Origin: Pseudomonas xantholysinigenes
GTDB lineage: Bacteria > Pseudomonadota > Gammaproteobacteria > Pseudomonadales > Pseudomonadaceae
DNA: 64,000 nucleotides
Direction of reading: 5' to 3'
Assembly (NCBI RefSeq): GCF_014268885.2
Contig: NZ_CP077095.1
Span: 3,105,501 to 3,169,500 of the forward strand
Below the pieces are notes generated by a model. The model was not told the DNA's origin. It worked only from the letters and a program-made list of their open reading frames with translations, and made no database searches. Within the stretch, counting starts at the first letter, position 1. Each line of letters opens with the position of its first letter. Of this stretch, positions 1 through 64,000 are shown piece by piece. Both the position numbers and the translations under genes were made by a program.

Positions 1-5
1 ACTTC

Positions 6-45
6 ATGTATCGCATTACGATTCTATGTATCGCATTATGATACA
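6..45 (+). promoter_or_regulatory. Probable IclR-type operator and promoter
   Basis: A 17-bp sequence occurs twice (6-22 and 26-42) with a single mismatch and an exact 20-bp period, two helical turns. The second copy is also a dyad: TGTATC at 27-32 and GATACA at 40-45, with 7 bp between. TATGAT at 37-42 looks like a -10 element inside the dyad, so a bound protein would block it. IclR-family proteins often bind such repeated dyads and often repress their own gene, so autoregulation by the adjacent IclR gene is the simple reading. A divergent gene left of the window could be a second target. Confidence 0.6.
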
Positions 46-148
46 CAAGCTCAGGTAAAAATAAACAGCCACTGCCGGACCGGTGACGAACCTGTACACT
101 GCCCGGGTCGCCGCAAGGCGCGTGGCAAGGCCGTTTTCGAGGAATGTG

Positions 149-916
149 ATGAGTGTTGAAAAAGACAACGCAGCGGAAGAACAGCGCAGCGGCGGGATCC
201 AGGTCATCGCCCGGGCCAGCGCGGTCATGCGCACCTTGGCGGCGCAGCCCCAGGGCCTGAGCCTGGCCGCCATCGCCCAGGCGGTGGGGTTGCCGCGCTC
301 GACCGTGCAACGCATCATCGGCGCGCTGGAAGTCGAGGACCTGGTGGAAGCCTTGCCGGGCAGCGGCTATCGCCTGGGGCCGGGGCTGCACCAATTGATC
401 CACCATGCCCATGGCGACATCATTTCCATCGTCCGCGAATCCCTCGAGCAACTGAGCGCGACGCTGGGGGAGACCGTGGCGCTGTCGTGCATTCGCGGGC
501 AGCAGAGCACGGTCATCGTGCGCGCCATCGGCGAGCACGAACTGCGCGTGGTGGTCGCCCTGGGCCGCTCCTTGCCGATGCACGCCACCTCGGATGGCAA
601 GGTGTTGCTCTCCACCTTGAGCGACGAAGAAATCGGCCGCTGGATCACCCCGCACCCAGAGCGGTTGACCGCCAATACGCTCGACCTGTGCGGCGTGCTC
701 GCGCAAATGCCGGAGATTCGTCGCGAGGGCATCGCGGTGGATGTCGAGGAGCACACCCCGGGGGTCAGCGCGATGAGCATCCTGCTGCCGACCTTCATGG
801 GCCCTCATGCGGTGACGGTGGTCGTGCCGACGGCGCGCTTCAAGCCACGGCAGGCGGAGTTCCGCCAGGCGCTGGAGCACTTCAGGGAAACATTCAAGCA
901 GGCGCGCACGGCTTGA
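149..916 (+). CDS. IclR-family transcriptional regulator
   Basis: 255-residue regulator of the usual IclR length. An N-terminal winged helix-turn-helix (about residues 17-75, with LSLAAIAQAVGLPRSTVQR as recognition region) is followed by the GAF-like effector domain, including the LPMHATSDGKVLL and EEHTPGVSAMS stretches typical of the family. I chose the ATG at 149 because GAGGAA lies 4 nt upstream and IclR proteins usually start just before the HTH; a GTG at 83 would add 22 residues with no good ribosome site. The repeat operator at 6-45 suggests autoregulation. The controlled pathway is unknown; the downstream oxidoreductase is on the opposite strand beyond a REP block, so the target may lie left of the window. 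Confidence 0.9.
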   Translation: MSVEKDNAAEEQRSGGIQVIARASAVMRTLAAQPQGLSLAAIAQAVGLPRSTVQRIIGALEVEDLVEALPGSGYRLGPGLHQLIHHAHGDIISIVRESLEQLSATLGETVALSCIRGQQSTVIVRAIGEHELRVVVALGRSLPMHATSDGKVLLSTLSDEEIGRWITPHPERLTANTLDLCGVLAQMPEIRREGIAVDVEEHTPGVSAMSILLPTFMGPHAVTVVVPTARFKPRQAEFRQALEHFRETFKQARTA

Positions 917-924
917 GGATTGTA

Positions 925-1365
925 GGAACCAGCAAGCTGGCTCCCACAAAAGAAGTGCATGGTTCAAGGCCTGAGGGAGCAACTCTCTTGCTCAAATTTC
1001 AGAAGCTTGCGCGATCCCTGTGGGAGCGGCTTCAGCCGCGAACACCGGCATAGCCGGTGCCAGGCACCGCGTCGCTTGCTTCGCGGCGGTTCGGCGCCCC
1101 GATAAACCCGCTCCCACAGGTGTGGTGCATGCCCTGAGGTCGGCGCGATCCTTGTGGGAGCAACTGTCTTGCTCACCTGCTAAAGCTAGCGCGGTCCCTG
1201 TGGGAGCGGCTTCAGCCGCGAACACCGGCATAGCCGGTGCCAGGCACTGCAGCGCTTGCTTCGCGGCGGTGCGGCGGTCCGACAAGCCCGCTCCCACAGG
1301 TGTAGTGCATGCCCCGAGGTCGGCGCGGTCGCTGTGGGAGCAGGTTTGTCGGACCGCTCCCACAC
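925..1365. repeat. REP cluster with an exact 180-bp tandem period
   Basis: Fills the gap between the IclR gene and the oxidoreductase gene. The segment beginning near 1020 recurs at 1200, identical for almost 50 bp, and similarity continues to about 1320, giving a 180-bp unit present about twice with a degenerate lead-in (925-1019) and a partial third copy (1321-1365). Each unit holds GTGGGAGC and GCTCCCAC arms plus inner hairpins (GGCTTCAGCC, ACCGGCATAGCCGGT), typical of Pseudomonas REP elements. Such elements lie between genes and can end transcription or stabilise mRNA ends; here two genes converge on it. No gene is visible inside; the long plus-strand frame crossing it is antisense to the next gene. 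Confidence 0.8.
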
Positions 1366-1400
1366 TGTGCAAGTGGATGCAGGATGCAACCACCCTCCCC

Positions 1401-3674
1401 TCAGTTAAGCTCCGAACGCATCACCCGCACCGGTACCGACTTGTAGGACGGCGTGCCGCTGTCCACGTCGATGTAGTCCAGCGGCACCAACTGGTTGGCC
1501 TCAGGGTAATAGGCCCCCACCGAGCCGGGCGAGATCTTGTACTCGATGGCTGTGATCCGCTCGTAGCGCATCTTGCGCCCCTGGGTCACCGTCTCGATAT
1601 CCACCAGGTCGCCGTGGGCCAGGCCGCGCGCCTGCAGGTCGGCGGGGTTCATGAACAGCACGTCGCGACGGCCGAACACACCGCGGTAGCGATCGTCCAT
1701 GGCGTAGATGGTGGTGTTGTACTGGTCATGGCTGCGCAAGGTGATCAGGCGCAGTACATCGTCGCCATCGACTTCCTTGTCTTCGTGCAAGCCCGGGAAC
1801 ACAAAGAACTCGGCCTTGCCCGAAGGCGTCAGCCACACCCGCTCGGTGGCCGGCAGCGGCATGCGGAAACCGCCCGGCACGCGGATGCGCGCGTTGTAGT
1901 CATCGAAGCCCGGCAAGGTCTTCTCGATCAGGTCGCGAATCTTGTCGTAGTCGGCACCCAGCTCCAGCCAAGGCACCGGGCTGTCCGGCAAGGTCGCGTT
2001 GGCCATGCCGGCGACGATCGCCGGCTCCGAGCGCAGGAACTCCGATGCTGGGGTCAGCTTGCCCGCCGAGGCATGCACCATCGACATCGAGTCCTCGACG
2101 GTGATCGCCTGCCGCTCGCCGTTCTGCACGTCCAGCTCGGTGCGTCCCAGGCACGGGAACAGGTAGGTTTCCTTGCCCACCAACAGGTGGGTACGGTTGA
2201 GCTTGGTGCCGATGTGCACGCTCAGGTCGAGCTTGCCCATGGCCGGGAAGCACTGGCCGGGGTCGGGCAGCGCCACGGCGAAGTTGCCGCCCAGGCAGAT
2301 GAGCGCCTTGGAGGTGCCGGCGATCATCGCCTGCATGGCCTGCACCGAATCGTGCCCATGCTCTGCCGGTGGCTTGAAACCAAGCACTTGCTCGATCTTG
2401 TTGAGGAAATCGGCCGAGGGCTTCTCGGTGATGCCGACGGTGCGGTTGCCCTGCACATTGGAGTGCCCGCGCAGCGGACAGATGCCGGCACCGGGCTTGC
2501 CGATATTACCGCGCAGCATCAACAAGTCGCAGATCAGCCGCACGTTGGCGGTGCCTTCGTTGTGCTGGGTGATACCCATGCCGTAGGTGACGATGGTCGC
2601 GTTGGACTTGGCGTAAGCTGCGGCGACCTTCTCCATCTCGGCCTTGGTCAAGCCGCTGGCGTGTTCGATATCAGGCCATTGCGTGGCCAACAGGTCGGCC
2701 TTGAGCGCATCAAAGCCATTGGTGTGCTGGGCGATGAACTCGAAGTCGAGCACCTGACCGAGCGCGTCCTCCATCTCCAGCAGCGACTTCATCACCCCTT
2801 TGATCGCCGCCGCATCGCCACCGGCCTTGACCTGCAGGTAGGTCGAGGCGATCCGGGTGGAGCCGTAGGTGGCCATCTCGATCATGTCCTGCGGGTCGGC
2901 GAAGCGCTCCAGCGCCCGTTCGCGCAGCGGGTTGAGGACCATGATCGGCACTTTGCGCCGCGACACCTCATGCAAGGTACCCATCATCCGCGGGTGATTG
3001 GTGCCCGGGTTGTGGCCGATGGAAATCACCAGCTCGCACGACTCGAAATCGTCCAGCGACACCGAGCCCTTGCCCATGCCGATCGAGCGTGGCAAGCCCA
3101 CGCTGGTGGGCTCGTGACACATGTTCGAGCAATCGGGGAAGTTGTTGGTGCCCAGCGCCCGGGCGAACAGCTGGTACAGGTAGGCGGCTTCGTTGGAGGC
3201 GCGCCCGGAGGTGTAGAACTCGACCTGGTTCGGTTCCAGGCCACGAAGAATCTCGCCGATGCGGGCGAAGGCGTGCTCCCACTCCACCGGCTTGTAGGTG
3301 CCGCTGGCGTGGTCGTAAACCATCGGGTGGGTCAGCCGTCCGAGGTCTTCCAGCTCGTAATCGGTGCGGTGCAGCAGCGTGGCCACCGGGTGATTGGCGA
3401 AGAACTCGGGGGGCACCCGCTTGTTGGTCGCCTCCCAGGTCACGGCCTTGGCGCCGTTCTCGCAGAACTGGAAGGTCGATTTGTGCTCCTTGTCGGGCCA
3501 GGCGCACCCCGGGCAGTCGAAACCGTCCGGCTGGTTGGTGCGCATCAGCGTGAGCGGCGCCTTGAGCGTGTCCATCTGCTCGCGCACCGCCGTCGCCGTC
3601 GCCTTGAGCGCTCCCCAGCCGCCTGCGGGGCCATCGTAGTTACGTACACCGGGTACCTTGCGTCGAGTCGTCAT
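1401..3674 (-). CDS. FdhF/YdeP-family molybdopterin oxidoreductase
   Basis: 757-residue protein of the formate-dehydrogenase-like, bis-MGD molybdoenzyme superfamily, closest in feel to E. coli YdeP and the FdhF/YdeP family of pseudomonads. Seen: an N-terminal CPGC pair but not the four-cysteine 4Fe-4S motif of classical FdhF, the SGRASNEAAYLYQLFARALGTNNFPDCSNMC-type molybdopterin region (around residues 155-185, C182 and C186-like positions), and a C-terminal MGD-binding domain (RSHDQYNTTIYAMDDRYRG region). The true substrate of this family is not established; acid resistance has been linked to YdeP. AAGGAG lies 6 nt before the ATG at 3674. It is divergent from cioAB across 325 bp. No dedicated membrane or electron-transfer subunit is adjacent. 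Confidence 0.85.
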   Translation of the reverse strand: MTTRRKVPGVRNYDGPAGGWGALKATATAVREQMDTLKAPLTLMRTNQPDGFDCPGCAWPDKEHKSTFQFCENGAKAVTWEATNKRVPPEFFANHPVATLLHRTDYELEDLGRLTHPMVYDHASGTYKPVEWEHAFARIGEILRGLEPNQVEFYTSGRASNEAAYLYQLFARALGTNNFPDCSNMCHEPTSVGLPRSIGMGKGSVSLDDFESCELVISIGHNPGTNHPRMMGTLHEVSRRKVPIMVLNPLRERALERFADPQDMIEMATYGSTRIASTYLQVKAGGDAAAIKGVMKSLLEMEDALGQVLDFEFIAQHTNGFDALKADLLATQWPDIEHASGLTKAEMEKVAAAYAKSNATIVTYGMGITQHNEGTANVRLICDLLMLRGNIGKPGAGICPLRGHSNVQGNRTVGITEKPSADFLNKIEQVLGFKPPAEHGHDSVQAMQAMIAGTSKALICLGGNFAVALPDPGQCFPAMGKLDLSVHIGTKLNRTHLLVGKETYLFPCLGRTELDVQNGERQAITVEDSMSMVHASAGKLTPASEFLRSEPAIVAGMANATLPDSPVPWLELGADYDKIRDLIEKTLPGFDDYNARIRVPGGFRMPLPATERVWLTPSGKAEFFVFPGLHEDKEVDGDDVLRLITLRSHDQYNTTIYAMDDRYRGVFGRRDVLFMNPADLQARGLAHGDLVDIETVTQGRKMRYERITAIEYKISPGSVGAYYPEANQLVPLDYIDVDSGTPSYKSVPVRVMRSELN

Positions 3675-3999
3675 GGTCGCTCCTTAAACGCCTTATAGGT
3701 ATTCGATATAAAGCGTTAGTTGCGTAATAAACCGCTGCACTAGCGGACCTGAGGAAGTTGCTTAGTTTCTAGAGCCCAAGAAAAGCGTACAACCTTGTTG
3801 AATAAAGACAACTGCCAAAGCGCAATCCGACTTACGCTCGATGTGCAGTGAAAAGTTCAGTCGACCGGCAAAATCGTGTTCTAGAATCAAGCCACACTCC
3901 TTCGACATGTCAAGGCAACGGTTCGATGAGCTGCTCATCTTCTCGTTGCGTCTCATTCGCACCGCGGCCCTGAAACCGCGCCCTGTGAGGCCGAGAAAC
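3675..3999. promoter_or_regulatory. Divergent control region between the oxidoreductase and cioA
   Basis: 325 bp without a gene, serving both flanking genes. Visible elements: a perfect 7-bp inverted repeat around one central base, GATGAGCTGCTCATC at 3925-3939, 61 nt before the cioA start and so within its probable leader; and a possible plus-strand promoter, TCGACC (3862-3867) with TAGAAT (3882-3887) at a short 14-15 bp spacing. On the minus strand CTATAAG lies close to the oxidoreductase start. I found no convincing Anr/FNR box (TTGAT-N4-ATCAA), although cioAB is Anr-controlled in P. aeruginosa. Confidence 0.4.
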
Positions 4000-5406
4000 A
4001 TGGAAACATTCAGCTCTACGGCACTTGATCTGGCTCGTTTTCAGTTCGCCTTCACCGTGGCGATGCATATCCTCTTTCCGGCAATCACTATTGGCCTCGC
4101 CAGTTACCTCGCCGTTCTCGAGGGGTTGTATCTGAAGACCGGTCGCGATGTATATCGCGACCTTTACATGTTCTGGATAAAGATCTTCGCGCTGAATTTC
4201 GGCATGGGCGTGGTGTCCGGCCTGGTCATGGCTTACCAATTCGGTACCAACTGGTCGCAGTTCTCTTATTTCGCCGGCGGTATTACCGGGCCACTACTGA
4301 CTTACGAAGTGCTCACGGCCTTCTTCCTCGAAGCCGGCTTTCTCGGCGTCATGCTGTTCGGCTGGGACCGGGTCGGCCGCGGCCTGCACATGTTCGCCAC
4401 CTGCATGGTGGCGCTGGGCACGCTGATCTCGACCTTCTGGATCCTCTCCTCCAACAGCTGGATGCACACCCCCCAGGGCCACGAGATCATCGACGGTCGC
4501 GCGGTGCCGGTGGACTGGCTGGCGGTCATCTTCAACCCATCATTCCCCTACCGCCTGGCGCACATGGCGATCGCCGCGTTCCTCAGCACCGCGTTCTTCG
4601 TCGGCGCCTCGGGGGCCTGGCACCTGTTGCGCCGCCAGCACATCGAGCCGGCCCGCACCATGCTCTCCATGGCCTGCTGGATGGCCCTGGTGGTGGCGCC
4701 GATCCAGGCGGTGGTCGGGGATGCCCACGGCCTGAACACCCTGGAGCACCAGCCGGCGAAGATCGCCGCCATCGAAGGGCACTGGGAGAACATGCCCGGC
4801 GAACCATCGCCGCTGATCCTGGTTGGCTGGCCGGACATGAAGGCCGAGAAGACCCACTTCGCCATCGAGATCCCCTACCTGGGCAGCCTGATCCTGACCC
4901 ACAGCCTCGACCGCCAGATCCCGGCGCTCAAGTCGTTCCCACCCGAGGACCGGCCCAACTCCACGGTGATCTTCTGGACCTTCCGGCTGATGGTGTGCAT
5001 GGGCCTGCTGATGATTCTCGCCGGGGTATGGAGCCTGTGGCTGCGCCGTGGCGACCGCCTGCACAGCACGCCGTTGTTCCTCAAGTTCATGCTGTGCATG
5101 GGCCCGGCAGGGCTGATCGCCCTGCTGGCCGGCTGGGTGACCACCGAGATGGGCCGCCAGCCCTGGGTGGTCTACGGGCTGATGCGCACCGAGCATGCGG
5201 TCTCGCCTTTGAGCACCGCGCAGATGAGCGTTAGCCTGGCCGCGTTCGTGGTGGTGTACTTCGTGCTGTTCGGCACCGGCATCGCCTACATGCTCAAGCT
5301 GGTGCACAAGGGCCCGCAGCGCCACGAAGGCGAGCACCCGATCGAAGGTGGCGCGGGCCAGGCCAAGACCCCCGCGCGCCCCCTGTCCGCGGCGGACGAT
5401 CACTGA
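4000..5406 (+). CDS. cioA: Cyanide-insensitive quinol oxidase subunit I
   Basis: 468-residue subunit I of a bd-type quinol oxidase, the cyanide-insensitive oxidase of pseudomonads. It takes electrons from ubiquinol and reduces oxygen in the cytoplasmic membrane. The start METFSSTALDLARFQFAFTVAMH with its heme-ligand histidine, the GRQPWVVYG stretch and many hydrophobic helices are diagnostic. The Q-loop is short, as in CioA rather than E. coli CydA. ATG at 4000 is chosen because the protein then begins like known CioA; the same frame runs upstream to 3841 with no homologous sequence. cioB follows after 38 nt. Confidence 0.95.
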   Translation: METFSSTALDLARFQFAFTVAMHILFPAITIGLASYLAVLEGLYLKTGRDVYRDLYMFWIKIFALNFGMGVVSGLVMAYQFGTNWSQFSYFAGGITGPLLTYEVLTAFFLEAGFLGVMLFGWDRVGRGLHMFATCMVALGTLISTFWILSSNSWMHTPQGHEIIDGRAVPVDWLAVIFNPSFPYRLAHMAIAAFLSTAFFVGASGAWHLLRRQHIEPARTMLSMACWMALVVAPIQAVVGDAHGLNTLEHQPAKIAAIEGHWENMPGEPSPLILVGWPDMKAEKTHFAIEIPYLGSLILTHSLDRQIPALKSFPPEDRPNSTVIFWTFRLMVCMGLLMILAGVWSLWLRRGDRLHSTPLFLKFMLCMGPAGLIALLAGWVTTEMGRQPWVVYGLMRTEHAVSPLSTAQMSVSLAAFVVVYFVLFGTGIAYMLKLVHKGPQRHEGEHPIEGGAGQAKTPARPLSAADDH

Positions 5407-5444
5407 CCCTGTCGAAGGCGACGGCAACCTGAGGAGCGATGGCC

Positions 5445-6452
5445 ATGGGCGTGGATATCACTTTGATCTGGGCATTGATCATCATCTTTGGCGTGATGAT
5501 GTACGTCATCATGGACGGCTTCGACCTGGGCATCGGCATTCTCTTCCTGGCGATCAAGGACAAGGAAGAGCGCGATGTGATGATGAACACCGTCGCCCCG
5601 GTGTGGGACGGCAACGAGACCTGGCTGGTGCTCGGCGGCGCAGGCCTGTTCGGCGCCTTCCCGCTGGCCTACTCGGTGATCCTCAGCGCCTTGTACCTGC
5701 CGCTGGTGCTGATGCTGCTGGGCCTGATCTTCCGGGGCGTGGCCTTCGAGTTCCGGTTCAAGGCCAGCGAGCGCAACCGCCACTGGTGGGACAAGGCGTT
5801 CATCGGCGGCTCGATCGTCGCCACCTTCACCCAGGGCGTCGCCCTGGGCGCCTTCCTCGATGGCATCCCGGTGGCAAACAACATGTACGCCGGTGGCGCC
5901 CTCGACTGGCTGCGGCCCTTCCCGCTGTTCTGCGGCTTCGCCCTGCTGCTGGCCTACGCGCAGCTCGGCAGCACCTGGCTGATCATGAAGACCGAGGGCC
6001 GCCTGCAAGAAGAGATGTACCGCTATTCCTCGTACTTCATCTGGGGCCTGCTGGGCGCCCTCGCGGTGATCAGCGTGTGGACGCCGCTGGCCCACCCGGA
6101 GATCGCCCAGCGCTGGTTCAGCCTGCCCAACCTGTTCTACTTCCTGCCGGTGCCACTGCTGCTGGTGGTCTGCTTCTTCGGCACCCTCACCACCTTGGCG
6201 CACCGGGCCACCGCCGCGCCGTTCCTGTTCACCCTGCTGGTGATCTTCCTCGGCTACAGCGGCCTGGGCATCAGCATCTGGCCGAATATCATCCCGCCCT
6301 CGGTCACCCTGTGGCAGGCGGCCTCGCCGGTGGCCAGCCAGCTGTTCGCGTTGATCGGCGCGCTGTTCATCCTGCCGTTCATCCTGGTGTACACCGCCTG
6401 GAGCTACTACGTGTTCAGGGGCAAGGTGAAGGTCGGCGACGGCTATCATTGA
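5445..6452 (+). CDS. cioB: Cyanide-insensitive quinol oxidase subunit II
   Basis: 335-residue partner subunit of CioA (CydB family), with the characteristic start MGVDITLIWALIIIFGVMMYVIMDGFDLGIGILF and the WDGNETWLVLGGAGLFGAFP region. All-helical membrane protein completing the oxidase. ATG at 5445 is preferred over 5439: AGGAG at 5432-5436 is 8 nt from it but only 2 nt from the earlier one, and the resulting N-terminus matches known CioB. No cydX-like or cioC reading frame was recognised in the 37 nt before the next, convergent gene. Confidence 0.95.
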   Translation: MGVDITLIWALIIIFGVMMYVIMDGFDLGIGILFLAIKDKEERDVMMNTVAPVWDGNETWLVLGGAGLFGAFPLAYSVILSALYLPLVLMLLGLIFRGVAFEFRFKASERNRHWWDKAFIGGSIVATFTQGVALGAFLDGIPVANNMYAGGALDWLRPFPLFCGFALLLAYAQLGSTWLIMKTEGRLQEEMYRYSSYFIWGLLGALAVISVWTPLAHPEIAQRWFSLPNLFYFLPVPLLLVVCFFGTLTTLAHRATAAPFLFTLLVIFLGYSGLGISIWPNIIPPSVTLWQAASPVASQLFALIGALFILPFILVYTAWSYYVFRGKVKVGDGYH

Positions 6453-6489
6453 GTGTTTCATCGCCAGGCCCGCGCGCAAGCGAGCAGGT

Positions 6490-7401
6490 CTACAGGGAAC
6501 CGGCCACCAGGAAGATCGGCACGAACGAAAGCACCGTCGACACCGCCACGACGAATGCCATCAAGCGATGATCGCCCCCCTGCTGGGTTGCCAGCACATA
6601 GGAATTGCTGGCGCAAGGCAATACCGAATACAGCAGCACCAGTGTCGCGGCCAGCGGCGGCACCGACCAGGTGCTGATCAGGCCATAGGCGAGCAACGGG
6701 AACAGGCACAAGCGGATGCCGGCGGTCAGCAAGCCGGTTTTGCACAAACGCGCGAACTCTGCGCGCGGAAACTGCAAGGCAGCGCCCACGCAGATCAGGC
6801 TCAGGGGCAATGCCGGTGCCCCCAGCGCCTGCAGCGGCTGGCCCAATGCCGCCGGCAACGACACTGCGCTCAGGTTGAGCGCCAGGCCCAGGCCACTGGC
6901 CAGGATCAACGGATTAAGGCAGACCTTGAGCAGCACCGCCCAGGTCGAACCGCCCCGATTGCCGAATGCCAGCAGCACCACGGTGTTGGAAATGGCCACC
7001 ATATAGGCCACCACCACGGCCGCCACGCCATAGTCCTCGGGGCTGAGCAACTGCGAGGCCACGCCCAGGAAAATGAAACTGTTGAAACGTACCGAACCCT
7101 GCATGATCGAGGTAAAGGTTGCGTGCAACACGCGTCGGTAACGGCATCCCAGCACGACCCCGGCGGTAATCAGCAGCGTCACGCCCCCCAGCACCAGCAC
7201 CGTCGCACGCGCGGCGCTACCCATGGCGCCGGCGCTGCCGATGGTATGAACCAGGTAGGCTGGGAAAAACACCCAATGAGTCAGTTTCTCGGCGCCCGCC
7301 CAGAAGCCGTTGTCTACCCAACCGCAGCGGCGCACGAGCACACCGACCAGAATCAAGATGAACGACGGCGCGATGGCCGCCAAGGCTGTTCCTACGTGCA
7401 T
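6490..7401 (-). CDS. AEC-family (auxin efflux carrier-like) transporter
   Basis: 303-residue membrane protein of the AEC family, with about ten hydrophobic helices and a two-half topology (IAPSFILILVGVLVRR near the N-terminus; ALQALGAPALPLSLICVGAALQ beginning the second half). AEC proteins move small organic acids or amino-acid-like anions, usually outward. It is the last gene of the nine-gene tight operon, 5 nt after the preceding stop. Inference: exporter or self-protection pump for the product of the predicted N-N-bond pathway, or importer of a precursor. It converges on cioB with 37 nt between. Confidence 0.85.
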   Translation of the reverse strand: MHVGTALAAIAPSFILILVGVLVRRCGWVDNGFWAGAEKLTHWVFFPAYLVHTIGSAGAMGSAARATVLVLGGVTLLITAGVVLGCRYRRVLHATFTSIMQGSVRFNSFIFLGVASQLLSPEDYGVAAVVVAYMVAISNTVVLLAFGNRGGSTWAVLLKVCLNPLILASGLGLALNLSAVSLPAALGQPLQALGAPALPLSLICVGAALQFPRAEFARLCKTGLLTAGIRLCLFPLLAYGLISTWSVPPLAATLVLLYSVLPCASNSYVLATQQGGDHRLMAFVVAVSTVLSFVPIFLVAGSL

Positions 7402-7406
7402 GGTGC

Positions 7407-8471
7407 TTAGGCTTCCCTGCTGTTGACGGGCGAACTCGGTGAATCACTATCAATCAGGCCCACCGCCGCCAAGGCTTCGCAGGCCAAGGCTGGGGCAAAG
7501 CGCACCCCCGAGCCGGAAGCACCGACCAGCGCGCAGGCACCGGGCCCTTGGGGCAAACGCACGACCTGCGGCTCGAAATCGCTGCAATAGCTGTCGAATG
7601 CCGCCCGTGGGCGCAACGTGTGAATATCCAGGCCTGGCAGTTCTTCATCGAGGATACGTCGGGCCTGCCGGGTTTCGTGGCTGTGGACGCTCAGGTCGCC
7701 CTCGGCATCGTTGCGCCAATCCTCGGAGGTAATGCTGAGCAACCAGCCATCACCCTGCCGATTACGCATCACGAACGCCTTGCGGCCCGGCAGGTAGATC
7801 ACCCCTTCCGCGGTGTCCGGTGGACGCGGGCCCTGCAGGTCGAAGGCAACGATTTTCTTGATCGAGCCGCCCTGAACCACGCCGTCCAAGGCGTTGCCGC
7901 GCGCCCCTGCGGCAACGATCAGGTGGCGCGCCTGCAACGTCCCGCCAGCCGCTTGCAGGCGCCAACCCGCTGCCTCCCGGCTCACCCGTTCGACCCGGGC
8001 TTCGACCCGTTCAAAGCGCCCGGGCCCAGTCGCCCCGAGCGCCAGGCACGCCCGCACCAGGCCCGGTACGTCGACCGCCAAGGCATGGCCGGCCTGCAGC
8101 AGCGTACCGAGCGTCCGCTGGCCTCGGTAACGGCCCAGCACCTCGGCCAAAGGGCTCGCCACAGAGCGGGCCTCGAACAGCAACGGCCTTGGTGCCTGCG
8201 CCGGGTCATGGACATAGCTGAAGGGCAGCTGGCTTACCCCCGCCCAGCCCAGGCCCAAGGCCTGGTAATGGGCGAACGCCTGCAACGAGCGCCGACGACG
8301 CAAGCCTTCGCCACAGAATGGCGTGACCAGCCCGGCCGACAGGGCGCTGGCGCTGACCCGCCGGCCATCGTCCAGCAGTACGATGGACAGCCCAGGCAGA
8401 CGCCGACGCGCCTCGGCCACCACGCTGGCACCGACAATGCCAGCACCAAGCACCACCAGGTCAGTCGCCAT
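7407..8471 (-). CDS. FAD-dependent amine/amino-acid oxidase (DAO family), first copy
   Basis: 354-residue flavoprotein of the D-amino-acid/glycine oxidase fold. N-terminal FAD motif LVVLGAGIVGASV; the C-terminal GASGSGVRFAPA is the usual second flavin-contacting stretch. No signal peptide, so cytoplasmic. In hydrazine-forming pathways such as s56-p1, a DAO-type flavoenzyme cleaves the N-N-linked lysine conjugate, releasing a hydrazino acid; this protein or its paralogue at 14244-15389 could do that here. The ATG at 8471 has GGTGGG 6 nt upstream; the ATG at 8477 sits directly on that sequence. It overlaps the cupin gene by 11 nt. Enzyme class is firm, substrate is inferred from the cluster. 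Confidence 0.85.
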   Translation of the reverse strand: MATDLVVLGAGIVGASVVAEARRRLPGLSIVLLDDGRRVSASALSAGLVTPFCGEGLRRRRSLQAFAHYQALGLGWAGVSQLPFSYVHDPAQAPRPLLFEARSVASPLAEVLGRYRGQRTLGTLLQAGHALAVDVPGLVRACLALGATGPGRFERVEARVERVSREAAGWRLQAAGGTLQARHLIVAAGARGNALDGVVQGGSIKKIVAFDLQGPRPPDTAEGVIYLPGRKAFVMRNRQGDGWLLSITSEDWRNDAEGDLSVHSHETRQARRILDEELPGLDIHTLRPRAAFDSYCSDFEPQVVRLPQGPGACALVGASGSGVRFAPALACEALAAVGLIDSDSPSSPVNSREA

Positions 8472-8808
8472 GGACATCCCACCAGACCGTGCTGATCACC
8501 AACGGCTCATGGCCATCGTTGTGAATCTGATGCCGGTGATGCGACTCGAACACCAGCACATCGCCCTGAGCCACCCGCAGCGTGCTGCCGTGGTAGTCCA
8601 GCACGCCGCCACCGCTGGCGATCATCCAGCACTCGCGGACCGCATGTATGTCAGGTCGTGACGTGCACTGCGGGGCGACGGTGAACAACCCGCCGCGAAA
8701 CGGTGTGACACCCTCGCCCAGGCTGGCGAAATCAGCCTGATGCAACACCACTCCCGGCACATGACTTTCGGCGGCCATTGGTCGGACCTTTGGATCACTT
8801 GCGTTCAT
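8461..8808 (-). CDS. Single-domain cupin, likely metal-binding partner of the MetRS-like protein
   Basis: 115-residue cupin. Motif 1 is recognisable as DIHAVRECW (His and Glu metal ligands), motif 2 as GDVLVFESHHRHQIHN (histidine-rich). In the known hydrazine synthases (Spb40 type) a zinc cupin is fused to a methionyl-tRNA-synthetase-like domain: the MetRS part activates an amino acid and the cupin helps rearrange an ester to N6-hydroxylysine into an N-N bond. Here the two parts would be separate proteins two genes apart. The gene overlaps the CoA-transferase gene by ATGA and the next gene by 11 nt, implying coupled translation. Alternative: an ordinary small cupin with a sensing or isomerase role. 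Confidence 0.8.
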   Translation of the reverse strand: MNASDPKVRPMAAESHVPGVVLHQADFASLGEGVTPFRGGLFTVAPQCTSRPDIHAVRECWMIASGGGVLDYHGSTLRVAQGDVLVFESHHRHQIHNDGHEPLVISTVWWDVHGD

Positions 8809-9974
8809 GCCTGAACCTCTCTGCGAGATGGCGACAGCGCCTTGAGAATGGCCGCTCGGTCCTGGTCCAGCGCAGGCGCTGCGCGCCGTTGCCGCGGGTC
8901 CGGGGCATCGGAGATCTTGATCGGCGAGCCGACCAGGCGGTAACGGCCCACCTGCGGGTCATCCACATCGATCAACATGTTGCGTTCGGCCACTTGAGGG
9001 TGCGCCACCGCCTGGTCGACGCGGTTGATCGGCCCGGCAGGCAAGCCGACCGCCGCGAAGTGCTCGGTCCAATGGCTGACCGAGTGCGCGGCGAGGGCAT
9101 CATCGAGCCGCCGCGCCAGCAGGGCTTCGTTGTCCTTGCGCGCCTCCCCGTTGGCAAACAGCGGGTCCTCGGCCATCTCGGGCCGACCGATGGCCTGGCA
9201 CAACAGGGCGAACAGCTTGTCGTTGCCAGCGGCGATGACCAGCCCGCCATCCTGTGCCTGGTAGACGCCAAATGGCGGCGCAATGGCCGGCCTGTAGCTG
9301 CCTACCGGGCCGGTTACCTCACCGGTGGCGAAATAGCGCCCGATGAAATACTCCATCAGCGCCAGCTGGCAGTCGAACATGGCAATGTCGACCTTCGCGC
9401 CAAGCCCGCTCTGCTGGCGCTTGAGCAGCGCCATCAGCAGCCCGCAGGTGAGGAACAGGCCGGCGCTGATATCGCCGATCGACACCCCTACCCGCACCGG
9501 GGAGCGCCCCGGCTCGCCGGTGACGCTCATGATCCCGCCCATGCCCTGGACGATCATGTCGTAGGCCCGCCGCTGGGAGGACGAACCGGTATGGCCGAAG
9601 CCCGAGGCCGCACCGTAGATCAGGCGTGGGTAACGGGCATGCAGGGTGTCCCAGCCGTACCCGAGTTTCTCCATGGTGCCGGGGCGGAAGTTCTCGGTGA
9701 GCACGTCGGCCTGTTCGAGCAACTGCTCGAAGATGGCGCGGTCCTCGGGCTGCTTCAGGTCCAGGGCAATGCTTTCCTTGCCACGGTTGAGCGAGGAAAA
9801 GTACGCCGACTTCTCGCCGAACCACGGGCCATAGGCGCGGGCATCGTCACCCTTGCCGGGTTGCTCGACCTTGATCACCCGCGCACCGTGGTCGGCAAGC
9901 AGCATGGTGCAGAATGGCCCGGCCAATACCCGGGTCAGGTCGATGATCAGCAAACCTTCGAGTGCGGGCTTCAT
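8805..9974 (-). CDS. CaiB/BaiF family CoA-transferase
   Basis: 389-residue class III CoA-transferase. Start MKPALEGLLIIDLTRVLAGP is the family signature, and Asp139 in RAYDMIVQGMGG fits the aspartate that carries the acyl-enzyme anhydride. It moves CoA between carboxylic acids. ATG at 9974 forms an ATGA overlap with the stop of the MetRS-like gene; a longer upstream frame has no homologous sequence. Inserted between the MetRS-like and cupin genes of one tight operon, it probably makes or uses a CoA thioester in the same pathway. Donor and acceptor cannot be told from sequence. Confidence 0.88.
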   Translation of the reverse strand: MKPALEGLLIIDLTRVLAGPFCTMLLADHGARVIKVEQPGKGDDARAYGPWFGEKSAYFSSLNRGKESIALDLKQPEDRAIFEQLLEQADVLTENFRPGTMEKLGYGWDTLHARYPRLIYGAASGFGHTGSSSQRRAYDMIVQGMGGIMSVTGEPGRSPVRVGVSIGDISAGLFLTCGLLMALLKRQQSGLGAKVDIAMFDCQLALMEYFIGRYFATGEVTGPVGSYRPAIAPPFGVYQAQDGGLVIAAGNDKLFALLCQAIGRPEMAEDPLFANGEARKDNEALLARRLDDALAAHSVSHWTEHFAAVGLPAGPINRVDQAVAHPQVAERNMLIDVDDPQVGRYRLVGSPIKISDAPDPRQRRAAPALDQDRAAILKALSPSRREVQA

Positions 9975-11542
9975 GACAGGGCCTCCAGGCTGGCGGGAGC
10001 GCGGACCGCCACGGCGAACGGCGCGGGCAGGCCACCAGGCAACGGCGTGGTGCACTGGCCGAATGCCTCACGGCTGACCTCACCGACATGGCCAAGGGCG
10101 TGCCACAGCGCCAGCGACAGGCTCGGCAGCAAGGGATAAGCCAACAACGCCAGGCCCTTGGCCCACCAGTAACGGTCCAGTTCATCGGCCAAGGTGTCGA
10201 AGCGTCTCTCCCAGCGCGCAATGCTCTGGCTCAACGCTCGTGGGTCGAAATGGGCGAAGGACAGCACCTGGGCCTGTTCGTCACAGGCCGCCATGACCGG
10301 CGCCAGCCATACCTGACTCGTCTGGCGCGGCGCGGCCACGGCGGCCAGCGCCGAGCCTGCGCGCGTAAGCAGGCCAGCATAGTCCTCGCTCAGGAAACGT
10401 TCGAAGTCGGCGCGACGGAAGTCCGTGCGCCCATGGATCGGGCTGGTGCTGGCCAGGAAGTAGCGCAATGCATCGGACGGGATGCGCCCTTCGCGGGCAA
10501 TGTCCTCGACCCAGATCGCCCAGCCCTGGCTGGTGGAGAACTTGCGGCCCTCCAGGGTATAGAAATGGTTGATGAGGAAATGGTCGAACGGCTTGGAAAT
10601 ACCATCGGCCATGGCCATCGCCTGGATGCTCACCAGGTGCGACACGCTGTTGTCGATACCAAAACCATTCACCGTGATCACCGGCGAATCGCAATCGAAG
10701 GGGTTGCACGCCAGGCCCGCGGCGCGGGCGAAGCAGTCACCGACAAAACGCACCGCGCCGAACAGCAGGCCATGGCCGAACAAGGTGCGTGCCTGGCCGC
10801 GCACCTCGCAGGGCAGGCCCCAGCCTGCATGGTTGGTGACCCGGACCTGGGGCGATGGCCGACGGACATGGCGCCTGGCGATATCAAGGAAGACCTCCGG
10901 TGTCTGGGTACCCTGCAACTGCTCGATCAGCGCCTCGGGCTGGCGGATCTCGAAGAACAGGTTGTCCAGCGCCCGCCCGGGGACCTCCTCGCCCCAGCGT
11001 GCGCGGGGAGCGCGCACTTCATCCGGCTCGAAGTGCGCGCCGCAGTCTTCGCAGAAGAATCCGGAAACAGCCGCCTCGCATGCCGGGCAGTGGCCGGTCA
11101 GGTAGCTGCCGCTGACGAACTGCTGACGCGACTGCGACCATGGCATCTGCTCCTCGACGCAGCGAATGGCGTGTTCGCCGTCAAGGCGCTCGACCAGATC
11201 GCGGTGCGCGGCCAGGTAGGCATCTCGGTGCTCCGCGGCCAGAGGGTCGATGAACAGGTCGATCTGCACATTCATGTAGGCCAGGTCGTCGATGATGCCG
11301 GCACAACTCTCCTGGGCCAACGCAGCCGGGTCGACCTCGGCCTGCTGGGCCCGCAAGGGTATGTAAGAATCGAACGGGTCGCTGGCACAGACAATGCTGG
11401 CCTTGTGGCCGTCCCGACGCAGGTGGCGTGCCAGGATGTCCAGGTTCAGGTAGGGGCCGGCAACGTGTCCCAGGTGCAGCCGGCCATTGGGCGCGGGCAT
11501 GGCCGGGACCAGCAGGTACTGCTTCGCCGAGGTGTCAGTCAT
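9971..11542 (-). CDS. Methionyl-tRNA-synthetase-like protein, predicted N-N-bond forming component
   Basis: 523 residues with a class I synthetase catalytic core: HLGH (23-26) as the HIGH motif, a zinc knuckle with Cys152, Cys155, Cys164 and Cys167, and KFSTS (334-338) in place of KMSKS. About 185 residues of helical C-terminal domain follow. The position in a biosynthetic operon beside an N-hydroxylase and a cupin argues against housekeeping metG. Known hydrazine-forming enzymes use exactly this fold, fused to a cupin, to activate an amino acid and couple it to an N-hydroxy-amine. ATG at 11542 follows AGGGAG by about 7 nt and overlaps the ATP-grasp stop by 8 nt. The amino acid used (glycine and glutamate are known elsewhere) is not predictable here. 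Confidence 0.85.
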   Translation of the reverse strand: MTDTSAKQYLLVPAMPAPNGRLHLGHVAGPYLNLDILARHLRRDGHKASIVCASDPFDSYIPLRAQQAEVDPAALAQESCAGIIDDLAYMNVQIDLFIDPLAAEHRDAYLAAHRDLVERLDGEHAIRCVEEQMPWSQSRQQFVSGSYLTGHCPACEAAVSGFFCEDCGAHFEPDEVRAPRARWGEEVPGRALDNLFFEIRQPEALIEQLQGTQTPEVFLDIARRHVRRPSPQVRVTNHAGWGLPCEVRGQARTLFGHGLLFGAVRFVGDCFARAAGLACNPFDCDSPVITVNGFGIDNSVSHLVSIQAMAMADGISKPFDHFLINHFYTLEGRKFSTSQGWAIWVEDIAREGRIPSDALRYFLASTSPIHGRTDFRRADFERFLSEDYAGLLTRAGSALAAVAAPRQTSQVWLAPVMAACDEQAQVLSFAHFDPRALSQSIARWERRFDTLADELDRYWWAKGLALLAYPLLPSLSLALWHALGHVGEVSREAFGQCTTPLPGGLPAPFAVAVRAPASLEALS

Positions 11543-12824
11543 GGCGCGCTCCCTGGTCATTGGCGACCTCGACGACGACCTCTTCGGCCAACCGCTCCAA
11601 CACATCGCAGATATCATCCTGCAACGCGCACTGGGCGATCACGTAGGCAATTTCGTAGGCCTTGAAACGCTCGGCAGGTCGTGCCATCTGCGCGCCAACG
11701 CCCGCCACCACCTGGAGAAAACGGGTCTCGCCATGGCGCCACAGCCGCTCGAAGCCCTCCACGCGGGTGACCTGTCCGGTGCGCGGCGGCATGATCACCC
11801 GTTGCCCGGCACGACAGGTGGCGCTGCCGATCCGATCGGCGCAACCGTCCGGGATCACGCCGCAGGCCAGTTGCAACACGGCCTGGTATGGCGAGAAACC
11901 GAGCACGCTGTTGGGGATCAGGTGCGAGTTGATGAACTCCCCGCCCAGGCGGCCGCCGATTTCGAGAATCTTCGGCCCTTGCGCGGTCACCATCAGGTCG
12001 ACATGGAAACCGCACCAGTCGATGCCCGTGGCCGTGACGGCGCGGCGCACCAGGTCGCAGATGCGATCCTGCAGCGCCGCGTCAAGACGCGAAGGCGTGA
12101 TGTTCTCGTACTGGATCGGGATACTGCGGTCGAACTGCTTGTCGATGATCGCATTGATCACCACCCGGCCATCGGCGACCAGGCCAGAGATGGAATGCTC
12201 CGACCCCACCAACTGCTCCTCGAGCAGGGCGTGCTGACCATAAAGGGCGTACATCTCCCCTTTGTCCGGGGTGTTGTAGGCACGAAATTCACGATAGATC
12301 GCCAACGCATCACAGCCTTGCTCGAGCATGAAGATGCCGCGGCTGCCAGAGTTGCCCGCCGGCTTGAGCAGCGCAGGCAGACCGACGTGCTGCAAGCCTT
12401 CGAGGAAAGCCTGCTCATCGCTGACCACGGCATAGCGAGGGTTGGCGTTGGCCACCGCGTCGAGGCAGCGCCGTGTGCGCGCCTTGTCGCGGACGTTGGC
12501 AGCGGCCTCGGCGCTGCTGCCAACCAACCCCAGGCGCTGGCTCAGGCGGCTGGCCAACTCCACTTCGAGGTCTTTCCAGGCGACCACCCCGGACAGGGTG
12601 ATGCGCTGTTCGTCCAGGTAGCGCAGGATCGCGTCCTGGGCCGCGTCGTAGTCCCCCAGGCGGGTGACGATCACACCGGCACAGCCCATGGAGCGAAATG
12701 GCTCGGGAGTCGGCGTGGCCACCAGCACGTTGTAGCCCAGCTCATGGCCCGCGGCGATTTCAGCGATCCGCTCGCCAGCCAGGGCGCGGGTGTCGAGGTA
12801 CAGAATATAAGGTGCTTCAGACAT
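11535..12824 (-). CDS. ATP-grasp ligase
   Basis: 429-residue ATP-grasp enzyme, joining a carboxylate to an amine via an acyl-phosphate. Seen: PALLKPAGNSGSRGIFML (ATP lysine and glycine-rich loop), LLEEQLVGSEHSISG, and the metal-binding EIGGRLGGEFINSH. Overall order resembles amino-acid ligases of the carbamoyl-phosphate-synthase-like and BacD type. I place the start at 12824: AAGGA is 7 nt upstream, whereas the ATG at 12839 has no ribosome site. The gene begins 11 nt after the N-hydroxylase stop and overlaps the MetRS-like gene. Likely role: activating an intermediate of the predicted hydrazine pathway or adding an amino acid to it; ATP-grasp enzymes also occur in pyrazofurin/formycin-type N-N clusters. 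Confidence 0.85.
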   Translation of the reverse strand: MSEAPYILYLDTRALAGERIAEIAAGHELGYNVLVATPTPEPFRSMGCAGVIVTRLGDYDAAQDAILRYLDEQRITLSGVVAWKDLEVELASRLSQRLGLVGSSAEAAANVRDKARTRRCLDAVANANPRYAVVSDEQAFLEGLQHVGLPALLKPAGNSGSRGIFMLEQGCDALAIYREFRAYNTPDKGEMYALYGQHALLEEQLVGSEHSISGLVADGRVVINAIIDKQFDRSIPIQYENITPSRLDAALQDRICDLVRRAVTATGIDWCGFHVDLMVTAQGPKILEIGGRLGGEFINSHLIPNSVLGFSPYQAVLQLACGVIPDGCADRIGSATCRAGQRVIMPPRTGQVTRVEGFERLWRHGETRFLQVVAGVGAQMARPAERFKAYEIAYVIAQCALQDDICDVLERLAEEVVVEVANDQGARHD

Positions 12825-12835
12825 GCTCGGATCCT

Positions 12836-14194
12836 TCATTCAGTCAGTTGATGGTCGTGCAACAGGCAGCCAGGCTCGGCCAGCTCCAGGCCCCATTCCA
12901 CAAGGCCCGGCGGCGTGCTGACGTCGTACAGCGGTTGGCCCAGCAAACGGTTGGCGATCTTGCCGCTGCGCCAGGCGGCCAGGCTCAGGTTGGGGTCGGC
13001 GATGCCGCGGATGTGCCGAGCAGCGTTCTGGAAGAACAGCCGTGGGTGGTCGGCCCGCGACCACTTCACCGCATAGTCGTGGTCAAGCTCGGGCAGGCCA
13101 TTGCGCGTTGCCATCTCGAAACGCAGCGGTTGCAACGCGGCCGGCATCTGGAACTCGGACCCCGTGGCCAGCAGCACCAGATCAGCCTCCAGCTGACGGC
13201 TACCCGTGGCACTGTCGATGCGCAGCGCCAGGCCATCGTCCAGTTGCCGCAGCGTTTGCAGTGTCGCCCCCGGCAACAAGCGGCAGAACGCCTTGCGCCC
13301 TTCGATGTAGGTCACTTCGTACAATCGCCTGTAGATGCTCTCGAGCAGTGGCTGGACCACGCCGTCGCTGGCCATGTGCTGCTGGGCCAGCGCGGCCTGG
13401 CGTTGCTCGGCGGACAGGCCGAAGAAGTGGTCGCTGTAGCCAGGCACGAACCATTCGTTGACGAACGGCGAATCATCCATCGGCAGAAAGTTGCCGCGCC
13501 GGCTGACCCAGACCAGCGAGGTCGGTGCCGCGGATTCCGGCAGGTTGAGCATCATCTGCATCAGCTCGGCCCCACTCTGCCCGCCGCCCACCACCACCAC
13601 GCGCTTGCCGGCCACGGGCGGGGCATCGGTGATAAAGCGCGAAGAGTGCATCACGGCTGACCCCAGGCACGCCTGCGCGCAACTGGGAATACTCGGCCGA
13701 TGCCCGGTACCGACTACCAGGTTGGGGGTTCGCGCGACACCCCTGGCATGGGTCACCAACCACTCGCTGCCCTCGCGGGTGACACGCAGCACCTCATTGC
13801 CAAAGGTCAGGTTCGACAGCGAACGACAGACCCACGCCATGTACTGTTCGAACTCCTTGCGCCGCACCGTGGGAAAACGGGCATTGAGAAATGCGTAGAG
13901 CCGCTCGGTCTTCTTCAGGAAAGCAATGAACGAATACGGGCTGCATGGATCGGCCAGGGTGACCAGGTCCTTGAGAAAGCTGGTGGTGAGCGAGGAATTC
14001 ACATGCATCATGCCTTCGTGCCAGCGAAAATCCGCGCGGCGCTCGAAGAACATGCTCCGAAAGCCTTTGCACGGTTGCAGCAAGGCGGCCAGGCTCAGGT
14101 TGGCCGGGCCAATGCCCAGACCGATGACATCGAAGCGTTCGACATGACGCGACACGGCCTTCCCGGCCATCGACGGGATTTCATGGGTACTCAT
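12836..14194 (-). CDS. SidA/IucD/PvdA-family amine N-hydroxylase
   Basis: 452-residue FAD/NADPH N-monooxygenase of the lysine N6- / ornithine N5-hydroxylase family. FAD motif GLGIGPANLSLA (25-36), NADPH motif VVVVGGGQSGAELM, and a late LLATGSEF (ATG motif). In siderophore loci such enzymes sit with NRPS or IucA/C genes; none is here. Instead it lies with MetRS-like, cupin and FAD oxidase genes, as the lysine N6-hydroxylase does in s56-p1, triacsin and pyrazofurin-type pathways. Expected product N6-hydroxylysine, or a hydroxylated relative if the neighbouring aminomutase acts first. AGGAG lies 8 nt before ATG 14194; upstream frame to 14329 is rejected. A 49-nt gap follows the previous gene. 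Confidence 0.9.
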   Translation of the reverse strand: MSTHEIPSMAGKAVSRHVERFDVIGLGIGPANLSLAALLQPCKGFRSMFFERRADFRWHEGMMHVNSSLTTSFLKDLVTLADPCSPYSFIAFLKKTERLYAFLNARFPTVRRKEFEQYMAWVCRSLSNLTFGNEVLRVTREGSEWLVTHARGVARTPNLVVGTGHRPSIPSCAQACLGSAVMHSSRFITDAPPVAGKRVVVVGGGQSGAELMQMMLNLPESAAPTSLVWVSRRGNFLPMDDSPFVNEWFVPGYSDHFFGLSAEQRQAALAQQHMASDGVVQPLLESIYRRLYEVTYIEGRKAFCRLLPGATLQTLRQLDDGLALRIDSATGSRQLEADLVLLATGSEFQMPAALQPLRFEMATRNGLPELDHDYAVKWSRADHPRLFFQNAARHIRGIADPNLSLAAWRSGKIANRLLGQPLYDVSTPPGLVEWGLELAEPGCLLHDHQLTE

Positions 14195-14243
14195 TGGAGT
14201 CACTCCTGCAAGCTTCAGGAAAGGGCTGCGAGCCCTGGCGGCC

Positions 14244-15389
14244 TCAATAGCGTTGCGGCGGTTCGCCCTCGCCCACGGTGAATGCGGGCGTGGCGTTGGC
14301 GAGTGCCATGTGGGCCAGTTGTCGGCCACAACTCACCGCCGTGGCGATGCCGCTGCCGCAGTAACCACCGCCCCAGCACACCGGGCCACTGCGCCCCGTG
14401 CGCGGCAGGCCATCAGGGGTGAAACCAAGGCTGCCGGACCACACCTGGCGCACCTCGATATCACCCAGCGACGGGAAGTAGCCGACCAGACGCTGGCGCA
14501 ACGCCGCCACCACGGCCTGCGGCTCGGCCTCGAGGGGCACCAGGCCCAGGCGACTGCCGAACAGCAAGCGTCCCTGATGCACACGGAAATAATCCTTGTC
14601 GGCGGTCGCCGTGCCATAGACCCGTGGTTGCCGGCTGATCAGCTGCAGCGCCGCGGTGGCGAGTGGCGCGCTTTCGAACAGGTGGGTCTGGTGCAGCGTC
14701 AGGGGCTCGCGGGCAGCGGCCATCGACAGCGACCAGGCCTCTTCGCTGGCGATCAGCACTCGCGCTGTGCTGATCCGCCCCGCCGCCAGCACCAGGTCGA
14801 CCGCGTCGAGCCCAGGCTCGAGCGCCAACACCGGGGTTGCATACTGGATGCACACACCAAGGGACTCGGCATGGTGACGCAGGGCAAGTAGCAGTCGCGC
14901 CGGCTCGATCAAGGCGAAATGCTCATTGAGCAACCCGCCCATCAGGCCTTGCGCGCCAGTCTGGCCGGCGACCTGGTGGGCATCCAGCCAGAGCACCCCA
15001 CCACCGAGCAGCGCCTGGGCATCGAGGCCGCGTTGCCTGAGCGTCGACGCCGAAGTCTCATCCAGCGCCAGGGTGATATGCCCAGGCTGCGTCCAGGCGC
15101 AGTCATAACCGAACGCCTCGACCTGTTCCTTGAGCGCGCGCACCGGAGCCAGCGTTGCCTGCAGACGTTGCGCCGGATCGTGGTCGCCGTGAGCCGTCGC
15201 AGGCAACGCCGGCGGCATGACCGCCACCGAGCCGAAGTTGAACGCACTGGCGTTGTCGCCCCATTGCCCACGGTCGAGGACGCGCACCCGCGCGCCCTGC
15301 CTTGCCAGTTCGATGGCCGCGCTCAGGCCGCAATAGCCAGCACCGATGATCACTGCGTCGTTGGCCGCTGACCGGCCCTGAGCACTCAC
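14244..15389 (-). CDS. FAD-dependent amine oxidase (DAO/OrdL family), second copy
   Basis: 381-residue flavoprotein with N-terminal VIIGAGYCGLSAAIELA and C-terminal GGGYCGSGIATAVSCG, closest in layout to gamma-glutamylputrescine oxidase/OrdL-type oxidases. It starts with GTG at 15389, overlapping the KamA-family stop as GTGA. The operon thus has two amine-oxidising flavoenzymes, clearly different in sequence; one may carry out the oxidative cleavage that frees the hydrazino acid in known pathways, the other a further oxidation (for example hydrazine to hydrazone or azo). Which does which is open. Confidence 0.87.
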   Translation of the reverse strand: MSAQGRSAANDAVIIGAGYCGLSAAIELARQGARVRVLDRGQWGDNASAFNFGSVAVMPPALPATAHGDHDPAQRLQATLAPVRALKEQVEAFGYDCAWTQPGHITLALDETSASTLRQRGLDAQALLGGGVLWLDAHQVAGQTGAQGLMGGLLNEHFALIEPARLLLALRHHAESLGVCIQYATPVLALEPGLDAVDLVLAAGRISTARVLIASEEAWSLSMAAAREPLTLHQTHLFESAPLATAALQLISRQPRVYGTATADKDYFRVHQGRLLFGSRLGLVPLEAEPQAVVAALRQRLVGYFPSLGDIEVRQVWSGSLGFTPDGLPRTGRSGPVCWGGGYCGSGIATAVSCGRQLAHMALANATPAFTVGEGEPPQRY

Positions 15390-16807
15390 GCCTCACCTCC
15401 CGTAGAAGCCTGCGCCATGAAGCGCCGGTAATCGGCCTCGAAGAAGAACTCCGCTTGCCCCTCGGGCGGCTGCAACTGGTCCAGCCAGCAGGCCGTTTCG
15501 GAGTACCGCGCCAGGAACGGCCTGCCAAGCCAACGCGAATCGCGCGCCTGGATGAACTTCAGCAGGAAGTGGCGCTGTCCATGCAGTTCGAGGGTACCGC
15601 TGACCTCGACCTTGCCAGGCCCCGCGCTCATGGACGGGCCCCGCGCAGTCTTGGCCAGCCCCGACACCGACTCGATAGCCTCGCTGTAGATCGACAGCGC
15701 GCGGGCCAGGGGTATCTGGAAGTAGTCGCGCGGCCCGGTATCGCGCTCGACGAACATGTAGTAGGGCACTATGCCCAGGCGCACTTGCTCTTCCCAATTG
15801 CGCTTCCAGGTCGCCGCGCTGTCGTTGATGTGCTTGAGTACCGGGCCCTGCGCACGAATGACAATACCCAGTTGCTGCAGCGCGGCCACCGCTTCCTGGG
15901 CGATCGGCGTGGACAGCTCGCGCCAATGATTGAGGTGAGCCATGAGCGCGACATGCTTGCCACTGTCCACCAGGCGCCGCAGCACGGCCATGAGCTGCGG
16001 TGTATCGACGTCGCTGACGAAACGGTAGGGCCAGTAGGTCAGTGCCTTGGTGCCGATCCTGATGGTGGTGACATGGCGCAGGGCCGGGTCCAGGAAAGGT
16101 TCCAGGTAGCGCTTGAGGTGGGCCGCGGTCATCACCAGCGGATCGCCGCCGGTAAACAGAACGTCGGTGACTTCGGGGTGGCGCGCCAGGTAGCGGTGCA
16201 ACTGTTCACCATCGTTGGAGGCAAACTTCAGCGACTTGTCGCCAATGAACTGCGGCCAGCGGAAACAGAAGGTGCAATAGCTGTGGCAGGTCTGCCCGTG
16301 GCTGGGGAAGAACAACACCGTCTGCGGATACTTGTGCTGCACCCCGTGCAAACGCTCGCCATCGAGCAGCGGCGCATTGAGCTGCTGCTGGGCCGGATGC
16401 GGGTTCATGCCGTCGCGCAAGCGTTGCACCAAAGTGTCCAGCGCCTGCTCGCCAGCACCGCTGCGCACGCAATGGGCGAGCCGCTCGAGATCCTCGGCGT
16501 CGAGCATCTGGGCCTGGGGGAAGGTCAGGCGGAAGATCGGGTCGTTTGGCACATCATGCCAATCGATCAGGTGCTTGATCACATAGTCGTTGACCTTGAA
16601 CGGCAGCACCCGCGCCACCAGGCTGATCGCCTCCATCAACTGCGGTGCATGCTTGACCAGTTGCGGAATTTGCCCGAGCCGCTGGTGGCTGAACACGCGC
16701 ATGGGTGGAGATGCCAACTGCGTTCGGCGCACGGTGGGCATCAGGTTGTAGGTTTCATTGGCTGAAACCTTGGTTATCAGGTTGTCCATCACCAGTTCCG
16801 ACCTCAT
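15386..16807 (-). CDS. KamA-family radical SAM amino-acid 2,3-aminomutase
   Basis: 473-residue radical SAM/PLP enzyme of the lysine 2,3-aminomutase family: cluster cysteines Cys174, Cys178, Cys181 (CHSYCTFC), TGGDPLV after strand 1, and the PLP lysine Lys399 in AGPGKVEV. By-eye alignment with clostridial lysine aminomutase puts Arg355 and Ser392 where that enzyme has the two aspartates that hold the lysine side-chain amine; glutamate 2,3-aminomutase, as I recall, has Lys and Asn there. So the substrate may be acidic or otherwise unlike lysine. It is the first gene of the nine-gene operon. ATG at 16807 has no clear ribosome site; ATG at 16789 is the alternative. Confidence 0.88.
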   Translation of the reverse strand: MRSELVMDNLITKVSANETYNLMPTVRRTQLASPPMRVFSHQRLGQIPQLVKHAPQLMEAISLVARVLPFKVNDYVIKHLIDWHDVPNDPIFRLTFPQAQMLDAEDLERLAHCVRSGAGEQALDTLVQRLRDGMNPHPAQQQLNAPLLDGERLHGVQHKYPQTVLFFPSHGQTCHSYCTFCFRWPQFIGDKSLKFASNDGEQLHRYLARHPEVTDVLFTGGDPLVMTAAHLKRYLEPFLDPALRHVTTIRIGTKALTYWPYRFVSDVDTPQLMAVLRRLVDSGKHVALMAHLNHWRELSTPIAQEAVAALQQLGIVIRAQGPVLKHINDSAATWKRNWEEQVRLGIVPYYMFVERDTGPRDYFQIPLARALSIYSEAIESVSGLAKTARGPSMSAGPGKVEVSGTLELHGQRHFLLKFIQARDSRWLGRPFLARYSETACWLDQLQPPEGQAEFFFEADYRRFMAQASTGGEA

Positions 16808-16851
16808 TTATTGAAGTTGTATTGAGTCAGTTTCCAGACGAAGCAAACCGC

Positions 16852-16875
16852 CGCCGGGTCTGCATCAACCCGGCG
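16852..16875 (-). terminator. Hairpin separating the lyase gene from the N-N cluster
   Basis: Perfect 8-bp stem CGCCGGGT / ACCCGGCG (16852-16859, 16868-16875) with an 8-nt loop, about 100 nt past the lyase stop on the minus strand. CTGCT/AGCAG at 16908-16920 forms a second, smaller hairpin. There is no strong T-run, so termination may be partial. If it works, the nine-gene operon needs its own promoter within the 44 nt before 16807; TTTGCT and CAATAC at 17-bp spacing are weak candidates there. Confidence 0.5.
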
Positions 16876-16974
16876 TTTCACACTGTCGAATTCAGCTGTG
16901 GCTGACGCTGCTCACAGCAGACGGGAACCGCCCGCGATGTCGCTCAACGGCGTGCCGTGGATCACGCCGCGGGG

Positions 16975-17862
16975 CTAGCGGTCCTGGCCGGCATAGGCGC
17001 GTTCGAGCTGGTCGAACCGTGCCTTGTCCACCAACCGCTGGCGCTCGGCGAACGGCACGACCAGGGCTGGGTCTTCATCCAGGCGGCCGTGCTCGAGCAA
17101 GGTCTTCAGGGCGCGTTGCATGCCCAGCGCCGCGCTCTGCAAACCGGCGTTGGCGTACAGCACGATGCCGTAACCCAGGTCGGCGAGCTCGGCCCGATCC
17201 AGTGTCGGGGTCTTGCCGCCGATCACGATGTTGATCAGGTTCGGCGTGCGGAACAGCCCAGGCAGGCGGCGAATGTCCCCCAGGCGCTCGGTGGCCTCGA
17301 TGAACAGGATGTCCGCCCCGGCCTCCACATAGCGATGGGCGCGCTCGATGGCCGACTCCATGCCTTCCACCGCGCAGGCATCGGTGCGGGCAATGATCAT
17401 CAGGTTCGGATCTTCACGGGCATCCACCGCAGCCTTGAGCTTGCCGACCATCTCGGCGCTGCTGATGACCTCCTTGCCGTTGAAGTGCCCACATTTCTTC
17501 GGCAACACCTGGTCCTCGAACTGAATGGCGTCGGCGCCGCTGCGTTCAAGCACGCGCACCGCATGGCGCACGTTCAGCGCGTTGCCAAAGCCGGTGTCGG
17601 CATCGACGATCAGCGGCAGCGCGACGGCATCGCGCACACGGGCGGTATGGCCGGCCATCTCGTCCAGGCCAACGAACCCCAAGTCGGGCAGGCCCAGGGA
17701 CATGTTGGTGACCCCGGCACCACTCAGGTACAAGGCCTGGAAGCCGATATCACTGGCAATCCGGGCGCTCAGGGCATTGAACACGCCGGCCACCAGCAGC
17801 CCCTGGCGCGCCTCGACCTGGCGACGGAACGCTGCTCTGCGCTGCAAGCTTGAATCAGTCAT
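16975..17862 (-). CDS. Isocitrate lyase / PEP mutase superfamily enzyme
   Basis: 295-residue alpha/beta barrel protein. VDADTG (Asp87, Asp89) is the Mg site and KKCGH (Cys124) the catalytic loop of the carbon-carbon-cleaving lyases (2-methylisocitrate, 2,3-dimethylmalate lyase) rather than of phosphonate mutases. It likely splits a 2-hydroxy-dicarboxylate to pyruvate or glyoxylate plus another acid, in the cytoplasm. GAGGTG precedes ATG 17862. It lies 9 nt after the amidohydrolase gene, forming a two-gene operon with a divergent LysR. Either a separate small-acid catabolic unit or a precursor supplier for the neighbouring cluster; the terminator-like hairpin favours separate control. Confidence 0.87.
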   Translation of the reverse strand: MTDSSLQRRAAFRRQVEARQGLLVAGVFNALSARIASDIGFQALYLSGAGVTNMSLGLPDLGFVGLDEMAGHTARVRDAVALPLIVDADTGFGNALNVRHAVRVLERSGADAIQFEDQVLPKKCGHFNGKEVISSAEMVGKLKAAVDAREDPNLMIIARTDACAVEGMESAIERAHRYVEAGADILFIEATERLGDIRRLPGLFRTPNLINIVIGGKTPTLDRAELADLGYGIVLYANAGLQSAALGMQRALKTLLEHGRLDEDPALVVPFAERQRLVDKARFDQLERAYAGQDR

Positions 17863-17871
17863 GGAAACACC

Positions 17872-18789
17872 TCATTGAGTGAACTTGAACAGGTCCTGGG
17901 CGGTGTGGCACAGCACATCCTGGCGCTGCCGCGGGTCCGGCACCCAGTCAGCCAGGGCCGCTTTCGCCGCGGCAAAGTCGACCCACTGGCGATGCTGGGT
18001 ATGCGGCCAGTCGCTGCCCCACAGCAGCCGTGCGCTGGAAAAAGCCCGCAATAGCAAGCGGCTGGCGCGTTCACCGAACACATTCCCGGCGCCGTGCGCA
18101 TCGTTCATGGCGCAGCGGTAGGCGCCAGACAACTTGACCCACACCTGCCCGCTGGCACCCTGCTCCAGCAGGTACTGGAAACCAGGGTCGGCGATATCCA
18201 GGCGTGGGTCCGGGCGGCCAAAGTGGTCGACCACCACCTTGCAACCACTGCGCAGCATGGCGCCCAACAAGTACGGCAGGTCCGCCGCCTGACGCTGCAC
18301 TTCGATATGCCAGTCCAGCGCCTTGATCCGTGCCATGAAGCGCTGCCAGCCTGGCTGCGCCAGGTCGGGCAACGCGGTGCCGAGCAGGTTCAGGCGCACG
18401 CCGACCACGCCGCATTGGGCCAATGCCTCGAGCCGCGCCTCGTCGATCCCGGGCTCGACCACCACCACACCACGGAAACGCTTGGGATAGCGCGCCAGCG
18501 CCTCCAACAGAAAGGCATTGTCGGTGCCCAGGAAGCTCGGTTGCACCAGAACCCCATGGGAAACCCGGTTGGCCGCCAGGTGCCGGGCATAGTCGTCCAC
18601 TGTGGCGTTGTAGTCGGGGGTATGGCGCCGCTCGCGGACCATGGGCAGGCCTTGCACGAACACGTGGGCATGACCATCGATGGCGCTGACCGGCGCAACC
18701 GCCTGGGCATGCCAGCGATCGGTGAAGCTGTCGCCAGCGGCGGCGGCCTCGCCAAGCGGTGATCTGATGATCTCGACCTCACTGTCCAT
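17872..18789 (-). CDS. Amidohydrolase-family (LigI-like) metal hydrolase
   Basis: 305-residue TIM-barrel hydrolase of the COG3618 type, related to 2-pyrone-4,6-dicarboxylate lactonase. The N-terminal DGHAH (His40, His42) and C-terminal LLWGSDWPHTQH give the metal and catalytic residues. Such proteins open lactones or hydrolyse C-C/ester bonds of carboxylated rings. AAGGAG lies 6 nt before ATG 18789; the frame continues upstream to 18894 without homology. First gene of the pair with the lyase: plausibly the hydrolase makes an open-chain hydroxy-acid which the lyase then cleaves. Divergent LysR is the likely activator. Confidence 0.85.
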   Translation of the reverse strand: MDSEVEIIRSPLGEAAAAGDSFTDRWHAQAVAPVSAIDGHAHVFVQGLPMVRERRHTPDYNATVDDYARHLAANRVSHGVLVQPSFLGTDNAFLLEALARYPKRFRGVVVVEPGIDEARLEALAQCGVVGVRLNLLGTALPDLAQPGWQRFMARIKALDWHIEVQRQAADLPYLLGAMLRSGCKVVVDHFGRPDPRLDIADPGFQYLLEQGASGQVWVKLSGAYRCAMNDAHGAGNVFGERASRLLLRAFSSARLLWGSDWPHTQHRQWVDFAAAKAALADWVPDPRQRQDVLCHTAQDLFKFTQ

Positions 18790-18905
18790 CGCATGCTCCT
18801 TGTGGCCCAACACCCAAAGCATTGGATCCAATCCATGGCGCCATCCTATGAAAAGATTGAATTGATATCTATTATGCGAACAATCAAAAAACATAACGTG
18901 AGCGT
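18790..18905. promoter_or_regulatory. Divergent LysR-type control region with several dyads
   Basis: 116 bp between the amidohydrolase and lysR genes. It contains two perfect palindromes three bases apart, ATTGGATCCAAT (18821-18832) and ATGGCGCCAT (18835-18844), and an AT-rich segment in which ATTG and CAAT half-sites flank about 20 bp just upstream of lysR. T-N11-A style sites in such AT-rich stretches are where LysR regulators bind. Exact promoters are not clear. Confidence 0.5.
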
Positions 18906-19799
18906 ATGGAAACCCGACACCTGCGATACTTCCTGGCCATTGCCGACAGCGGCAGCATTACCCGCGCCGCCGAACAGCTGGATATCGCCCAGCCTGCCCT
19001 CAGCCAAGCCTTGGTACGTATGGAAAAAGAACTGGGGGTCAAGCTGTTCGAGCGTTCGCGGCGCGGCGCGCTACTGACCCCTGCCGCCACCGCCATCATC
19101 GATGACCTGCGCGCCAGCCTGGCCAGAATCGACGCGGCCACCGAGCGCGCCCGCGCCATCGGCGCCAAGCGCGCAGGAAGGCTGATCATTGGTTTCGTCT
19201 CCACGGCATTGTTCGGCACCCTGCCCCGCGCCCTCGACCGCATGCAGGCGCGCTACCCCGGTGTCGATGTGGTGCTGCGCGAGATGAGCAACGCTGAACA
19301 GGCATTGGCCCTGCAACGTGGCGAAATCGACATCGGCCTGCTGCACACGCCGGTGTCGATCCAGGGCAACATGCGCGAACAGCGGATCAACCAGGATCCA
19401 CTGATCGCGGTGCTGCCCAGCGACTACCCACTGGGCGACGACGGCAAGGTCGGCCTGGCGCAACTCGCGGCCACGGGGCTGGTGTGGTTCCCCGAACAGC
19501 AACTGCCGCTGATCCGCAATGCCATCCTCAGCGCCTTTCGCCGCAGTGGCCACCCTATCGAGATCATCCAGGAAGCCAACCGCACCCTGACCGTGGTGGC
19601 CTATGTTGCAGCCGGACGGGGTGTCTCGCTGCTGCCCGCGACCGTGCAAGCCTTGCAATTCGAAGGCACCCGCTACAGTGAGATCCGCGACGGCGCCGAC
19701 CTGCCGAGTTTCGAACTCAGCGCCCTCTGGCCGGCGCAGTCCAGGATGACCATGGCCGACCACTTCGCCGAACTGCTGTTCGAGCCAGGCCCAGAATGA
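18906..19799 (+). CDS. LysR-family transcriptional regulator
   Basis: 297 residues. Classic N-terminal HTH (METRHLRYFLAIADSGSITRAAEQLDIAQPALSQALVRMEKELG) and a periplasmic-binding-protein-like effector domain. Divergent from the amidohydrolase-lyase pair, so probably their co-inducer-dependent activator and its own repressor. Whether it also controls the N-N cluster just downstream of that pair cannot be told; it is the only regulator gene near it. GTGAG provides only a weak ribosome site before ATG 18906. Confidence 0.93.
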   Translation: METRHLRYFLAIADSGSITRAAEQLDIAQPALSQALVRMEKELGVKLFERSRRGALLTPAATAIIDDLRASLARIDAATERARAIGAKRAGRLIIGFVSTALFGTLPRALDRMQARYPGVDVVLREMSNAEQALALQRGEIDIGLLHTPVSIQGNMREQRINQDPLIAVLPSDYPLGDDGKVGLAQLAATGLVWFPEQQLPLIRNAILSAFRRSGHPIEIIQEANRTLTVVAYVAAGRGVSLLPATVQALQFEGTRYSEIRDGADLPSFELSALWPAQSRMTMADHFAELLFEPGPE

Positions 19800-19802
19800 A
19801 AG

Positions 19803-19828
19803 AATCCGCTGCCTCACGGCAGCGGATT
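19803..19828. terminator. Bidirectional terminator hairpin between lysR and the chitinase gene
   Basis: Perfect 11-bp stem AATCCGCTGCC / GGCAGCGGATT around a TCAC loop, immediately after the lysR stop (19799) and about 70 nt past the end of the convergent chitinase gene. No long T-run follows on either strand, but stem strength and location favour termination from both sides. Confidence 0.65.
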
Positions 19829-19896
19829 GGTATTGCAGGCTATTCGCGCTACACCTGCCTGGCACGTCTGCCCGGTGGCGCCGCGCACAGCCACTG

Positions 19897-20940
19897 TCAG
19901 GCGCCTTGTGACACGGCCTCATGCCCGACGCTGGCGCTGTTGATCAACGGCCCATAGCGCCGACTGAACTCCTGGTTGTAAGGCACATGGTCCTTGTTGA
20001 CCCCGCTGTCCCAATTGACCGACCAGGTCATCAGCCCCTTGATCGACACCCCCTTGGCGTACAACCGCTTGAAGGCATTGGTCACGGCCGCCGGGTTGCT
20101 CACGTAGCCGGTCGCCGCGGCGTCAACATTGGCCGGCAGGCCAATCAGCAGCTTGTCGGCCGCTATGCGGGTGAAACCGCGAGTGCCCTTGGCCAGGCTT
20201 TCGGTCAGGTAGAAGAGAAAGTCCTCCTTTAGCGCCTCGTTGTTCTGGGCAATCCAGGCGCCCTTGCCGTTGTTGGCCTCCTCGACCCACAGGCCGTCGC
20301 CGCCCTGGTTGTAGAACTGCGGCGCGATGAAGTCGTAGTAGCCCTCCAACGCCTTGAGGTAGTCCACATAGCGCCCGGCGCTGGTCAGGTAGGGAAACTC
20401 CGGCGCCATGCTGATGATGAAGTGCTTGCCCTGGGTTTTGTAGTGGTCCTTGACCAGCTTCAGCGCGGCAGGCAACACGGTCTTGTTACTGGCGAAATCA
20501 ATCGCGCTCTGTTCAAGATCGATGTCCAGCCCGTCGAAACCGTAGGTTTCCACCAGACGGATGATTTCATTGGCCAGTGGCTGCTCGTGGCCCTTGTTCA
20601 AGGCGATATGCGCATCGGCGCCGCCCAGGGACATCAACACCGCCCTGCCCTGGCTGTTCAGCACGCCGACCTGGCGACGGAACTCGGCGTCGGACAGGTT
20701 GTACGGCTTGAACGTCGGGATGCCGCTGCCTTTCATGAAGGCCACTGCCACCACGTTGTAGTCGCGCGGCACCTCCTCCAGGCTCATGTTGGCGAACTGC
20801 CCACGCTGGTAGCCGTCCGCGGGGCCGGCCGGCCAGTTGTGCCAGTAGCCCATGAGGATCTTCTTGCCCTCCAGGCTGGGCATCGGCGCGGCGGCATCGT
20901 CGTACGATGCCTTGTGCTGAGTAAAGTCAATGTTCGACAT
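19897..20940 (-). CDS. GH18 chitinase without signal peptide
   Basis: 347-residue family 18 glycoside hydrolase; DGLDIDLE (Asp136, Asp139, Asp141 and acid catalyst Glu143) is intact, and MAPEFPY and MTWSVNWD complete the substrate cleft. It cleaves chitin internally. The N-terminus (MSNIDFTQHKASYDDAAAP) is hydrophilic, with no Sec or Tat signal and no carbohydrate-binding module, although chitin is extracellular. AAGGA 8 nt upstream fixes the start. Follows the LPMO gene by 37 nt in the same operon. Like P. aeruginosa ChiC, it may leave the cell by an unusual route; the upstream LexA box suggests release by SOS-linked lysis. Confidence 0.92.
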   Translation of the reverse strand: MSNIDFTQHKASYDDAAAPMPSLEGKKILMGYWHNWPAGPADGYQRGQFANMSLEEVPRDYNVVAVAFMKGSGIPTFKPYNLSDAEFRRQVGVLNSQGRAVLMSLGGADAHIALNKGHEQPLANEIIRLVETYGFDGLDIDLEQSAIDFASNKTVLPAALKLVKDHYKTQGKHFIISMAPEFPYLTSAGRYVDYLKALEGYYDFIAPQFYNQGGDGLWVEEANNGKGAWIAQNNEALKEDFLFYLTESLAKGTRGFTRIAADKLLIGLPANVDAAATGYVSNPAAVTNAFKRLYAKGVSIKGLMTWSVNWDSGVNKDHVPYNQEFSRRYGPLINSASVGHEAVSQGA

Positions 20941-20977
20941 GTTCCAATCCTTTAGAACCTGTGGACGATCCGCCGAC

Positions 20978-21613
20978 TTACTGGAAGTCGACGTCGAAGG
21001 CCTGGTAGAAGGCGTTGCCGGTGTTGGCGACGATCCACATCAGCACGATCACGTGACGTCCCTTCTTGTTGGCCGGCAGCTTCACCTCGTGGTCGACCTT
21101 GGCTTTCAACTCGCCGGCATGGCTGTAGTACGGCACCTGCGGGTAGAAGTCCTCGGCGAACGGTTGTGCTTCCAGTTGCGCGCGGCTGATGCGCTGTTTC
21201 GGGTCCCAGCCGTCCTTGGTGATCAGCCAGCGGTAGCCACGGGTGGTGTGCGGCGCGGTGTACTTCCAGGTCACCTTGAACACTTGCCCGGCGTCGACGT
21301 TGATCAGCGGCCAGGTGAAGGCGCGGTTGAGCTTCTTGCTCATTTCCTCGTCGGTGAAGTTGACGCAGTCGCGGGCGTCGGTCTTGCCGCCACTGAGGAT
21401 ATGGCCATCGGCAGGTGGCGCGACGCTGGGGTTGTCGGTCTGGAACGGCGCGGGGAACGGGCCGGCCGCCAGGGCCGGAAAGTTCTTGCCACCTTCCATC
21501 TCGTCGACCTGCCAGCCGCTGAGTACACCGAGGTCGATGGCCACGGCACCGCGCGAGGCTGGGGTGGTGACGCGACCATGACGCAGTGGGTTATCGGTTT
21601 GTGGTTTGTTCAT
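20978..21613 (-). CDS. AA10 lytic polysaccharide monooxygenase with unprocessed N-terminus
   Basis: 211-residue chitin-active AA10 domain: HGRVTTPASRG with His12, and PHTTRGYRWLITKDGWDP with His122, would give the copper histidine brace. An active LPMO needs its first histidine as the mature N-terminus, normally made by signal peptidase. Here only 11 hydrophilic residues precede His12, and no upstream in-frame start or signal sequence exists; GGAG 9 nt before ATG 21613 supports this start. So either another protease trims it or it acts as a chitin-binding protein. Same operon as the chitinase. Confidence 0.9.
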   Translation of the reverse strand: MNKPQTDNPLRHGRVTTPASRGAVAIDLGVLSGWQVDEMEGGKNFPALAAGPFPAPFQTDNPSVAPPADGHILSGGKTDARDCVNFTDEEMSKKLNRAFTWPLINVDAGQVFKVTWKYTAPHTTRGYRWLITKDGWDPKQRISRAQLEAQPFAEDFYPQVPYYSHAGELKAKVDHEVKLPANKKGRHVIVLMWIVANTGNAFYQAFDVDFQ

Positions 21614-21744
21614 GAGTAGTGCTCCATTGAGTTTGAGAACTCTCCCTTTCCTAAGGAGAGGCCTTCAAACTAACCGAGCCGTTTTTTCTGTCCACGGGCC
21701 CTTTTTGCGGTCCTCGGCGGCCAGTTGGCGCAATCACCAGCAAA

Positions 21745-21764
21745 TACTGGACATCCATACAGTA
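21745..21764. promoter_or_regulatory. LexA (SOS) box upstream of the LPMO-chitinase operon
   Basis: TACTGGACATCCATACAGTA (minus strand reads TACTGTATGGATGTCCAGTA) matches the classical TACTGTATATATATACAGTA at 16 of 20 positions and keeps CTG-N10-CAG. It lies 132 nt before the LPMO start in a 220-nt gap. The same gap has a CTCTCC/GGAGAG dyad at 21640-21660, in the leader just before the LPMO gene. I could not place the -35/-10 confidently. The site suggests DNA-damage control of the two chitin genes. Confidence 0.6.
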
Positions 21765-21833
21765 TCGCTATCATTCACTGACCTCCCCTGGCGCGAAAGA
21801 CCTACAGCGCGAAGGGTTGTTTGCCGCAAACGC

Positions 21834-22886
21834 TCAAGCCAGGCCGTAACGCCGCAGTGCCCGGCTCAGCACACGGGGCCCGACCACTCCCTCGCGGGCC
21901 AGGGCCTGCAGCGCAGTGAAGGTGATCCAGTGACGGCCCAGGTCCTGGCCGAGCGCCAGGGTATCGCTGCCCAGCGCGGTGAAGGGAGCATCGACATGCG
22001 CCGCCAGCTGGTTCACCACGAACGCGTCGTAACCGGTCACCGCCACCACCGGCACCCCCGAGCTGCCAAGACACTCGTCCAGGTGTGAACGCCGCGCGGC
22101 GTGCTGCCGATGGCTGCGATTCCACTGCAGCACGGCGGCGGCCTCGCGGGCCAGGCGGGTATAGCTGGGACAGCTCCAGACCTCGCAAGCCATGCCCCAG
22201 TCCTGCTCAAGCTGACGCGCCGCCGCCCGTACTTCCTGAAGCATGTGCCCTGCGCCCAACAGGCGAACCTGCGGCGCAACGCTGCCACAAAGCCGGTACA
22301 TGCCACGGTAGGCCGCGCGAGGGTCGCATTCGCTGGCGTCATCCACTGCATCGTGCAGCGTCAGGTAGCAGAAGCCCTGGCGCCCTTCCAGGTAGAACTC
22401 GCGCAGTGCCCCTTCCATGATCGCCTGGGCCTCCGCGCCGTTGGCCGGGTCGAACGGCAGGCAGTGCCAGTTCGCCGCCAGCCACAACGGCAACCACGGG
22501 TGGGCGCCCTTCGCCCAGCGCGAAGGCAGCGACTCGATGTCGTTGAGGATGATGCCGCGATCGGCGGTCTGCGCGGTCAGCATCTCCAGGTGGGCCGAGG
22601 TGGCCGAACGGGTGAAGTAGAACAGTGGCCGTTCATCGTTGCGGGCGCTGTCGCTGAACCATAGCGGCCAGGCGCTGATGGCCAGACCCGGTTGCTCGGG
22701 GTCGGCGCGGTCGTCGATCAACCAGAACTGGCCGTTGGCCTGCGGATTGCGCCGCAGTGTCTCGACCAGGCTGAGCGCGGTACGCCGTGGCGAGCCAGGT
22801 TCCAGCGCCGTCTGCGCGAGCCCGCGCAGGCAGGCCGCCGCGGCGTGTCCGGTGTGTTGCGTGCGTTGCAGATGCAGGGTGTCCAT
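21834..22886 (-). CDS. AceE-like transketolase-fold protein lacking the TPP-binding domain
   Basis: 350 residues corresponding to the middle (Pyr) and C-terminal domains of the homodimeric pyruvate dehydrogenase E1 (AceE, about 880 residues). Diagnostic stretches: EGRQGFCYLTLHD, then EVWSCPSYTRLAREAAAVLQWNRSH and DAPFTALGSDTLALG, matching the VWS...LAV..N..H and Y..LGTDGFG regions of AceE. The N-terminal pyrophosphate domain with GDG-N is absent, so it cannot be a complete E1. No stops or frameshifts break it. It may pair with another subunit or have a regulatory role. Downstream is the LPMO operon beyond the LexA region; upstream it is divergent from the GST gene. Confidence 0.75.
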   Translation of the reverse strand: MDTLHLQRTQHTGHAAAACLRGLAQTALEPGSPRRTALSLVETLRRNPQANGQFWLIDDRADPEQPGLAISAWPLWFSDSARNDERPLFYFTRSATSAHLEMLTAQTADRGIILNDIESLPSRWAKGAHPWLPLWLAANWHCLPFDPANGAEAQAIMEGALREFYLEGRQGFCYLTLHDAVDDASECDPRAAYRGMYRLCGSVAPQVRLLGAGHMLQEVRAAARQLEQDWGMACEVWSCPSYTRLAREAAAVLQWNRSHRQHAARRSHLDECLGSSGVPVVAVTGYDAFVVNQLAAHVDAPFTALGSDTLALGQDLGRHWITFTALQALAREGVVGPRVLSRALRRYGLA

Positions 22887-22941
22887 GGGGCGTCCCTCCC
22901 GTTGCCGCCCTTGCGCGGGCGTGATGGCTGAGGCAATCTAA

Positions 22942-22953
22942 TTGCAATTGCAA
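22942..22953. promoter_or_regulatory. Palindrome between the AceE-like and GST genes
   Basis: Perfect 12-bp palindrome TTGCAATTGCAA in the 84-bp divergent gap, 17 nt before the GST start. Probably an operator shared by both genes; the binding protein is unknown. Confidence 0.45.
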
Positions 22954-22970
22954 CCAAAAAGGTAGCACCA

Positions 22971-23603
22971 ATGAAGACCTCCACGCCACTGCAGCTGTAC
23001 ACCGCCAACACCCCGAATGGGCAAAAGATCTCTATTGCCCTGGAGGAACTGGGCCTGGCCTATGGGCAAACCGACATTGACCTGAGCAAGGGCGAGCAGA
23101 AGACGCCGCAATTCCTGCGCCTGAACCCGAATGGCAAGATTCCGGTGCTGGTCGATCAGGACCGCGACCTGGTGCTGTTCGAAAGCGCCGTGATTCTCAG
23201 CTACCTCGCCGAACGACAAGGCATGCTGGCAGGCGACACGGCGGATCAGCGACGCATCGTGCAGCAATGGCTGTGTTTCCAGATCGCCAGCGTCGGCCCC
23301 ATGCTTGGCCAGCTCTGGTGGTTCCGCCACGGCTCGACCAGCCACAACCGTGAAGCGCTGGAACGCTATACCGGCGAGGCGTTGCGCTTGTATGGGGTGG
23401 TCGAACGACAGTTGGCCGAGCGGCCTTTCATCGCCGGCGACGCCTACAGCATCGCCGACATTGCCCTGTTCACCTGGCTGCGCACCCACGAGGAACTGGC
23501 CCTAGACCTGCAACCCTTCCCCGAGGTGCGCGACTGGCTGGAACAGATCGCCGGGCGTGTGGCGGTCAGGCGAGGCCTGGCGCGGGCCGCCGGGCTGCTG
23601 TGA
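22971..23603 (+). CDS. Ure2p/YfcG-type glutathione S-transferase
   Basis: 210 residues: N-terminal thioredoxin fold with TANTPNGQKISIALEE (the TPNG-K signature of Ure2p-like/nu-class GSTs such as YfcG and YghU) and a helical C-terminal domain with AYSIADIALFTWL. These enzymes reduce disulfides and peroxides with glutathione rather than conjugate it. Cytoplasmic. Divergent from the AceE-like gene; converges on the MHS transporter with 1 nt between stops. Confidence 0.9.
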   Translation: MKTSTPLQLYTANTPNGQKISIALEELGLAYGQTDIDLSKGEQKTPQFLRLNPNGKIPVLVDQDRDLVLFESAVILSYLAERQGMLAGDTADQRRIVQQWLCFQIASVGPMLGQLWWFRHGSTSHNREALERYTGEALRLYGVVERQLAERPFIAGDAYSIADIALFTWLRTHEELALDLQPFPEVRDWLEQIAGRVAVRRGLARAAGLL

Positions 23604-23604
23604 G

Positions 23605-24945
23605 TCAGGCCTGGGGCTCGGCCGCCAGCACCGGGGCCGGGTCTGGCGCAACCTGGGTCGGGTGCGTGGTGGCGACGAAATCCTCCTTGCGCAGCACCAC
23701 CAGCGCCACCAGCGAGGCGATCCCGGTGGCGACGTAGAAGTACCAGGGCGCGGAAATATCGCCGGTGACCTTGATCAGCCAGGTGGAAATCAACGGCGCG
23801 CTGCCGCCAAAGGCCGCCACCGGGATGTTGTAGGCCACGGCGATCCCCGTGGAGCGGATGCGCGTGGGCAGCAGCTCGCTCATCAATGCGTAGGTCGACG
23901 ACGCATAGAGCCCGAACAGGATCGCCACCGCCATCAACGGCCAGAACAGCGTGGCCGGGGTGGCCGTGGGCGCGGCCTTGAAGAACCAGTACATGGCCAG
24001 GGTCGCCAGCACGCCAATCACCATCAGGAACGGCTTGCGCCCGTAACGGTCGGTGAAGGCGCCGCCGAACGGCATCACCAACGCCGCCGACAGGCTGGCG
24101 ACGAACACATAGAGCAAGGTGGTGCCGCTGTCGAACTTCAGGGTGTTGGACATGTAGGTCGAGGCGAAGGTCAGCACCAGATAGAAAATCGAGCTGTGCA
24201 AGGTGATGATGAAGAACACCAGGGCAATCGCCCGCTTCCACTGCCACACTTCGCGCAGCGGCGCCTTGGAGGTCTTGCCGGCCTCGACCAGGGCCACGAA
24301 CTCCGGGCTGTCCTCGAGCTTGAGGCGAATGTACAGCGAGATGAAGCCCAAAGGCCCGGCCACCAGGAACGGGATGCGCCAGCCCCAGTCCTGCATCAGG
24401 TCGGCGCCGAGCATCCAGGTCATGCCATTGGCCACCACGCCGCCGAGTACCAGGCCCAGCACTGCGGTGACCATCAGCCAGCAGGTGGCGAAACCGCGCC
24501 GCCCGGGGCCGGCATACTCGGAAATGAAGCTGGTGATGGTGCCGATCTCGCCCCCGGCGGAGAAGCCTTGCACGCAGCGGATCAGCACCAGGATGATCGG
24601 CGCGGCGATGCCGATGCTGGCGTAGGTGGGCAGCAGCCCGAGCAGGAAGGTCGAGCCGGCCATCATCACCAGCACCGTGACCAGGGTCTTGCGCCGGCCG
24701 ATCTTGTCGGCCAGCGGCCCGAAGAACAAACCACCCAGGGGGCGGATGAAGAAGCTCAAGGCGAACGCCGCGAAACTGGCCAGCAAGCTGGTGGTCGGGT
24801 CGTCGGAAACGAAGAAGGCCTTGCCGATGTACAAGGCCAGGAAGCCGTAGACGCCGTAGTCGTACCACTCGATCAAGTGGCCCGAGGTGGCGCCGAGGAA
24901 CGCCCGGCGCCGCTGGCGCAGGGTATTGGAAGATGACATGCCCAT
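23605..24945 (-). CDS. MHS-family (metabolite:H+ symporter) MFS transporter
   Basis: 446-residue, 12-helix major facilitator. SGHLIEWYDYGVYGF at the N-terminus, RPLGGLFFGPLADKIGRRK between helices 2 and 3 and RCVQGFSAGGEIG are the MHS signatures (ShiA, KgtP, ProP relatives), importers of organic acids or betaines. AGGAG lies 9 nt before ATG 24945. Last gene of thiolase - acyl-CoA ligase - transporter, so it likely imports the acid that the ligase activates. A 43-nt gap separates it from the ligase gene. Confidence 0.92.
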   Translation of the reverse strand: MGMSSSNTLRQRRRAFLGATSGHLIEWYDYGVYGFLALYIGKAFFVSDDPTTSLLASFAAFALSFFIRPLGGLFFGPLADKIGRRKTLVTVLVMMAGSTFLLGLLPTYASIGIAAPIILVLIRCVQGFSAGGEIGTITSFISEYAGPGRRGFATCWLMVTAVLGLVLGGVVANGMTWMLGADLMQDWGWRIPFLVAGPLGFISLYIRLKLEDSPEFVALVEAGKTSKAPLREVWQWKRAIALVFFIITLHSSIFYLVLTFASTYMSNTLKFDSGTTLLYVFVASLSAALVMPFGGAFTDRYGRKPFLMVIGVLATLAMYWFFKAAPTATPATLFWPLMAVAILFGLYASSTYALMSELLPTRIRSTGIAVAYNIPVAAFGGSAPLISTWLIKVTGDISAPWYFYVATGIASLVALVVLRKEDFVATTHPTQVAPDPAPVLAAEPQA

Positions 24946-24988
24946 CTAGGGAACTCCTGTCGTGAAACTGTCCATGAAATGCAGCGCG

Positions 24989-26518
24989 TCAGCGATCGCC
25001 CAACGGCGTGTCCGGCGCCTGCAACCACTGGCGCAGGCGGGTTTTCAAGACCTTGCCGTAGCTGTTCTTGGGCAACTCGTCGCAGAACAGGTACTTCTTC
25101 GGCTTCTTGAACGAGGCCATGCGCGCCAGGAACCAATGGTTCAGCACCTGGGCATCGAGGCTACCGGGCGCACGTGACACCACGAAGGCCACCACCGACT
25201 CGCCCCATTCGGCGTCGGCTTCGCCCACCACGCAGGCCTCGAACACCTCGGGGTGCTGCATCAACACCTCCTCGACCTCGCGCGGATAGATGTTGCTGCC
25301 GCCAGAGATGATCACATCCTTGCTGCGGTCGGTGAGTGTGAGGTAGCCCAGGGCATCCAGGCAACCGATATCGCCGGTGCGCAACCAGCCATCCACCAGG
25401 GTGGCCGCGGTGGCCTGCGGGTTGGCCCAATAGCCCTGCATCACCGCTGCACCGCGCACGGCGATCTCACCCGCGACGCCGGGCGCCTGGGGTTGACCGT
25501 CGGCATCCAGCACGCGCACCTCGACGCACGACTGGGCCCGACCCACCGAGGCGGCGCGGCTCGCCCAGTCGGGCTGGGCACGGTCGGCAATGACCGCGCG
25601 GGGCAAGGCGGTGATGGTCATCGGGCACTCGCCCTGGCCGTAGATCTGCACCAGGCGTGGGCCGAAGGTGTCGAGGGCTTCGCTCAGGTCGGCGAGGTAC
25701 ATAGGCCCACCGCCGTAGACAATGGTCTTGATGCCATCGCCGGCGTAGCCCTGGCGACGGGCCTGCTCGACCATGCGCTTGACCATGGTCGGTGCCGCGA
25801 ACAGGCTGACCTGGCCCAGCTGCCGCGCCAGGCCGAACAACTCCTCGGCCTGAAATCCGTGTGACACGGGCACCACATGGCGGGCGCCGCAGCGCACATG
25901 AATGAAGTTGTACAGGCCAGCGCCATGGGACATCGGCGCGGCGTAGACCACCGCGTCATCGGCCGACACCGGGTCGACATCCAGCGGATAGCACAGCGAC
26001 ATGGCCATCAGGTTGCCATGAGAGAGCATCACGCCCTTGGAGCGCCCGGTGGTGCCAGAGGTGTAGAACAGCCAGGCCAGGTCGCTGTCCTGGCGTGGGA
26101 ACGGGGCCTGCAGCTCATCGCCGGATACCGGGGCGTCCTGCGTGGGCGCCACCAGTTCGCGGCACTCGCCTGGCAGTTCGGTGAAAACATCGCCGGTATC
26201 GGTGTAGACCAGCCGCGCCCCGGCGTTCTCGGCAATCCAGGCGGCCTCCAGGGCGTGCAGCTTGCTGTTGATCGGCACGGCCACTGCCCCGCTCCACCAA
26301 ATGGCGTAGAGCAGTTCGAGGTAAGCGCAGCTGTTTTTCATCAGCAACGCGACCCGGTCGCCCGGGCCTATGCCGTGGGTATCGCGCAGCGCCTGGGCCC
26401 GCGCCCTGACCCGTGAAGCGAAGGCCTGGTAGTCGGCGACCTGGCGGGTCCCCTCGAACAGCGCCGGGCGCTGGGGCCAGCGTTGCGCGGCATCAAGCAG
26501 CCAGTGGGCAATGTTCAT
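24989..26518 (-). CDS. Acyl-CoA synthetase (AMP-forming)
   Basis: 509 residues of the ANL superfamily. P-loop YTSGTTGRSKGVML, the A5-type YGQGE, the hinge region GWLRTGDIGCLDALGYLTLTDRSKDVIISGG and the catalytic C-terminal lysine in KNSYGKVLKT are all present. Converts a carboxylic acid to its CoA thioester. Starts 3 nt after the thiolase stop, so translation is probably coupled. The substrate is not identifiable; the neighbours suggest a medium-chain or aromatic-derived acid. Confidence 0.92.
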   Translation of the reverse strand: MNIAHWLLDAAQRWPQRPALFEGTRQVADYQAFASRVRARAQALRDTHGIGPGDRVALLMKNSCAYLELLYAIWWSGAVAVPINSKLHALEAAWIAENAGARLVYTDTGDVFTELPGECRELVAPTQDAPVSGDELQAPFPRQDSDLAWLFYTSGTTGRSKGVMLSHGNLMAMSLCYPLDVDPVSADDAVVYAAPMSHGAGLYNFIHVRCGARHVVPVSHGFQAEELFGLARQLGQVSLFAAPTMVKRMVEQARRQGYAGDGIKTIVYGGGPMYLADLSEALDTFGPRLVQIYGQGECPMTITALPRAVIADRAQPDWASRAASVGRAQSCVEVRVLDADGQPQAPGVAGEIAVRGAAVMQGYWANPQATAATLVDGWLRTGDIGCLDALGYLTLTDRSKDVIISGGSNIYPREVEEVLMQHPEVFEACVVGEADAEWGESVVAFVVSRAPGSLDAQVLNHWFLARMASFKKPKKYLFCDELPKNSYGKVLKTRLRQWLQAPDTPLGDR

Positions 26519-26521
26519 GGG

Positions 26522-27700
26522 CTAGACCCGCACCGCCTGCAACACGCTGGCATAGTTGGCCACGGCCATCCCGCCCATGTTGAACAGCAAGCCGAACTCC
26601 GCGCCTGGTACCCCCAGACCGATGGGGTTGCCAGTCAGCTGGGCAAAGCCCAGGGCATGCATCGACACCCCCGTGGCCCCGACCGGATGGCCCTTGGCCT
26701 TGAGCCCACCGGACAGGTTCACCGGCAAGCGCCCGCCCTGGCGCACGGTGCCATCGTCCAGCGCCCGATGCCCTTCGCCGCGCGGCGCCAGGCCCATGGC
26801 CTCGTAGATCAGCAGCTCGGCGATGGTGAAGCAGTCGTGCACCTCGGCGAAGCTCAGGTCGTTCAGGGTCACGCCCGCCTCGCGCAGGGCCCCATGGATC
26901 GCCCGCTGCGGCCCCTCGAAGGCCAGCACGTCGCGTCGCGCCAGCGGCAGGAAATCATTCACCTGGGTCATCGCGCGGATCGCCACCTGCCGACGCAGGG
27001 TGCGAGCACGCTTGGGCGAAGCGAGAATGATCGCCGCCGCGCCGTCGCTGATCAGCGAGCAATCGGTCAGGCGCAACGGCGCCGCGATCAGCGGGTTGCT
27101 CGGCGACACGTTGTTGCAGTGTTCGAAATCCATCACCCGGTGCATCTGCGCCAATGGGTTGGCCATGGCATTGGCGTGGTTCTTCACCGCAATCGCCGCC
27201 ATCGACGCCAGCGGGCTGTGATAGCGCTCGGTATATTGCTGCGCCACCTGGCCGAACAACTGGGGAAAGCTCAGCCCGGTTTCATCCAGGCCGTGCTGGT
27301 AGCCAGCCCCGGCCAGGGCCTGGGTGACTTCAGCGGTGCTGTTGCTGGTCATTTTCTCCGCGCCGACCACCAGCACCAGTTCGGCGGCGCCGCTGCGGAT
27401 GGCATTGATGCCCGCCTGGATTGCCGCCGCACCAGAGGCGCAGGCGTTTTCACAGCGGCTGGCGGGTTTGAAGCGCAGTTGCGGGTCGGCCTGCAGCATC
27501 AGCGAAGCGGGGAAGCCATCGGGCACCAGGCCCGAGTTGAAATGACCGAGGTACAGTGCGTCGATCTCGGCGGCGTCGATCCCGGCGTCCTTGAGCGCAT
27601 CGCGGGTGACTTGCACGACCAGGTCTTCGAGATTTTGCCCATCCAGGCGACCGAACGGGCTGTGAGCAGCGGCGACGATGGAGACTGAATCATGAAACAT
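26522..27700 (-). CDS. Thiolase-family acetyl-CoA acyltransferase
   Basis: 392 residues, SCP-x-like/bacterial acetyl-CoA acetyltransferase type. Nucleophilic cysteine in ENACASGAAAI, HDCFTIAELL, and AKGHPVGATG with the catalytic histidine are present. Cleaves a 3-ketoacyl-CoA with CoA or condenses two acyl-CoAs. First gene of the operon with the ligase and transporter; dehydrogenase and hydratase genes for a full beta-oxidation cycle are not nearby. Divergent from the PAS-LuxR regulator. Confidence 0.92.
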   Translation of the reverse strand: MFHDSVSIVAAAHSPFGRLDGQNLEDLVVQVTRDALKDAGIDAAEIDALYLGHFNSGLVPDGFPASLMLQADPQLRFKPASRCENACASGAAAIQAGINAIRSGAAELVLVVGAEKMTSNSTAEVTQALAGAGYQHGLDETGLSFPQLFGQVAQQYTERYHSPLASMAAIAVKNHANAMANPLAQMHRVMDFEHCNNVSPSNPLIAAPLRLTDCSLISDGAAAIILASPKRARTLRRQVAIRAMTQVNDFLPLARRDVLAFEGPQRAIHGALREAGVTLNDLSFAEVHDCFTIAELLIYEAMGLAPRGEGHRALDDGTVRQGGRLPVNLSGGLKAKGHPVGATGVSMHALGFAQLTGNPIGLGVPGAEFGLLFNMGGMAVANYASVLQAVRV

Positions 27701-27775
27701 GGTGATTTTCTTCTGTCCTTGAAGCGAGTATTCCCTACAATGGCGCAGCGCCCGAACCCCATGCTAGTTGGGGCA

Positions 27776-27797
27776 ACTACGTACGCGAATACGTAGT
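27776..27797. promoter_or_regulatory. Perfect inverted repeat, likely operator of the PAS-LuxR regulator
   Basis: ACTACGTA / TACGTAGT separated by 6 bp, 44 nt before the luxR-type start and 75 nt before the thiolase start, in a 141-bp divergent gap. A looser CCCCA/TGGGG dyad lies beside it (27757-27773). LuxR-type regulators bind such symmetric sites. Confidence 0.55.
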
Positions 27798-27841
27798 GAG
27801 TCATACGCGGCATGACCCCAAGTACCGAGGCAGGATGCCCG

Positions 27842-28414
27842 ATGACCGTAGACAGCCTTCCCTTGCAGGACCTCGAGCGCATGGCGTTCCAGGCCTCCCC
27901 CGCGCCGCAGATGGTCACTGCCCATCGGCGCATGCTCGATTGCAACCAGGCGTTCGTGCGGTTGTTCGGCTACCAGCGGGACGAACTGCGCGGCAACCTG
28001 ACCCTGCTGCTGTACCCCTCCCATGCCGATTACCAGAGCATTGGCGAGCGCAGCGAGCATTGGCTCAAAGCCGGGCCGGGCGCGTTCTATACCGATGAGC
28101 GTTTCATGCAGCATCGCAACGGCGAGGTGTTCTGGGCCCGGGCCCATGGTTTCACCCTGACCCTGGATGATCCATTCAAACTGATGGTGTGGCATTTCGA
28201 GCGCATCGACCGCCAGCCCGCGCCCACGGTGCAACTGACGGCGCGGGAGCGGGAAATATCCTTGCATATCGTCAACGGCCTGACCTGCAAGGAAGTGGCA
28301 CGCCAACTCGGGATTTCTCATCGCACGGTGGAAGTGCATCGGGCGCGGTTGATGAAGAAATTGCAGGCCAAGAACAGCGCGGAGCTGGTGTCGAAGATCA
28401 TTTTCATCAGCTGA
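27842..28414 (+). CDS. PAS-LuxR transcriptional regulator
   Basis: 190 residues: an N-terminal PAS domain (MVTAHRRMLDCNQAFVRLFGYQRDELRG start) and a C-terminal GerE/LuxR HTH (LTAREREISLHIVNGLTCKEVARQLGISHRTVEVHRARLMKKLQAK). No receiver domain. ATG 27842 has AGGA upstream; an ATG at 27812 would add ten residues. Probably senses a small ligand or redox cue and activates the divergent thiolase-ligase-transporter operon through the inverted repeat at 27776-27797. Confidence 0.9.
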   Translation: MTVDSLPLQDLERMAFQASPAPQMVTAHRRMLDCNQAFVRLFGYQRDELRGNLTLLLYPSHADYQSIGERSEHWLKAGPGAFYTDERFMQHRNGEVFWARAHGFTLTLDDPFKLMVWHFERIDRQPAPTVQLTAREREISLHIVNGLTCKEVARQLGISHRTVEVHRARLMKKLQAKNSAELVSKIIFIS

Positions 28415-28500
28415 TCAGGCCCGCCCCCACAAGATTCGCACCAGATTGAGAGATCTTGGCAGCAGCAAACACACCAGGCTCAAGCCAGGCCCTGTCGCTG

Positions 28501-28530
28501 TGGGAGTAGGCTTGCCCGCGAAGCAAGGCA
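28501..28530. repeat. Single REP element
   Basis: GTGGGAGTAGGCTTGCCCGC with the downstream GAAGC, one putida-type REP copy, 87 nt after the PAS-LuxR stop. Apart from this and the promoter at 28617-28644 the 296-bp gap holds no gene. Confidence 0.65.
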
Positions 28531-28616
28531 GGGGCGATTTGTTCCTTACAAACCAACGGCTCTAACCCGCCTGTTTCATCGATCACACTGATGATTACTA
28601 TCAACCCACTCAGCTG

Positions 28617-28644
28617 TTGAGCCCGGCAGACCGGCTCTTATAAT
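28617..28644 (+). promoter_or_regulatory. Sigma-70 promoter of the MFS exporter gene
   Basis: TTGAGC (28617-28622), 16 bp, TATAAT (28639-28644), a perfect -10. The leader then contains a 7-bp hairpin TCGCCTG/CAGGCGA at 28670-28686 before the ATG at 28711. Confidence 0.7.
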
Positions 28645-28710
28645 CGCGTCCACTTTCCCCCCCTCCCCATCGCCTGCTCCAGGCGACTTTCCCTTTTGGA
28701 AACCCAGACC

Positions 28711-29931
28711 ATGCCCAACCACTCTCCCCACAGCCCTCCCGAACATAGCCAACAAAGCCTCAAGCAACAGTGGCTGGCGATCCTCTCGGTCGCCGTGGGT
28801 GCCTTCGCCCTGGTGACCAGCGAGTTCCTGCCGGTGGGCGTGCTCAACGATGTCGCCGGCGACCTGGGCATCAGCGCGGGTCACGCAGGCCTGATGGTGA
28901 CCCTGCCCGGCATCATGGCTGCCCTCGCCGCGCCGCTGCTGTCGGTGGGCATCGGCACCCTGGACCGGCGCTACCTGCTCAGCGCCCTGACACTTATCAT
29001 GATCATCGCCAACTCGGTGGTGGCCTATGCCACCGACTTCAACCTGCTGCTGGTCGGTCGCGTGCTGCTGGGCATCAGCATCGGCGGTTTCTGGGCCACC
29101 GCCATTGCCCTGAGTGGCCGCCTGGCCCCCAAGGGCGTGGGTGTCGCCCAGGCCACCTCGATCATCATGGTCGGCGTGACCCTGGCCACCGTGCTGGGCG
29201 TGCCCGTGGGCACCTGGCTCAGTGGCCTGATGGGCTGGCGCATGACCTTCCTGGTCACCGCACTGCTGGGTGTACCGGTGTTGCTGGCCCAGGTGCTGCT
29301 GCTGCCCCGCCTGACCCCGGACAAGGCGATCCACGTCAGGGACCTGCCGGCGCTGTTCGTCAACCCCCTGGCCCGGGTCGGCCTGATCGCCGTGCTGCTG
29401 ATCGGCCTGGCACACTTTGCCGCCTACACCTACGTCGCGCCGTTCTTCAAGCACAACGCCAGCTTCGATGGGCCGACCATTGGCTCGCTGCTGTTGCTGT
29501 ATGGCGTGGCCGGGGTGATCGGCAACCTGTTCGCCGGCTTCGCCGCCAACCAGAGCGTGCGTCACACGCTGATGCTGGTGGCGTTGCTGATCGGTGTCGG
29601 CACGGCCCTGTTCCCCTACTTCGCCACCAGCCTGACCGGCGCCGCCATGTTGATCGCGCTGTGGGGCTTCGCCTTCGGCGCCTTCCCGGCCTGCGCCAGC
29701 ATCTGGATGTTCGTCGTCGCGCCCAAGGATGTCGAACGCGGCATGCCGCTGTTCGTCGCCATGTTCCAGGTGATCATCGCCCTGGGCTCGTTCTTCGGTG
29801 GGCAGATCGTCGACCAACTGGGCAGCGCGGTGTTGTTCAGCCTGGCCACCGCCCTGGTGGGCTGCGGTTTCGTCACAGTGCTGGTGCTGGGGCGCAATGT
29901 CAGCAATCGTCTGGTGGCCGAACCGTCCTGA
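28711..29931 (+). CDS. DHA1-type MFS exporter
   Basis: 406-residue, 12-helix transporter of the arabinose-efflux/AraJ-YdhP group: FALVTSEFLPVGVLNDVAGDLGIS, then ALSGRLAPKG and RMTFLVTALLGVPVL. Such proteins export drugs or metabolites. The ATG at 28711 is used; the frame also has TTG 15 nt earlier. A strong promoter with a hairpin leader precedes it. Converges with the HD-GYP gene. Substrate unknown. Confidence 0.9.
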   Translation: MPNHSPHSPPEHSQQSLKQQWLAILSVAVGAFALVTSEFLPVGVLNDVAGDLGISAGHAGLMVTLPGIMAALAAPLLSVGIGTLDRRYLLSALTLIMIIANSVVAYATDFNLLLVGRVLLGISIGGFWATAIALSGRLAPKGVGVAQATSIIMVGVTLATVLGVPVGTWLSGLMGWRMTFLVTALLGVPVLLAQVLLLPRLTPDKAIHVRDLPALFVNPLARVGLIAVLLIGLAHFAAYTYVAPFFKHNASFDGPTIGSLLLLYGVAGVIGNLFAGFAANQSVRHTLMLVALLIGVGTALFPYFATSLTGAAMLIALWGFAFGAFPACASIWMFVVAPKDVERGMPLFVAMFQVIIALGSFFGGQIVDQLGSAVLFSLATALVGCGFVTVLVLGRNVSNRLVAEPS

Positions 29932-29959
29932 ACGGCCAGGATGAACTTGGTGCTACTGG

Positions 29960-32803
29960 CTAGATCTGCCCCAGCCAGTAGCCCACATCCACCTCATCGA
30001 TCTGCTCGGGCCGCAGGAACCGCTCGGCATACTCGCGGTACACGCCACTGCCGAGGAACAGCCGCAACAGCTGGGCGTCGATATGGTTGTCGCGGGCCAT
30101 GAACACCAGGATCTTCACCGACTCGGACAAGGTCTTCGGTGCTTTGTAGGGACGGTCCGCTGCAGTCAGTGCCTCGAAGATATCGGCAATCGCCATCACT
30201 CGTTCGGCTATGCCCAACTGCGCCTCGCCCAGCCGCCGCGGGTAGCCGTTGCCATCCATCTTCTCGTGGTGGTTACCGGCGATCGCCGGCACTCGACGCA
30301 ACTGCCGCGGAAACGGCAGCGAGGTGAGCATGATGATGGTCTGTACGATGTGTTCGTTGACCTTGAAGCGCTCCTCGTCATTGAGGGTGCCCCGGCGAAT
30401 CGCCAGGTTGTACAGCTCGCCATGGTTGCTGGCATGGCTCGGCAGACGCATGTCGAAGCCCCAGGTGTTGCGGGGATCGTCCCTGGCCACCGGCGGCTTG
30501 CGCTCGCCCCAGGGCACGCGGTGTTCAGGGCGGTCCGCGAGCAAGTGCTCCTCGACAGGCAGCGGCGCGCTTACCTGGCCGGCAAAGCGGCTCTCCTCGT
30601 CACGGGAGATCCCCAGGCGGTTATCGAAGTGCCGCCACCAGCGGCGCTGACCAATACGCTGCAAGCGGGCGACATCGTCGTCGGCCATGAACTCGCCACC
30701 GATATTGGCCTCGGCGACGAAGGCGAATTCCTCGTGCAGCTCGGCGCGGCATTGCGCCAGCGCCTGCTGCAGCGCAGGCTGCGCCTCGCCATTGGCCAGC
30801 CCTTGCCAGTAGGCGATCTCGGCGTCGCGCCAGAGCACCTCGAAACGCATGCGCACTTCGTGGATGCGGTTGTACAGGGTCTCCAGCTTGGTGGCCTTGT
30901 CCACCACGTATTCGGGGCTGGTGACCTTGCCGCAGTCATGCAGCCAGGCCGCCACGCGGAATTCGTAGCGCTCGGCCTCGCTCATGGTGAAATCGGCGTA
31001 GGGGCCACGGTCGGCCTGCACGGCCTTGTCCAGCAGCATCTGCGCCAATTGCGGCACGCGCTCGCAATGGCCACCGGTGTAGGGGCTCTTGGCGTCAATG
31101 GCGTCGGCCAGCAACTTGATCATGCCGTCCAGCAGGCGCTGCTGCGCCTCCACCAGCTGGCGGGTCTCGATCGCCACGGCAGCGGCACCGGACAGCTCTT
31201 CGACGAAACGGCGGAACGGCTGGCTCAACTCACCTGAGCCACCCTGGGTGTTTTCAAGCTGCAAGACCAGAATGCCGAGCAACTGCTCGCTGCGATCGTT
31301 GAGCACCACGGCCAGGCTCTGCCCTTGCAAGGCCAGGGCCTGGGTCACGCTGGCCGCCAGGTCCTCGCTGGCCTCGACCCGCAGTTGCGTGGGGTAGGCT
31401 TCGCCTCGACAGCCTGCGGCCAGGTGCAAGTCGCCCCGGTCGGCATCGAACAGGTACACCGCCCCCGCACTGACGCCGGCGGCGTCCACCAGGTGGCGCA
31501 GCACGCCGTCGAGCATGCGCTCGAGCTGGGTCTCGCGGCTGAGCGTGAGGGTGATCGCCTGGAAGCTGCGGATCGTGCCGGACATGCGGCTGAGCACGCG
31601 GCTCAGTTCGCGTACCTCGCTGACCCGCGAGGTCACGCCCACCTCGCGGCTGAAATCGAAATCGGCCAGGCCTCGCACCTGTTCGGCCAGCAACCGCAAC
31701 GGGCGGCCGATGCGTTGCCCGAGCAGCCCGCCGAGCAACAACAGCAGCGCCATCAGCGCCGCCGTCCACAGCAACTGGTCGAACAATACCTTGCGCGCGC
31801 CGGCCAGCAGCTCGTGGGCCGGCACCGCAATCAGCACCTGCAGGTTCTGCCCGGCCAAGGCCAGCGGCACGCGCATGCCGTACCAGGTCTGCCCATCCAC
31901 CTGGTACGGCTGGGGCCGCCCGCCCGCAGGCAGCACCGCCTGGATCTGCTGCAAGCTCGGCACCCCAAGCTCGGCGATATGCGTCAGGCGCACCGCCTCG
32001 CCCTCGCGCACCACCACCCGCTGCAGGTCCGGATACGCCACCACGCTGCCCTGGTCATCGACCACGGCGATCTCGGTGCCGGGGGTGATACGCAGGTCGC
32101 GACTTTCGCTGGCCAGGTCGTTGACCGAGACATCCATGCCGATCACCGCCGCGCCATCGGCACTGCGCAGGGCCATGGTCAGGCCGATCTCACGGGTGGT
32201 GAAAAACACGTAAGGCCGGGTAAGCACGGTACTCGCTTGCCGGGAGGCTTCGACGAACCACGGGCGCAAGCGCGGATCGTAGCGGTAGTCCGGCTTGACC
32301 TGGGTCTTGAGCAAGACTTGGGCTCGGTCATAGAAGCGCCACTCGCCAAGCGGGGCGCCGGCGGCGTCGTGGCTGACACTTTGCACGAGGAAGACCGTGT
32401 CCGGTGGCGCTTCGAGCCGCTGCAGCAACTGTGGGTCGCGCAAGCGCCGCACCAGCAGGAAGTCACCGTTGGGGTAGCCCACATAGGTGGCGCTGAGCAT
32501 GCGGTTGGCGTTGAGGCATTCGACCAGCTGCGGCAACTGCTCCAGGCGTTGCGCAAGGTTGCCGGCGACCGGGTCGACCGCCAGCAGGCGCAGGCTGCTC
32601 TGCGCCGGATCGACCAGGCGGCGAGCGCGCTCCTCGATGGTCTTGCCGACCTGCTGGGCAGCGTCGCCCGCAGCCGCCACCAAGGTCTGGCGCACGCCCA
32701 GATAGCCTTGCCAGGCCAACGCCGCACCGAGCACCAGCATGCCGAGCATGATCGCCAGTGCCACCAGCAGTTGCAGCGAGATGCTGCGCCCTCGGTTGTT
32801 CAT
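29960..32803 (-). CDS. Membrane HD-GYP domain protein with dCache-like sensor, HAMP and GAF
   Basis: 947 residues, predicted c-di-GMP phosphodiesterase. Order: TM helix (about 8-35), large periplasmic Cache-type sensor, second TM helix (about 345-370), HAMP (RIGRPLRLLAEQVRGLADFDFSREV), a GAF-like region, then HD-GYP. The metal core is intact: LHDCGK, NHHEKMDGNGYPRRLG (a GNGYP form of GYP) and DIFEALTAADRPYK. Unusually, about 200 residues separate the HD and GYP halves, as in the extended HD-GYP subgroup. The start at 32803 overlaps the upstream small ORF by ATGA, better than the GTG at 32836. Confidence 0.88.
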   Translation of the reverse strand: MNNRGRSISLQLLVALAIMLGMLVLGAALAWQGYLGVRQTLVAAAGDAAQQVGKTIEERARRLVDPAQSSLRLLAVDPVAGNLAQRLEQLPQLVECLNANRMLSATYVGYPNGDFLLVRRLRDPQLLQRLEAPPDTVFLVQSVSHDAAGAPLGEWRFYDRAQVLLKTQVKPDYRYDPRLRPWFVEASRQASTVLTRPYVFFTTREIGLTMALRSADGAAVIGMDVSVNDLASESRDLRITPGTEIAVVDDQGSVVAYPDLQRVVVREGEAVRLTHIAELGVPSLQQIQAVLPAGGRPQPYQVDGQTWYGMRVPLALAGQNLQVLIAVPAHELLAGARKVLFDQLLWTAALMALLLLLGGLLGQRIGRPLRLLAEQVRGLADFDFSREVGVTSRVSEVRELSRVLSRMSGTIRSFQAITLTLSRETQLERMLDGVLRHLVDAAGVSAGAVYLFDADRGDLHLAAGCRGEAYPTQLRVEASEDLAASVTQALALQGQSLAVVLNDRSEQLLGILVLQLENTQGGSGELSQPFRRFVEELSGAAAVAIETRQLVEAQQRLLDGMIKLLADAIDAKSPYTGGHCERVPQLAQMLLDKAVQADRGPYADFTMSEAERYEFRVAAWLHDCGKVTSPEYVVDKATKLETLYNRIHEVRMRFEVLWRDAEIAYWQGLANGEAQPALQQALAQCRAELHEEFAFVAEANIGGEFMADDDVARLQRIGQRRWWRHFDNRLGISRDEESRFAGQVSAPLPVEEHLLADRPEHRVPWGERKPPVARDDPRNTWGFDMRLPSHASNHGELYNLAIRRGTLNDEERFKVNEHIVQTIIMLTSLPFPRQLRRVPAIAGNHHEKMDGNGYPRRLGEAQLGIAERVMAIADIFEALTAADRPYKAPKTLSESVKILVFMARDNHIDAQLLRLFLGSGVYREYAERFLRPEQIDEVDVGYWLGQI

Positions 32804-33054
32804 GGCTGTTCGCCCCACGCCTGCAGCACGACGCACCGAGGTGCCAGCCAGGCTGCACGATCAATCAACACGCAACCCATCCCAGGTACTCTCTGTGTGG
32901 CGGTTTCAACAGTGTAATCAGCCAATGCGATCGTGCTTGGCCGAAATGCGTCGTCGGCAGCCAGGCCACGCCGAATAGTTGCATAGCGCCACACATCATC
33001 CAGCACCTGCCGACGACCATATATCGGAAGCGAGCAGCCACCCCAAGCTATCAT
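32800..33054 (-). CDS. Small hypothetical protein coupled to the HD-GYP gene
   Basis: 84-residue reading frame from ATG 33054 whose TGA overlaps the HD-GYP start as ATGA, the arrangement of coupled genes. AGGTGG lies 4 nt before its ATG. The sequence (MIAWGGCSLPIYGRRQVLDDVWRY start; two cysteines near the end) resembles nothing I know, and no signal or membrane segment is evident. It uses more AT-ending and rare codons (ATA, AGA, GCA) than its neighbours. May be a regulator of the phosphodiesterase, or a chance frame. Confidence 0.45.
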   Translation of the reverse strand: MIAWGGCSLPIYGRRQVLDDVWRYATIRRGLAADDAFRPSTIALADYTVETATQRVPGMGCVLIDRAAWLAPRCVVLQAWGEQP

Positions 33055-33128
33055 TTTGCCACCTGCCACTGCCTGCCCTACGCTGGAGCTTGAGCCGTAC
33101 CTGAAAACGCCTCTGCGGGGTAGCGTCC

Positions 33129-34223
33129 ATGCACGCAAGCAAAGGGTTTGCCCTCCTTTTTCTCTGTGTTTGCTGCATCGCCACTGCGCGGGAGACACCA
33201 CCGCAGGTCTGGTCGGCCACCAGCGCCACCGAACCGAGCATCCAGTACCTGGGCGTGGGCGGCTGGCTCATGCACTGGCGCGGTGAAGGCGTGATGCTCG
33301 CCCCCTCCTTCAGCAACCCGGCAACGCTGTTCGAGGGTGTACCGCCGCTGTGGGTCAAGGCCGACAAGCAGCGCATCAATACCTACATGCGCCGCGCCCC
33401 CGCGGACGACGTCACCCTGCTGCTGGTCGGCCACGGCCATTACGACCACCTGCTCGACGTGCCTTGGGTGATGCACTGGTACGCGCGCAACGCCGAAGTC
33501 TACGGCTCGGATACCGTGGTCCACATGCTCCGTGCGTTCAAGGATCCCCGCCAAGTCGGCCAACACAATTGGCTCGACCCTGCCCGGGTCAGGAGCGCCC
33601 GAGGCTACATGGCAACCGTGCCCGGCTGCGCGGGCCGTAAACCACCTGCCCGACCCGGTTACTGGATCACCTCCAAGGGCGGGCATATCCGCGTCATGCC
33701 GATCGAGAGCATGCACGCGTCGCATCTACTGGGTCATACCTTCGCCCAGGGCGACTACCACGCCGACTTGCGCACGCCGCCCAGCAGCGTGTTCGGCTGG
33801 AAGCAAGGCCAATCCATGGCCTGGTTGATCGACCTGCTCAATGAGGACGGCAAGCCGGCCTACCGTATTCAATACCAGGACAGTGCCGCCTCCTCCCCAT
33901 GCGGCATTCTGCCAACGCCGCCGGACGCCACGCCGGTCGATGTGCTGGTGCTCGGCGTGGGCTCCTGGCGCCATGCCAGGCTCTACCCGCAACGGGTACT
34001 GGCCGCGACCCAGCCACGGATGGTGCTGCTCGGTCACTGGGAAAACTTCCTAGGCAACGACCCCGACGCCCCTGAGCCGATGAAAGGGCAGGAAGTCGCC
34101 GAGATGCAAGCTACCGTCGAAGACCTTGCACGCCAGCAGACACCACCGGCCACGGTGTATCTACCCAGCCCGTTCACGCGCATAGCCCTGCCTGCACCGC
34201 TAACCCTCCCCGCCGACCGATAG
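33129..34223 (+). CDS. Exported metallo-beta-lactamase-fold hydrolase
   Basis: 364 residues. N-terminal signal peptide (MHASKGFALLFLCVCCIATA), then an MBL fold with LVGHGHYDHLLD (HxHxDH zinc motif), later MHASHLLGH and a final LLGHWENF histidine. Probably periplasmic; substrate unknown. The family includes esterases, phosphodiesterases and lipid-acting enzymes such as NAPE-PLD relatives. It precedes the patatin-like gene by 61 nt, so the two may act on lipids together. GCGGGG lies 8 nt before the ATG. Confidence 0.82.
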   Translation: MHASKGFALLFLCVCCIATARETPPQVWSATSATEPSIQYLGVGGWLMHWRGEGVMLAPSFSNPATLFEGVPPLWVKADKQRINTYMRRAPADDVTLLLVGHGHYDHLLDVPWVMHWYARNAEVYGSDTVVHMLRAFKDPRQVGQHNWLDPARVRSARGYMATVPGCAGRKPPARPGYWITSKGGHIRVMPIESMHASHLLGHTFAQGDYHADLRTPPSSVFGWKQGQSMAWLIDLLNEDGKPAYRIQYQDSAASSPCGILPTPPDATPVDVLVLGVGSWRHARLYPQRVLAATQPRMVLLGHWENFLGNDPDAPEPMKGQEVAEMQATVEDLARQQTPPATVYLPSPFTRIALPAPLTLPADR

Positions 34224-34284
34224 CTGCCATGGCATTCGAGCAGACCCGACTGGCGTTCCCGGCACACTGGCGAAGGAGTCAGCC

Positions 34285-37200
34285 ATGAATGACAGCGTCC
34301 CTCCACCTGCAAACCCGACACCCCCTGCCAACCCGTCGCCGCCCAATCACTCCGCCGACCTGATCAAGATTCGGCGCACGAAGCTGGATCAGGACGGTGC
34401 CTGCATCGCCGACAAACTGCGGGGTAATGGGGCGGACGTCTGGGGACTGGCGTTGTCCGGCGGCGGCATTCGCAGCGCAACGTTCAGCCTGGGTTTGTTG
34501 CGCGAGCTTGCCAAACATAAGCTACTCAATCGCTTCGACGTGCTCTCGACGGTCTCGGGCGGGAGCTACGTGGGCAGCATGCTGGGACGCCTCTACGACC
34601 GCACCCGCCAACAGCCGTCACAGCACAGCGGCAGGGCGGCCGCCGACCGGGTGCAGGAAGCGGTGGCGCAGGCCGATCGTCGCTGGTTCGGCTGGTGGAT
34701 GCGCACCAACGGCCGCTACCTTGCGCCAGCAGGGTTCCTCGACCGACTGTTTGCCATCACGCTCTACCTGCGCAACCTGCTGGCGTTGCACTTCGAGTTC
34801 GGTCTGCTGGCCGTCCTGCTCGGTGGCGTGCTGGCAGCATTCGACCTGCTTGTGTGGGGGACCCTCAGCGAAGTGGGCACTCGAGCGGCCACCCCTGCCC
34901 TGTTCGACGGGTTGAGCCTCCTGCGACCCTGGCTCCCGACCGCTTGGCTGATACTGCTACTGGTGATTCCAGTGGCACTGCACCTGGTGTTCACCTACTG
35001 GGACTCACAGTGGATACAGCGGCGGCTTCGCTGCTATTGCGCCGCGAAAGTCGCAGGCGCCGGGGTACTGCTGGCCGCAGCCTGGCAACTCGGCCAGACA
35101 TTGCGGCACTTCGACCCCGGCCCTGGCACCGAAGGCCTGGACATCTTGCTGCCCACGTTTGCCGGGGTAGTCGTCGTACTATCCTTCACCTCGTTGTCGC
35201 ACTGCTACCTGGCCTTGAAGGCCTTGCTCGAAAAGAATGAACAACAGCTTGGCAGCGGCAAACCGGAAATGGATGCGATGGCCGAGCTGCGCAACCGTTT
35301 GACCTTGTACTTGATGTACTGCCTGAGGTTCAGTCTGCTGGTCCTGGTACTGGGCATCGCCGAACGCCTGGCCTGGCTGCTGGCTTTCCAGACCCGGAGC
35401 TTCGAGACAGTCGACCTGGGGATCACTTTGGCGGTCGTATCGGCCGTCGCCCAGGCGCTGATGCTCAACCTCCGGACGGCCAAAGGGCAGCAGCAAGACG
35501 GCAAGGCACCCAGTCGCCTGCTGCCGCTCGTGCTGCAGCTGGTGGGCTACCTGCTCACCGCCGCGTTGCTCGTCTGGTGGCTGTCGCTGGTCCTGAAAAT
35601 CATCTTCACCCCGGTCTTTCCCGAACTGGTCAGATCCGACGGCTCGTCGCCGGACCTCATTGCGCCGCAGTTTGCCGCAGGCTGGTTGGCGCTGCTGTAC
35701 CTGTGCATACCTCCAGCACTCTACGTGGCCGCGACCGGAACCAACCTGGGGTTTCTCAACCTTTCGTCCCTGCATACCTTCTACAAGGCACGACTGGTGC
35801 GCAGCTACCTCGGGGCGGCCAACGACTGGCGTTTCAGCGAGGAGCGCAGCGTCTCGGCCCTCGACCCCGTCGACCCGCACGACCAGACCACCAGCAAAAT
35901 ACGCAATGTCGGCCGGGTAGCCCCCAACGACGATGTCGCCCTTGCGGATTACGCGCCGCATGAAGCCGGCGGGCCGGTCCACATCATCAACACCTGCGTG
36001 AACCAGACCGCGGATCCCAAAGGCCGGTTGTTCAATCGCGACCGCAAGGGGCTGCTGCTGAGCGTGCGTGCCGGCGGAGGCTCGCGCCTGAGCCAGGAAG
36101 GCTGGCGCCAGGAATTCACCGGTATCGGCCGGCTCAGCCTGGGTGCCTGGATGGCGATCTCGGGCGCGGCGGCGGCGCCTGGGCTTGGCTATCGCACACA
36201 ACGCGGCCTGGCGGCGCTGCTCACTTTCGCAGGTGTGCGGCTAGGCTATTGGCTGACGCAACATGAACGGGGCGGCGCCGAGATCGCGGGCAGCATCATT
36301 GGCCGAAGGTTCGCAAAGTCCAACGCGCTGCTGTCGGAGTTGTCCGCAACATTCGACGCGGGCCCCAAGGACAACTGGTTCATCACCGATGGCGGGCACT
36401 TCGAAAATACCGGGGTCTACCCGCTGTTGCTCGAACGGGCACGTGTCATTGTTCTCGCCGATTGCGGCGCCGATCCAGGCTTCTCGTTCGAGGACGTCGA
36501 GAACCTGGTTCGCAAGGCACGCATCGACATGGGTGTCAGCATCACGTTCCGCCGTCCCCATGACGCCGCGTTCTGGGGTTCGAGCATTCCCCGTGAACTC
36601 ATGGATAAATGGCGCGAGTGCAGGAAGTACTTCGGCACGCTGCAGGATCTGGCCAAGGACGACAACGAAACCTGCCTGGCGCTAGCCACCATCGATTACC
36701 CGGACGATACCTCCCCCCGGCCGGCCATTCTCATCCTGGTCAAACCGAACATCTGCCGCTCCGTGCCAATGGATGTGGCCAACTACAAGCGCCAGAACCC
36801 GGTGTTCCCGCAAGAAACCACGGGCGACCAGTTCTTCAGCGAAAGCCAGTGGGAATCCTATTTCGCCTTGGGAAGCGACCTGGGCAAGCACCTCTCGAAC
36901 GAACTGTTCACACTGCTCAAGCTGCACCTGAAATTGCTGTTCGACCTGGGCCCCAGCAAGATCACCTCGCATCCAAGCGTACCCGGCAAGCCACTGGCCG
37001 ACCAAGCCTCGCGAAGCATCTGGGGACGTCAGGTCGGCACTGTCGGCGCGACCGTCGGCGCCGGTGTCGTGCTGTCGCTGGCAGTCGCGGGCTGGCAAGC
37101 CTATGACGGTTACCGCGCATCGCTGAACGCGCGCCTCGCCGGCGAGCGCCAGGCGCTGCAGGAAATCTCGCGGCTCTGGGGCCAGCTGCCTCGCGGCGAG

Positions 37201-38184
37201 CAGCGCGCGGACAGCGCCAGCACGGCCAACCGGCTTGCCGTCGAGCTGCTGCGCAACGCGGACGCGTATTGCATGAAGGGCGAGGCTGGCTGGCTCATCC
37301 AATCCGAGTTGGGCAAGCGAGTGATCCAGGATGTGGTCGCGACCTGCTCGGCACTGAAGCAGAACATGGGACGCGCCTGCCAGGCACTGGTCGAGGCCCG
37401 AGCGGGGCTGGAATCGCTGGATGCGGGAGCTTGCCTGGTCCAGGCGCCACCGCGTTCACCCGCGGTGTACTGGGGGCACGATTACAGTGTGCAGGGCCTT
37501 TGGGAAAGGTTGCACCCCTGCGCATTTCGGCGCAATGAGATGGTAGAACGTAACCAGAGCTTCAGCGAAACCTACTGGATCGTGGCAGATGACTCGCACT
37601 CAGCGAAGGAGTTGGCTGAGCTACAGGCTGGATGCCGTGATCCGGAGAGAGAAAAATCCGACGACGCTGCCCAACAGCTACCTGGCACCATCACCATGGC
37701 AAGCAGCAGCGAAGCCGAACCGACGGCGGCACCTGCACCTGCACCTGCACCTGCACCTGCACCTGCACCTGCACCTGCACCTGCACCGAGCTATCAGATC
37801 GAGGCCAGCGACATCTGCAAGGACACGACCATCTACATGCAGATCTACGGACCTGAAATGCGCGATGAGGTACGCGCATTCAGGCCATGGTGGCATGGCA
37901 AGTGGAAAGCCAGCGTGCCCCCCATCGAGGACGTGACCGCCACGGCCTACCGTGCTGCGCGGCCCGCACCGGCGCAGGTCCAGACCACGACCGTGCGTTA
38001 CCACGATTCGCAAGGGGCCGCCTGCGCGGACGCCATCGTCAAGCGGGTGAACCAGGAGTCAGGCGTCAGCTGGCGCCTGGAGCCACTGTCCAGCGCCTTC
38101 AAAGGTTCCAAAGGCGTGATCGAGGTCTGGTTCAGCAAGCATGACGAAGTGGCGCGGGACCTGCCGGCAGAACCGCAAAAATAA
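34285..38184 (+). CDS. Large patatin-like membrane phospholipase
   Basis: 1299 residues. The patatin oxyanion motif GGGIRSATFSLG (59-70) and nucleophile segment TVSGGSYVG (Ser91) are at the N-terminus; the catalytic aspartate, ITDGGHFENTG (Asp702), comes 600 residues later. Between them lie several TM helices (roughly residues 150-480), so the hydrolase domain is split by a membrane insert. A further hydrophobic helix is near 915-935 (VGTVGATVGAGVVLSLAVAG), followed by a probably extracytoplasmic region, an Ala-Pro repeat and a C-terminal domain of about 120 residues. Expected lipid acyl hydrolase. GAAGGAG is 6 nt before the ATG. Function beyond the family is unknown. Confidence 0.85.
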   Translation: MNDSVPPPANPTPPANPSPPNHSADLIKIRRTKLDQDGACIADKLRGNGADVWGLALSGGGIRSATFSLGLLRELAKHKLLNRFDVLSTVSGGSYVGSMLGRLYDRTRQQPSQHSGRAAADRVQEAVAQADRRWFGWWMRTNGRYLAPAGFLDRLFAITLYLRNLLALHFEFGLLAVLLGGVLAAFDLLVWGTLSEVGTRAATPALFDGLSLLRPWLPTAWLILLLVIPVALHLVFTYWDSQWIQRRLRCYCAAKVAGAGVLLAAAWQLGQTLRHFDPGPGTEGLDILLPTFAGVVVVLSFTSLSHCYLALKALLEKNEQQLGSGKPEMDAMAELRNRLTLYLMYCLRFSLLVLVLGIAERLAWLLAFQTRSFETVDLGITLAVVSAVAQALMLNLRTAKGQQQDGKAPSRLLPLVLQLVGYLLTAALLVWWLSLVLKIIFTPVFPELVRSDGSSPDLIAPQFAAGWLALLYLCIPPALYVAATGTNLGFLNLSSLHTFYKARLVRSYLGAANDWRFSEERSVSALDPVDPHDQTTSKIRNVGRVAPNDDVALADYAPHEAGGPVHIINTCVNQTADPKGRLFNRDRKGLLLSVRAGGGSRLSQEGWRQEFTGIGRLSLGAWMAISGAAAAPGLGYRTQRGLAALLTFAGVRLGYWLTQHERGGAEIAGSIIGRRFAKSNALLSELSATFDAGPKDNWFITDGGHFENTGVYPLLLERARVIVLADCGADPGFSFEDVENLVRKARIDMGVSITFRRPHDAAFWGSSIPRELMDKWRECRKYFGTLQDLAKDDNETCLALATIDYPDDTSPRPAILILVKPNICRSVPMDVANYKRQNPVFPQETTGDQFFSESQWESYFALGSDLGKHLSNELFTLLKLHLKLLFDLGPSKITSHPSVPGKPLADQASRSIWGRQVGTVGATVGAGVVLSLAVAGWQAYDGYRASLNARLAGERQALQEISRLWGQLPRGEQRADSASTANRLAVELLRNADAYCMKGEAGWLIQSELGKRVIQDVVATCSALKQNMGRACQALVEARAGLESLDAGACLVQAPPRSPAVYWGHDYSVQGLWERLHPCAFRRNEMVERNQSFSETYWIVADDSHSAKELAELQAGCRDPEREKSDDAAQQLPGTITMASSSEAEPTAAPAPAPAPAPAPAPAPAPAPSYQIEASDICKDTTIYMQIYGPEMRDEVRAFRPWWHGKWKASVPPIEDVTATAYRAARPAPAQVQTTTVRYHDSQGAACADAIVKRVNQESGVSWRLEPLSSAFKGSKGVIEVWFSKHDEVARDLPAEPQK
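37729..37787 (+). repeat. In-frame hexanucleotide repeat encoding Ala-Pro
   Basis: GCACCT nine times in perfect tandem (37729-37782) plus a partial tenth, encoding about ten Ala-Pro pairs, a stiff linker near residue 1155 of the patatin-like protein. The six-base unit means that slippage changes linker length without a frameshift. Confidence 0.95.
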
Positions 38185-38226
38185 TGACCGCCGGGAAGGT
38201 GAAGGAACTTTCATGTTGGCCAAAGC

Positions 38227-38282
38227 CCCCGGTCAGCCGGGGCGCAAGCAGGGCAAGCCACCGTCCCCCAGGGCGGCTTGCC
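38227..38282. terminator. Hairpins after the patatin-like gene
   Basis: CCCCGG-TCAG-CCGGGG (38227-38242) and a second pair GGCAAGCC (38252-38259) / GGCTTGCC (38275-38282), within the 189-nt gap before mrdA. No T-run follows, so termination would be partial. No promoter for mrdA was recognised in this gap. Confidence 0.45.
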
Positions 38283-38373
38283 TTGAGCCGACGCACCGGC
38301 TTGCGTAGCATCGCCGCCCCGAACAACGCCCGTGCCTCTTCTGGAGCGGGCAGGCGCGACCTCACGAGCCCCC

Positions 38374-40266
38374 ATGCCCCAACCCATCCCCCTCAAGGAC
38401 CACGAAACGGAAAAGCACCTGGTCAACCGCCGGCTACTGGCCTGCGCCATCCTGGTGATATCCCTGTGCGCGGTGCTGGTGGGGCGTCTCTATGTGCTGC
38501 AGGTGCTGCAACACGACCAACAGAGCGCGGTGTCGGAAAACAACCGCGTGCACGTGCTGCCGATCCCGCCCGAACGCGGGCTGATCTACGACCGCAACGG
38601 TGTGGTGCTGGCCGATAACAAGCCCAGCTTCAATCTGACCATGACCCGCGAGCGCGCGGGCGACTCGGCCAAGGTGCTGGACAGCCTGGCGCAGATCCTC
38701 GGCCTGGGCGACGACGACCGGCATCAGTTCGACAAGGACCTGCGCCGTGGTCGCAAGCCGTTCGAACCGGTCACCTTGATGGTCGGCCTGAGCGAGGAAC
38801 AGATCGCCCTGATCGCCGTCAACCAGTTCCGCCTGCCGGGGCTGGAGGTCGAGCCGCAGTTCATTCGCGAATACCCGCTGGCCGAGCACTTCGCCCATTC
38901 GGTGGGCTATGTCGGGCGGATCAACGAAAAAGAAGCCAAGACCCTCGACAACACCGAGTACCGCGGCACCCAGTCGATCGGCAAGACCGGCATCGAACGC
39001 TTCTACGAAAAGGAGCTGCACGGCCAGGTGGGCTACGAAGAAGTCGAGACCAACGCCCAGGGCCGGGTGATGCGGGTGCTGCGCCACCACGACCCGGTAC
39101 CGGGCAAGGACATCGTGCTGAGCCTCGACGCCCACCTGCAGCAGGCCGCTGAAAAGGCCCTGGGCGAGCGCCGCGGCGCGGTGGTGGTGCTCGACCCGGC
39201 CAACGGCGACGTGCTGGCGATGGTCAGCAACCCCAGCTTCGACCCCAACCTGTTCGTCAAGGGCATCAGCTACAAGCAGTATTCGGCACTGCGCGACTCC
39301 ATCGACCGACCGCTGTTCAACCGCGTGCTGCGCGGCCTGTACGCGCCGGGTTCGACGGTCAAGCCGGAGGTGGCCATCGCCGGCCTGGACAGCGGCGTGA
39401 TCACCCCCGGCAGCCGGGTGTTCGACCCCGGCTACTACGAGCTGCCCAACTACGACCACAAGTACCGCAACTGGAACCGCACGGGTGATGGCTGGGTGGA
39501 CATGTACAGCGCGATCATGCGCTCCAACGACACCTACTTCTACGACCTGGCGCACAAGCTGGGCATCGACCGCCTGCACGACTACATGGCCGAGTTCGGC
39601 CTGGGCCAGAAAGTCTCGCTGGACATGTTCGAGGAAGCCCCCGGGTTGATGCCGTCCCAGGCCTGGAAGCGTGCCACCCGGCGCCAGGCCTGGTTCCCCG
39701 GCGAGACGCTGATCCTCGGCATCGGCCAGGGCTACATGCAAGTCACCCCGCTGCAACTGGCCCAGGCCACCAGCCTGCTGGCCAGCAAGGGCGCCTGGCA
39801 CCGCCCGCACCTGGCCATGACCGTCGGCGGCGACAAGCCGGTCGACCCCAACCCGATGCCGGACATCGTGCTGCACGACAGGCACGCCTGGGACCAGGTC
39901 AGCCTGGGCATGCAGATGGTCATGCATGACCCGCGCGGCATCGCCCGCGCCGCCGCCGCCGGCGCCCAGTACCGCATCGCCGGCAAGAGCGGCACCGCGC
40001 AGGTGGTGGCCATCAAGCAGGGCGAGCGCTACAACCGCGACAAGACCCTCGAGCGGCATCGCGACAACGCCCTGTTCGTCGGCTTCGCCCCGGCCGAGCA
40101 TCCGGCGCTGGTGGTGGCGGTGATGATCGAGAACGGCGAGGCCGGTGGCCGGGTGGCCGGGCCGGTGGTGCGCGAGGTGATGGATGCCTACCTGCTGGAT
40201 GAGCAAGGGCACCTGAAAGCGCAGTATGCCGGTGCGACGCAGGCCCATGCCGTGCCGCACACCTAA
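38374..40266 (+). CDS. mrdA: Penicillin-binding protein 2 (peptidoglycan transpeptidase)
   Basis: 630-residue class B PBP of the elongasome. One N-terminal TM helix (RRLLACAILVISLCAVLVGRLYVLQ), the non-catalytic domain with ERGLIYDRNG, and the transpeptidase motifs: nucleophile in PGSTVKP, SND, and KSGTAQV. The N-terminus MPQPIPLKDHETEKH matches pseudomonad PBP2 and fixes the start at 38374. A normal mrdA sits beside rodA (mrdB) and rlpA; here it stands alone, so it is probably the second PBP2 copy known in P. putida. All active-site motifs are intact. Confidence 0.95.
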   Translation: MPQPIPLKDHETEKHLVNRRLLACAILVISLCAVLVGRLYVLQVLQHDQQSAVSENNRVHVLPIPPERGLIYDRNGVVLADNKPSFNLTMTRERAGDSAKVLDSLAQILGLGDDDRHQFDKDLRRGRKPFEPVTLMVGLSEEQIALIAVNQFRLPGLEVEPQFIREYPLAEHFAHSVGYVGRINEKEAKTLDNTEYRGTQSIGKTGIERFYEKELHGQVGYEEVETNAQGRVMRVLRHHDPVPGKDIVLSLDAHLQQAAEKALGERRGAVVVLDPANGDVLAMVSNPSFDPNLFVKGISYKQYSALRDSIDRPLFNRVLRGLYAPGSTVKPEVAIAGLDSGVITPGSRVFDPGYYELPNYDHKYRNWNRTGDGWVDMYSAIMRSNDTYFYDLAHKLGIDRLHDYMAEFGLGQKVSLDMFEEAPGLMPSQAWKRATRRQAWFPGETLILGIGQGYMQVTPLQLAQATSLLASKGAWHRPHLAMTVGGDKPVDPNPMPDIVLHDRHAWDQVSLGMQMVMHDPRGIARAAAAGAQYRIAGKSGTAQVVAIKQGERYNRDKTLERHRDNALFVGFAPAEHPALVVAVMIENGEAGGRVAGPVVREVMDAYLLDEQGHLKAQYAGATQAHAVPHT

Positions 40267-40278
40267 ATAAAAACACAT

Positions 40279-40300
40279 AAGAATATAAATTCTTATTCTT
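40279..40300 (+). terminator. AT-rich hairpin and T-run after mrdA
   Basis: AAGAAT-ATAA-ATTCTT (40279-40294) followed by ATTCTTTTTT, 12 nt after the mrdA stop. Weak stem but a good T-run. Confidence 0.5.
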
Positions 40301-40462
40301 TTTTATCGATCAACAAACCCTCTATAACGTCTGTAACTGTGCAGCCGCCAACACCCGGCCAACTGTTCGCAGCGCAACACTTGTTCAACAGGCAACGCCC
40401 ACCAGGCTACAGCGGTCGCCAGCTGAAGACCGCAACCTGTTGATCCATAAAGCAATAACAAC

Positions 40463-40479
40463 CCGGCACGACGATTGCT
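40463..40479 (+). promoter_or_regulatory. Sigma-54 promoter of sfnECR
   Basis: CCGGCACGACGATTGCT: GG at 40465-40466 and GC at 40477-40478, exactly GG-N10-GC, one mismatch from TGGCACG-N4-TTGCW. Transcription should begin near 40490, about 30 nt before sfnE. Upstream, TTGTTCAACAG at 40381-40391 and AACTGTTCGC at 40361-40370 are possible activator half-sites. Confidence 0.75.
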
Positions 40480-40520
40480 CAAGCAAAGTCCCCCGCTCAC
40501 CAAGAACCGGAGACCTGCCC

Positions 40521-41081
40521 ATGAGCACCCCGTTGAACGTCGTTGCCCTGTCCGGCGGCACTGCCCGCCCCTCGCGCACCCTGGCCCTCACCGAAGCGAT
40601 CCTCGCCGAACTGGGCCAGCACCTGCACATCAAGCCGCAGCTGATCGAACTGGGCGATATCGCCCGGCCGCTGGGCGCCGCGCTGTGGCGTGGCGAGCTG
40701 CCCGACAGCGTGGAGCAGCAACTGCGCCTGGTGGAAAAGGCCGACCTGCTGGTGGTGGCGACGCCGGTCTACCGTGGCAGCTTTCCTGGCCACTTCAAGC
40801 ACCTGTTCGACCTGATCGGCCAGGACGCCCTGGTCGACACCCCGGTGTTGCTCGCCGCCACCGGCGGCAGTGAACGCCACGCCCTGGTGCTCGATCACCA
40901 ACTGCGTCCGCTGTTCAGCTTTTTGCAGGCGCTGACCCTGCCGATCGGCGTCTACGCCAGCCAAGCCGAGCTGGCCGACTACCGCGTCAGCAGCGACGCC
41001 CTCGGCGCGCGCATTCGCCTGGCCGCCGAACGCGCCGTGCCGCTGTTCGCCGCCCACCACGCGCTGCGCAAGAGCGCCTGA
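40521..41081 (+). CDS. sfnE: NAD(P)H-dependent FMN reductase of sulfur acquisition
   Basis: 186 residues, MsuE/SsuE-type flavodoxin-fold reductase: VVALSGGTARPSRTLAL for FMN phosphate, ATPVYRGSFPGHFKHLFDLIG for the isoalloxazine. It supplies reduced FMN to two-component monooxygenases. Gene order with the next two genes matches sfnE-sfnC-sfnR of P. putida DS1. CGGAGA before ATG 40521. It likely also feeds the LLM and SfnB-type enzymes encoded in the nearby operon, which has no reductase of its own. Confidence 0.88.
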   Translation: MSTPLNVVALSGGTARPSRTLALTEAILAELGQHLHIKPQLIELGDIARPLGAALWRGELPDSVEQQLRLVEKADLLVVATPVYRGSFPGHFKHLFDLIGQDALVDTPVLLAATGGSERHALVLDHQLRPLFSFLQALTLPIGVYASQAELADYRVSSDALGARIRLAAERAVPLFAAHHALRKSA

Positions 41082-41090
41082 GGAGCGATC

Positions 41091-42278
41091 ATGAACGCAC
41101 CTGTGACCCCAACCCGACGCCCGCCACTGGTCGTTGCCCGTGAACTGGCCGGGCAGTTCGCCGCCAGCGCCGTGGAACGCGACGAACGCGGCGGCACCCC
41201 CAAGGCCGAGCGCGACGCCTTGCGCGCCAGCGGCCTGCTGTCGTTGGCCATTCCCCAGGCCCAGGGTGGCCAGGGCGCCAGCTGGCGCGACACCTTCGAA
41301 GTGGTGCGCACCTTCGCCCGCGTCGACAGTTCCATCGCCCATGTGTTCGGCTTTCACCACCTGATGCTGGCCACCGTGCGCCTGTTCTCCCGCCCCGAAC
41401 AGTGGCAACCCTGGTTCGAGCAGACCGCCCGCAAACAATGGTTCTGGGGCAACGCCCTCAACCCGCTGGACACCCGCACCCTGGTCAAGCATTTCGACGG
41501 CTGGTGCGAGTTCTCCGGCAAGAAAAGCTTCTGCTCCGGTGCCAGCGACTCGGAAATGCTGATCGCCTCGGCAGTGGATGAGCGCGCCGGCGGCAAGCTG
41601 CTGATCGCCGCCATCCCCAGCGGACGCACCGGCATCACCCTGCACGACGACTGGCGCAACATCGGCCAGCGCCAGACCGACAGCGGCAGCGCCAGCTTCG
41701 AACGGGTCCGGGTCGAACACGACGAGTTGCTGCTCGACCCTGGCCCGCTGAGCACGCCATTCGCCGCCCTGCGCCCGCTGATCGCCCAGTTGCACTTCGC
41801 CAACCTGTTCCTCGGCATCGCCGAGGGCGCCTTCGACGAAGCCCGCCAATACACGCTCAAGGAAAGCCGGCCATGGTTCCGCTCCAACGCCGCCAGCAGC
41901 GCCGAGGACCCTTATGTGCTGCGCCACTATGGCGAGTTCTGGGTCGGCCTGGAGAGCGTGCGCCTGTTGATCGAGCACGCCCTCGAGCAGTTGGACGCCG
42001 CCTGGGCCCATGAGCATGCCCTGGGTGCCGAGGCGCGCGGCGACCTGGCCCTGGCCATCGGCACCGCCAAGGTCGCGGCCACCCGTCACGGCCTGGATAT
42101 CTGTAACCGCCTGTTCGAGGTGACCGGCGCCCGCGCCACCCATGCCTCGCTGCGCTTCGACCGCCACTGGCGCAACCTGAGGACGCAAACCCTGCACGAC
42201 CCGGTGGACTACCGCATCCATGAACTCGGCGAATGGGCCCTCGGCGGCAAGCGTCCCGTCCCCTCTTTCTACTCCTAA
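41091..42278 (+). CDS. sfnC: Acyl-CoA-dehydrogenase-fold flavin monooxygenase, SfnC type
   Basis: 395 residues with the acyl-CoA dehydrogenase fold but ending in LRFDRHWRNLRTQTLHDPVDYRIHELGEW, the histidine-rich signature shared by DszC/SfnB-type monooxygenases, which use FMNH2 and O2 instead of acyl-CoA. Probably oxygenates an organosulfur compound. Nine nt after sfnE and 9 nt before sfnR, hence co-transcribed. Confidence 0.82.
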   Translation: MNAPVTPTRRPPLVVARELAGQFAASAVERDERGGTPKAERDALRASGLLSLAIPQAQGGQGASWRDTFEVVRTFARVDSSIAHVFGFHHLMLATVRLFSRPEQWQPWFEQTARKQWFWGNALNPLDTRTLVKHFDGWCEFSGKKSFCSGASDSEMLIASAVDERAGGKLLIAAIPSGRTGITLHDDWRNIGQRQTDSGSASFERVRVEHDELLLDPGPLSTPFAALRPLIAQLHFANLFLGIAEGAFDEARQYTLKESRPWFRSNAASSAEDPYVLRHYGEFWVGLESVRLLIEHALEQLDAAWAHEHALGAEARGDLALAIGTAKVAATRHGLDICNRLFEVTGARATHASLRFDRHWRNLRTQTLHDPVDYRIHELGEWALGGKRPVPSFYS

Positions 42279-42287
42279 GGACTGCCC

Positions 42288-43391
<1,104 letters not shown>

Positions 43392-43418
43392 ATCCGTGCC
43401 TGCGCAACCCGGCAGTAA

Positions 43419-44801
43419 TCAGCCCGCCAGGCGCCGGAACACCAGCCCCGAGGCCCCGCACAGCAACGCACACAGCAGCATTACCGTGGTGACATCGCCC
43501 ACCGAGGTTTCACCGCGTCCGTCCAGGCCGGCGAGGACACTGAGCAGCACCCCCGCCAGGCTCACCGCCATGGCCATGGTCAACTGCACCGACATCGCCG
43601 ACAACGAACTGGCCGCCGCCGAGCGCTCACCGGGCACGTCCTGGTAGCTGGCAGCGCCCAAGGTAGAAAACTGCAACGAACGCACCAGGCCCGCAGCGAA
43701 CAGCACCAGCGCCATCAGCCAGAGCGCGGTGTCCTGGTCGAAGGCCGCGCAGGCGGCGATCCCCAGGCCGCTCAACGCCGCGTTGCCGCTCAACACCCGG
43801 CGATAGCCGTAACGGCGCACCAGCGGCACCGCCAACAGTTTCATCAGCAACGCGCCGACACCGCCGCTGACCACCAGCCAACCGGCCGCCAGCGGGCTCA
43901 TGCCCAGGCAGTTCTGCAGCAACAGCACCAGCAGGAAGGGCTGCGCGGCGGAGCCCAGGCGAAACAGCCCACCACCAGCCTGGGCCACGCCAAAGCTGCG
44001 CAGGCGCAGCAGCGTCAGGTCGAGCAACGGCGCGGGATGGCCGCGGGCATGCAGCAGGTAGCCCAACGCGCAGGCCACGCCGCCGGCCACCAGCGCCAGC
44101 GCCCAGGGCCAAGGCAGTTGGCCCAGGCCCAACGATTCCAGGCCGAACACCAGCAGCGCCAGGGCGCCGCCGCTGAGCAACAGGCCACGCAGGTCCAGTG
44201 GCGGTACCGGGCGTGCCGGGTAATCCGGCACATGGCGCAGGATCAGCCAGCTGCCCAGCAGGCAGATCGGCAGGTTGATCAGGAAGATCCAATGCCACGA
44301 CAACACCGTCACCAGCAGCCCGCCCAGCAAGGGCCCGACCAAGGGCCCGAGCAGCGCTGGCAAGGCCAGCCAAGACATGGCCTGCAGCAGTTGCTGTCGG
44401 CTCGACCAACGCAGGATGATCACCTGCCCCACCGGGGTCATCAGCGCCCCCGCCGCCCCTTGCAGCATGCGCCCCAGGCACAGTTGCCAGAGCGATCCGG
44501 CCAGGGCGCAGGCCAGCGACGCCAGAGTGAACAGCGCCATGGCCACGAGCATCACCCGGCGTGGCCGAAAACGCTCGGCGGCCCAGCCGCTGAGCGGCAC
44601 GCACAACGCCAGGGCGAGCATGTACAGCGACACCACCAGGTTCATGCGCAGCCCGGGCTCGCCGAAGTCGCGGGCCATCTGCGGCAAGGCGGTCAAAACA
44701 GCCGTGCCATCGACCAACTCCATGAACAGCGCCGCACCAACGATCACCGGCACCTTGGGGCTTTGCGCCTGGCCGGCGAAGGGCGCCGGCTGGGCGGTCA
44801 A
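43419..44801 (-). CDS. DHA2-type MFS transporter
   Basis: 460 residues, 14 predicted helices, EmrB/QacA-like (MELVDGTAVLTALPQMARDFG; GWAAERFRPRRVML; LLGGLLVTVLSWHWIFLINLPI). Likely exports a waste product of organosulfur breakdown or a toxic analogue. I place the start at TTG 44801, overlapping the preceding stop as TTGA with GGGG 5 nt upstream; no ATG lies near, and GTG 44753 is the alternative. Last gene of the nine-gene operon and convergent with sfnR. Confidence 0.82.
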   Translation of the reverse strand: MTAQPAPFAGQAQSPKVPVIVGAALFMELVDGTAVLTALPQMARDFGEPGLRMNLVVSLYMLALALCVPLSGWAAERFRPRRVMLVAMALFTLASLACALAGSLWQLCLGRMLQGAAGALMTPVGQVIILRWSSRQQLLQAMSWLALPALLGPLVGPLLGGLLVTVLSWHWIFLINLPICLLGSWLILRHVPDYPARPVPPLDLRGLLLSGGALALLVFGLESLGLGQLPWPWALALVAGGVACALGYLLHARGHPAPLLDLTLLRLRSFGVAQAGGGLFRLGSAAQPFLLVLLLQNCLGMSPLAAGWLVVSGGVGALLMKLLAVPLVRRYGYRRVLSGNAALSGLGIAACAAFDQDTALWLMALVLFAAGLVRSLQFSTLGAASYQDVPGERSAAASSLSAMSVQLTMAMAVSLAGVLLSVLAGLDGRGETSVGDVTTVMLLCALLCGASGLVFRRLAG

Positions 44802-46009
44802 AACAGCCCCGAGACAGGTGGCCGGGTGCCCTTGAGCTGCCAGGCACCGACTACCGCCGCCTTCCACTGGCGCGGGTTGTGATTGGCCACGGTACGGGCG
44901 TTGCGCCAATGGCGATCGAGGTTGTGCTGGCGGCCGGTGGTGGAGGCGCCACCGACCTCGAACAAGGTCTCGGCGGCCTTGAGCGCCAACTCGGCGACCA
45001 GGTATTGCGCCTGGGCCACTTCGATGGCGGCCTGTTCCACCGCAGGTTCGGCCAATTGCGCGGCCCAGGCCTGGTCGATACTGGCCGCGGCCTTGAGCAC
45101 CAGCGCCTCGGCGCCATAGGCGCGGGCGGCGATATCGCCCACCGCCAGCGCCACGTACGGGTCATCCACCGAGCGACTGGCCGTGCTGTGCTTGATTGGC
45201 CGGGCATGCTCGCGGGCGAATCGCGTCGCGTCATCCAGCGCATTGCGGGCGATACCGGCCAGCACGGTGGCGAGGAACAGTTGCAGGAATGGCGTGACAA
45301 GGGTGCGCTTGCCCTCCTCCACGGTGCGCGTGCGGATCTCGCTGGCCTCGACCCGCACATTACGCAAGTGGGTGGTACCGCTGGCCGTGAGGCGCTGGCC
45401 CATGGCATCGAAGTCGTCGACCAGCTCCAGGCCTTCGCGATCACGCGGCAGCACGAACGACACCGGCTGCTCGTCCTCGTCCAGGGCCACGGCGCTGACA
45501 TAGTCGGCAAACAGCGCGCCGGTGCTGTAGAACTTGCTGCCGTTGGCGCGATAGTGCCGGCCTTCGCGCACCAGGCGCGCGGCGATGACACCGTTGGCGC
45601 CGCCCAGCTCCCAGCCGGCGTTGCCGATCACCGCGCCGTCGAGGTAGCGCGCGAACCAGCGTTCGCGTTCCTGCTCGGCGCCCTCGCCCTGCGCCAGCAG
45701 CAGCCCTTCGACGAAAGCGAAACCCGGGCGCAGGGCCTGGGCGATGTTGGAATCGACCGCGGCGATCTGCAGCAGCAGCTCGATCACATCGCTGACACTA
45801 CCGCCGGGGCCGCCGTACCGCCTGGGAATGCGCACGGTGTAAAGCCCGGCGGCGGCGAGTCGGGCGATGGCTTCGTGAGGCAGCTGGCGTTCACGTTCGC
45901 GCTGGGCGGCGCCCGCGCCGATGTCGGGTAGCAATGCCGAGATGCGCGCCTTTAGCGCATTGAGGTCGGGGGCTGGCGGTTGGTTGGGAAAACGTTGGAA
46001 GGTGGTCAT
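44798..46009 (-). CDS. SfnB/DszC-family flavin monooxygenase, second of operon
   Basis: 403 residues with an acyl-CoA dehydrogenase fold and the C-terminal LDRHWRNARTVANHNPRQWKA signature of DszC/SfnB sulfur-acquisition enzymes. Expected to use FMNH2 and O2 to oxidise a sulfur compound. Separated from the ATPase gene by a 205-nt gap that carries a REP but no promoter that I recognise. It is clearly divergent from its paralogue at 51315-52559, so the two probably have different substrates or successive steps. Confidence 0.85.
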   Translation of the reverse strand: MTTFQRFPNQPPAPDLNALKARISALLPDIGAGAAQRERERQLPHEAIARLAAAGLYTVRIPRRYGGPGGSVSDVIELLLQIAAVDSNIAQALRPGFAFVEGLLLAQGEGAEQERERWFARYLDGAVIGNAGWELGGANGVIAARLVREGRHYRANGSKFYSTGALFADYVSAVALDEDEQPVSFVLPRDREGLELVDDFDAMGQRLTASGTTHLRNVRVEASEIRTRTVEEGKRTLVTPFLQLFLATVLAGIARNALDDATRFAREHARPIKHSTASRSVDDPYVALAVGDIAARAYGAEALVLKAAASIDQAWAAQLAEPAVEQAAIEVAQAQYLVAELALKAAETLFEVGGASTTGRQHNLDRHWRNARTVANHNPRQWKAAVVGAWQLKGTRPPVSGLF

Positions 46010-46116
46010 GTTCTGTCCATTGGCTGGAGAAGGAAAATACGCTGGGGTTGGTCAAGGGGGCGGTCGAAAAGGGGCGCCCAGTGGCCCCAGATTCCGAGCC
46101 ACCCTCGAAATTGCAG

Positions 46117-46161
46117 GGGGCTGCTGCGCAGCCCTTTCGCGACGCAAGGCTGCTCCCACAG
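46117..46161. repeat. REP element inside the sulfur operon
   Basis: GGGCTGCTGCGCAGCCCTTT and GGCTGCTCCCACAG arms form a REP-type structure in the 205-nt gap between the ATPase and SfnB-type genes. No gene is seen in this gap. Confidence 0.65.
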
Positions 46162-46214
46162 CGGGACTGTTCCCTGTACGACAACGCATCCCCCACAGGG
46201 ATCGCGCTTGGTGG

Positions 46215-47864
46215 TCATACTGCGATCCTGCTGGCCCAGGCCGGCCGCGCCGCGGGCAGGTGCGGTACCGCCTCCAGCAGCGCCCGGGTATAGGCATGCC
46301 GCGGCTGGCTCAGCACCTGGCGCGCCGGGCCTTGCTCCACCACCCGTCCGCCCTGCATCACCAGCACCTGGTCACTGACCTGCTCGACCACGCCAAGGTC
46401 ATGGGAAATGAACAGGCAGGCCAGGTTCAGTTCGGCCTTGAGCTCGGCGAGCAACGCCAGGATCCGCGCCTGCACCGACACATCCAGCGCCGATACCGGC
46501 TCGTCCAGCACCAGCACCTTGGGCTTCATGGCCAAGGCGCGGGCAATGGCGATGCGTTGCCGCTGGCCACCGGATAACTCCAGCGGCCGGCGGTCGAGCA
46601 AGGCCACCGGCAACTGCACCCGCTCCAGCAGCGCGGCCGCCTCGGTCCGTCGCAACCCGCGAGGCACGCCGACCTGAGCCAGGGCCTCGGCCAGCACCCT
46701 GAGCACGGTGTAGCGCGGGTCGAACGAGGCCAGTGGATCCTGGAACACCACCTGGATACCTTGCCGAGCCTGCCGGCGCTGCGCCGCCGAGAGCGCCAGC
46801 CAGTCTTGCCCGGCCAAGCGTACCTGGCCTTGCTCTGGACGCTCCAGGCCGAGCAGGATACGGCCCAGGGTGCTCTTGCCGGACCCGGACTCGCCCACCA
46901 CGCCCAGGGTCTGTCCGGCCCGCAGCTGCAGCGACACATCGTGCAGCACAGGTCGCGGTTGGCCATCGGGCCCGACAAACGCCTTGCTCAGGCCTTGCGC
47001 CTCCAGCACCACCGGTCGTTCCTCCACCGCGTCCTCCACCAGCGCCAGCACAGGCGCCGCCGGGCGCTGGAAATGCACCACCCGCGCCGCGCTCAGCAGG
47101 CGTTGGGTATAGGGGTCCTGCGGGTCCTGCAGGATCTGTTCGGCACTGCCCTGCTCCACCACTCGGCCATGTCGCATCACTAGCACCCGGTCGGCCAGGC
47201 GCGCGACCACCGCCAGGTCGTGGCTGACCATCAGCAGGCTGTTGTCGCGCTCGCGCAGCTGCTCCAGCAGGTCGAGAATCTGCGCCTGCACCGTGGCGTC
47301 GAGCGCGGTGGTCGGCTCGTCGGCGATCAACAGGCGCGGCTGGCAGGCGATCGCCGAGGCGATCAGCGCGCGCTGGCGCAGGCCACCGGACAACTGCCAC
47401 GGATACTGTTGCGCGCGAACCTCGGGCTCGGGTACCCCCACCTCGCGCAACAGCGCCAGGACCCGCTGGCGCCGCTGTTCGGCCTCCAATGCGGTATGCA
47501 GCCGCAGTGGTTCCTCGACTTCGGCGCCGACTCGGCGCAACGGGTCGAGCGAGCCAAGGGCGTCCTGCATGACGAAGCCGATACGCCCGCCCCTGAGCCG
47601 CTGCCAGGCGGCTTCGGACAGCCCCTGCAAATCCTGGCCGGCAAACGCCAGGTGGCGGGCGCGGACCTGGGCGCCGGCCCCGGTCAGCCCCACCAGGGTC
47701 CGGGCGGTCACGCTCTTGCCCGAACCCGACTCACCGACCAGGGCCAGGCATTGGCCAGCCTGCACTTGCAGGTCGACGCCATGCACCACCGGCACGCCGT
47801 GGAAACTCACCCGCAGGTCCTGGATATCCACCAGCGGTGCCGGGATGTTCTCGAAGATGCTCAT
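46215..47864 (-). CDS. ABC transporter ATPase with two nucleotide-binding domains
   Basis: 549 residues: two complete ATPase halves of the oligopeptide/nickel (Opp/Dpp) type, each with GESGSGKS Walker A, LSGGxRQR signature and DEP Walker B. Resembles GsiA/YejF. Together with the two permeases and the lipoprotein of the same operon it makes a complete importer. ATGA overlap with the permease gene. Confidence 0.92.
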   Translation of the reverse strand: MSIFENIPAPLVDIQDLRVSFHGVPVVHGVDLQVQAGQCLALVGESGSGKSVTARTLVGLTGAGAQVRARHLAFAGQDLQGLSEAAWQRLRGGRIGFVMQDALGSLDPLRRVGAEVEEPLRLHTALEAEQRRQRVLALLREVGVPEPEVRAQQYPWQLSGGLRQRALIASAIACQPRLLIADEPTTALDATVQAQILDLLEQLRERDNSLLMVSHDLAVVARLADRVLVMRHGRVVEQGSAEQILQDPQDPYTQRLLSAARVVHFQRPAAPVLALVEDAVEERPVVLEAQGLSKAFVGPDGQPRPVLHDVSLQLRAGQTLGVVGESGSGKSTLGRILLGLERPEQGQVRLAGQDWLALSAAQRRQARQGIQVVFQDPLASFDPRYTVLRVLAEALAQVGVPRGLRRTEAAALLERVQLPVALLDRRPLELSGGQRQRIAIARALAMKPKVLVLDEPVSALDVSVQARILALLAELKAELNLACLFISHDLGVVEQVSDQVLVMQGGRVVEQGPARQVLSQPRHAYTRALLEAVPHLPAARPAWASRIAV

Positions 47865-48715
47865 AGGCTTCTGCCCTCGCTACGGCGCAGCCAGTCACGG
47901 CCAATGACGCTGATGGCAATGACGGTCAGGGTGATCGCCAACGCGGGCCAGGCCATCAGCCAGGGCGCGTTGGCCATGAAGTTGCGTGCCACGGCCATCA
48001 TCGCGCCCCATTCCGGCGCCGGTGGCGGCGCGCCGAAACCAAGGAAGCTGAGCACCGCGGCGGCGGTGATTGCGCCACCCAGGCCCAGGCAAGCCAGGAT
48101 CAGCACCGGTTGCACGGCATTGGGCAGCACATGCCAGGCAACCACTGCCAGTGGCCGCCGGCCCAGGGTCACCGCGGCCTCGACGAAGCCGGCGTGGCGG
48201 ATGCTCAGGGTCTGCGCGCGGACCAGCCGAGCATAGCGCGGCACCGAGGCGACGCCCACGGCCAGGATCAGGTTGCTGGTGCCCTGGCCGAACAGGGTGA
48301 TGATCACCAGCGCCAGCAGCAGGTCGGGAAACGCCAGCAGCACATCGACGGCGCGCATCAGCAGGTTGTCCAGCCAGGCCGGTGCGAGACCGGCGAGCAA
48401 CCCCAGCAGCGTGCCTGCGCCCAGGCCGACCAGGGTGGCGGCCAGGCCGATGAACAGCGATGGCCGGGCGCCATGGATCAGGCGGCTGAGGACATCGCGG
48501 CCATTTTCATCGGTGCCCAGCCAAAACGCCGGGCTTGGGGGCTGGTAGGCCAGGCGCGCGTCGGCGGCCAGGGGGTCGACGGGCGATAGCCAGTTGGGGA
48601 AGGCAACTGCCAGCAGCAGTAGGCCCAGAGTGGTCCAGGCCAATAACAGGCCCGGGCGCAATTGCAAACCCTGCCTGCTGATCAAGGTGGTGGGTGTCGA
48701 AATGATCGCGTTCAT
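47861..48715 (-). CDS. ABC transporter permease (DppC type)
   Basis: 284 residues. N-terminal TM helix, then WLGTDENGRDVLSRLIHGARPSL and the permease loop VEAAVTLGRRPLAVVAWHVLPN, typical of DppC-like second permeases. GAAGGA is 6 nt before ATG 48715; the longer frame to 48781 runs into a REP and is rejected. Partner of the permease at 52580-53512. Confidence 0.92.
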   Translation of the reverse strand: MNAIISTPTTLISRQGLQLRPGLLLAWTTLGLLLLAVAFPNWLSPVDPLAADARLAYQPPSPAFWLGTDENGRDVLSRLIHGARPSLFIGLAATLVGLGAGTLLGLLAGLAPAWLDNLLMRAVDVLLAFPDLLLALVIITLFGQGTSNLILAVGVASVPRYARLVRAQTLSIRHAGFVEAAVTLGRRPLAVVAWHVLPNAVQPVLILACLGLGGAITAAAVLSFLGFGAPPPAPEWGAMMAVARNFMANAPWLMAWPALAITLTVIAISVIGRDWLRRSEGRSL

Positions 48716-48740
48716 AACGGTCCTTCTGGGTTGCCTGTTC

Positions 48741-48770
48741 CGGCCTCTTCGCGGGCAAGCCCGCTCCCAC
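48741..48770. repeat. REP element between permease and aldo-keto reductase genes
   Basis: CGGCCTCTTCGCGGGCAAGC followed by CCGCTCCCAC, an almost textbook P. putida REP with the GCGGG-CAAG-CCCGC hairpin, lying inside an operon. Confidence 0.85.
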
Positions 48771-48816
48771 TGGATCACCACCAGCCCGGAGCCAGTGAGA
48801 TCCCTGTGGCCGCAGG

Positions 48817-49872
48817 CTACGGAGCCGGGTTTGGAATGCGCTGGTGCACGGCCTGGATCTCGGCCAGCACCTCATCACTGAGCTGCACATCCAGTGCACT
48901 GAGGTTTTCCTGCAACTGCGCCAAGCTGGTCTGCCCGGTAATCGCGCTGGCCACGAACGGCTGGCGAATGACGTAGGCCAACGCCAGCTGCGCCGGGGTC
49001 AGCCCATGCTCGCGGGCAATCTGCACATAGCTGCCAATGGCGCTGTTGGCCTCGTCGCTGCCATAGCGGTTGAACCTGCGGTACACCGACGACAACCGCG
49101 ACCCCTCCGGCCTGGCCCCATTGAGGTACTTGCCGGTCAGCGCGCCGAAGGCCAGTGGCGAATAGGCCAGCAGGCTGACCCCCTCGCGATGGCTGAACTC
49201 CGACAGGCCGTTTTCGTACAGGCGGTTGAGCAGGCTGTACGGGTTCTGGATGCTGGCGATACGCGCCAGGTGCTGCTGTTCGCTGTGCCGCAGAAACTGC
49301 GCCACGCCCCAGGGCGTCTCGTTGGACACGCCGATATGGCGGACCTTGCCGGCCTTGACCTGCTCATCGAGCACCGCCAGGGTTTCTTCAATGGCGGCGG
49401 TTTGCGGGTGATCATCGACGTAGGGGTATTCGCGGATGCCGAAGAAGTTGCTGCTGCGGTCGGGCCAGTGCAGCTGGTAAAGGTCCAGGTAGTCGGTGCG
49501 CAGCCGGCGCAGGCTGCCGTCCAGGGCCGCGACGATGTTCTTGCGGTCGTGGTGCGACAGGCCATCGCGAATATGTGCCTGGGCCCCGGGCTCGCGGGAC
49601 GGGCCGGCGATCTTGCTGGCCAGGACCAGCCTGTCACGCCGGCCGCGGCTGGCCAGCCAGGTGCCGATGTAGCGCTCGGTGGTGGTCCAGGTGTCGGCGC
49701 GGGTGGGCGTGGGGTACATCTCGGCGGTGTCGATCAGGTTGATGCCGGCATCGAGAGCGGCATCCAGTTGCTGGTGGGCATCCTGCTCGGTGTTCTGGTG
49801 GCCCCAGGTCATGCTGCCAAGGCTGAGCAGGCTGACCTGGAGGTTGGTGTGGCCGAGTGGGCGGTAGTGCAT
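48817..49872 (-). CDS. Tas-like aldo-keto reductase
   Basis: 351-residue NADPH-dependent aldo-keto reductase of the Tas type. Catalytic tetrad visible as NLIDTAEMYP (Asp, Tyr), a lysine in LVLASKIAG and a histidine in LYQLHWPDR. It would reduce an aldehyde or ketone, possibly the carbonyl left after oxidative C-S cleavage by the neighbouring monooxygenases. Overall position within the sulfur operon supports that, but is not proof. Confidence 0.9.
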   Translation of the reverse strand: MHYRPLGHTNLQVSLLSLGSMTWGHQNTEQDAHQQLDAALDAGINLIDTAEMYPTPTRADTWTTTERYIGTWLASRGRRDRLVLASKIAGPSREPGAQAHIRDGLSHHDRKNIVAALDGSLRRLRTDYLDLYQLHWPDRSSNFFGIREYPYVDDHPQTAAIEETLAVLDEQVKAGKVRHIGVSNETPWGVAQFLRHSEQQHLARIASIQNPYSLLNRLYENGLSEFSHREGVSLLAYSPLAFGALTGKYLNGARPEGSRLSSVYRRFNRYGSDEANSAIGSYVQIAREHGLTPAQLALAYVIRQPFVASAITGQTSLAQLQENLSALDVQLSDEVLAEIQAVHQRIPNPAP

Positions 49873-49910
49873 GGGGGCCTCCTGATGAATGGGGTTTGGG
49901 CTTGAGGCCC

Positions 49911-49956
49911 TGGGGCTGCTGTGCAGCCCTTTCGCGGCACGAGGCCGCGCCTACAA
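49911..49956. repeat. REP-like element overlapping the end of the LLM gene
   Basis: GGGGCTGCTGTGCAGCCCTT and downstream GGCACGAGGCCGCGCCTACA arms; its last bases include the stop codon of the LLM monooxygenase gene. Confidence 0.55.
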
Positions 49957-51300
49957 GGGCTCGCGCAGCGGCGCTTGCTGGGCAGCGAACTGGTTCGCCG
50001 CCTTCGGCAATCCCAGGTGATCGCGCAGGGTGGTGCCGGTGTATTCGGTCCGGAACAGCCCGCGCTTCTGCAGCAACGGCACCACCTCCTCGACGAACAC
50101 CCGCGCCCCGGAGGGAAACATGTCGGGCATGATGTTGAAGCCATCCCCGGCGCCCGCCAGGAACCACTCGGCCAAGGTGTCGGCGACCTGCTCCGGGGTG
50201 CCCACGGCCAGGCGATGACCGACCAGGATGCGCCGCGACAGTTGGCGAATGCTCAGGTTCTCGCGGCGCGCCAGGTTCAGCTGCGCCTCGAGAAAGCCAT
50301 GGGAGCCCCGCTCGAACTCCGCCACCGCGCCAATCCGCGCCCAGGGCAACGGCGCGTCCGGGTCCAGCTCGCTGGCGTCGATACCGATGCGCCCGGCCAC
50401 CTGCTGCAGCAGGCCATGCTCGCCATGCCAGGCATTGAGCGCGTCGAAACGCGCATGGGCCTCGGCCTCGCTGCTGCCGATCACGGTCGACAGGCCCGGC
50501 ATGATCTTCAGGTGCTGGGGGTCGCGCCCCCAGGCCTTGGCCCGGGCTTTCATCTCGCGGTAGAACGCCAGGCCATCGGCCAGGGTGGTCTGGGTGGTGA
50601 AGATCGCATCGGCGTAGCGCGAGCCCAGCGCCTTGCCACCTTCGGACGAACCGGCCTGCACCAGCACTGGCCGGCCCTGGGGCGAGCGTGGCAGGTTCAG
50701 CGGCCCCTTGACCTGAAAGTGCTTGCCCTGGAAGTCCAGGGTGTGGACCTTGCGCGGGTCGGCGAAACGGCCGGCGGCGCGATCGCCGATGATCGCGTCG
50801 TCCTCCCAGCTGTCCCACAGTTTGAGGGTCACATCGACGAATTCCTCGGCGCGGCCATAGCGGTCCACATGCAATGGCGCGCCGCTCAGGCCGAAGTTCT
50901 GCGCCGCCGCGTCGCCGGCATTGGTGACCACGTTCCAGGCCGCGCGCCCGCCGCTGACATGGTCCAGCGAGGCAATGCGCCGGGCCAGGTTGAAGGGTTC
51001 GTTGTAGGTGCTCGAGCAGGTGGCGATCACGCCGATGCGCTCGGTGGCTGCGGCCACCGCGGTCAGCAACACGGTCGGCTCCAGGCGCCCGCCCGGCTGG
51101 CTGGCGACGTCCGGCGGCAGCGCCGGGCCATCGGCGAGGAAGATCGCGTCCAGGCAACCACGTTCGGACAACCGGGCGATATCGCGGTAATAGCCGACAT
51201 CGATATAGGCATCCAAGGCTGCCTCGCCCTGGCGCCAGGCACCGGAGTGGGCACCGAAGCCAAGGATATTCATGCCCAGGCTCATCTGTTGGTCAGACAT
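49951..51300 (-). CDS. NtaA/SnaA/DszA-type FMN-dependent monooxygenase (LLM family)
   Basis: 449-residue bacterial-luciferase-like monooxygenase of the NtaA/DszA subgroup: MSLGMNILGFGAHSGAWR start, ATERIGVIATCSSTYNEPFNLARRIASLDHVSGGRAAWNVVTN, and VLVQAGSSEGG. DszA-type enzymes use FMNH2 and O2 to cleave sulfones. With the SfnB/DszC-type protein 14 nt upstream this recreates the DszC-then-DszA logic of oxidising a thioether or sulfoxide and then breaking C-S. FMNH2 would come from SfnE or another reductase. Confidence 0.9.
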   Translation of the reverse strand: MSDQQMSLGMNILGFGAHSGAWRQGEAALDAYIDVGYYRDIARLSERGCLDAIFLADGPALPPDVASQPGGRLEPTVLLTAVAAATERIGVIATCSSTYNEPFNLARRIASLDHVSGGRAAWNVVTNAGDAAAQNFGLSGAPLHVDRYGRAEEFVDVTLKLWDSWEDDAIIGDRAAGRFADPRKVHTLDFQGKHFQVKGPLNLPRSPQGRPVLVQAGSSEGGKALGSRYADAIFTTQTTLADGLAFYREMKARAKAWGRDPQHLKIMPGLSTVIGSSEAEAHARFDALNAWHGEHGLLQQVAGRIGIDASELDPDAPLPWARIGAVAEFERGSHGFLEAQLNLARRENLSIRQLSRRILVGHRLAVGTPEQVADTLAEWFLAGAGDGFNIMPDMFPSGARVFVEEVVPLLQKRGLFRTEYTGTTLRDHLGLPKAANQFAAQQAPLREPL

Positions 51301-51314
51301 TCAGTTTCTCCTGT

Positions 51315-52559
51315 TCAGACCGCGCTGGCTTCATCGCCCGCGCCCTGCCCTTCGCTGGCCGCGGCATGCCGGGCACGCCAGGCCTGGGCCGGGCTGATGC
51401 CGTTGAGGTAATAGTCGCCCAATGCCTGTTCGCGGTAGATCGCCGGGTTGTGCGAGGCCAGGGTGCGGGCGTTGCGCCAGTGGCGATCGAGGCGGCGGTT
51501 GTTGCTGGTGGCCGAGGCGCCGCCCACTTCGAACAGCAAGGTGCTGGCTTCCAGCACTTGCGGCAGGACGATCTGCTGCGCCTGGAACGCCTGGATTTCG
51601 GCATCGGTGTACAGCTGCTCAGGCACCGCGCCCTGCTGCCCGGCCTCGTACACCAGCTGCAGGCCCTGGCCCACGGCCGCGACCTGGGCCTCGGCGGCGA
51701 AGGCCAGGCTCGACAGGCTGCCGACCACGGCTTGCACCAGGGGATCGGCGGCCGGTCGCGACTGGCCCGGCACACCGAAGGCACGGCTGCGGCCCTGGAC
51801 AAAGGCCACGGCATCGGCCAGCACGGCCCGGGCAATGCCCGCCAGGGTGGCCAGGTGCACGGCCTGGTAGAAGGCAGTGAGGTACGACTCGGCACGCAGC
51901 TCGCCCTTGGCAAAGCGCCGCAGCACATGCTCGCGCGGCACGCGGACCTGCTTGAAGCGCGTCGTGCCGCTGCCGGTCAGACGCTGACCGAAGCCGTCCC
52001 AGTCATCGAGCACCTCCACCCCGGGCGCCCGGGTCGACACCGCCAGGCTGACCAACTCATCGCCGTGGTTGGCCACCGCCGCCACCCAGTCGGCATACAG
52101 CGTGCCGGTGCAGTAATACTTCTCGCCATCGAGCCGGTAGCCATCACCGTCGTCACTCAGTTGCACGCTATTGCCGGTGCTGTCAGTACGCTCGGCCATC
52201 GCCGCGCCCCACAGCTCGCCGGCCACCACCCGGGCGAACCAGTAGTCCTGGGAGGCGGCGTCGTTGGCGGCCAGACGCCCTTCGACGAAGCCGAAATGGG
52301 CGCGGAAGATCTGCGGCAGGTTGGAATCGGCCTGGCCCAGGCGCACCAGTTGGCGCAGCAGTTGGGGCAGGCTCGCGCCCAGGCCGCCGTGGCTGCGCGG
52401 CACGCGGATCGCGCCGAGACCGGCTTGGCGCAGCCAGGCCACGGGTTCGTGGGCCAGGCTGCGTTGCTGTTCGCGGGCTACCGCGCCCTCGGCGATACGT
52501 TGGTAGATCGGCGCGAAGCGGGCATCCAGTTCGGCGTCGGTAATGGCAAGTTGGCTCAT
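51315..52559 (-). CDS. SfnB/DszC-family flavin monooxygenase, first of operon
   Basis: 414 residues, acyl-CoA dehydrogenase fold, with LDRHWRNARTLASHNPAIYRE at the C-terminus as in DszC/SfnB enzymes. AAGGA 7 nt before ATG 52559. The frame runs open far upstream in another gene's shadow, which is not real. Likely oxidises sulfur in the imported compound, feeding the LLM enzyme. Follows the permease gene by 20 nt. Confidence 0.87.
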   Translation of the reverse strand: MSQLAITDAELDARFAPIYQRIAEGAVAREQQRSLAHEPVAWLRQAGLGAIRVPRSHGGLGASLPQLLRQLVRLGQADSNLPQIFRAHFGFVEGRLAANDAASQDYWFARVVAGELWGAAMAERTDSTGNSVQLSDDGDGYRLDGEKYYCTGTLYADWVAAVANHGDELVSLAVSTRAPGVEVLDDWDGFGQRLTGSGTTRFKQVRVPREHVLRRFAKGELRAESYLTAFYQAVHLATLAGIARAVLADAVAFVQGRSRAFGVPGQSRPAADPLVQAVVGSLSSLAFAAEAQVAAVGQGLQLVYEAGQQGAVPEQLYTDAEIQAFQAQQIVLPQVLEASTLLFEVGGASATSNNRRLDRHWRNARTLASHNPAIYREQALGDYYLNGISPAQAWRARHAAASEGQGAGDEASAV

Positions 52560-52579
52560 GGAGGTTCCTTTGTCTGAAA

Positions 52580-53512
52580 TCAGTGGCGCGCGGTGCGCGG
52601 GTCGATGGCCTGGGTCGCCAAGTCCACCAGCAGGTTGACCAGCACGTAGAGGGTCGCCGCCAGCAGGGTCACGCCAAGCACCAGCGGCACGTCCTTGTTG
52701 GTGGTGGCGTCGAGCATCAGCCGGCCAATGCCCTGGCGGCCGAACAGCAGCTCCAGCACCACCGCGCCGCCGAGCAGGCTGGCGAACACGAACCCGGCCA
52801 AGGTCACCAGCGGCACCAGGGCGTGGCGCAGGGCATGGCGCAGGTGCACGGCGGTATCGCCCATGCCACGGGCGCGGGCCTGGGTGATGAAGGGCTGCTC
52901 GAGCACCTGCTCCAGGGACTGGCGCAGCACCTGGGCCAGCACCGCCGCGATCGGCAGCGCCAGGGCCACGCTGGGTAGCACCAGCGAGCGCCAACCGTGC
53001 GAGCCGGACGGCGGCAGCAGGTGGAAGTGGAAGGCAAACGCCAGCAACAGCAGCGTGCCGATGACGAAGTTGGGCGCCGACGACAGCACCAGTTCGATAC
53101 CCGAGACCAGCGCGCGCAGACGTCGCCCGCGGTTGGCGGTGAGCAGCGCCGAGCACAGCGCCAGCAAGACCGCGAGCAAGGCCGCGCTGCTGGCCAGGGC
53201 CAGGGTCGCGCCGACCTGCTCGCCGATGGCCTGGCCCACCGGTACCCGCAAGCGGTACGACTCGCCCAGATCGCCCTGGGCCAGGCGCGCCAGGTAGTGG
53301 CCGTATTGCACCCACAGCGGTTGGTCGAGGCCGTACTCGGCGCGTACCTGGGCGAGCATTTCTGGGGTGGGCATGGCATCCGGGCCGCCGAGGATGGCCA
53401 GCGCGGTGTCGCCACCACTGTGCTGCACGCCGAGGAAGGTCAGGCTGGCCGCCGCCCACAGCACGATCACGCCGTCGCGCAGGCGGCGCAGTAAAATCGT
53501 CAGCAGGTTCAT
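52580..53512 (-). CDS. ABC transporter permease (DppB type)
   Basis: 310 residues, six TM helices. GDLGESYRLRVPVGQAIGEQ and RARGMGDTAVHLRHALRHALVPLVT, the DppB-type coupling loop, are present. AAAGGAG 6 nt before ATG 53512, which forms ATGA with the stop of the binding-protein gene. Works with the second permease and the fused ATPase. Confidence 0.93.
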   Translation of the reverse strand: MNLLTILLRRLRDGVIVLWAAASLTFLGVQHSGGDTALAILGGPDAMPTPEMLAQVRAEYGLDQPLWVQYGHYLARLAQGDLGESYRLRVPVGQAIGEQVGATLALASSAALLAVLLALCSALLTANRGRRLRALVSGIELVLSSAPNFVIGTLLLLAFAFHFHLLPPSGSHGWRSLVLPSVALALPIAAVLAQVLRQSLEQVLEQPFITQARARGMGDTAVHLRHALRHALVPLVTLAGFVFASLLGGAVVLELLFGRQGIGRLMLDATTNKDVPLVLGVTLLAATLYVLVNLLVDLATQAIDPRTARH

Positions 53513-55218
53513 GGTTGCTCCTTTGCCAGCCACACGCTGGTGAACAGGGGAACGTTGTGCGAACCGTCGAACAGCACGCCTCCCACCGCGTTGCGGTAGG
53601 CCACCAGCATCTGGCTTTCCACCGAGGGCACCGCCGGCACGGTCTCGCCCAGGCGCTGCTGGGCCTGGCGATACAGCGCGCGACGTTGCGCCGGATCGGT
53701 GCTGCGACGAGCCTCGCCGAGCAGGCGGTCGAGGCTGGCGTCGCGGAAATGGCCGACGTTCTGGCCCAGCATCCGTGCCGAGGGAATCGAGTCGCTGTGG
53801 TAGAGAATGAACAGTCCATCGGCCGTGTTGGTATGCCAGTAGCCGCCGCCGAAGGCGTCGAACTGGCCGGCATAGCGCAGTTCCATGACCTTGGAGATGG
53901 GCAGCAGCTCGATCTGCAGGTCAAAGCCGACCTTGCGCAGGTCGGCCTGGGCGGCGACCGGGACATTGGCCGGGAACGCCGGGTTGTCATAGGTCAGCAA
54001 GGTGGCGCGCAAGCGTTGGCCGTCACGGGTACGAAAGCCCTCACGGTCACGCCCGGTCCAGCCTGCTGCATCAAGCAGGCGGCCGGCGGCCAGCGGATCG
54101 TAGGCCAACGCATCACGGGCCACCGGGTCGTAGCCCGGGGTGTTGACGGCGAGGAAGTCGCCCTTGGCCAGGTATTCGCCAAAACCCGAGACCCACGCCA
54201 GCCCGTCGCGGTCGACGGCCTTGGCCACCGCCTGGCGTACCCGTACATCGTCGAACGGAGGGCGCTCGACGTTGAAGGTGATGCTGCGCGACGGATTGCC
54301 CTTGCGGATGCGGTTGCGCAGGGTCAGCGCCGGGTTGGCGCGTATCGCCGCAGCGTTCTGTGCCGGGGCGTCCAGGGCCATGTCGCTGTCGGCGGCCTCC
54401 AGCGCGGTATAGCGGATCATCGCTTCGGGCACGTAGCTCAGTTCGATGCTGTCCAAGTAAGCCTCGCCGGGGTGGTTGATCGCCGCGGGCGCCCAGCGAT
54501 AACCCTCACGCCGCTCGAAGCGCGCGCCCTGGTCACGAGTCCAGGCGCTGAGCACGAACGGCCCGGTGCCGATCGGCTGGCTGGCGATGGTCTTTGGCGC
54601 CTCGAGGATCTGCCGCGGCGAAATCATCCCCAGCCAGGCCTGGGCCAGCACATCGAGGAACGGTGCATAAGGCGCGCGCAAGGTCGCTTCGAAGGTGTAT
54701 TCATCGATCACCCGGCCACTCAGGTAGGGCGCGATGTAGGCGGCGGTCAGCGGCGATTTGGTGCGTGGGTCGCGCATGTGCTCGAGGTTGACCCGCACCG
54801 CCTCGGCATTGAAGCGCTCGCCGTCGCTGAAGGTGACGTCGTCGCGCAGGTGGAAGGTGTAGGTCAGGCCATCGGCGCTGATGTCCCAGCTTTTCGCCAG
54901 CCACGGCGTGAGGCTGCCGTCCTCGGCCTGGTACACCAGGCAGTCGAACAGGATGCGGCCCAGCCACTGGATATTGCCGTTGGACAAGGCATGGATATCG
55001 AAGCTGCCGGCATCACTGGCGGCGGAAACGCGCAAGGTGCCGCCACGCACACCGGGGCGCTGTTCGACGAAGTCGCTGGCGGGATAGCGCAGCACGCCGC
55101 TCGCCTCGCTGACCGCCTCGCCCTTCAGGCCACTGGAGGTGTCCGCTGGCGTGGCGGGGGAGCAAGCGGTCAGGCAGAACAGACTGGCCAATGTTGCTCG
55201 CTGAATAAAGTGCCTCAT
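53509..55218 (-). CDS. Lipoprotein substrate-binding protein, SBP family 5
   Basis: 569 residues. Signal with lipobox LTAC (Cys19), then the SBP_bac_5 fold (GGTLRVSAASDAGSFD; LAKSWDISADGLTYTFHLRDDVTFSDG; NVERPPFDDVRVRQAVAKAVDRDGL). Family members bind peptides, nickel or small organics; the operon implies an organosulfur ligand. First gene of the nine-gene operon, 38 nt downstream of a sigma-54 promoter. Confidence 0.92.
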   Translation of the reverse strand: MRHFIQRATLASLFCLTACSPATPADTSSGLKGEAVSEASGVLRYPASDFVEQRPGVRGGTLRVSAASDAGSFDIHALSNGNIQWLGRILFDCLVYQAEDGSLTPWLAKSWDISADGLTYTFHLRDDVTFSDGERFNAEAVRVNLEHMRDPRTKSPLTAAYIAPYLSGRVIDEYTFEATLRAPYAPFLDVLAQAWLGMISPRQILEAPKTIASQPIGTGPFVLSAWTRDQGARFERREGYRWAPAAINHPGEAYLDSIELSYVPEAMIRYTALEAADSDMALDAPAQNAAAIRANPALTLRNRIRKGNPSRSITFNVERPPFDDVRVRQAVAKAVDRDGLAWVSGFGEYLAKGDFLAVNTPGYDPVARDALAYDPLAAGRLLDAAGWTGRDREGFRTRDGQRLRATLLTYDNPAFPANVPVAAQADLRKVGFDLQIELLPISKVMELRYAGQFDAFGGGYWHTNTADGLFILYHSDSIPSARMLGQNVGHFRDASLDRLLGEARRSTDPAQRRALYRQAQQRLGETVPAVPSVESQMLVAYRNAVGGVLFDGSHNVPLFTSVWLAKEQP

Positions 55219-55255
55219 GTAATACCCACACTTTCGCTGATCGACAGCTGGGGTA

Positions 55256-55274
55256 TTGCACTAGTCGTGCCAGG
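55256..55274 (-). promoter_or_regulatory. Sigma-54 promoter of the nine-gene sulfur operon
   Basis: Minus strand reads CTGGCACGACTAGTGCAA: complete TGGCACG -24 box, GTGCA -12 box, GG-N10-GC spacing exact. Initiation is expected around 55246, giving a leader of about 28 nt before the lipoprotein gene. Confidence 0.8.
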
Positions 55275-55572
55275 ATTTAAAAGCCTTATTTATTGATCAG
55301 GCGATGCGAAAATCATCTTTAAACACGACAAACTGTTCAATCGGTGTTGCCTGGACAACATCCAAACCACCCGCACAGACCGCTCTATGGCAATACTTTC
55401 ATGGCACGACCGAAAACCAGGAGTGACGAAAAAGGCCGCGAACGATTTGGGCATTTATATATAACCGCTGCTGTTCGCCAAACAACATCCGTTCAACAAT
55501 TCGTCGCTGACTGTTCAGGCTTATTGTTCGACAACATGGTGATTGCCCATAACTTCAGGGCACCCACTCAGC
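55275..55572. promoter_or_regulatory. Enhancer region between two divergent sigma-54 promoters
   Basis: About 300 AT-richer bases without a credible gene. It holds several related dyads: CTGTTCAA (55333-55340), TGTTG-CCTGGA-CAACA just after it, TGTTCGCCAAACA (55472-55484), CGTTCAACAAT (55490-55500) and TTGTTCGACAA (55524-55534). Similar TTGTTCAACAG occurs upstream of sfnE. These are candidate binding sites for SfnR, shared by both directions. Confidence 0.4.
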
Positions 55573-55588
55573 TGGCACAGAACCTGCT
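55573..55588 (+). promoter_or_regulatory. Sigma-54 promoter of the TonB receptor gene
   Basis: TGGCACAGAACCTGCT: GG at 55574-55575, GC at 55586-55587, exact N10 spacing; one mismatch in each box from TGGCACG-N4-TTGCW. About 75 nt before the receptor ATG. Confidence 0.65.
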
Positions 55589-55663
55589 CTGCACCTTCCC
55601 CGACTGGCCTGACTATTCCCATAGAACGCCGAGGACCTACGATGTTTTACAAGGAATACAACG

Positions 55664-57769
55664 ATGCGTGCGATCCATCCCCTCCCCTTGCGCCTGGCGA
55701 TCCGCCGCGCCGCCCTGGCCGCCACCGCACTACTGGCACCGCTCCCGGTGCTGGCCGCCGACCCGACTCTCGGCACGGTGACGGTGCAAGGCGCCAAGCA
55801 GACTGAAGTACAAAAAGCCAGCAGCGCCCTGGCCGAGGTACCCGGCGGCACCAGCGTCGCCGACAGCGAAGAGGTCGCCAAAGGCCGTACCGCCACCTTG
55901 CAGGACACCCTCGCCTACCAGCCCGGCGTATTCGTGCAGTCCACCGGCGGCAACGATGCGGCGAAGATCTCGGTGCGCGGCTCGGGCGCCAACACCTCCC
56001 CGGGCTACTTTCGCGAAGGGCTCAAGTTCCTCTTCGATGGCCTGCCGCTGACCGGCCCCGGCGGCACCCCCTATGAGTTCCTCAACGCCAGCGGCGTCAA
56101 CTACACCGAAATCCTGCGCGGTGCCAACGCCTTCCAGTACGGCGCCCTGACCCTCGGCGGCGCGGTCAACTTCGTCAACCACAGCGGCTACACCGCCCCC
56201 GGCCTGCGCCTGCGCGCCGAGGCCGGCAGCTATCACTACCAAAAGCAGAGCATCAGCTACGGCGGCGTCGAGGGCGACCTCGACTATTACCTGCAGGCTG
56301 ACAACTACCGCAACGACGGCTACCGCGACTACAGCCTGTCGCAAAGCTCCGGCATCGTCGCCAACGCCGGCTACCGCTTCAGCCCGAAACTCGAGACCCG
56401 CGTGCTGCTGCGCTACCGCGACGAGGTCCATAACGACCCCAGCGCCACCACCCTCGATGCCGCCCTGCATCACCCGCGCCGTGCCAGCGCCACCGCCGAA
56501 AGCAGCGGCAACGGCGCCCGCCGCCCCGGCAGCATCTGGCTGGGCAGCAAGACCACCTACACCTTCAACGACGACGCCCGCCTGACCGTGGGCCTGTCCT
56601 ACCACGACTACCGCCACGCCAACAGCCCGCGCAGCCCGAGCAACCCCAGCTACTGGGACTGGCACGACCTCGGCCTGCTGCTGGGCTACGACCGCACCGA
56701 CTACCTGTTCGGCCATGAAAGCCGCAGCAATATCGCCTTCACCTCCACCCAGCACCTGCGCGGCGGGGTCAACTCGGCGACCGGCGACAAGGTGCCGCTG
56801 AAGAAGGTCGACTACACCGACTCGTTCGACCGGGTCATCGCCCTGGGCAACGACCTCAACCTGGTCGATGGCCTGTGGCTGACCAGCGGCGTGTCGTTCA
56901 TCAACGTGCGGCGCAAGATCGACATCGACTACGCGGTGAACGCCAACCGTACCGATTTCCCGCAGAACGTCGACTACGACAACTGGAGCGTCGCCCCACG
57001 CATCGGCCTGCGCTATGAGTTCGCGCCGAACTTGCAGGTGTTCACCAACTTCAGCCGCAGCATCGATCCACCCGCCACCTGGGAATATTCCGGCTCTGGC
57101 CCGACCCTGCCCTATGTGCGTCCGCTGGTCGAACAAAAGGCCAATACCTTCGAGATCGGCATCAAGGGCTCCCAGGGCATCTTCGACGGCAGCCTGGCGC
57201 TGTACCGCTCGTGGATTCACGACGAGCTGCTGAATGTGCAGATCATCCCCGCCACCGCCACCTCGGCGGCGGTCACCGGTGCGTTCAATGCCTCGCCAAC
57301 CATTCACCAGGGCATCGAGGCCGGGCTCAACACGCGACTGTGGGAAAACGACCAAGGCGACCTGGTGCGCTGGCGCCAGGCCTACACCTACAACGACTTC
57401 TACTACCGGCACGACAGCACCTTCGGCGACAACCAGTTGCCTGGCGTGCCCAAGCACATCTACCAGGGTGAGTTGCAGTACCAGGACCACAGCGGCTGGT
57501 ACACCGGCGTCAATGTGCAGTCGGCGTCGCGCACGGCGGTGGACTATGCCAACAGCCTGTATGCGCCGTCCTACACGATCTGGGGGGCGAACCTGGGCTA
57601 CGAGGCGCCCAAGGGCAACTGGAAGGTCTCGCTGGACCTGAAGAACCTGGCGAACAAGGCCTACGTGACGGCGGTGACGCCGGTATACAACGCCCAGGGG
57701 CAGGACACCGCGTCGTTCTGGCCAGGGGATGGGATTGGCGCGTATGTGGGGCTCGAGCTGAGGTACTGA
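55664..57769 (+). CDS. TonB-dependent outer-membrane receptor
   Basis: 701 residues: signal peptide (ending about PVLAADP), a TonB-box-like LGTVTVQGA, plug domain (TLQDTLAYQPGVFVQSTGGNDAAKISVRGSG) and a beta-barrel ending in GAYVGLELRY with the terminal aromatic. Imports a large or scarce ligand across the outer membrane at the cost of the proton motive force. Divergent from the sulfur operon with its own sigma-54 promoter, so the ligand is probably an organosulfur compound and not iron. AAGGA 8-9 nt before ATG 55664. Confidence 0.93.
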   Translation: MRAIHPLPLRLAIRRAALAATALLAPLPVLAADPTLGTVTVQGAKQTEVQKASSALAEVPGGTSVADSEEVAKGRTATLQDTLAYQPGVFVQSTGGNDAAKISVRGSGANTSPGYFREGLKFLFDGLPLTGPGGTPYEFLNASGVNYTEILRGANAFQYGALTLGGAVNFVNHSGYTAPGLRLRAEAGSYHYQKQSISYGGVEGDLDYYLQADNYRNDGYRDYSLSQSSGIVANAGYRFSPKLETRVLLRYRDEVHNDPSATTLDAALHHPRRASATAESSGNGARRPGSIWLGSKTTYTFNDDARLTVGLSYHDYRHANSPRSPSNPSYWDWHDLGLLLGYDRTDYLFGHESRSNIAFTSTQHLRGGVNSATGDKVPLKKVDYTDSFDRVIALGNDLNLVDGLWLTSGVSFINVRRKIDIDYAVNANRTDFPQNVDYDNWSVAPRIGLRYEFAPNLQVFTNFSRSIDPPATWEYSGSGPTLPYVRPLVEQKANTFEIGIKGSQGIFDGSLALYRSWIHDELLNVQIIPATATSAAVTGAFNASPTIHQGIEAGLNTRLWENDQGDLVRWRQAYTYNDFYYRHDSTFGDNQLPGVPKHIYQGELQYQDHSGWYTGVNVQSASRTAVDYANSLYAPSYTIWGANLGYEAPKGNWKVSLDLKNLANKAYVTAVTPVYNAQGQDTASFWPGDGIGAYVGLELRY

Positions 57770-57779
57770 CATTCAGTGC

Positions 57780-57860
57780 CTGTCGCCTGCTCCGCCAACA
57801 AGGCTGGCGCCTACGGGCTGCGGTTGCCACCGTAGGGCCGGCCTTGCCGGCGAACACCGC
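57780..57860. repeat. REP-like block between convergent genes
   Basis: GGCTGGCGCCTACGGGCTGC and GGCCGGCCTTGCCGGCGAAC arms, with CCTACGG/CCGTAGG pairing, occupy the 99-nt gap between the receptor gene and the convergent coiled-coil gene. Could terminate both. Confidence 0.6.
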
Positions 57861-57868
57861 AGTGACCA

Positions 57869-59641
57869 CTACCCCTGGGCAGCGCGCTCCTGCAGTTCGC
57901 GACGGTAGCTGTCCAGCGAGGCGAGACGCTGCGTGCTGACAGCATCACGTGCTTCGGCGATGGTATTGAGTTGATGCGCGGCCTGGACCAGGTAGTCCTG
58001 CAACTCCTCGCCAATGATGTAGCTGCCGGAAAGCTTGTTCAACTTGCTCCAGCCGTCATTGAATAGTTGCACGAAGTCCTGCGATACCGCGCTGACCGCA
58101 TGCCACTCAGCCGTCTGGGTGATGAAGAAGCAATCAGTGGTCAGCAACAGCTGCTGCAGCCGGTTGCGGCGCAACGACTCGCTGTTGCCGGCTCGGTCGT
58201 AATCCTCAACTCGCTCCAGCGCTTCATCGATAATCAATTGCATGAAATCGACAAAGGCTCTGAAGAAGAACGCGATTTCTTCGACGATCTCCTTGCTGCG
58301 CTTGAGCGCCGCCACACTCAAGTTCAGCGACTTCACCGCCAGCTCGATGCTCTGCTGCTCACTGCGTTTGCCACCGAGCAGCACCGTGATGCGCACCAGT
58401 TCGGCGGCCTGTTCACGCCTGACATTCTCGTAACGCTCGACGTTATCGAGCATCTGGAATTCCAGTTGGCGCAGCGAGGCCGCCTGCTCCTTCATCTGCT
58501 CGCTCACATCACTGGCCGCTTGCGCCAGCTCGCGCAGCAGTGCCCCCAGTTGCTGCTCGACACCGGCCAGCTTCGTTTGTGCCTCGCGCAGTGCGCCACG
58601 CTCTTGCTCCAGGCCTTTCTCCAGCTCTTGCTTCACCAGCTCGCCAGTTGCCGCCGCATATTGCGCCGCCAGATCAGACACTCGACGCTTGTGCTCCTCG
58701 ACAACACCGAGCTGCACCTGGCGTTGCCCCTCCAGGTTAGCCTGCTCCACCAGCTTGCCGGGATCGATGTCGGCGTTCGGCTGACGATTGAGGGCGCCTA
58801 CAGTTACCGCGCCAAACAGGGCCGAGGAACCACCGGTGGCCCCCAGAGCAGCCAGGGGCAGGACGGCGGCCAGTACCTGGGTGGCACTTTTCAGCAGCCC
58901 GGCCCAAAACGATTTCTGCTCGGCGCTGTTGGCTTGCTCGCCATAACGACGGGCCAGCACCTCGAAGCGCTCGACCTGCTGCTGGAGTTCGCTGACCAAC
59001 TGGTCCAGTTGCTCCCGACGGGCCGTGGCCTCAACGATTTCCTGCTTGATCTTGCGGTTGGCCTCGATCGTCTCGCTCAAAGCCAGCTCGCTGGAAGCCA
59101 TGACCGCCTCGATATCAGCGAGGATCCGCTCATAACGATTGACAATACTGGTCAGGTCGGCGCGAACCTCACCCGCGCTGGCGGCGATATCACGGGCCAT
59201 CGCCAGCAAATCGGTGCTGACGAAGTGCCTGATCTCCTCAGCGTCATTGGTCTCCTTCACATCCAGCCAATCGGGCAACAGGTTGCGCAACTGGCGAGTA
59301 ATACGTTCGGCTATGCGCACGGCACCCTTGATGCTGCTCTCGCTGTCCTGCTGCGCGCGAATCAGCGCATGCATGATACCGGCGATGCGCACGCGGATTT
59401 CGCCTTGCTCCTGAGGCGTGGTGTTGTAGGCGATGTACAGCAGTTCGATGGCGTGGTCGGTATCGGTCTTGATCCGTTCGACCTCGTAACTGCCTTCAAG
59501 CTTGCTTCTGAAGCTGGTGACCAGTGGAGCATTGGCCTCAGGCAAGCGCAGTGGCTCGACTTTGACCAGAGCCTCTATCTGCTCGGCGATCTGATTTTCC
59601 AGCAGGGCATTTCGGTTGGTAAAGGAGACAATTTCAGACAT
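57869..59641 (-). CDS. Long coiled-coil protein with a central hydrophobic hairpin, function unknown
   Basis: 590 residues, not recognised. Strongly helical: heptad-rich stretches at about 160-240 and 300-440 flank one hydrophobic segment at 248-284 (FWAGLLKSATQVLAAVLPLAALGATGG...). No signal peptide. Coiled coil - hydrophobic hairpin - coiled coil is the plan of alpha-helical pore-forming toxins of the ClyA/XaxA/MakA kind, but also of membrane-scaffold proteins, so the toxin idea is only structural analogy. The REP-like block follows. The exported small protein lies upstream on the same strand beyond 349 bp. Confidence 0.7.
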   Translation of the reverse strand: MSEIVSFTNRNALLENQIAEQIEALVKVEPLRLPEANAPLVTSFRSKLEGSYEVERIKTDTDHAIELLYIAYNTTPQEQGEIRVRIAGIMHALIRAQQDSESSIKGAVRIAERITRQLRNLLPDWLDVKETNDAEEIRHFVSTDLLAMARDIAASAGEVRADLTSIVNRYERILADIEAVMASSELALSETIEANRKIKQEIVEATARREQLDQLVSELQQQVERFEVLARRYGEQANSAEQKSFWAGLLKSATQVLAAVLPLAALGATGGSSALFGAVTVGALNRQPNADIDPGKLVEQANLEGQRQVQLGVVEEHKRRVSDLAAQYAAATGELVKQELEKGLEQERGALREAQTKLAGVEQQLGALLRELAQAASDVSEQMKEQAASLRQLEFQMLDNVERYENVRREQAAELVRITVLLGGKRSEQQSIELAVKSLNLSVAALKRSKEIVEEIAFFFRAFVDFMQLIIDEALERVEDYDRAGNSESLRRNRLQQLLLTTDCFFITQTAEWHAVSAVSQDFVQLFNDGWSKLNKLSGSYIIGEELQDYLVQAAHQLNTIAEARDAVSTQRLASLDSYRRELQERAAQG

Positions 59642-59990
59642 GGGATTATCACTTATCAGTAGGTATGGAGCCGGTGTTTCTGGTCAAGACCCGAGCACTC
59701 GGCCGACTTACCTGGGCCGCTGAATCCTGTAGGGATGCTGCTGGCCAGGCAGGGCGAATGTGACAGTGGCGTCCAACTCTGATTAAGCAGGAAGCAATCC
59801 CTTATGGCGTAAGAATGCCTGAGCCAGGTAGGTAGGAAATGCGATCGAAAAACACGCAAGCAACGCTTTATCCCGCAGATAACGCAAGACTGTTACAAGC
59901 AGAGGGGAGGAAGTCGGCGGGCCGACAAGACAATCAGCCCAAATCGTTCGATCTGGCCGTGGGCCCCCTAGGGCCACGGCGCGCAACCTG
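59642..59990. other. Intergenic stretch with a strong hairpin
   Basis: 349 bp without a credible gene. At 59957-59979 CCGTGG and CCACGG arms with CCC/GGG inside form a strong hairpin 12 nt past the end of the exported-protein gene, a likely terminator on the minus strand. The rest presumably holds the promoter of the coiled-coil gene (TTGACC on the minus strand at 59682-59687 is a possible -35); nothing else was recognised. Confidence 0.45.
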
Positions 59991-60632
59991 TCACAGATCG
60001 GAGGTACGACAGTCGTCCTCCCATTGGCTCGGGTAGCGCACATCCTCGCCACGCAGCGGCGGCCAGGCATCGAAAAGCAATTGCCGGCTGGCCTGCAACG
60101 CGGCGGCCAACGGCTTGAGCAAGGGCTCTACCTGCTGCGCGTGGCACTGAGGTTGCTCGGCGCATTCCTCGATGGCAAACAGCACATCGTCCAACACCGC
60201 GACATTGCCTTGCCAGCGCACGCGCGTCGCGCTTTGCCAAGGCTTGATCAGCGCAATGCTCTGCTCGGCGCGGCGGGCGACGGCAAGGCTGCGTTGCAGA
60301 TTGTCGACCTCGCTTTCCAGCCCCAGGAGGTATAAGCGATGCTCCGGCCGGCCCGGCGGGTTACCGTACAATGCCAATGCCTCCAGCAACTTTTGCCGGG
60401 CCTGCTCCAACATCTGTTGCAAGTCGTTTTTGCGTCGCAGCTCGGCACCAAAACGCCGCTCGATATCTTCAAGGCGCTCGATCATCAATTGCTCGACACT
60501 GGCCATACGGCTCTGGCACAGCGTCATTCGGGCCAATAGCGCATCCGTGGGCGTGGCGCTGGTATCAGCCACCACCGCCCCCGCGCAGATCACACCAATG
60601 GGTAACAACATCCGCAGTTTCATTCGTTTCAT
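59991..60632 (-). CDS. Exported helical protein of unknown function
   Basis: 213 residues with a signal peptide (MKRMKLRMLLPIGVICAGAVVA) and a mostly helical mature part rich in Glu, Arg and Leu; an ECAEQPQC stretch could form a disulfide. AGGAG is 8 nt before ATG 60632; the longer frame to 60674 is not needed. No family recognised. It may act with the coiled-coil protein encoded next on the same strand, but the gap and hairpin suggest separate transcripts. Confidence 0.75.
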   Translation of the reverse strand: MKRMKLRMLLPIGVICAGAVVADTSATPTDALLARMTLCQSRMASVEQLMIERLEDIERRFGAELRRKNDLQQMLEQARQKLLEALALYGNPPGRPEHRLYLLGLESEVDNLQRSLAVARRAEQSIALIKPWQSATRVRWQGNVAVLDDVLFAIEECAEQPQCHAQQVEPLLKPLAAALQASRQLLFDAWPPLRGEDVRYPSQWEDDCRTSDL

Positions 60633-61033
60633 TGCGTATCTCCTGTAAGGGGTACGCAGTGAAACGCCATACATAACGCTTGATCAGCGGGAACCTGCTC
60701 CCTGCTCATTGTTGTGAGTTGCAGCGGTGATGACCTCTTCTCGCCATACATCGCCGTGAACCAGGGATAAAGCTGCGTGCGCTATTCGTAGTTCGCTCAG
60801 ATTCAGCCAACCGTTTCGCCATTGGCGCGGACAATCCTGACTTCGCGCCCAAGGGCATCGGACACTTGGATCACGCCTTCGATGCAAGCTATCACCCGGT
60901 GCCGGGCGAAAATACCGGCAGAAATGGTAGGCCGGTGGGCCTCGCGCAAAGGCGCCGGAACTCCCAGCCATCGGCAGGGTTCTTAACAACATGCAGTAAT
61001 TCCCTTGGGCTTCACCCTTTCGGAGGACTCGCC
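60633..61033. other. Intergenic stretch, possible gene remnant
   Basis: About 400 bp between divergent genes. On the minus strand a frame ending at TGA 60803-60805 reads as a protein-like tail (IACIEGVIQVSDALGREVRI) for about 30-60 codons but has no credible start, so it may be a decayed gene end or chance. No promoter was recognised with confidence. Confidence 0.3.
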
Positions 61034-61348
61034 ATGCGCCGTTTACTGCTCGTTCCCTCGCTACTGCTCCTGCTACCCGCCGGGGCCGCCCTGGCTCGCG
61101 TCGATGCCGGTGACGTCGCCACCTCGGCTGGGGTCTCCGCCTCGCTGTACTCGACCTTCAAGGACGACAAGCGGATCATTCCCGCCCACGACGAACTGGC
61201 GGCCTTCGTCGCCAGCGGCGGCGCCATTCGCGGCGCCTACCTGGAGTCGGCGCTGGCCCAGGTGCGCCAGGCGCATCCCGGCATGCAGGCCAGCGACGAA
61301 GAGCTGGCACGCGCGCTGCTGTCGCAGGACGACACCATCGTCCCGTGA
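61034..61348 (+). CDS. DUF2388 family small exported protein
   Basis: 104 residues with a signal peptide (MRRLLLVPSLLLLLPAGAALA) and the DUF2388 core (DVATSAGVSASLYSTFKDDKRIIPAHDELAAFVASGGAIRGAYLESAL), a small periplasmic family common in pseudomonads, often in several copies. Function not known. GGAGG lies 7-8 nt before ATG 61034. The M20 peptidase gene follows after 86 nt. Confidence 0.88.
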   Translation: MRRLLLVPSLLLLLPAGAALARVDAGDVATSAGVSASLYSTFKDDKRIIPAHDELAAFVASGGAIRGAYLESALAQVRQAHPGMQASDEELARALLSQDDTIVP

Positions 61349-61434
61349 CGCAACGCAATCACCCCGGCGCAGGGCCACGGTCTACGCTGTACGGTTCATG
61401 ACAACAATATTCATCATGGACCGAGGCCCTGCTT

Positions 61435-62658
61435 ATGCGTTTGCTGCTTTCCACCCTCACCCTTGCCCTGGCCTGTAGCATCGCCCACGCCGCCGACACT
61501 TCGCCCCAAGACCTGTTCAAACAGGCCCAGGCCGAGCAACCACGCTACCTGGAAACACTCAGGACGCTGGTCTCGGTGGACACCGGCACCGGCACCGAGG
61601 CAGGTCTGGTCCAGATCGGCGCCGAACTGGAAAAACGTCTCAAGGCCCTGGGAGCCGACGTGCGGACACACCCCGCTACGCCTTCGGTTGGCAACAACAT
61701 CGTCGGCACCTTCAAGGGCACCGGCAGCAAGGACTTCCTGCTGATGGTCCACTACGACACGGTGTTCGGCCCCGGCACCGTGGCCAGGCGTCCGTTTCGC
61801 CTCGAAGGCGAACGCGCCTATGGCCCCGGGGTGGCCGATGCCAAGGGTGGCGTGGCGATGATCCTGCACGCGTTGACGTTGCTGCACGACCAGCAGTTCA
61901 AGGGCTACCGGACCCTGACGGTGCTGTTCAACCCCGACGAGGAAATGGGTTCGGCGGGCTCCAAGGCACTGATCGCCGAACTGGCGCGCCAGCATGATTT
62001 CGTCTTCTCCTACGAGCCGCCTGACCAGGATGCCGTGACCGTGGCCACCAACGGCATCAACCGCCTGAAGCTTGAGGTCAGGGGCCGGGCCGCCCATGCC
62101 GGATCAGCCCCTGAGCAGGGTCGCAACGCGCTGACAGAGCTGGCGCATCAGTTGCTGCAACTCGATGCGCTGGGCGACAAGGCCAAGGGCACCACGGTCA
62201 ACTGGACCCTGGCCAAGGCCGGTGACAAAGCCAATATCATTCCAGCACTGGCCACCGCCGAAGCGGACATGCGCTATTCGGACCTGGGCGAGACCGCGCG
62301 CGTGGAGGCCGATGCCCGGCGAATCATCGCGCAACATCGCGTTGCCGATACCCAGGTGAGCCTGGTGCTGGAAAAAGGCCGGCCGCCCCTGGCCCGGAAC
62401 ACGGCATCGACACGGCTGGCCGCGACGGCACAACAGCTCTATCGCGAAATCGACCGCAAACTTGAAGCGATCGCCATGCGTTTCGGCACCGATGCCGGCT
62501 TCGCTTATGTGCCCGACAGCGACAAACCTGCGGTGCTGGAAACCCTGGGCGTGGTAGGCGCCGGCTTGCATGGCGACGATGAATACATCGAAGTCGCCAG
62601 CGTGGCGCCGCGGCTGTACCTGACCGTCGCCCTGATCAGGACGCTGGCCAGCCAGTGA
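61435..62658 (+). CDS. Periplasmic M20 metallopeptidase, carboxypeptidase G2-like
   Basis: 407 residues, signal peptide cleaved about after AHA. Zinc ligands visible in HYDTVFG, GPGVADAKGG, NPDEEMGS (catalytic Glu pair), and the final LHGDDEYIE histidine. The dimerisation domain with GRAAHAGSAPEQGRNAL is typical of carboxypeptidase G2, which removes C-terminal glutamate from folates and peptides. So a periplasmic glutamate carboxypeptidase is the best guess. GAGG is 8 nt before the ATG. Confidence 0.88.
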   Translation: MRLLLSTLTLALACSIAHAADTSPQDLFKQAQAEQPRYLETLRTLVSVDTGTGTEAGLVQIGAELEKRLKALGADVRTHPATPSVGNNIVGTFKGTGSKDFLLMVHYDTVFGPGTVARRPFRLEGERAYGPGVADAKGGVAMILHALTLLHDQQFKGYRTLTVLFNPDEEMGSAGSKALIAELARQHDFVFSYEPPDQDAVTVATNGINRLKLEVRGRAAHAGSAPEQGRNALTELAHQLLQLDALGDKAKGTTVNWTLAKAGDKANIIPALATAEADMRYSDLGETARVEADARRIIAQHRVADTQVSLVLEKGRPPLARNTASTRLAATAQQLYREIDRKLEAIAMRFGTDAGFAYVPDSDKPAVLETLGVVGAGLHGDDEYIEVASVAPRLYLTVALIRTLASQ

Positions 62659-62707
62659 CCCGTCACTGCGCTAGCGGACGACAACCCGCATCCGCCGAGA
62701 AAACGCC

Positions 62708-64000
62708 ATGAACATCCTCTACGACGCGCGTGTCGACGGCCCCCTGCCCGTCGTCGACAAACAAGCGCTGTTGCTGGCCCTGCGCACGGCCGTGCCCGAC
62801 CTGGAAATCCTCCACCACGCCGAGGACCTCAAGCCCTATGAGTGCGACGGCCTGTCGGCCTACCGCACGATGCCGTTGCTGGTGGTGCTGCCCGAGCGCC
62901 TGGAGCAGGTACAGACCTTGCTCGGACTCTGCCACCAACACGGCGTGCCGGTGGTCGCCCGTGGCGCCGGCACCGGCCTGTCCGGCGGCGCCCTGCCCCT
63001 GAGCCAGGGCATCCTGCTGGTCATGGCCCGTTTCAACCGTATCCTCGAGGTCAACCCCCAGGGCCGCTTCGCCCGGGTCCAGCCCGGCGTGCGCAACCTG
63101 GCAATCTCCCAGGCGGCAGCGCCCCATGGGCTGTACTACGCACCCGATCCCTCGTCACAGATCGCCTGCACCATCGGCGGCAATGTCGCCGAGAACGCCG
63201 GCGGCGTGCATTGCCTGAAATACGGCCTGACCGTGCACAACCTGCTCAAGGTGGAAATCCTCACCATCGAAGGCGAGCGGCTGATACTGGGCTCCGACGC
63301 CCTGGACAGCCCCGGCTTCGACCTGCTGGCGCTGTTCACCGGCTCCGAAGGCATGCTCGGTATCATCACCGAGGTGACCGTCAAACTGCTGCCCCGACCG
63401 CAAGTGGCGCGGGTGCTGCTGGCCAGTTTCGACAGGGTCGAGGATGCCGGCCGCGCGGTGGCGGGCATCCTCGACGCCGGTATCATTCCCGGCGGCCTGG
63501 AGATGATGGACAACCTGGCGCTGCGGGCCGCCGAGGACTTCATCCATGCCGGCTATCCGGTGGACGCCGCGGCGATCCTGCTATGTGAGCTCGACGGTGT
63601 CGAAGCGGATGTGCGGGAAGACTGTGACCGGGTTGCGACCGTGCTGCGCCAGGCCGGCGCCCGCGAGGTGCGCCTGGCCTGCGACGAAGCCGAGCGTGCG
63701 CGCTTCTGGGCCGGGCGCAAGAATGCCTTCCCGGCGGTCGGACGGCTTTCCCCGGACTACTACTGCATGGACGGCACCATCCCCCGCCGCGAGCTGCCCC
63801 GGGTACTGCGAGGCATCGCCGAGCTCGCCGCCGAGTACCGCCTGCGGGTGGCCAACGTGTTCCATGCCGGCGATGGCAACATGCACCCGCTGATCTTGTT
63901 CGATGCCAACCAGCCCGGCGAACTGGAGCGCGCCGAGACCATCGGCGGCAAGATCCTCGAGCTGTGCGTGGCGGTGGGCGGCAGCATCACCGGGGAGCAC
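62708..64000 (+). CDS. glcD: Glycolate oxidase subunit GlcD (cut by window end)
   Basis: First 431 of about 499 residues; no stop before the window ends. FAD-linked subunit of glycolate dehydrogenase, which oxidises glycolate to glyoxylate. The PCMH-type FAD domain (RGAGTGLSGGALPL, DPSSQIACTIGGNVAENAGG, KYGLTVHNLLKVE) and the C-terminal FHAGDGNMHP are intact and very like E. coli GlcD. glcE and glcF are expected just beyond the edge. No glcC regulator is next to it: the upstream neighbour is the same-strand peptidase, 49 nt away. Confidence 0.96.
   Translation, partial: MNILYDARVDGPLPVVDKQALLLALRTAVPDLEILHHAEDLKPYECDGLSAYRTMPLLVVLPERLEQVQTLLGLCHQHGVPVVARGAGTGLSGGALPLSQGILLVMARFNRILEVNPQGRFARVQPGVRNLAISQAAAPHGLYYAPDPSSQIACTIGGNVAENAGGVHCLKYGLTVHNLLKVEILTIEGERLILGSDALDSPGFDLLALFTGSEGMLGIITEVTVKLLPRPQVARVLLASFDRVEDAGRAVAGILDAGIIPGGLEMMDNLALRAAEDFIHAGYPVDAAAILLCELDGVEADVREDCDRVATVLRQAGAREVRLACDEAERARFWAGRKNAFPAVGRLSPDYYCMDGTIPRRELPRVLRGIAELAAEYRLRVANVFHAGDGNMHPLILFDANQPGELERAETIGGKILELCVAVGGSITGEH

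Follow-up and report, generated by a model that had tools for sequence, protein, structure and literature searches.

The window analysed here, a 64,000-nucleotide stretch of the Pseudomonas xantholysinigenes genome, contains at positions 6490-16807 nine minus-strand genes that form one operon, read from 16807 to 6490. The first gene (15386..16807) encodes a 473-aa KamA-family radical SAM/PLP aminomutase, assigned by alignment and by its Burkholderia ortholog, with a profile score below the family's curated cut-offs. It is followed by DAO1, an FAD amine oxidase with a DAO domain match and the second oxidase of the module (14244..15389); a SidA/IucD/PvdA-type amino-acid N-hydroxylase (NMO) recognised by its Lys_Orn_oxgnase domain, motifs and tree position (12836..14194); an ATP-grasp ligase (ATP-grasp_4 match) with an L-amino acid ligase C-terminal domain, LAL_C2 (11535..12839); and a protein resembling methionyl-tRNA synthetase (MetRS) with a tRNA-synt_1g match and the motifs HLGH and KFSTS (9971..11542). 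The remaining genes encode a class III (CaiB/BaiF) CoA-transferase matching CoA_transf_3 (8805..9974), a Cupin_2 protein (8461..8808), the DAO-domain protein DAO2 (7407..8477), and an AEC-family (Mem_trans) permease, a predicted exporter assigned by domain match and Burkholderia ortholog (6490..7401). Domain profiles bore out these families as the original prediction had named them, and no NRPS or PKS domain was found among the nine genes, again as predicted.

The junctions likewise agree with the claim of one-strand genes joined by overlaps or short gaps. The aminomutase and DAO1 genes share a GTGA overlap read from the sequence, the NMO/ATP-grasp, MetRS-like/CaiB and CaiB/cupin junctions are each ATGA, the ATP-grasp and MetRS-like genes overlap by 8 bases if 11542 is taken as the likely MetRS-like start, and the cupin and DAO2 genes also overlap; gaps of 49 bp and 5 bp separate DAO1 from NMO and DAO2 from the permease gene. 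Three open reading frames as listed run past their likely starts: that of NMO (to 14329) is over-extended and probably begins at residue 46, at 14194, and those of the MetRS-like protein (to 11617) and CaiB (to 10055) probably begin at 11542 and 9974. A promoter and terminator scan of the locus gave no usable signal.

The order of all nine genes is kept in four Burkholderia species (four of four loci, besides a B. arboris replicon) and in a second genome of the genus, G125, so the set is not a chance array. Identities to the Burkholderia orthologs are 66-68% for the aminomutase and 60-61% for the permease. Within the genus, 47 of 398 genomes contain an aminomutase match at E 1e-60; short loci around the match, checked in 20 of these 47, had operon neighbours solely at G000 and G125, and operon neighbours were absent from seven larger stretches representing six of the other 45 genomes. 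A plasmid-wide search with the MetRS-like protein (E 1e-30) matched 19 records, seven of which were examined in detail. No description of the gene set was found among the open-access papers listed.

Directly upstream on the same strand lie genes for an isocitrate/methylisocitrate-lyase superfamily protein with a KKCGH motif (16975..17862) and a PF04909 amidohydrolase (17872..18894), followed by a divergent, plus-strand LysR-type regulator (18906..19799). The amidohydrolase and lyase adjoin the operon in two genomes of the genus and four Burkholderia species, and all three genes stay next to it in relatives whose sequence extends that far, with identities of 77-79% for the lyase in Burkholderia and, for LysR, of 69% in B. 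arboris L041 and 95% in G125. Such adjacency could mean a single 11-gene pathway in which these proteins supply, for example, a C2-C4 acid. We regard this as unlikely and rejected an integral role, since a Caballeronia replicon contains a LysR–MFS–amidohydrolase–lyase–MFS unit without the operon genes: the 18.9 kb around that unit gave no MetRS-like, cupin, N-hydroxylase or KamA match, and the plasmid-wide MetRS-like search returned no Caballeronia record. Also against the idea, the lyase and aminomutase genes are separated by 167 bp in the window and by an MFS gene of ~1.4 kb in four of four Burkholderia loci. The LysR–amidohydrolase–lyase genes are likely a separable, linked module.

The MetRS-like protein and the cupin

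We compared the MetRS-like protein, a predicted subunit of a split hydrazine synthetase, with the canonical MetRS encoded elsewhere in the same genome, to which it is 26% identical. In the tree, which carried long-branch warnings and whose split is described relative to the midpoint, eight canonical MetRS formed one 100/100 group and six operon proteins another, so the grouping with tRNA-charging enzymes that would have spoken against the original prediction did not appear. The operon group sits with proteins of Robbsia, G031 and G324 from N-hydroxylase/cupin loci, and hydrazine-locus proteins of Deinococcus, Pantoea and Mesorhizobium are placed on the same side of the midpoint as the canonical enzymes. 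KMSKS, present in all eight canonical enzymes, is replaced by KFSTS in six of six operon proteins and in seven of eight other hydrazine-locus proteins. At E 0.1, the window protein showed no anticodon- or tRNA-binding Pfam domain, and the genome's canonical MetRS showed both. The canonical methionine-pocket residues Y15, W253, A256, P257 and Y260 are replaced in six of six operon proteins. This pocket also differs from that of the azaserine-type protein (H for W253), which makes glycine an uncertain choice of second amino acid. An eight-residue specificity code for such proteins comes from a 2024 study as cited in the review PMC11705231.

One database result appears to favour a second, perhaps antibiotic-tolerant, methionyl-tRNA synthetase: the window protein scores 632 bits against NCBIfam NF008863, an equivalog named methionine--tRNA ligase, above the cut-off of 551. 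The same model, however, gives the genome's true MetRS just 111 bits, and the window protein is without KMSKS, an anticodon domain and the methionine pocket. Together with the tree, these observations led us to reject a duplicate MetRS, a reading that we find barely credible. The name 'methionine--tRNA ligase' instead conceals the locus from genome mining.

The best solved match of the cupin is 5UQP (E 5e-19), from RHS1, the zinc cupin proven to form N–N bonds by the account in PMC8664883. Both proteins have a DxHxxxE motif and a later His; none of the 12 aligned cupins departs from H55, E59 and H93, so that the catalytic Glu and two His of RHS1 are retained, and position 53 is Asp in the operon cupins and RHS1 and His in PyrN (His50) and five aligned cupins. 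The operon cupin thus has metal-site residues of the RHS1/PyrN type, with zinc itself predicted, and a cupin foreign to N–N formation, which would have weakened the original prediction, is not what we observed. That prediction had also drawn a comparison with didomain cupin–MetRS proteins: both parts are present, here as separate genes on either side of CaiB. In a Chitinophaga protein, a MetRS-like domain (34% identical to the window protein) is fused to a cupin with DIHEVRE, and L046 contains a cupin–MetRS fusion with a carrier domain.

The N-hydroxylase, oxidases and aminomutase

Phylogenetically, the N-hydroxylase groups with five hydrazine-locus enzymes at a fork (92/90) below the program's star level, and it is set apart from both other family members of the genome, including the PvdA-like enzyme. 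Hydrazine-locus N-hydroxylases make up more than one group in this tree, in which three Burkholderia rows are over-extended ORFs (620-884 aa): those of Deinococcus and Pantoea join the genome's PvdA-like enzyme (100/100) and that of Robbsia joins its third family copy (100/99). The grouping with a siderophore hydroxylase that might have counted against the original prediction therefore occurs for the Deinococcus and Pantoea enzymes and not for the operon's. The window protein shares FLKDLV and DDSPFVNE-type motifs with PvdA, which suggests that its substrate is likely of the amino-acid type; in 5 of the 15 rows neither site was recognised by the motif patterns, and motif statements rest on the matching rows. 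We rejected a diamine N-hydroxylase. The three top solved matches are a monooxygenase whose substrate is not stated, a putrescine hydroxylase and an enzyme of the desferrioxamine pathway, and all three are missing the Lys and Asn common to the window protein and PvdA.

Membership in the superfamily of siderophore hydroxylases, along with a permease in the operon, would fit an operon for a hydroxamate siderophore or metallophore, with the MetRS-like gene as a mere passenger. Against this, no acyltransferase, NRPS/NIS synthetase or TonB receptor domain occurs among the nine genes, the N-hydroxylase branches away from the two further members of its family in the genome, and the MetRS-like and cupin genes accompany it in all six operons examined. 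On domain content and tree we rejected a siderophore operon as highly improbable.

DAO2, for which we predict a C–N-cleaving role like that of Spb39, matches oxidases of four other hydrazine loci, with 28-32% identity to those of Streptomyces and Rhizobium in what is a common fold, and gave no match to the Deinococcus and Pantoea oxidases at E 1e-3. The nearest named families of DAO1, none of which reaches its cut-off, include L-pipecolate oxidase AmaA, and its closest solved relative is glycine oxidase; distant counterparts (25-27%) occur in G031 and G324, whose loci also have two oxidases. The nearest solved relative of CaiB is YfdE, and a candidate catalytic Asp lies within VSIGDISAG. Neither CaiB nor DAO1 can be placed with confidence in the scheme below.

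The aminomutase has the radical SAM and PLP motifs of lysine 2,3-aminomutase (LAM): CxxxCxxC at 174-181, an Arg two residues later that we take to be R134 of LAM, and a PLP-lysine-like motif that makes K399 the candidate PLP-lysine. Asp293 and Asp330 of LAM are presumably the pair that binds the lysine side chain; S392 stands at the presumed place of Asp330, and R355 aligns without gaps with Asp293 (2A5H). As the enzyme lacks this pair, 'β-lysine' as its product is unsupported, and the Arg at the Asp293 place led us to reject β-lysine from an ordinary LAM. The substrate pocket weakens an ordinary LAM role for this KamA-family protein. The family is very large (7999 candidates, all at E 1e-20 or better), and the best 120 of these homologues gave no substrate assignment.

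Proposed pathway and related systems

Taken together, these features make it probable that the operon builds and exports an N–N-bonded metabolite by way of a split MetRS/cupin hydrazine synthetase, whose hydrazino acid would then be ligated. In this scheme, the N-hydroxylase would form a side-chain N-hydroxylamine, likely of lysine; the MetRS-like protein would activate a second amino acid by adenylation and place it as an ester on the N–OH; the zinc cupin would rearrange this ester to form the N–N bond; and DAO2 would cleave a C–N bond to release the hydrazino acid, as Spb39 does. DAO1 may perform a second oxidation or cleavage. The KamA-type enzyme would move an amino group from C2 to C3 of a substrate probably other than free lysine, the ATP-grasp ligase would couple the β-amino acid and hydrazino acid into a peptide-like hydrazide, CaiB might transfer CoA onto a carboxylate, and the AEC permease would export the product. 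N–N bond formation itself is very likely, lysine is the favoured nitrogen donor with some reserve, and a β-aminoacyl hydrazide is a tentative choice of product. Of the hydrazine-type metabolite originally predicted, the core N–N machinery (MetRS-like protein, cupin, N-hydroxylase and DAO2) is supported, and the amino acid partner, product class and roles of the other enzymes are proposals.

The same hydrazine module might instead lead to a hydrazone, a diazo compound or an N–N heterocycle such as a pyrazole or pyridazine. DAO1 would then oxidise the hydrazine, CaiB would activate an acid, and the aminomutase and ATP-grasp ligase would serve a side chain. PMC11705231 and PMC13061610 describe MetRS/cupin pathways whose products carry diazo, triazene, pyrazole or pyridazinone groups, and two oxidases also occur together in the G031 and G324 loci. 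Against this, the nine genes encode none of the domains (carrier protein, NRPS, PKS, diiron oxidase, P450) on which the azaserine, N-nitroglycine and Dob routes rely or have been proposed to rely. We consider this outcome possible and give it less than even weight.

Compared by description, the operon shares an N-hydroxylase, a MetRS/cupin synthetase and a DAO-type oxidase with the s56-p1, triacsin, azaserine and N-nitroglycine pathways (Spb38-40, Tri26-28, Azs, Nng); those pathways have a cupin–MetRS fusion and NRPS, PKS or carrier steps, whereas here the genes are split and there is no carrier. A Streptomyces lavendulae plasmid locus, which we infer from gene content to be azaserine-type, encodes proteins 38% (N-hydroxylase) and 28% (DAO2) identical to those of the window. 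Split MetRS-like and cupin genes accompanied by an N-hydroxylase are also a feature of the R. jostii RHS1 locus, which by the description in PMC8664883 has a standalone MetRS-like protein, a zinc cupin and an N6-lysine hydroxylase, and which was traced through the hydroxylase gene together with one resembling saccharopine dehydrogenase. In our operon a DAO-type oxidase is the candidate for the releasing step, and relative to that description the operon adds an aminomutase, an ATP-grasp ligase, CaiB and the AEC permease.

Most N–N natural-product pathways named in the review PMC11705231 are actinomycete. The por cluster of Pseudomonas orientalis (Por9/Por11) described there also places a hydrazine synthetase and N-hydroxylase in a pseudomonad, and the section describing it mentions no set of aminomutase, ATP-grasp and CaiB. 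The negamycin pathway of Kitasatospora purpeofusca (neg), as described in the preprint PMC12154649, likewise brings together a source of hydrazino acid, an enzyme that makes a β-amino acid and an ATP-grasp protein; its N–N bond is made by the heme enzyme NegJ, unlike the MetRS/cupin pair here, and our aminomutase is without the lysine-binding Asp pair. By domain profiles, each of the nine operon genes matches a family other than the NegJ/KinJ-type heme enzyme. We entertain, as a speculative and rather unlikely extension, that Pseudomonas and Burkholderia make negamycin-like β-aminoacyl hydrazides, with the split synthetase replacing NegJ, the Arg-pocket aminomutase giving a β-amino acid that is acidic or already carries an N–N modification, and the ATP-grasp ligase joining the two without an NRPS.

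N–N-bonded natural products are uncommon and often bioactive. The locus is a compact, carrier-free candidate N–N pathway in a Gram-negative genome, intact in two genera, and would offer a split hydrazine synthetase with an altered amino acid pocket as well as a test case for an aminomutase in a MetRS/cupin pathway. It would also help to test whether heme enzymes and MetRS/cupin enzymes can replace one another as hydrazino acid sources, a possibility raised in PMC12154649.

Operon architecture and occurrence

The genes of the predicted pathway lie on the minus strand at window positions 16807 to 6490 as a single run of nine, which family profiles identify, in 5'–3' order, as a KamA-family radical SAM/PLP aminomutase (KamA), a DAO-type flavin oxidase (DAO1), a SidA/IucD/PvdA-family N-hydroxylase, an ATP-grasp ligase, a MetRS-like protein, a class III CoA-transferase (CaiB), a cupin, a second DAO-type oxidase (DAO2) and an AEC permease. 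Read from the sequence, the junctions are GTGA/ATGA overlaps, longer overlaps or short gaps, which bears out the nine tightly joined same-strand genes of the original prediction. Three listed ORFs are too long at their 5' ends, with likely starts at 14194 (N-hydroxylase), 11542 (MetRS-like) and 9974 (CaiB). The genome (G000), a single contig of 5.6 Mb, encodes the MetRS-like protein once and has a canonical MetRS at another place.

Scanning named genomes gave five loci. Four, from Burkholderia (B. lata, B. arboris, B. puraquae and B. cenocepacia), each hold all nine genes in unchanged order, with identities to the window lowest for DAO2 (41–43%) and highest for CaiB (74–76%); the fifth, from a Clostridiaceae MAG, offered a distant MetRS match only. 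The nine-gene arrangement is repeated in a B. arboris replicon and in G125, a genome of the window's genus. Mapping occurrence across the genus, as the original prediction had proposed, yielded MetRS-like matches at E 1e-50 in 4 of 398 genomes, namely the window's own and G125, which carry the window-type locus, and G031 and G324, which carry a distant type. A class-wide sample matched in 2 of 369 genomes, the window's own and G487 (37%). A search of 5.8 billion proteins, scored on the 7995 candidates with the most words in common, placed MetRS-like homologues in at least 33 clusters at E 1e-60, at least seven of them with at least 55% identity; one Burkholderia cluster comprised 149 member sequences, and the closest named relative came from a Pseudomonas MAG (76%). 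The operon type is rare in the genus, the class-wide sample and the protein clusters sampled here.

Predicted N–N-bond-forming machinery

None of the three contrary results named in the original prediction, a MetRS-like protein grouping with tRNA-charging MetRS, a cupin unrelated to that of Spb40 or an N-hydroxylase among the ornithine hydroxylases of a known siderophore, was observed. In a 22-row tree, the six operon MetRS-like proteins and the eight canonical MetRS were each set off by a 100/100 branch, with the operon group next to the Robbsia, G031 and G324 proteins, whose genes all adjoin N-hydroxylase and cupin genes. However, the MetRS-like proteins of three further hydrazine loci (Deinococcus, Pantoea and Mesorhizobium) sit closer to the canonical group and the tree program warned of long branches, both of which counter a simple reading of this tree. 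KFSTS (its Lys is K359 in the listed window ORF) replaces KMSKS in all six operon proteins and in 7 of 8 other hydrazine-locus proteins, whereas KMSKS is present in all eight canonical enzymes; among 33 MetRS-like homologues, 27 carry KFSTS and two KISTS, and four left the motif pattern unmatched. At the positions that we take to form the methionine pocket, residues are substituted in 6/6 operon proteins in the alignment. With the Pfam threshold relaxed to E 0.1, the window protein still showed neither an anticodon nor a tRNA-binding domain; Pfam detected both in the genome's canonical MetRS. Since the anticodon model recognises a MetRS-like fusion protein of Streptomyces lavendulae and another anticodon model weakly picks up the G324 protein (E 0.015), absence of this domain is alone insufficient to part the groups. 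The NCBIfam equivalog NF008863 ('methionine--tRNA ligase') scored above cut-off on the proteins of the window (632), B. lata (880) and G324 (628) and reached 111 bits on the genome's true MetRS; its name is therefore misleading and looks wrong for the protein at 9971–11617 and its homologues. NF008861 was above cut-off on the Robbsia protein (949 vs 633).

The best solved match of the window cupin is 5UQP, the zinc cupin RHS1 of R. jostii, which makes an N–N bond from an ester produced by a MetRS-like protein and is inactive in E69 variants; the two activities may reside in standalone enzymes (PMC8664883). The Glu of HEVRE corresponds to residue 72 of the 5UQP chain, which we took as the published E69, assuming three extra residues. 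D53, H55, E59 and H93 are common to the window cupin and RHS1, and H55, E59 and H93 are invariant in 12/12 aligned cupins, with Asp, His or Glu at position 53. Relative to the putative ligands of PyrN (His50, His52, Glu56 and His90; PMC8664883), the first His is replaced by Asp in the window cupin, as it is in RHS1. A Chitinophaga protein joins MetRS-like and cupin domains in a single chain with DIHEVRE. The S. lavendulae fusion protein combines its MetRS-like part with a cupin and, at the C terminus, a carrier domain, an architecture described for azaserine enzymes (PMC11705231), and from this and a neighbouring NRPS we infer an 'azaserine-type' locus.

The operon N-hydroxylases group in a 15-row tree with hydrazine-locus enzymes of G031, G324, Rhizobium, Streptomyces and Mesorhizobium (92/90, under the program's star level), separate from the genome's PvdA-like enzyme, named by its motifs, and from its third family member. 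The Deinococcus and Pantoea locus enzymes join the PvdA-like enzyme (100/100) and the Robbsia enzyme joins the third member (100/99), so N-hydroxylases of more than one kind have entered hydrazine loci. The gene for the third member lies at G000:C1:1907074–1908078 (L055). Two motif residues, Lys in FLKDLV and Asn in PFVNE, are common to the window enzyme and PvdA and presumably bind the α-amino acid part of the substrate; the three best solved matches (an unnamed monooxygenase, a putrescine hydroxylase and a desferrioxamine-pathway enzyme) lack them. On sequence grounds an amino acid substrate is favoured, with lysine the likely one given that the relatives include the presumed azaserine-type enzyme.

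Oxidases, tailoring genes and adjoining module

DAO2 matched oxidases of the S. lavendulae, Rhizobium and G031/G324 loci (28–32%) and gave nothing at E 1e-3 against the Deinococcus and Pantoea oxidases. DAO1 belongs to another part of the family (AmaA, glycine oxidase) and has a counterpart in the G031/G324 loci at 25–27%, which counts for little in so common a fold. These two genomes hold a compact N-hydroxylase/cupin/DAO/MetRS-like/DAO locus (L032 7816–13361; L033 6844–12425) without the other operon genes, which suggests a five-gene core.

The aminomutase retains CxxxCxxC, the FR after it and a PLP-lysine-like motif. Its R355 aligns with Asp293 of lysine 2,3-aminomutase (2A5H) in an ungapped stretch, and S392 presumably lies at Asp330; the two Asp residues are taken to bind the lysine side chain. 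Because glutamate-type aminomutases have a basic residue where R355 lies, an acidic or otherwise non-lysine substrate seems more likely. Among the 120 homologues listed, the first place is Arg in 113 (pattern unmatched in 7), while the second is mostly Ser (110), otherwise Thr (6) or Val/Ile (4), and never Asp, so the Arg/Ser pocket is a trait of a large family rather than specific to the operon. The same KamA subfamily occurs in small gene sets of other genomes of the genus (L036, L037, L038 and L040). L036 and L037, for example, place it beside genes that by sequence impression resemble asparagine synthetase and MFS genes, and L037, L038 and L040 have a neighbour bearing YEV(F/Y)A(I/L)R close to its start. 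The ATP-grasp protein is closest to L-amino acid ligases. CaiB most resembles YfdE and carries the expected active-site Asp, which we take to be catalytic.

Next to the operon, both the window and G125 carry genes for an amidohydrolase and a methylisocitrate-lyase-like protein (KKCGH), together with a divergent LysR. All four Burkholderia loci have an amidohydrolase, the lyase and two MFS genes adjoining, and a second amidohydrolase after the AEC gene; the LysR is present in the B. arboris record (L041), which extends far enough. Caballeronia sp. SBC2 plasmid pSBC2-1 carries LysR–MFS–amidohydrolase–lyase–MFS (L059 5755–11251; 57–77% identity), and hydrazine genes are absent from the 18.9 kb analysed there, which hold only a distant CaiB relative (36%). 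We therefore treat these genes as a separate module travelling with the operon, perhaps serving control or by-product handling. A glycosyl hydrolase family 18 gene lies just past the LysR gene (19897–20940) and adjoins LysR in G125 too.

Relation to known hydrazine pathways

MetRS/cupin hydrazine synthetases are known, split forms included (PMC8664883, PMC11705231), and one is from Pseudomonas orientalis (PMC11705231). Hydrazine-synthetase-like plasmid loci of Robbsia, Deinococcus, Pantoea, Mesorhizobium and Rhizobium rhizogenes (L042, L043, L044, L045 and L047) have varying partners, among them a DABA aminotransferase, ATP-grasps and dioxygenases; the G487 locus (L065) combines a DAO, a cupin, an N-hydroxylase, the MetRS-like protein (37%) and, by sequence impression, a possible PLP decarboxylase. 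In the portions of the open-access literature searched, MetRS/cupin together with an aminomutase, ATP-grasp ligase, CaiB and second oxidase is an undescribed combination. By description, the nearest conceptual parallel is the negamycin (neg) cluster, for which a preprint (PMC12154649) describes a heme enzyme, a route to β-lysine and enzymes of the ATP-grasp type and suggests that heme and MetRS-type systems may be interchangeable.
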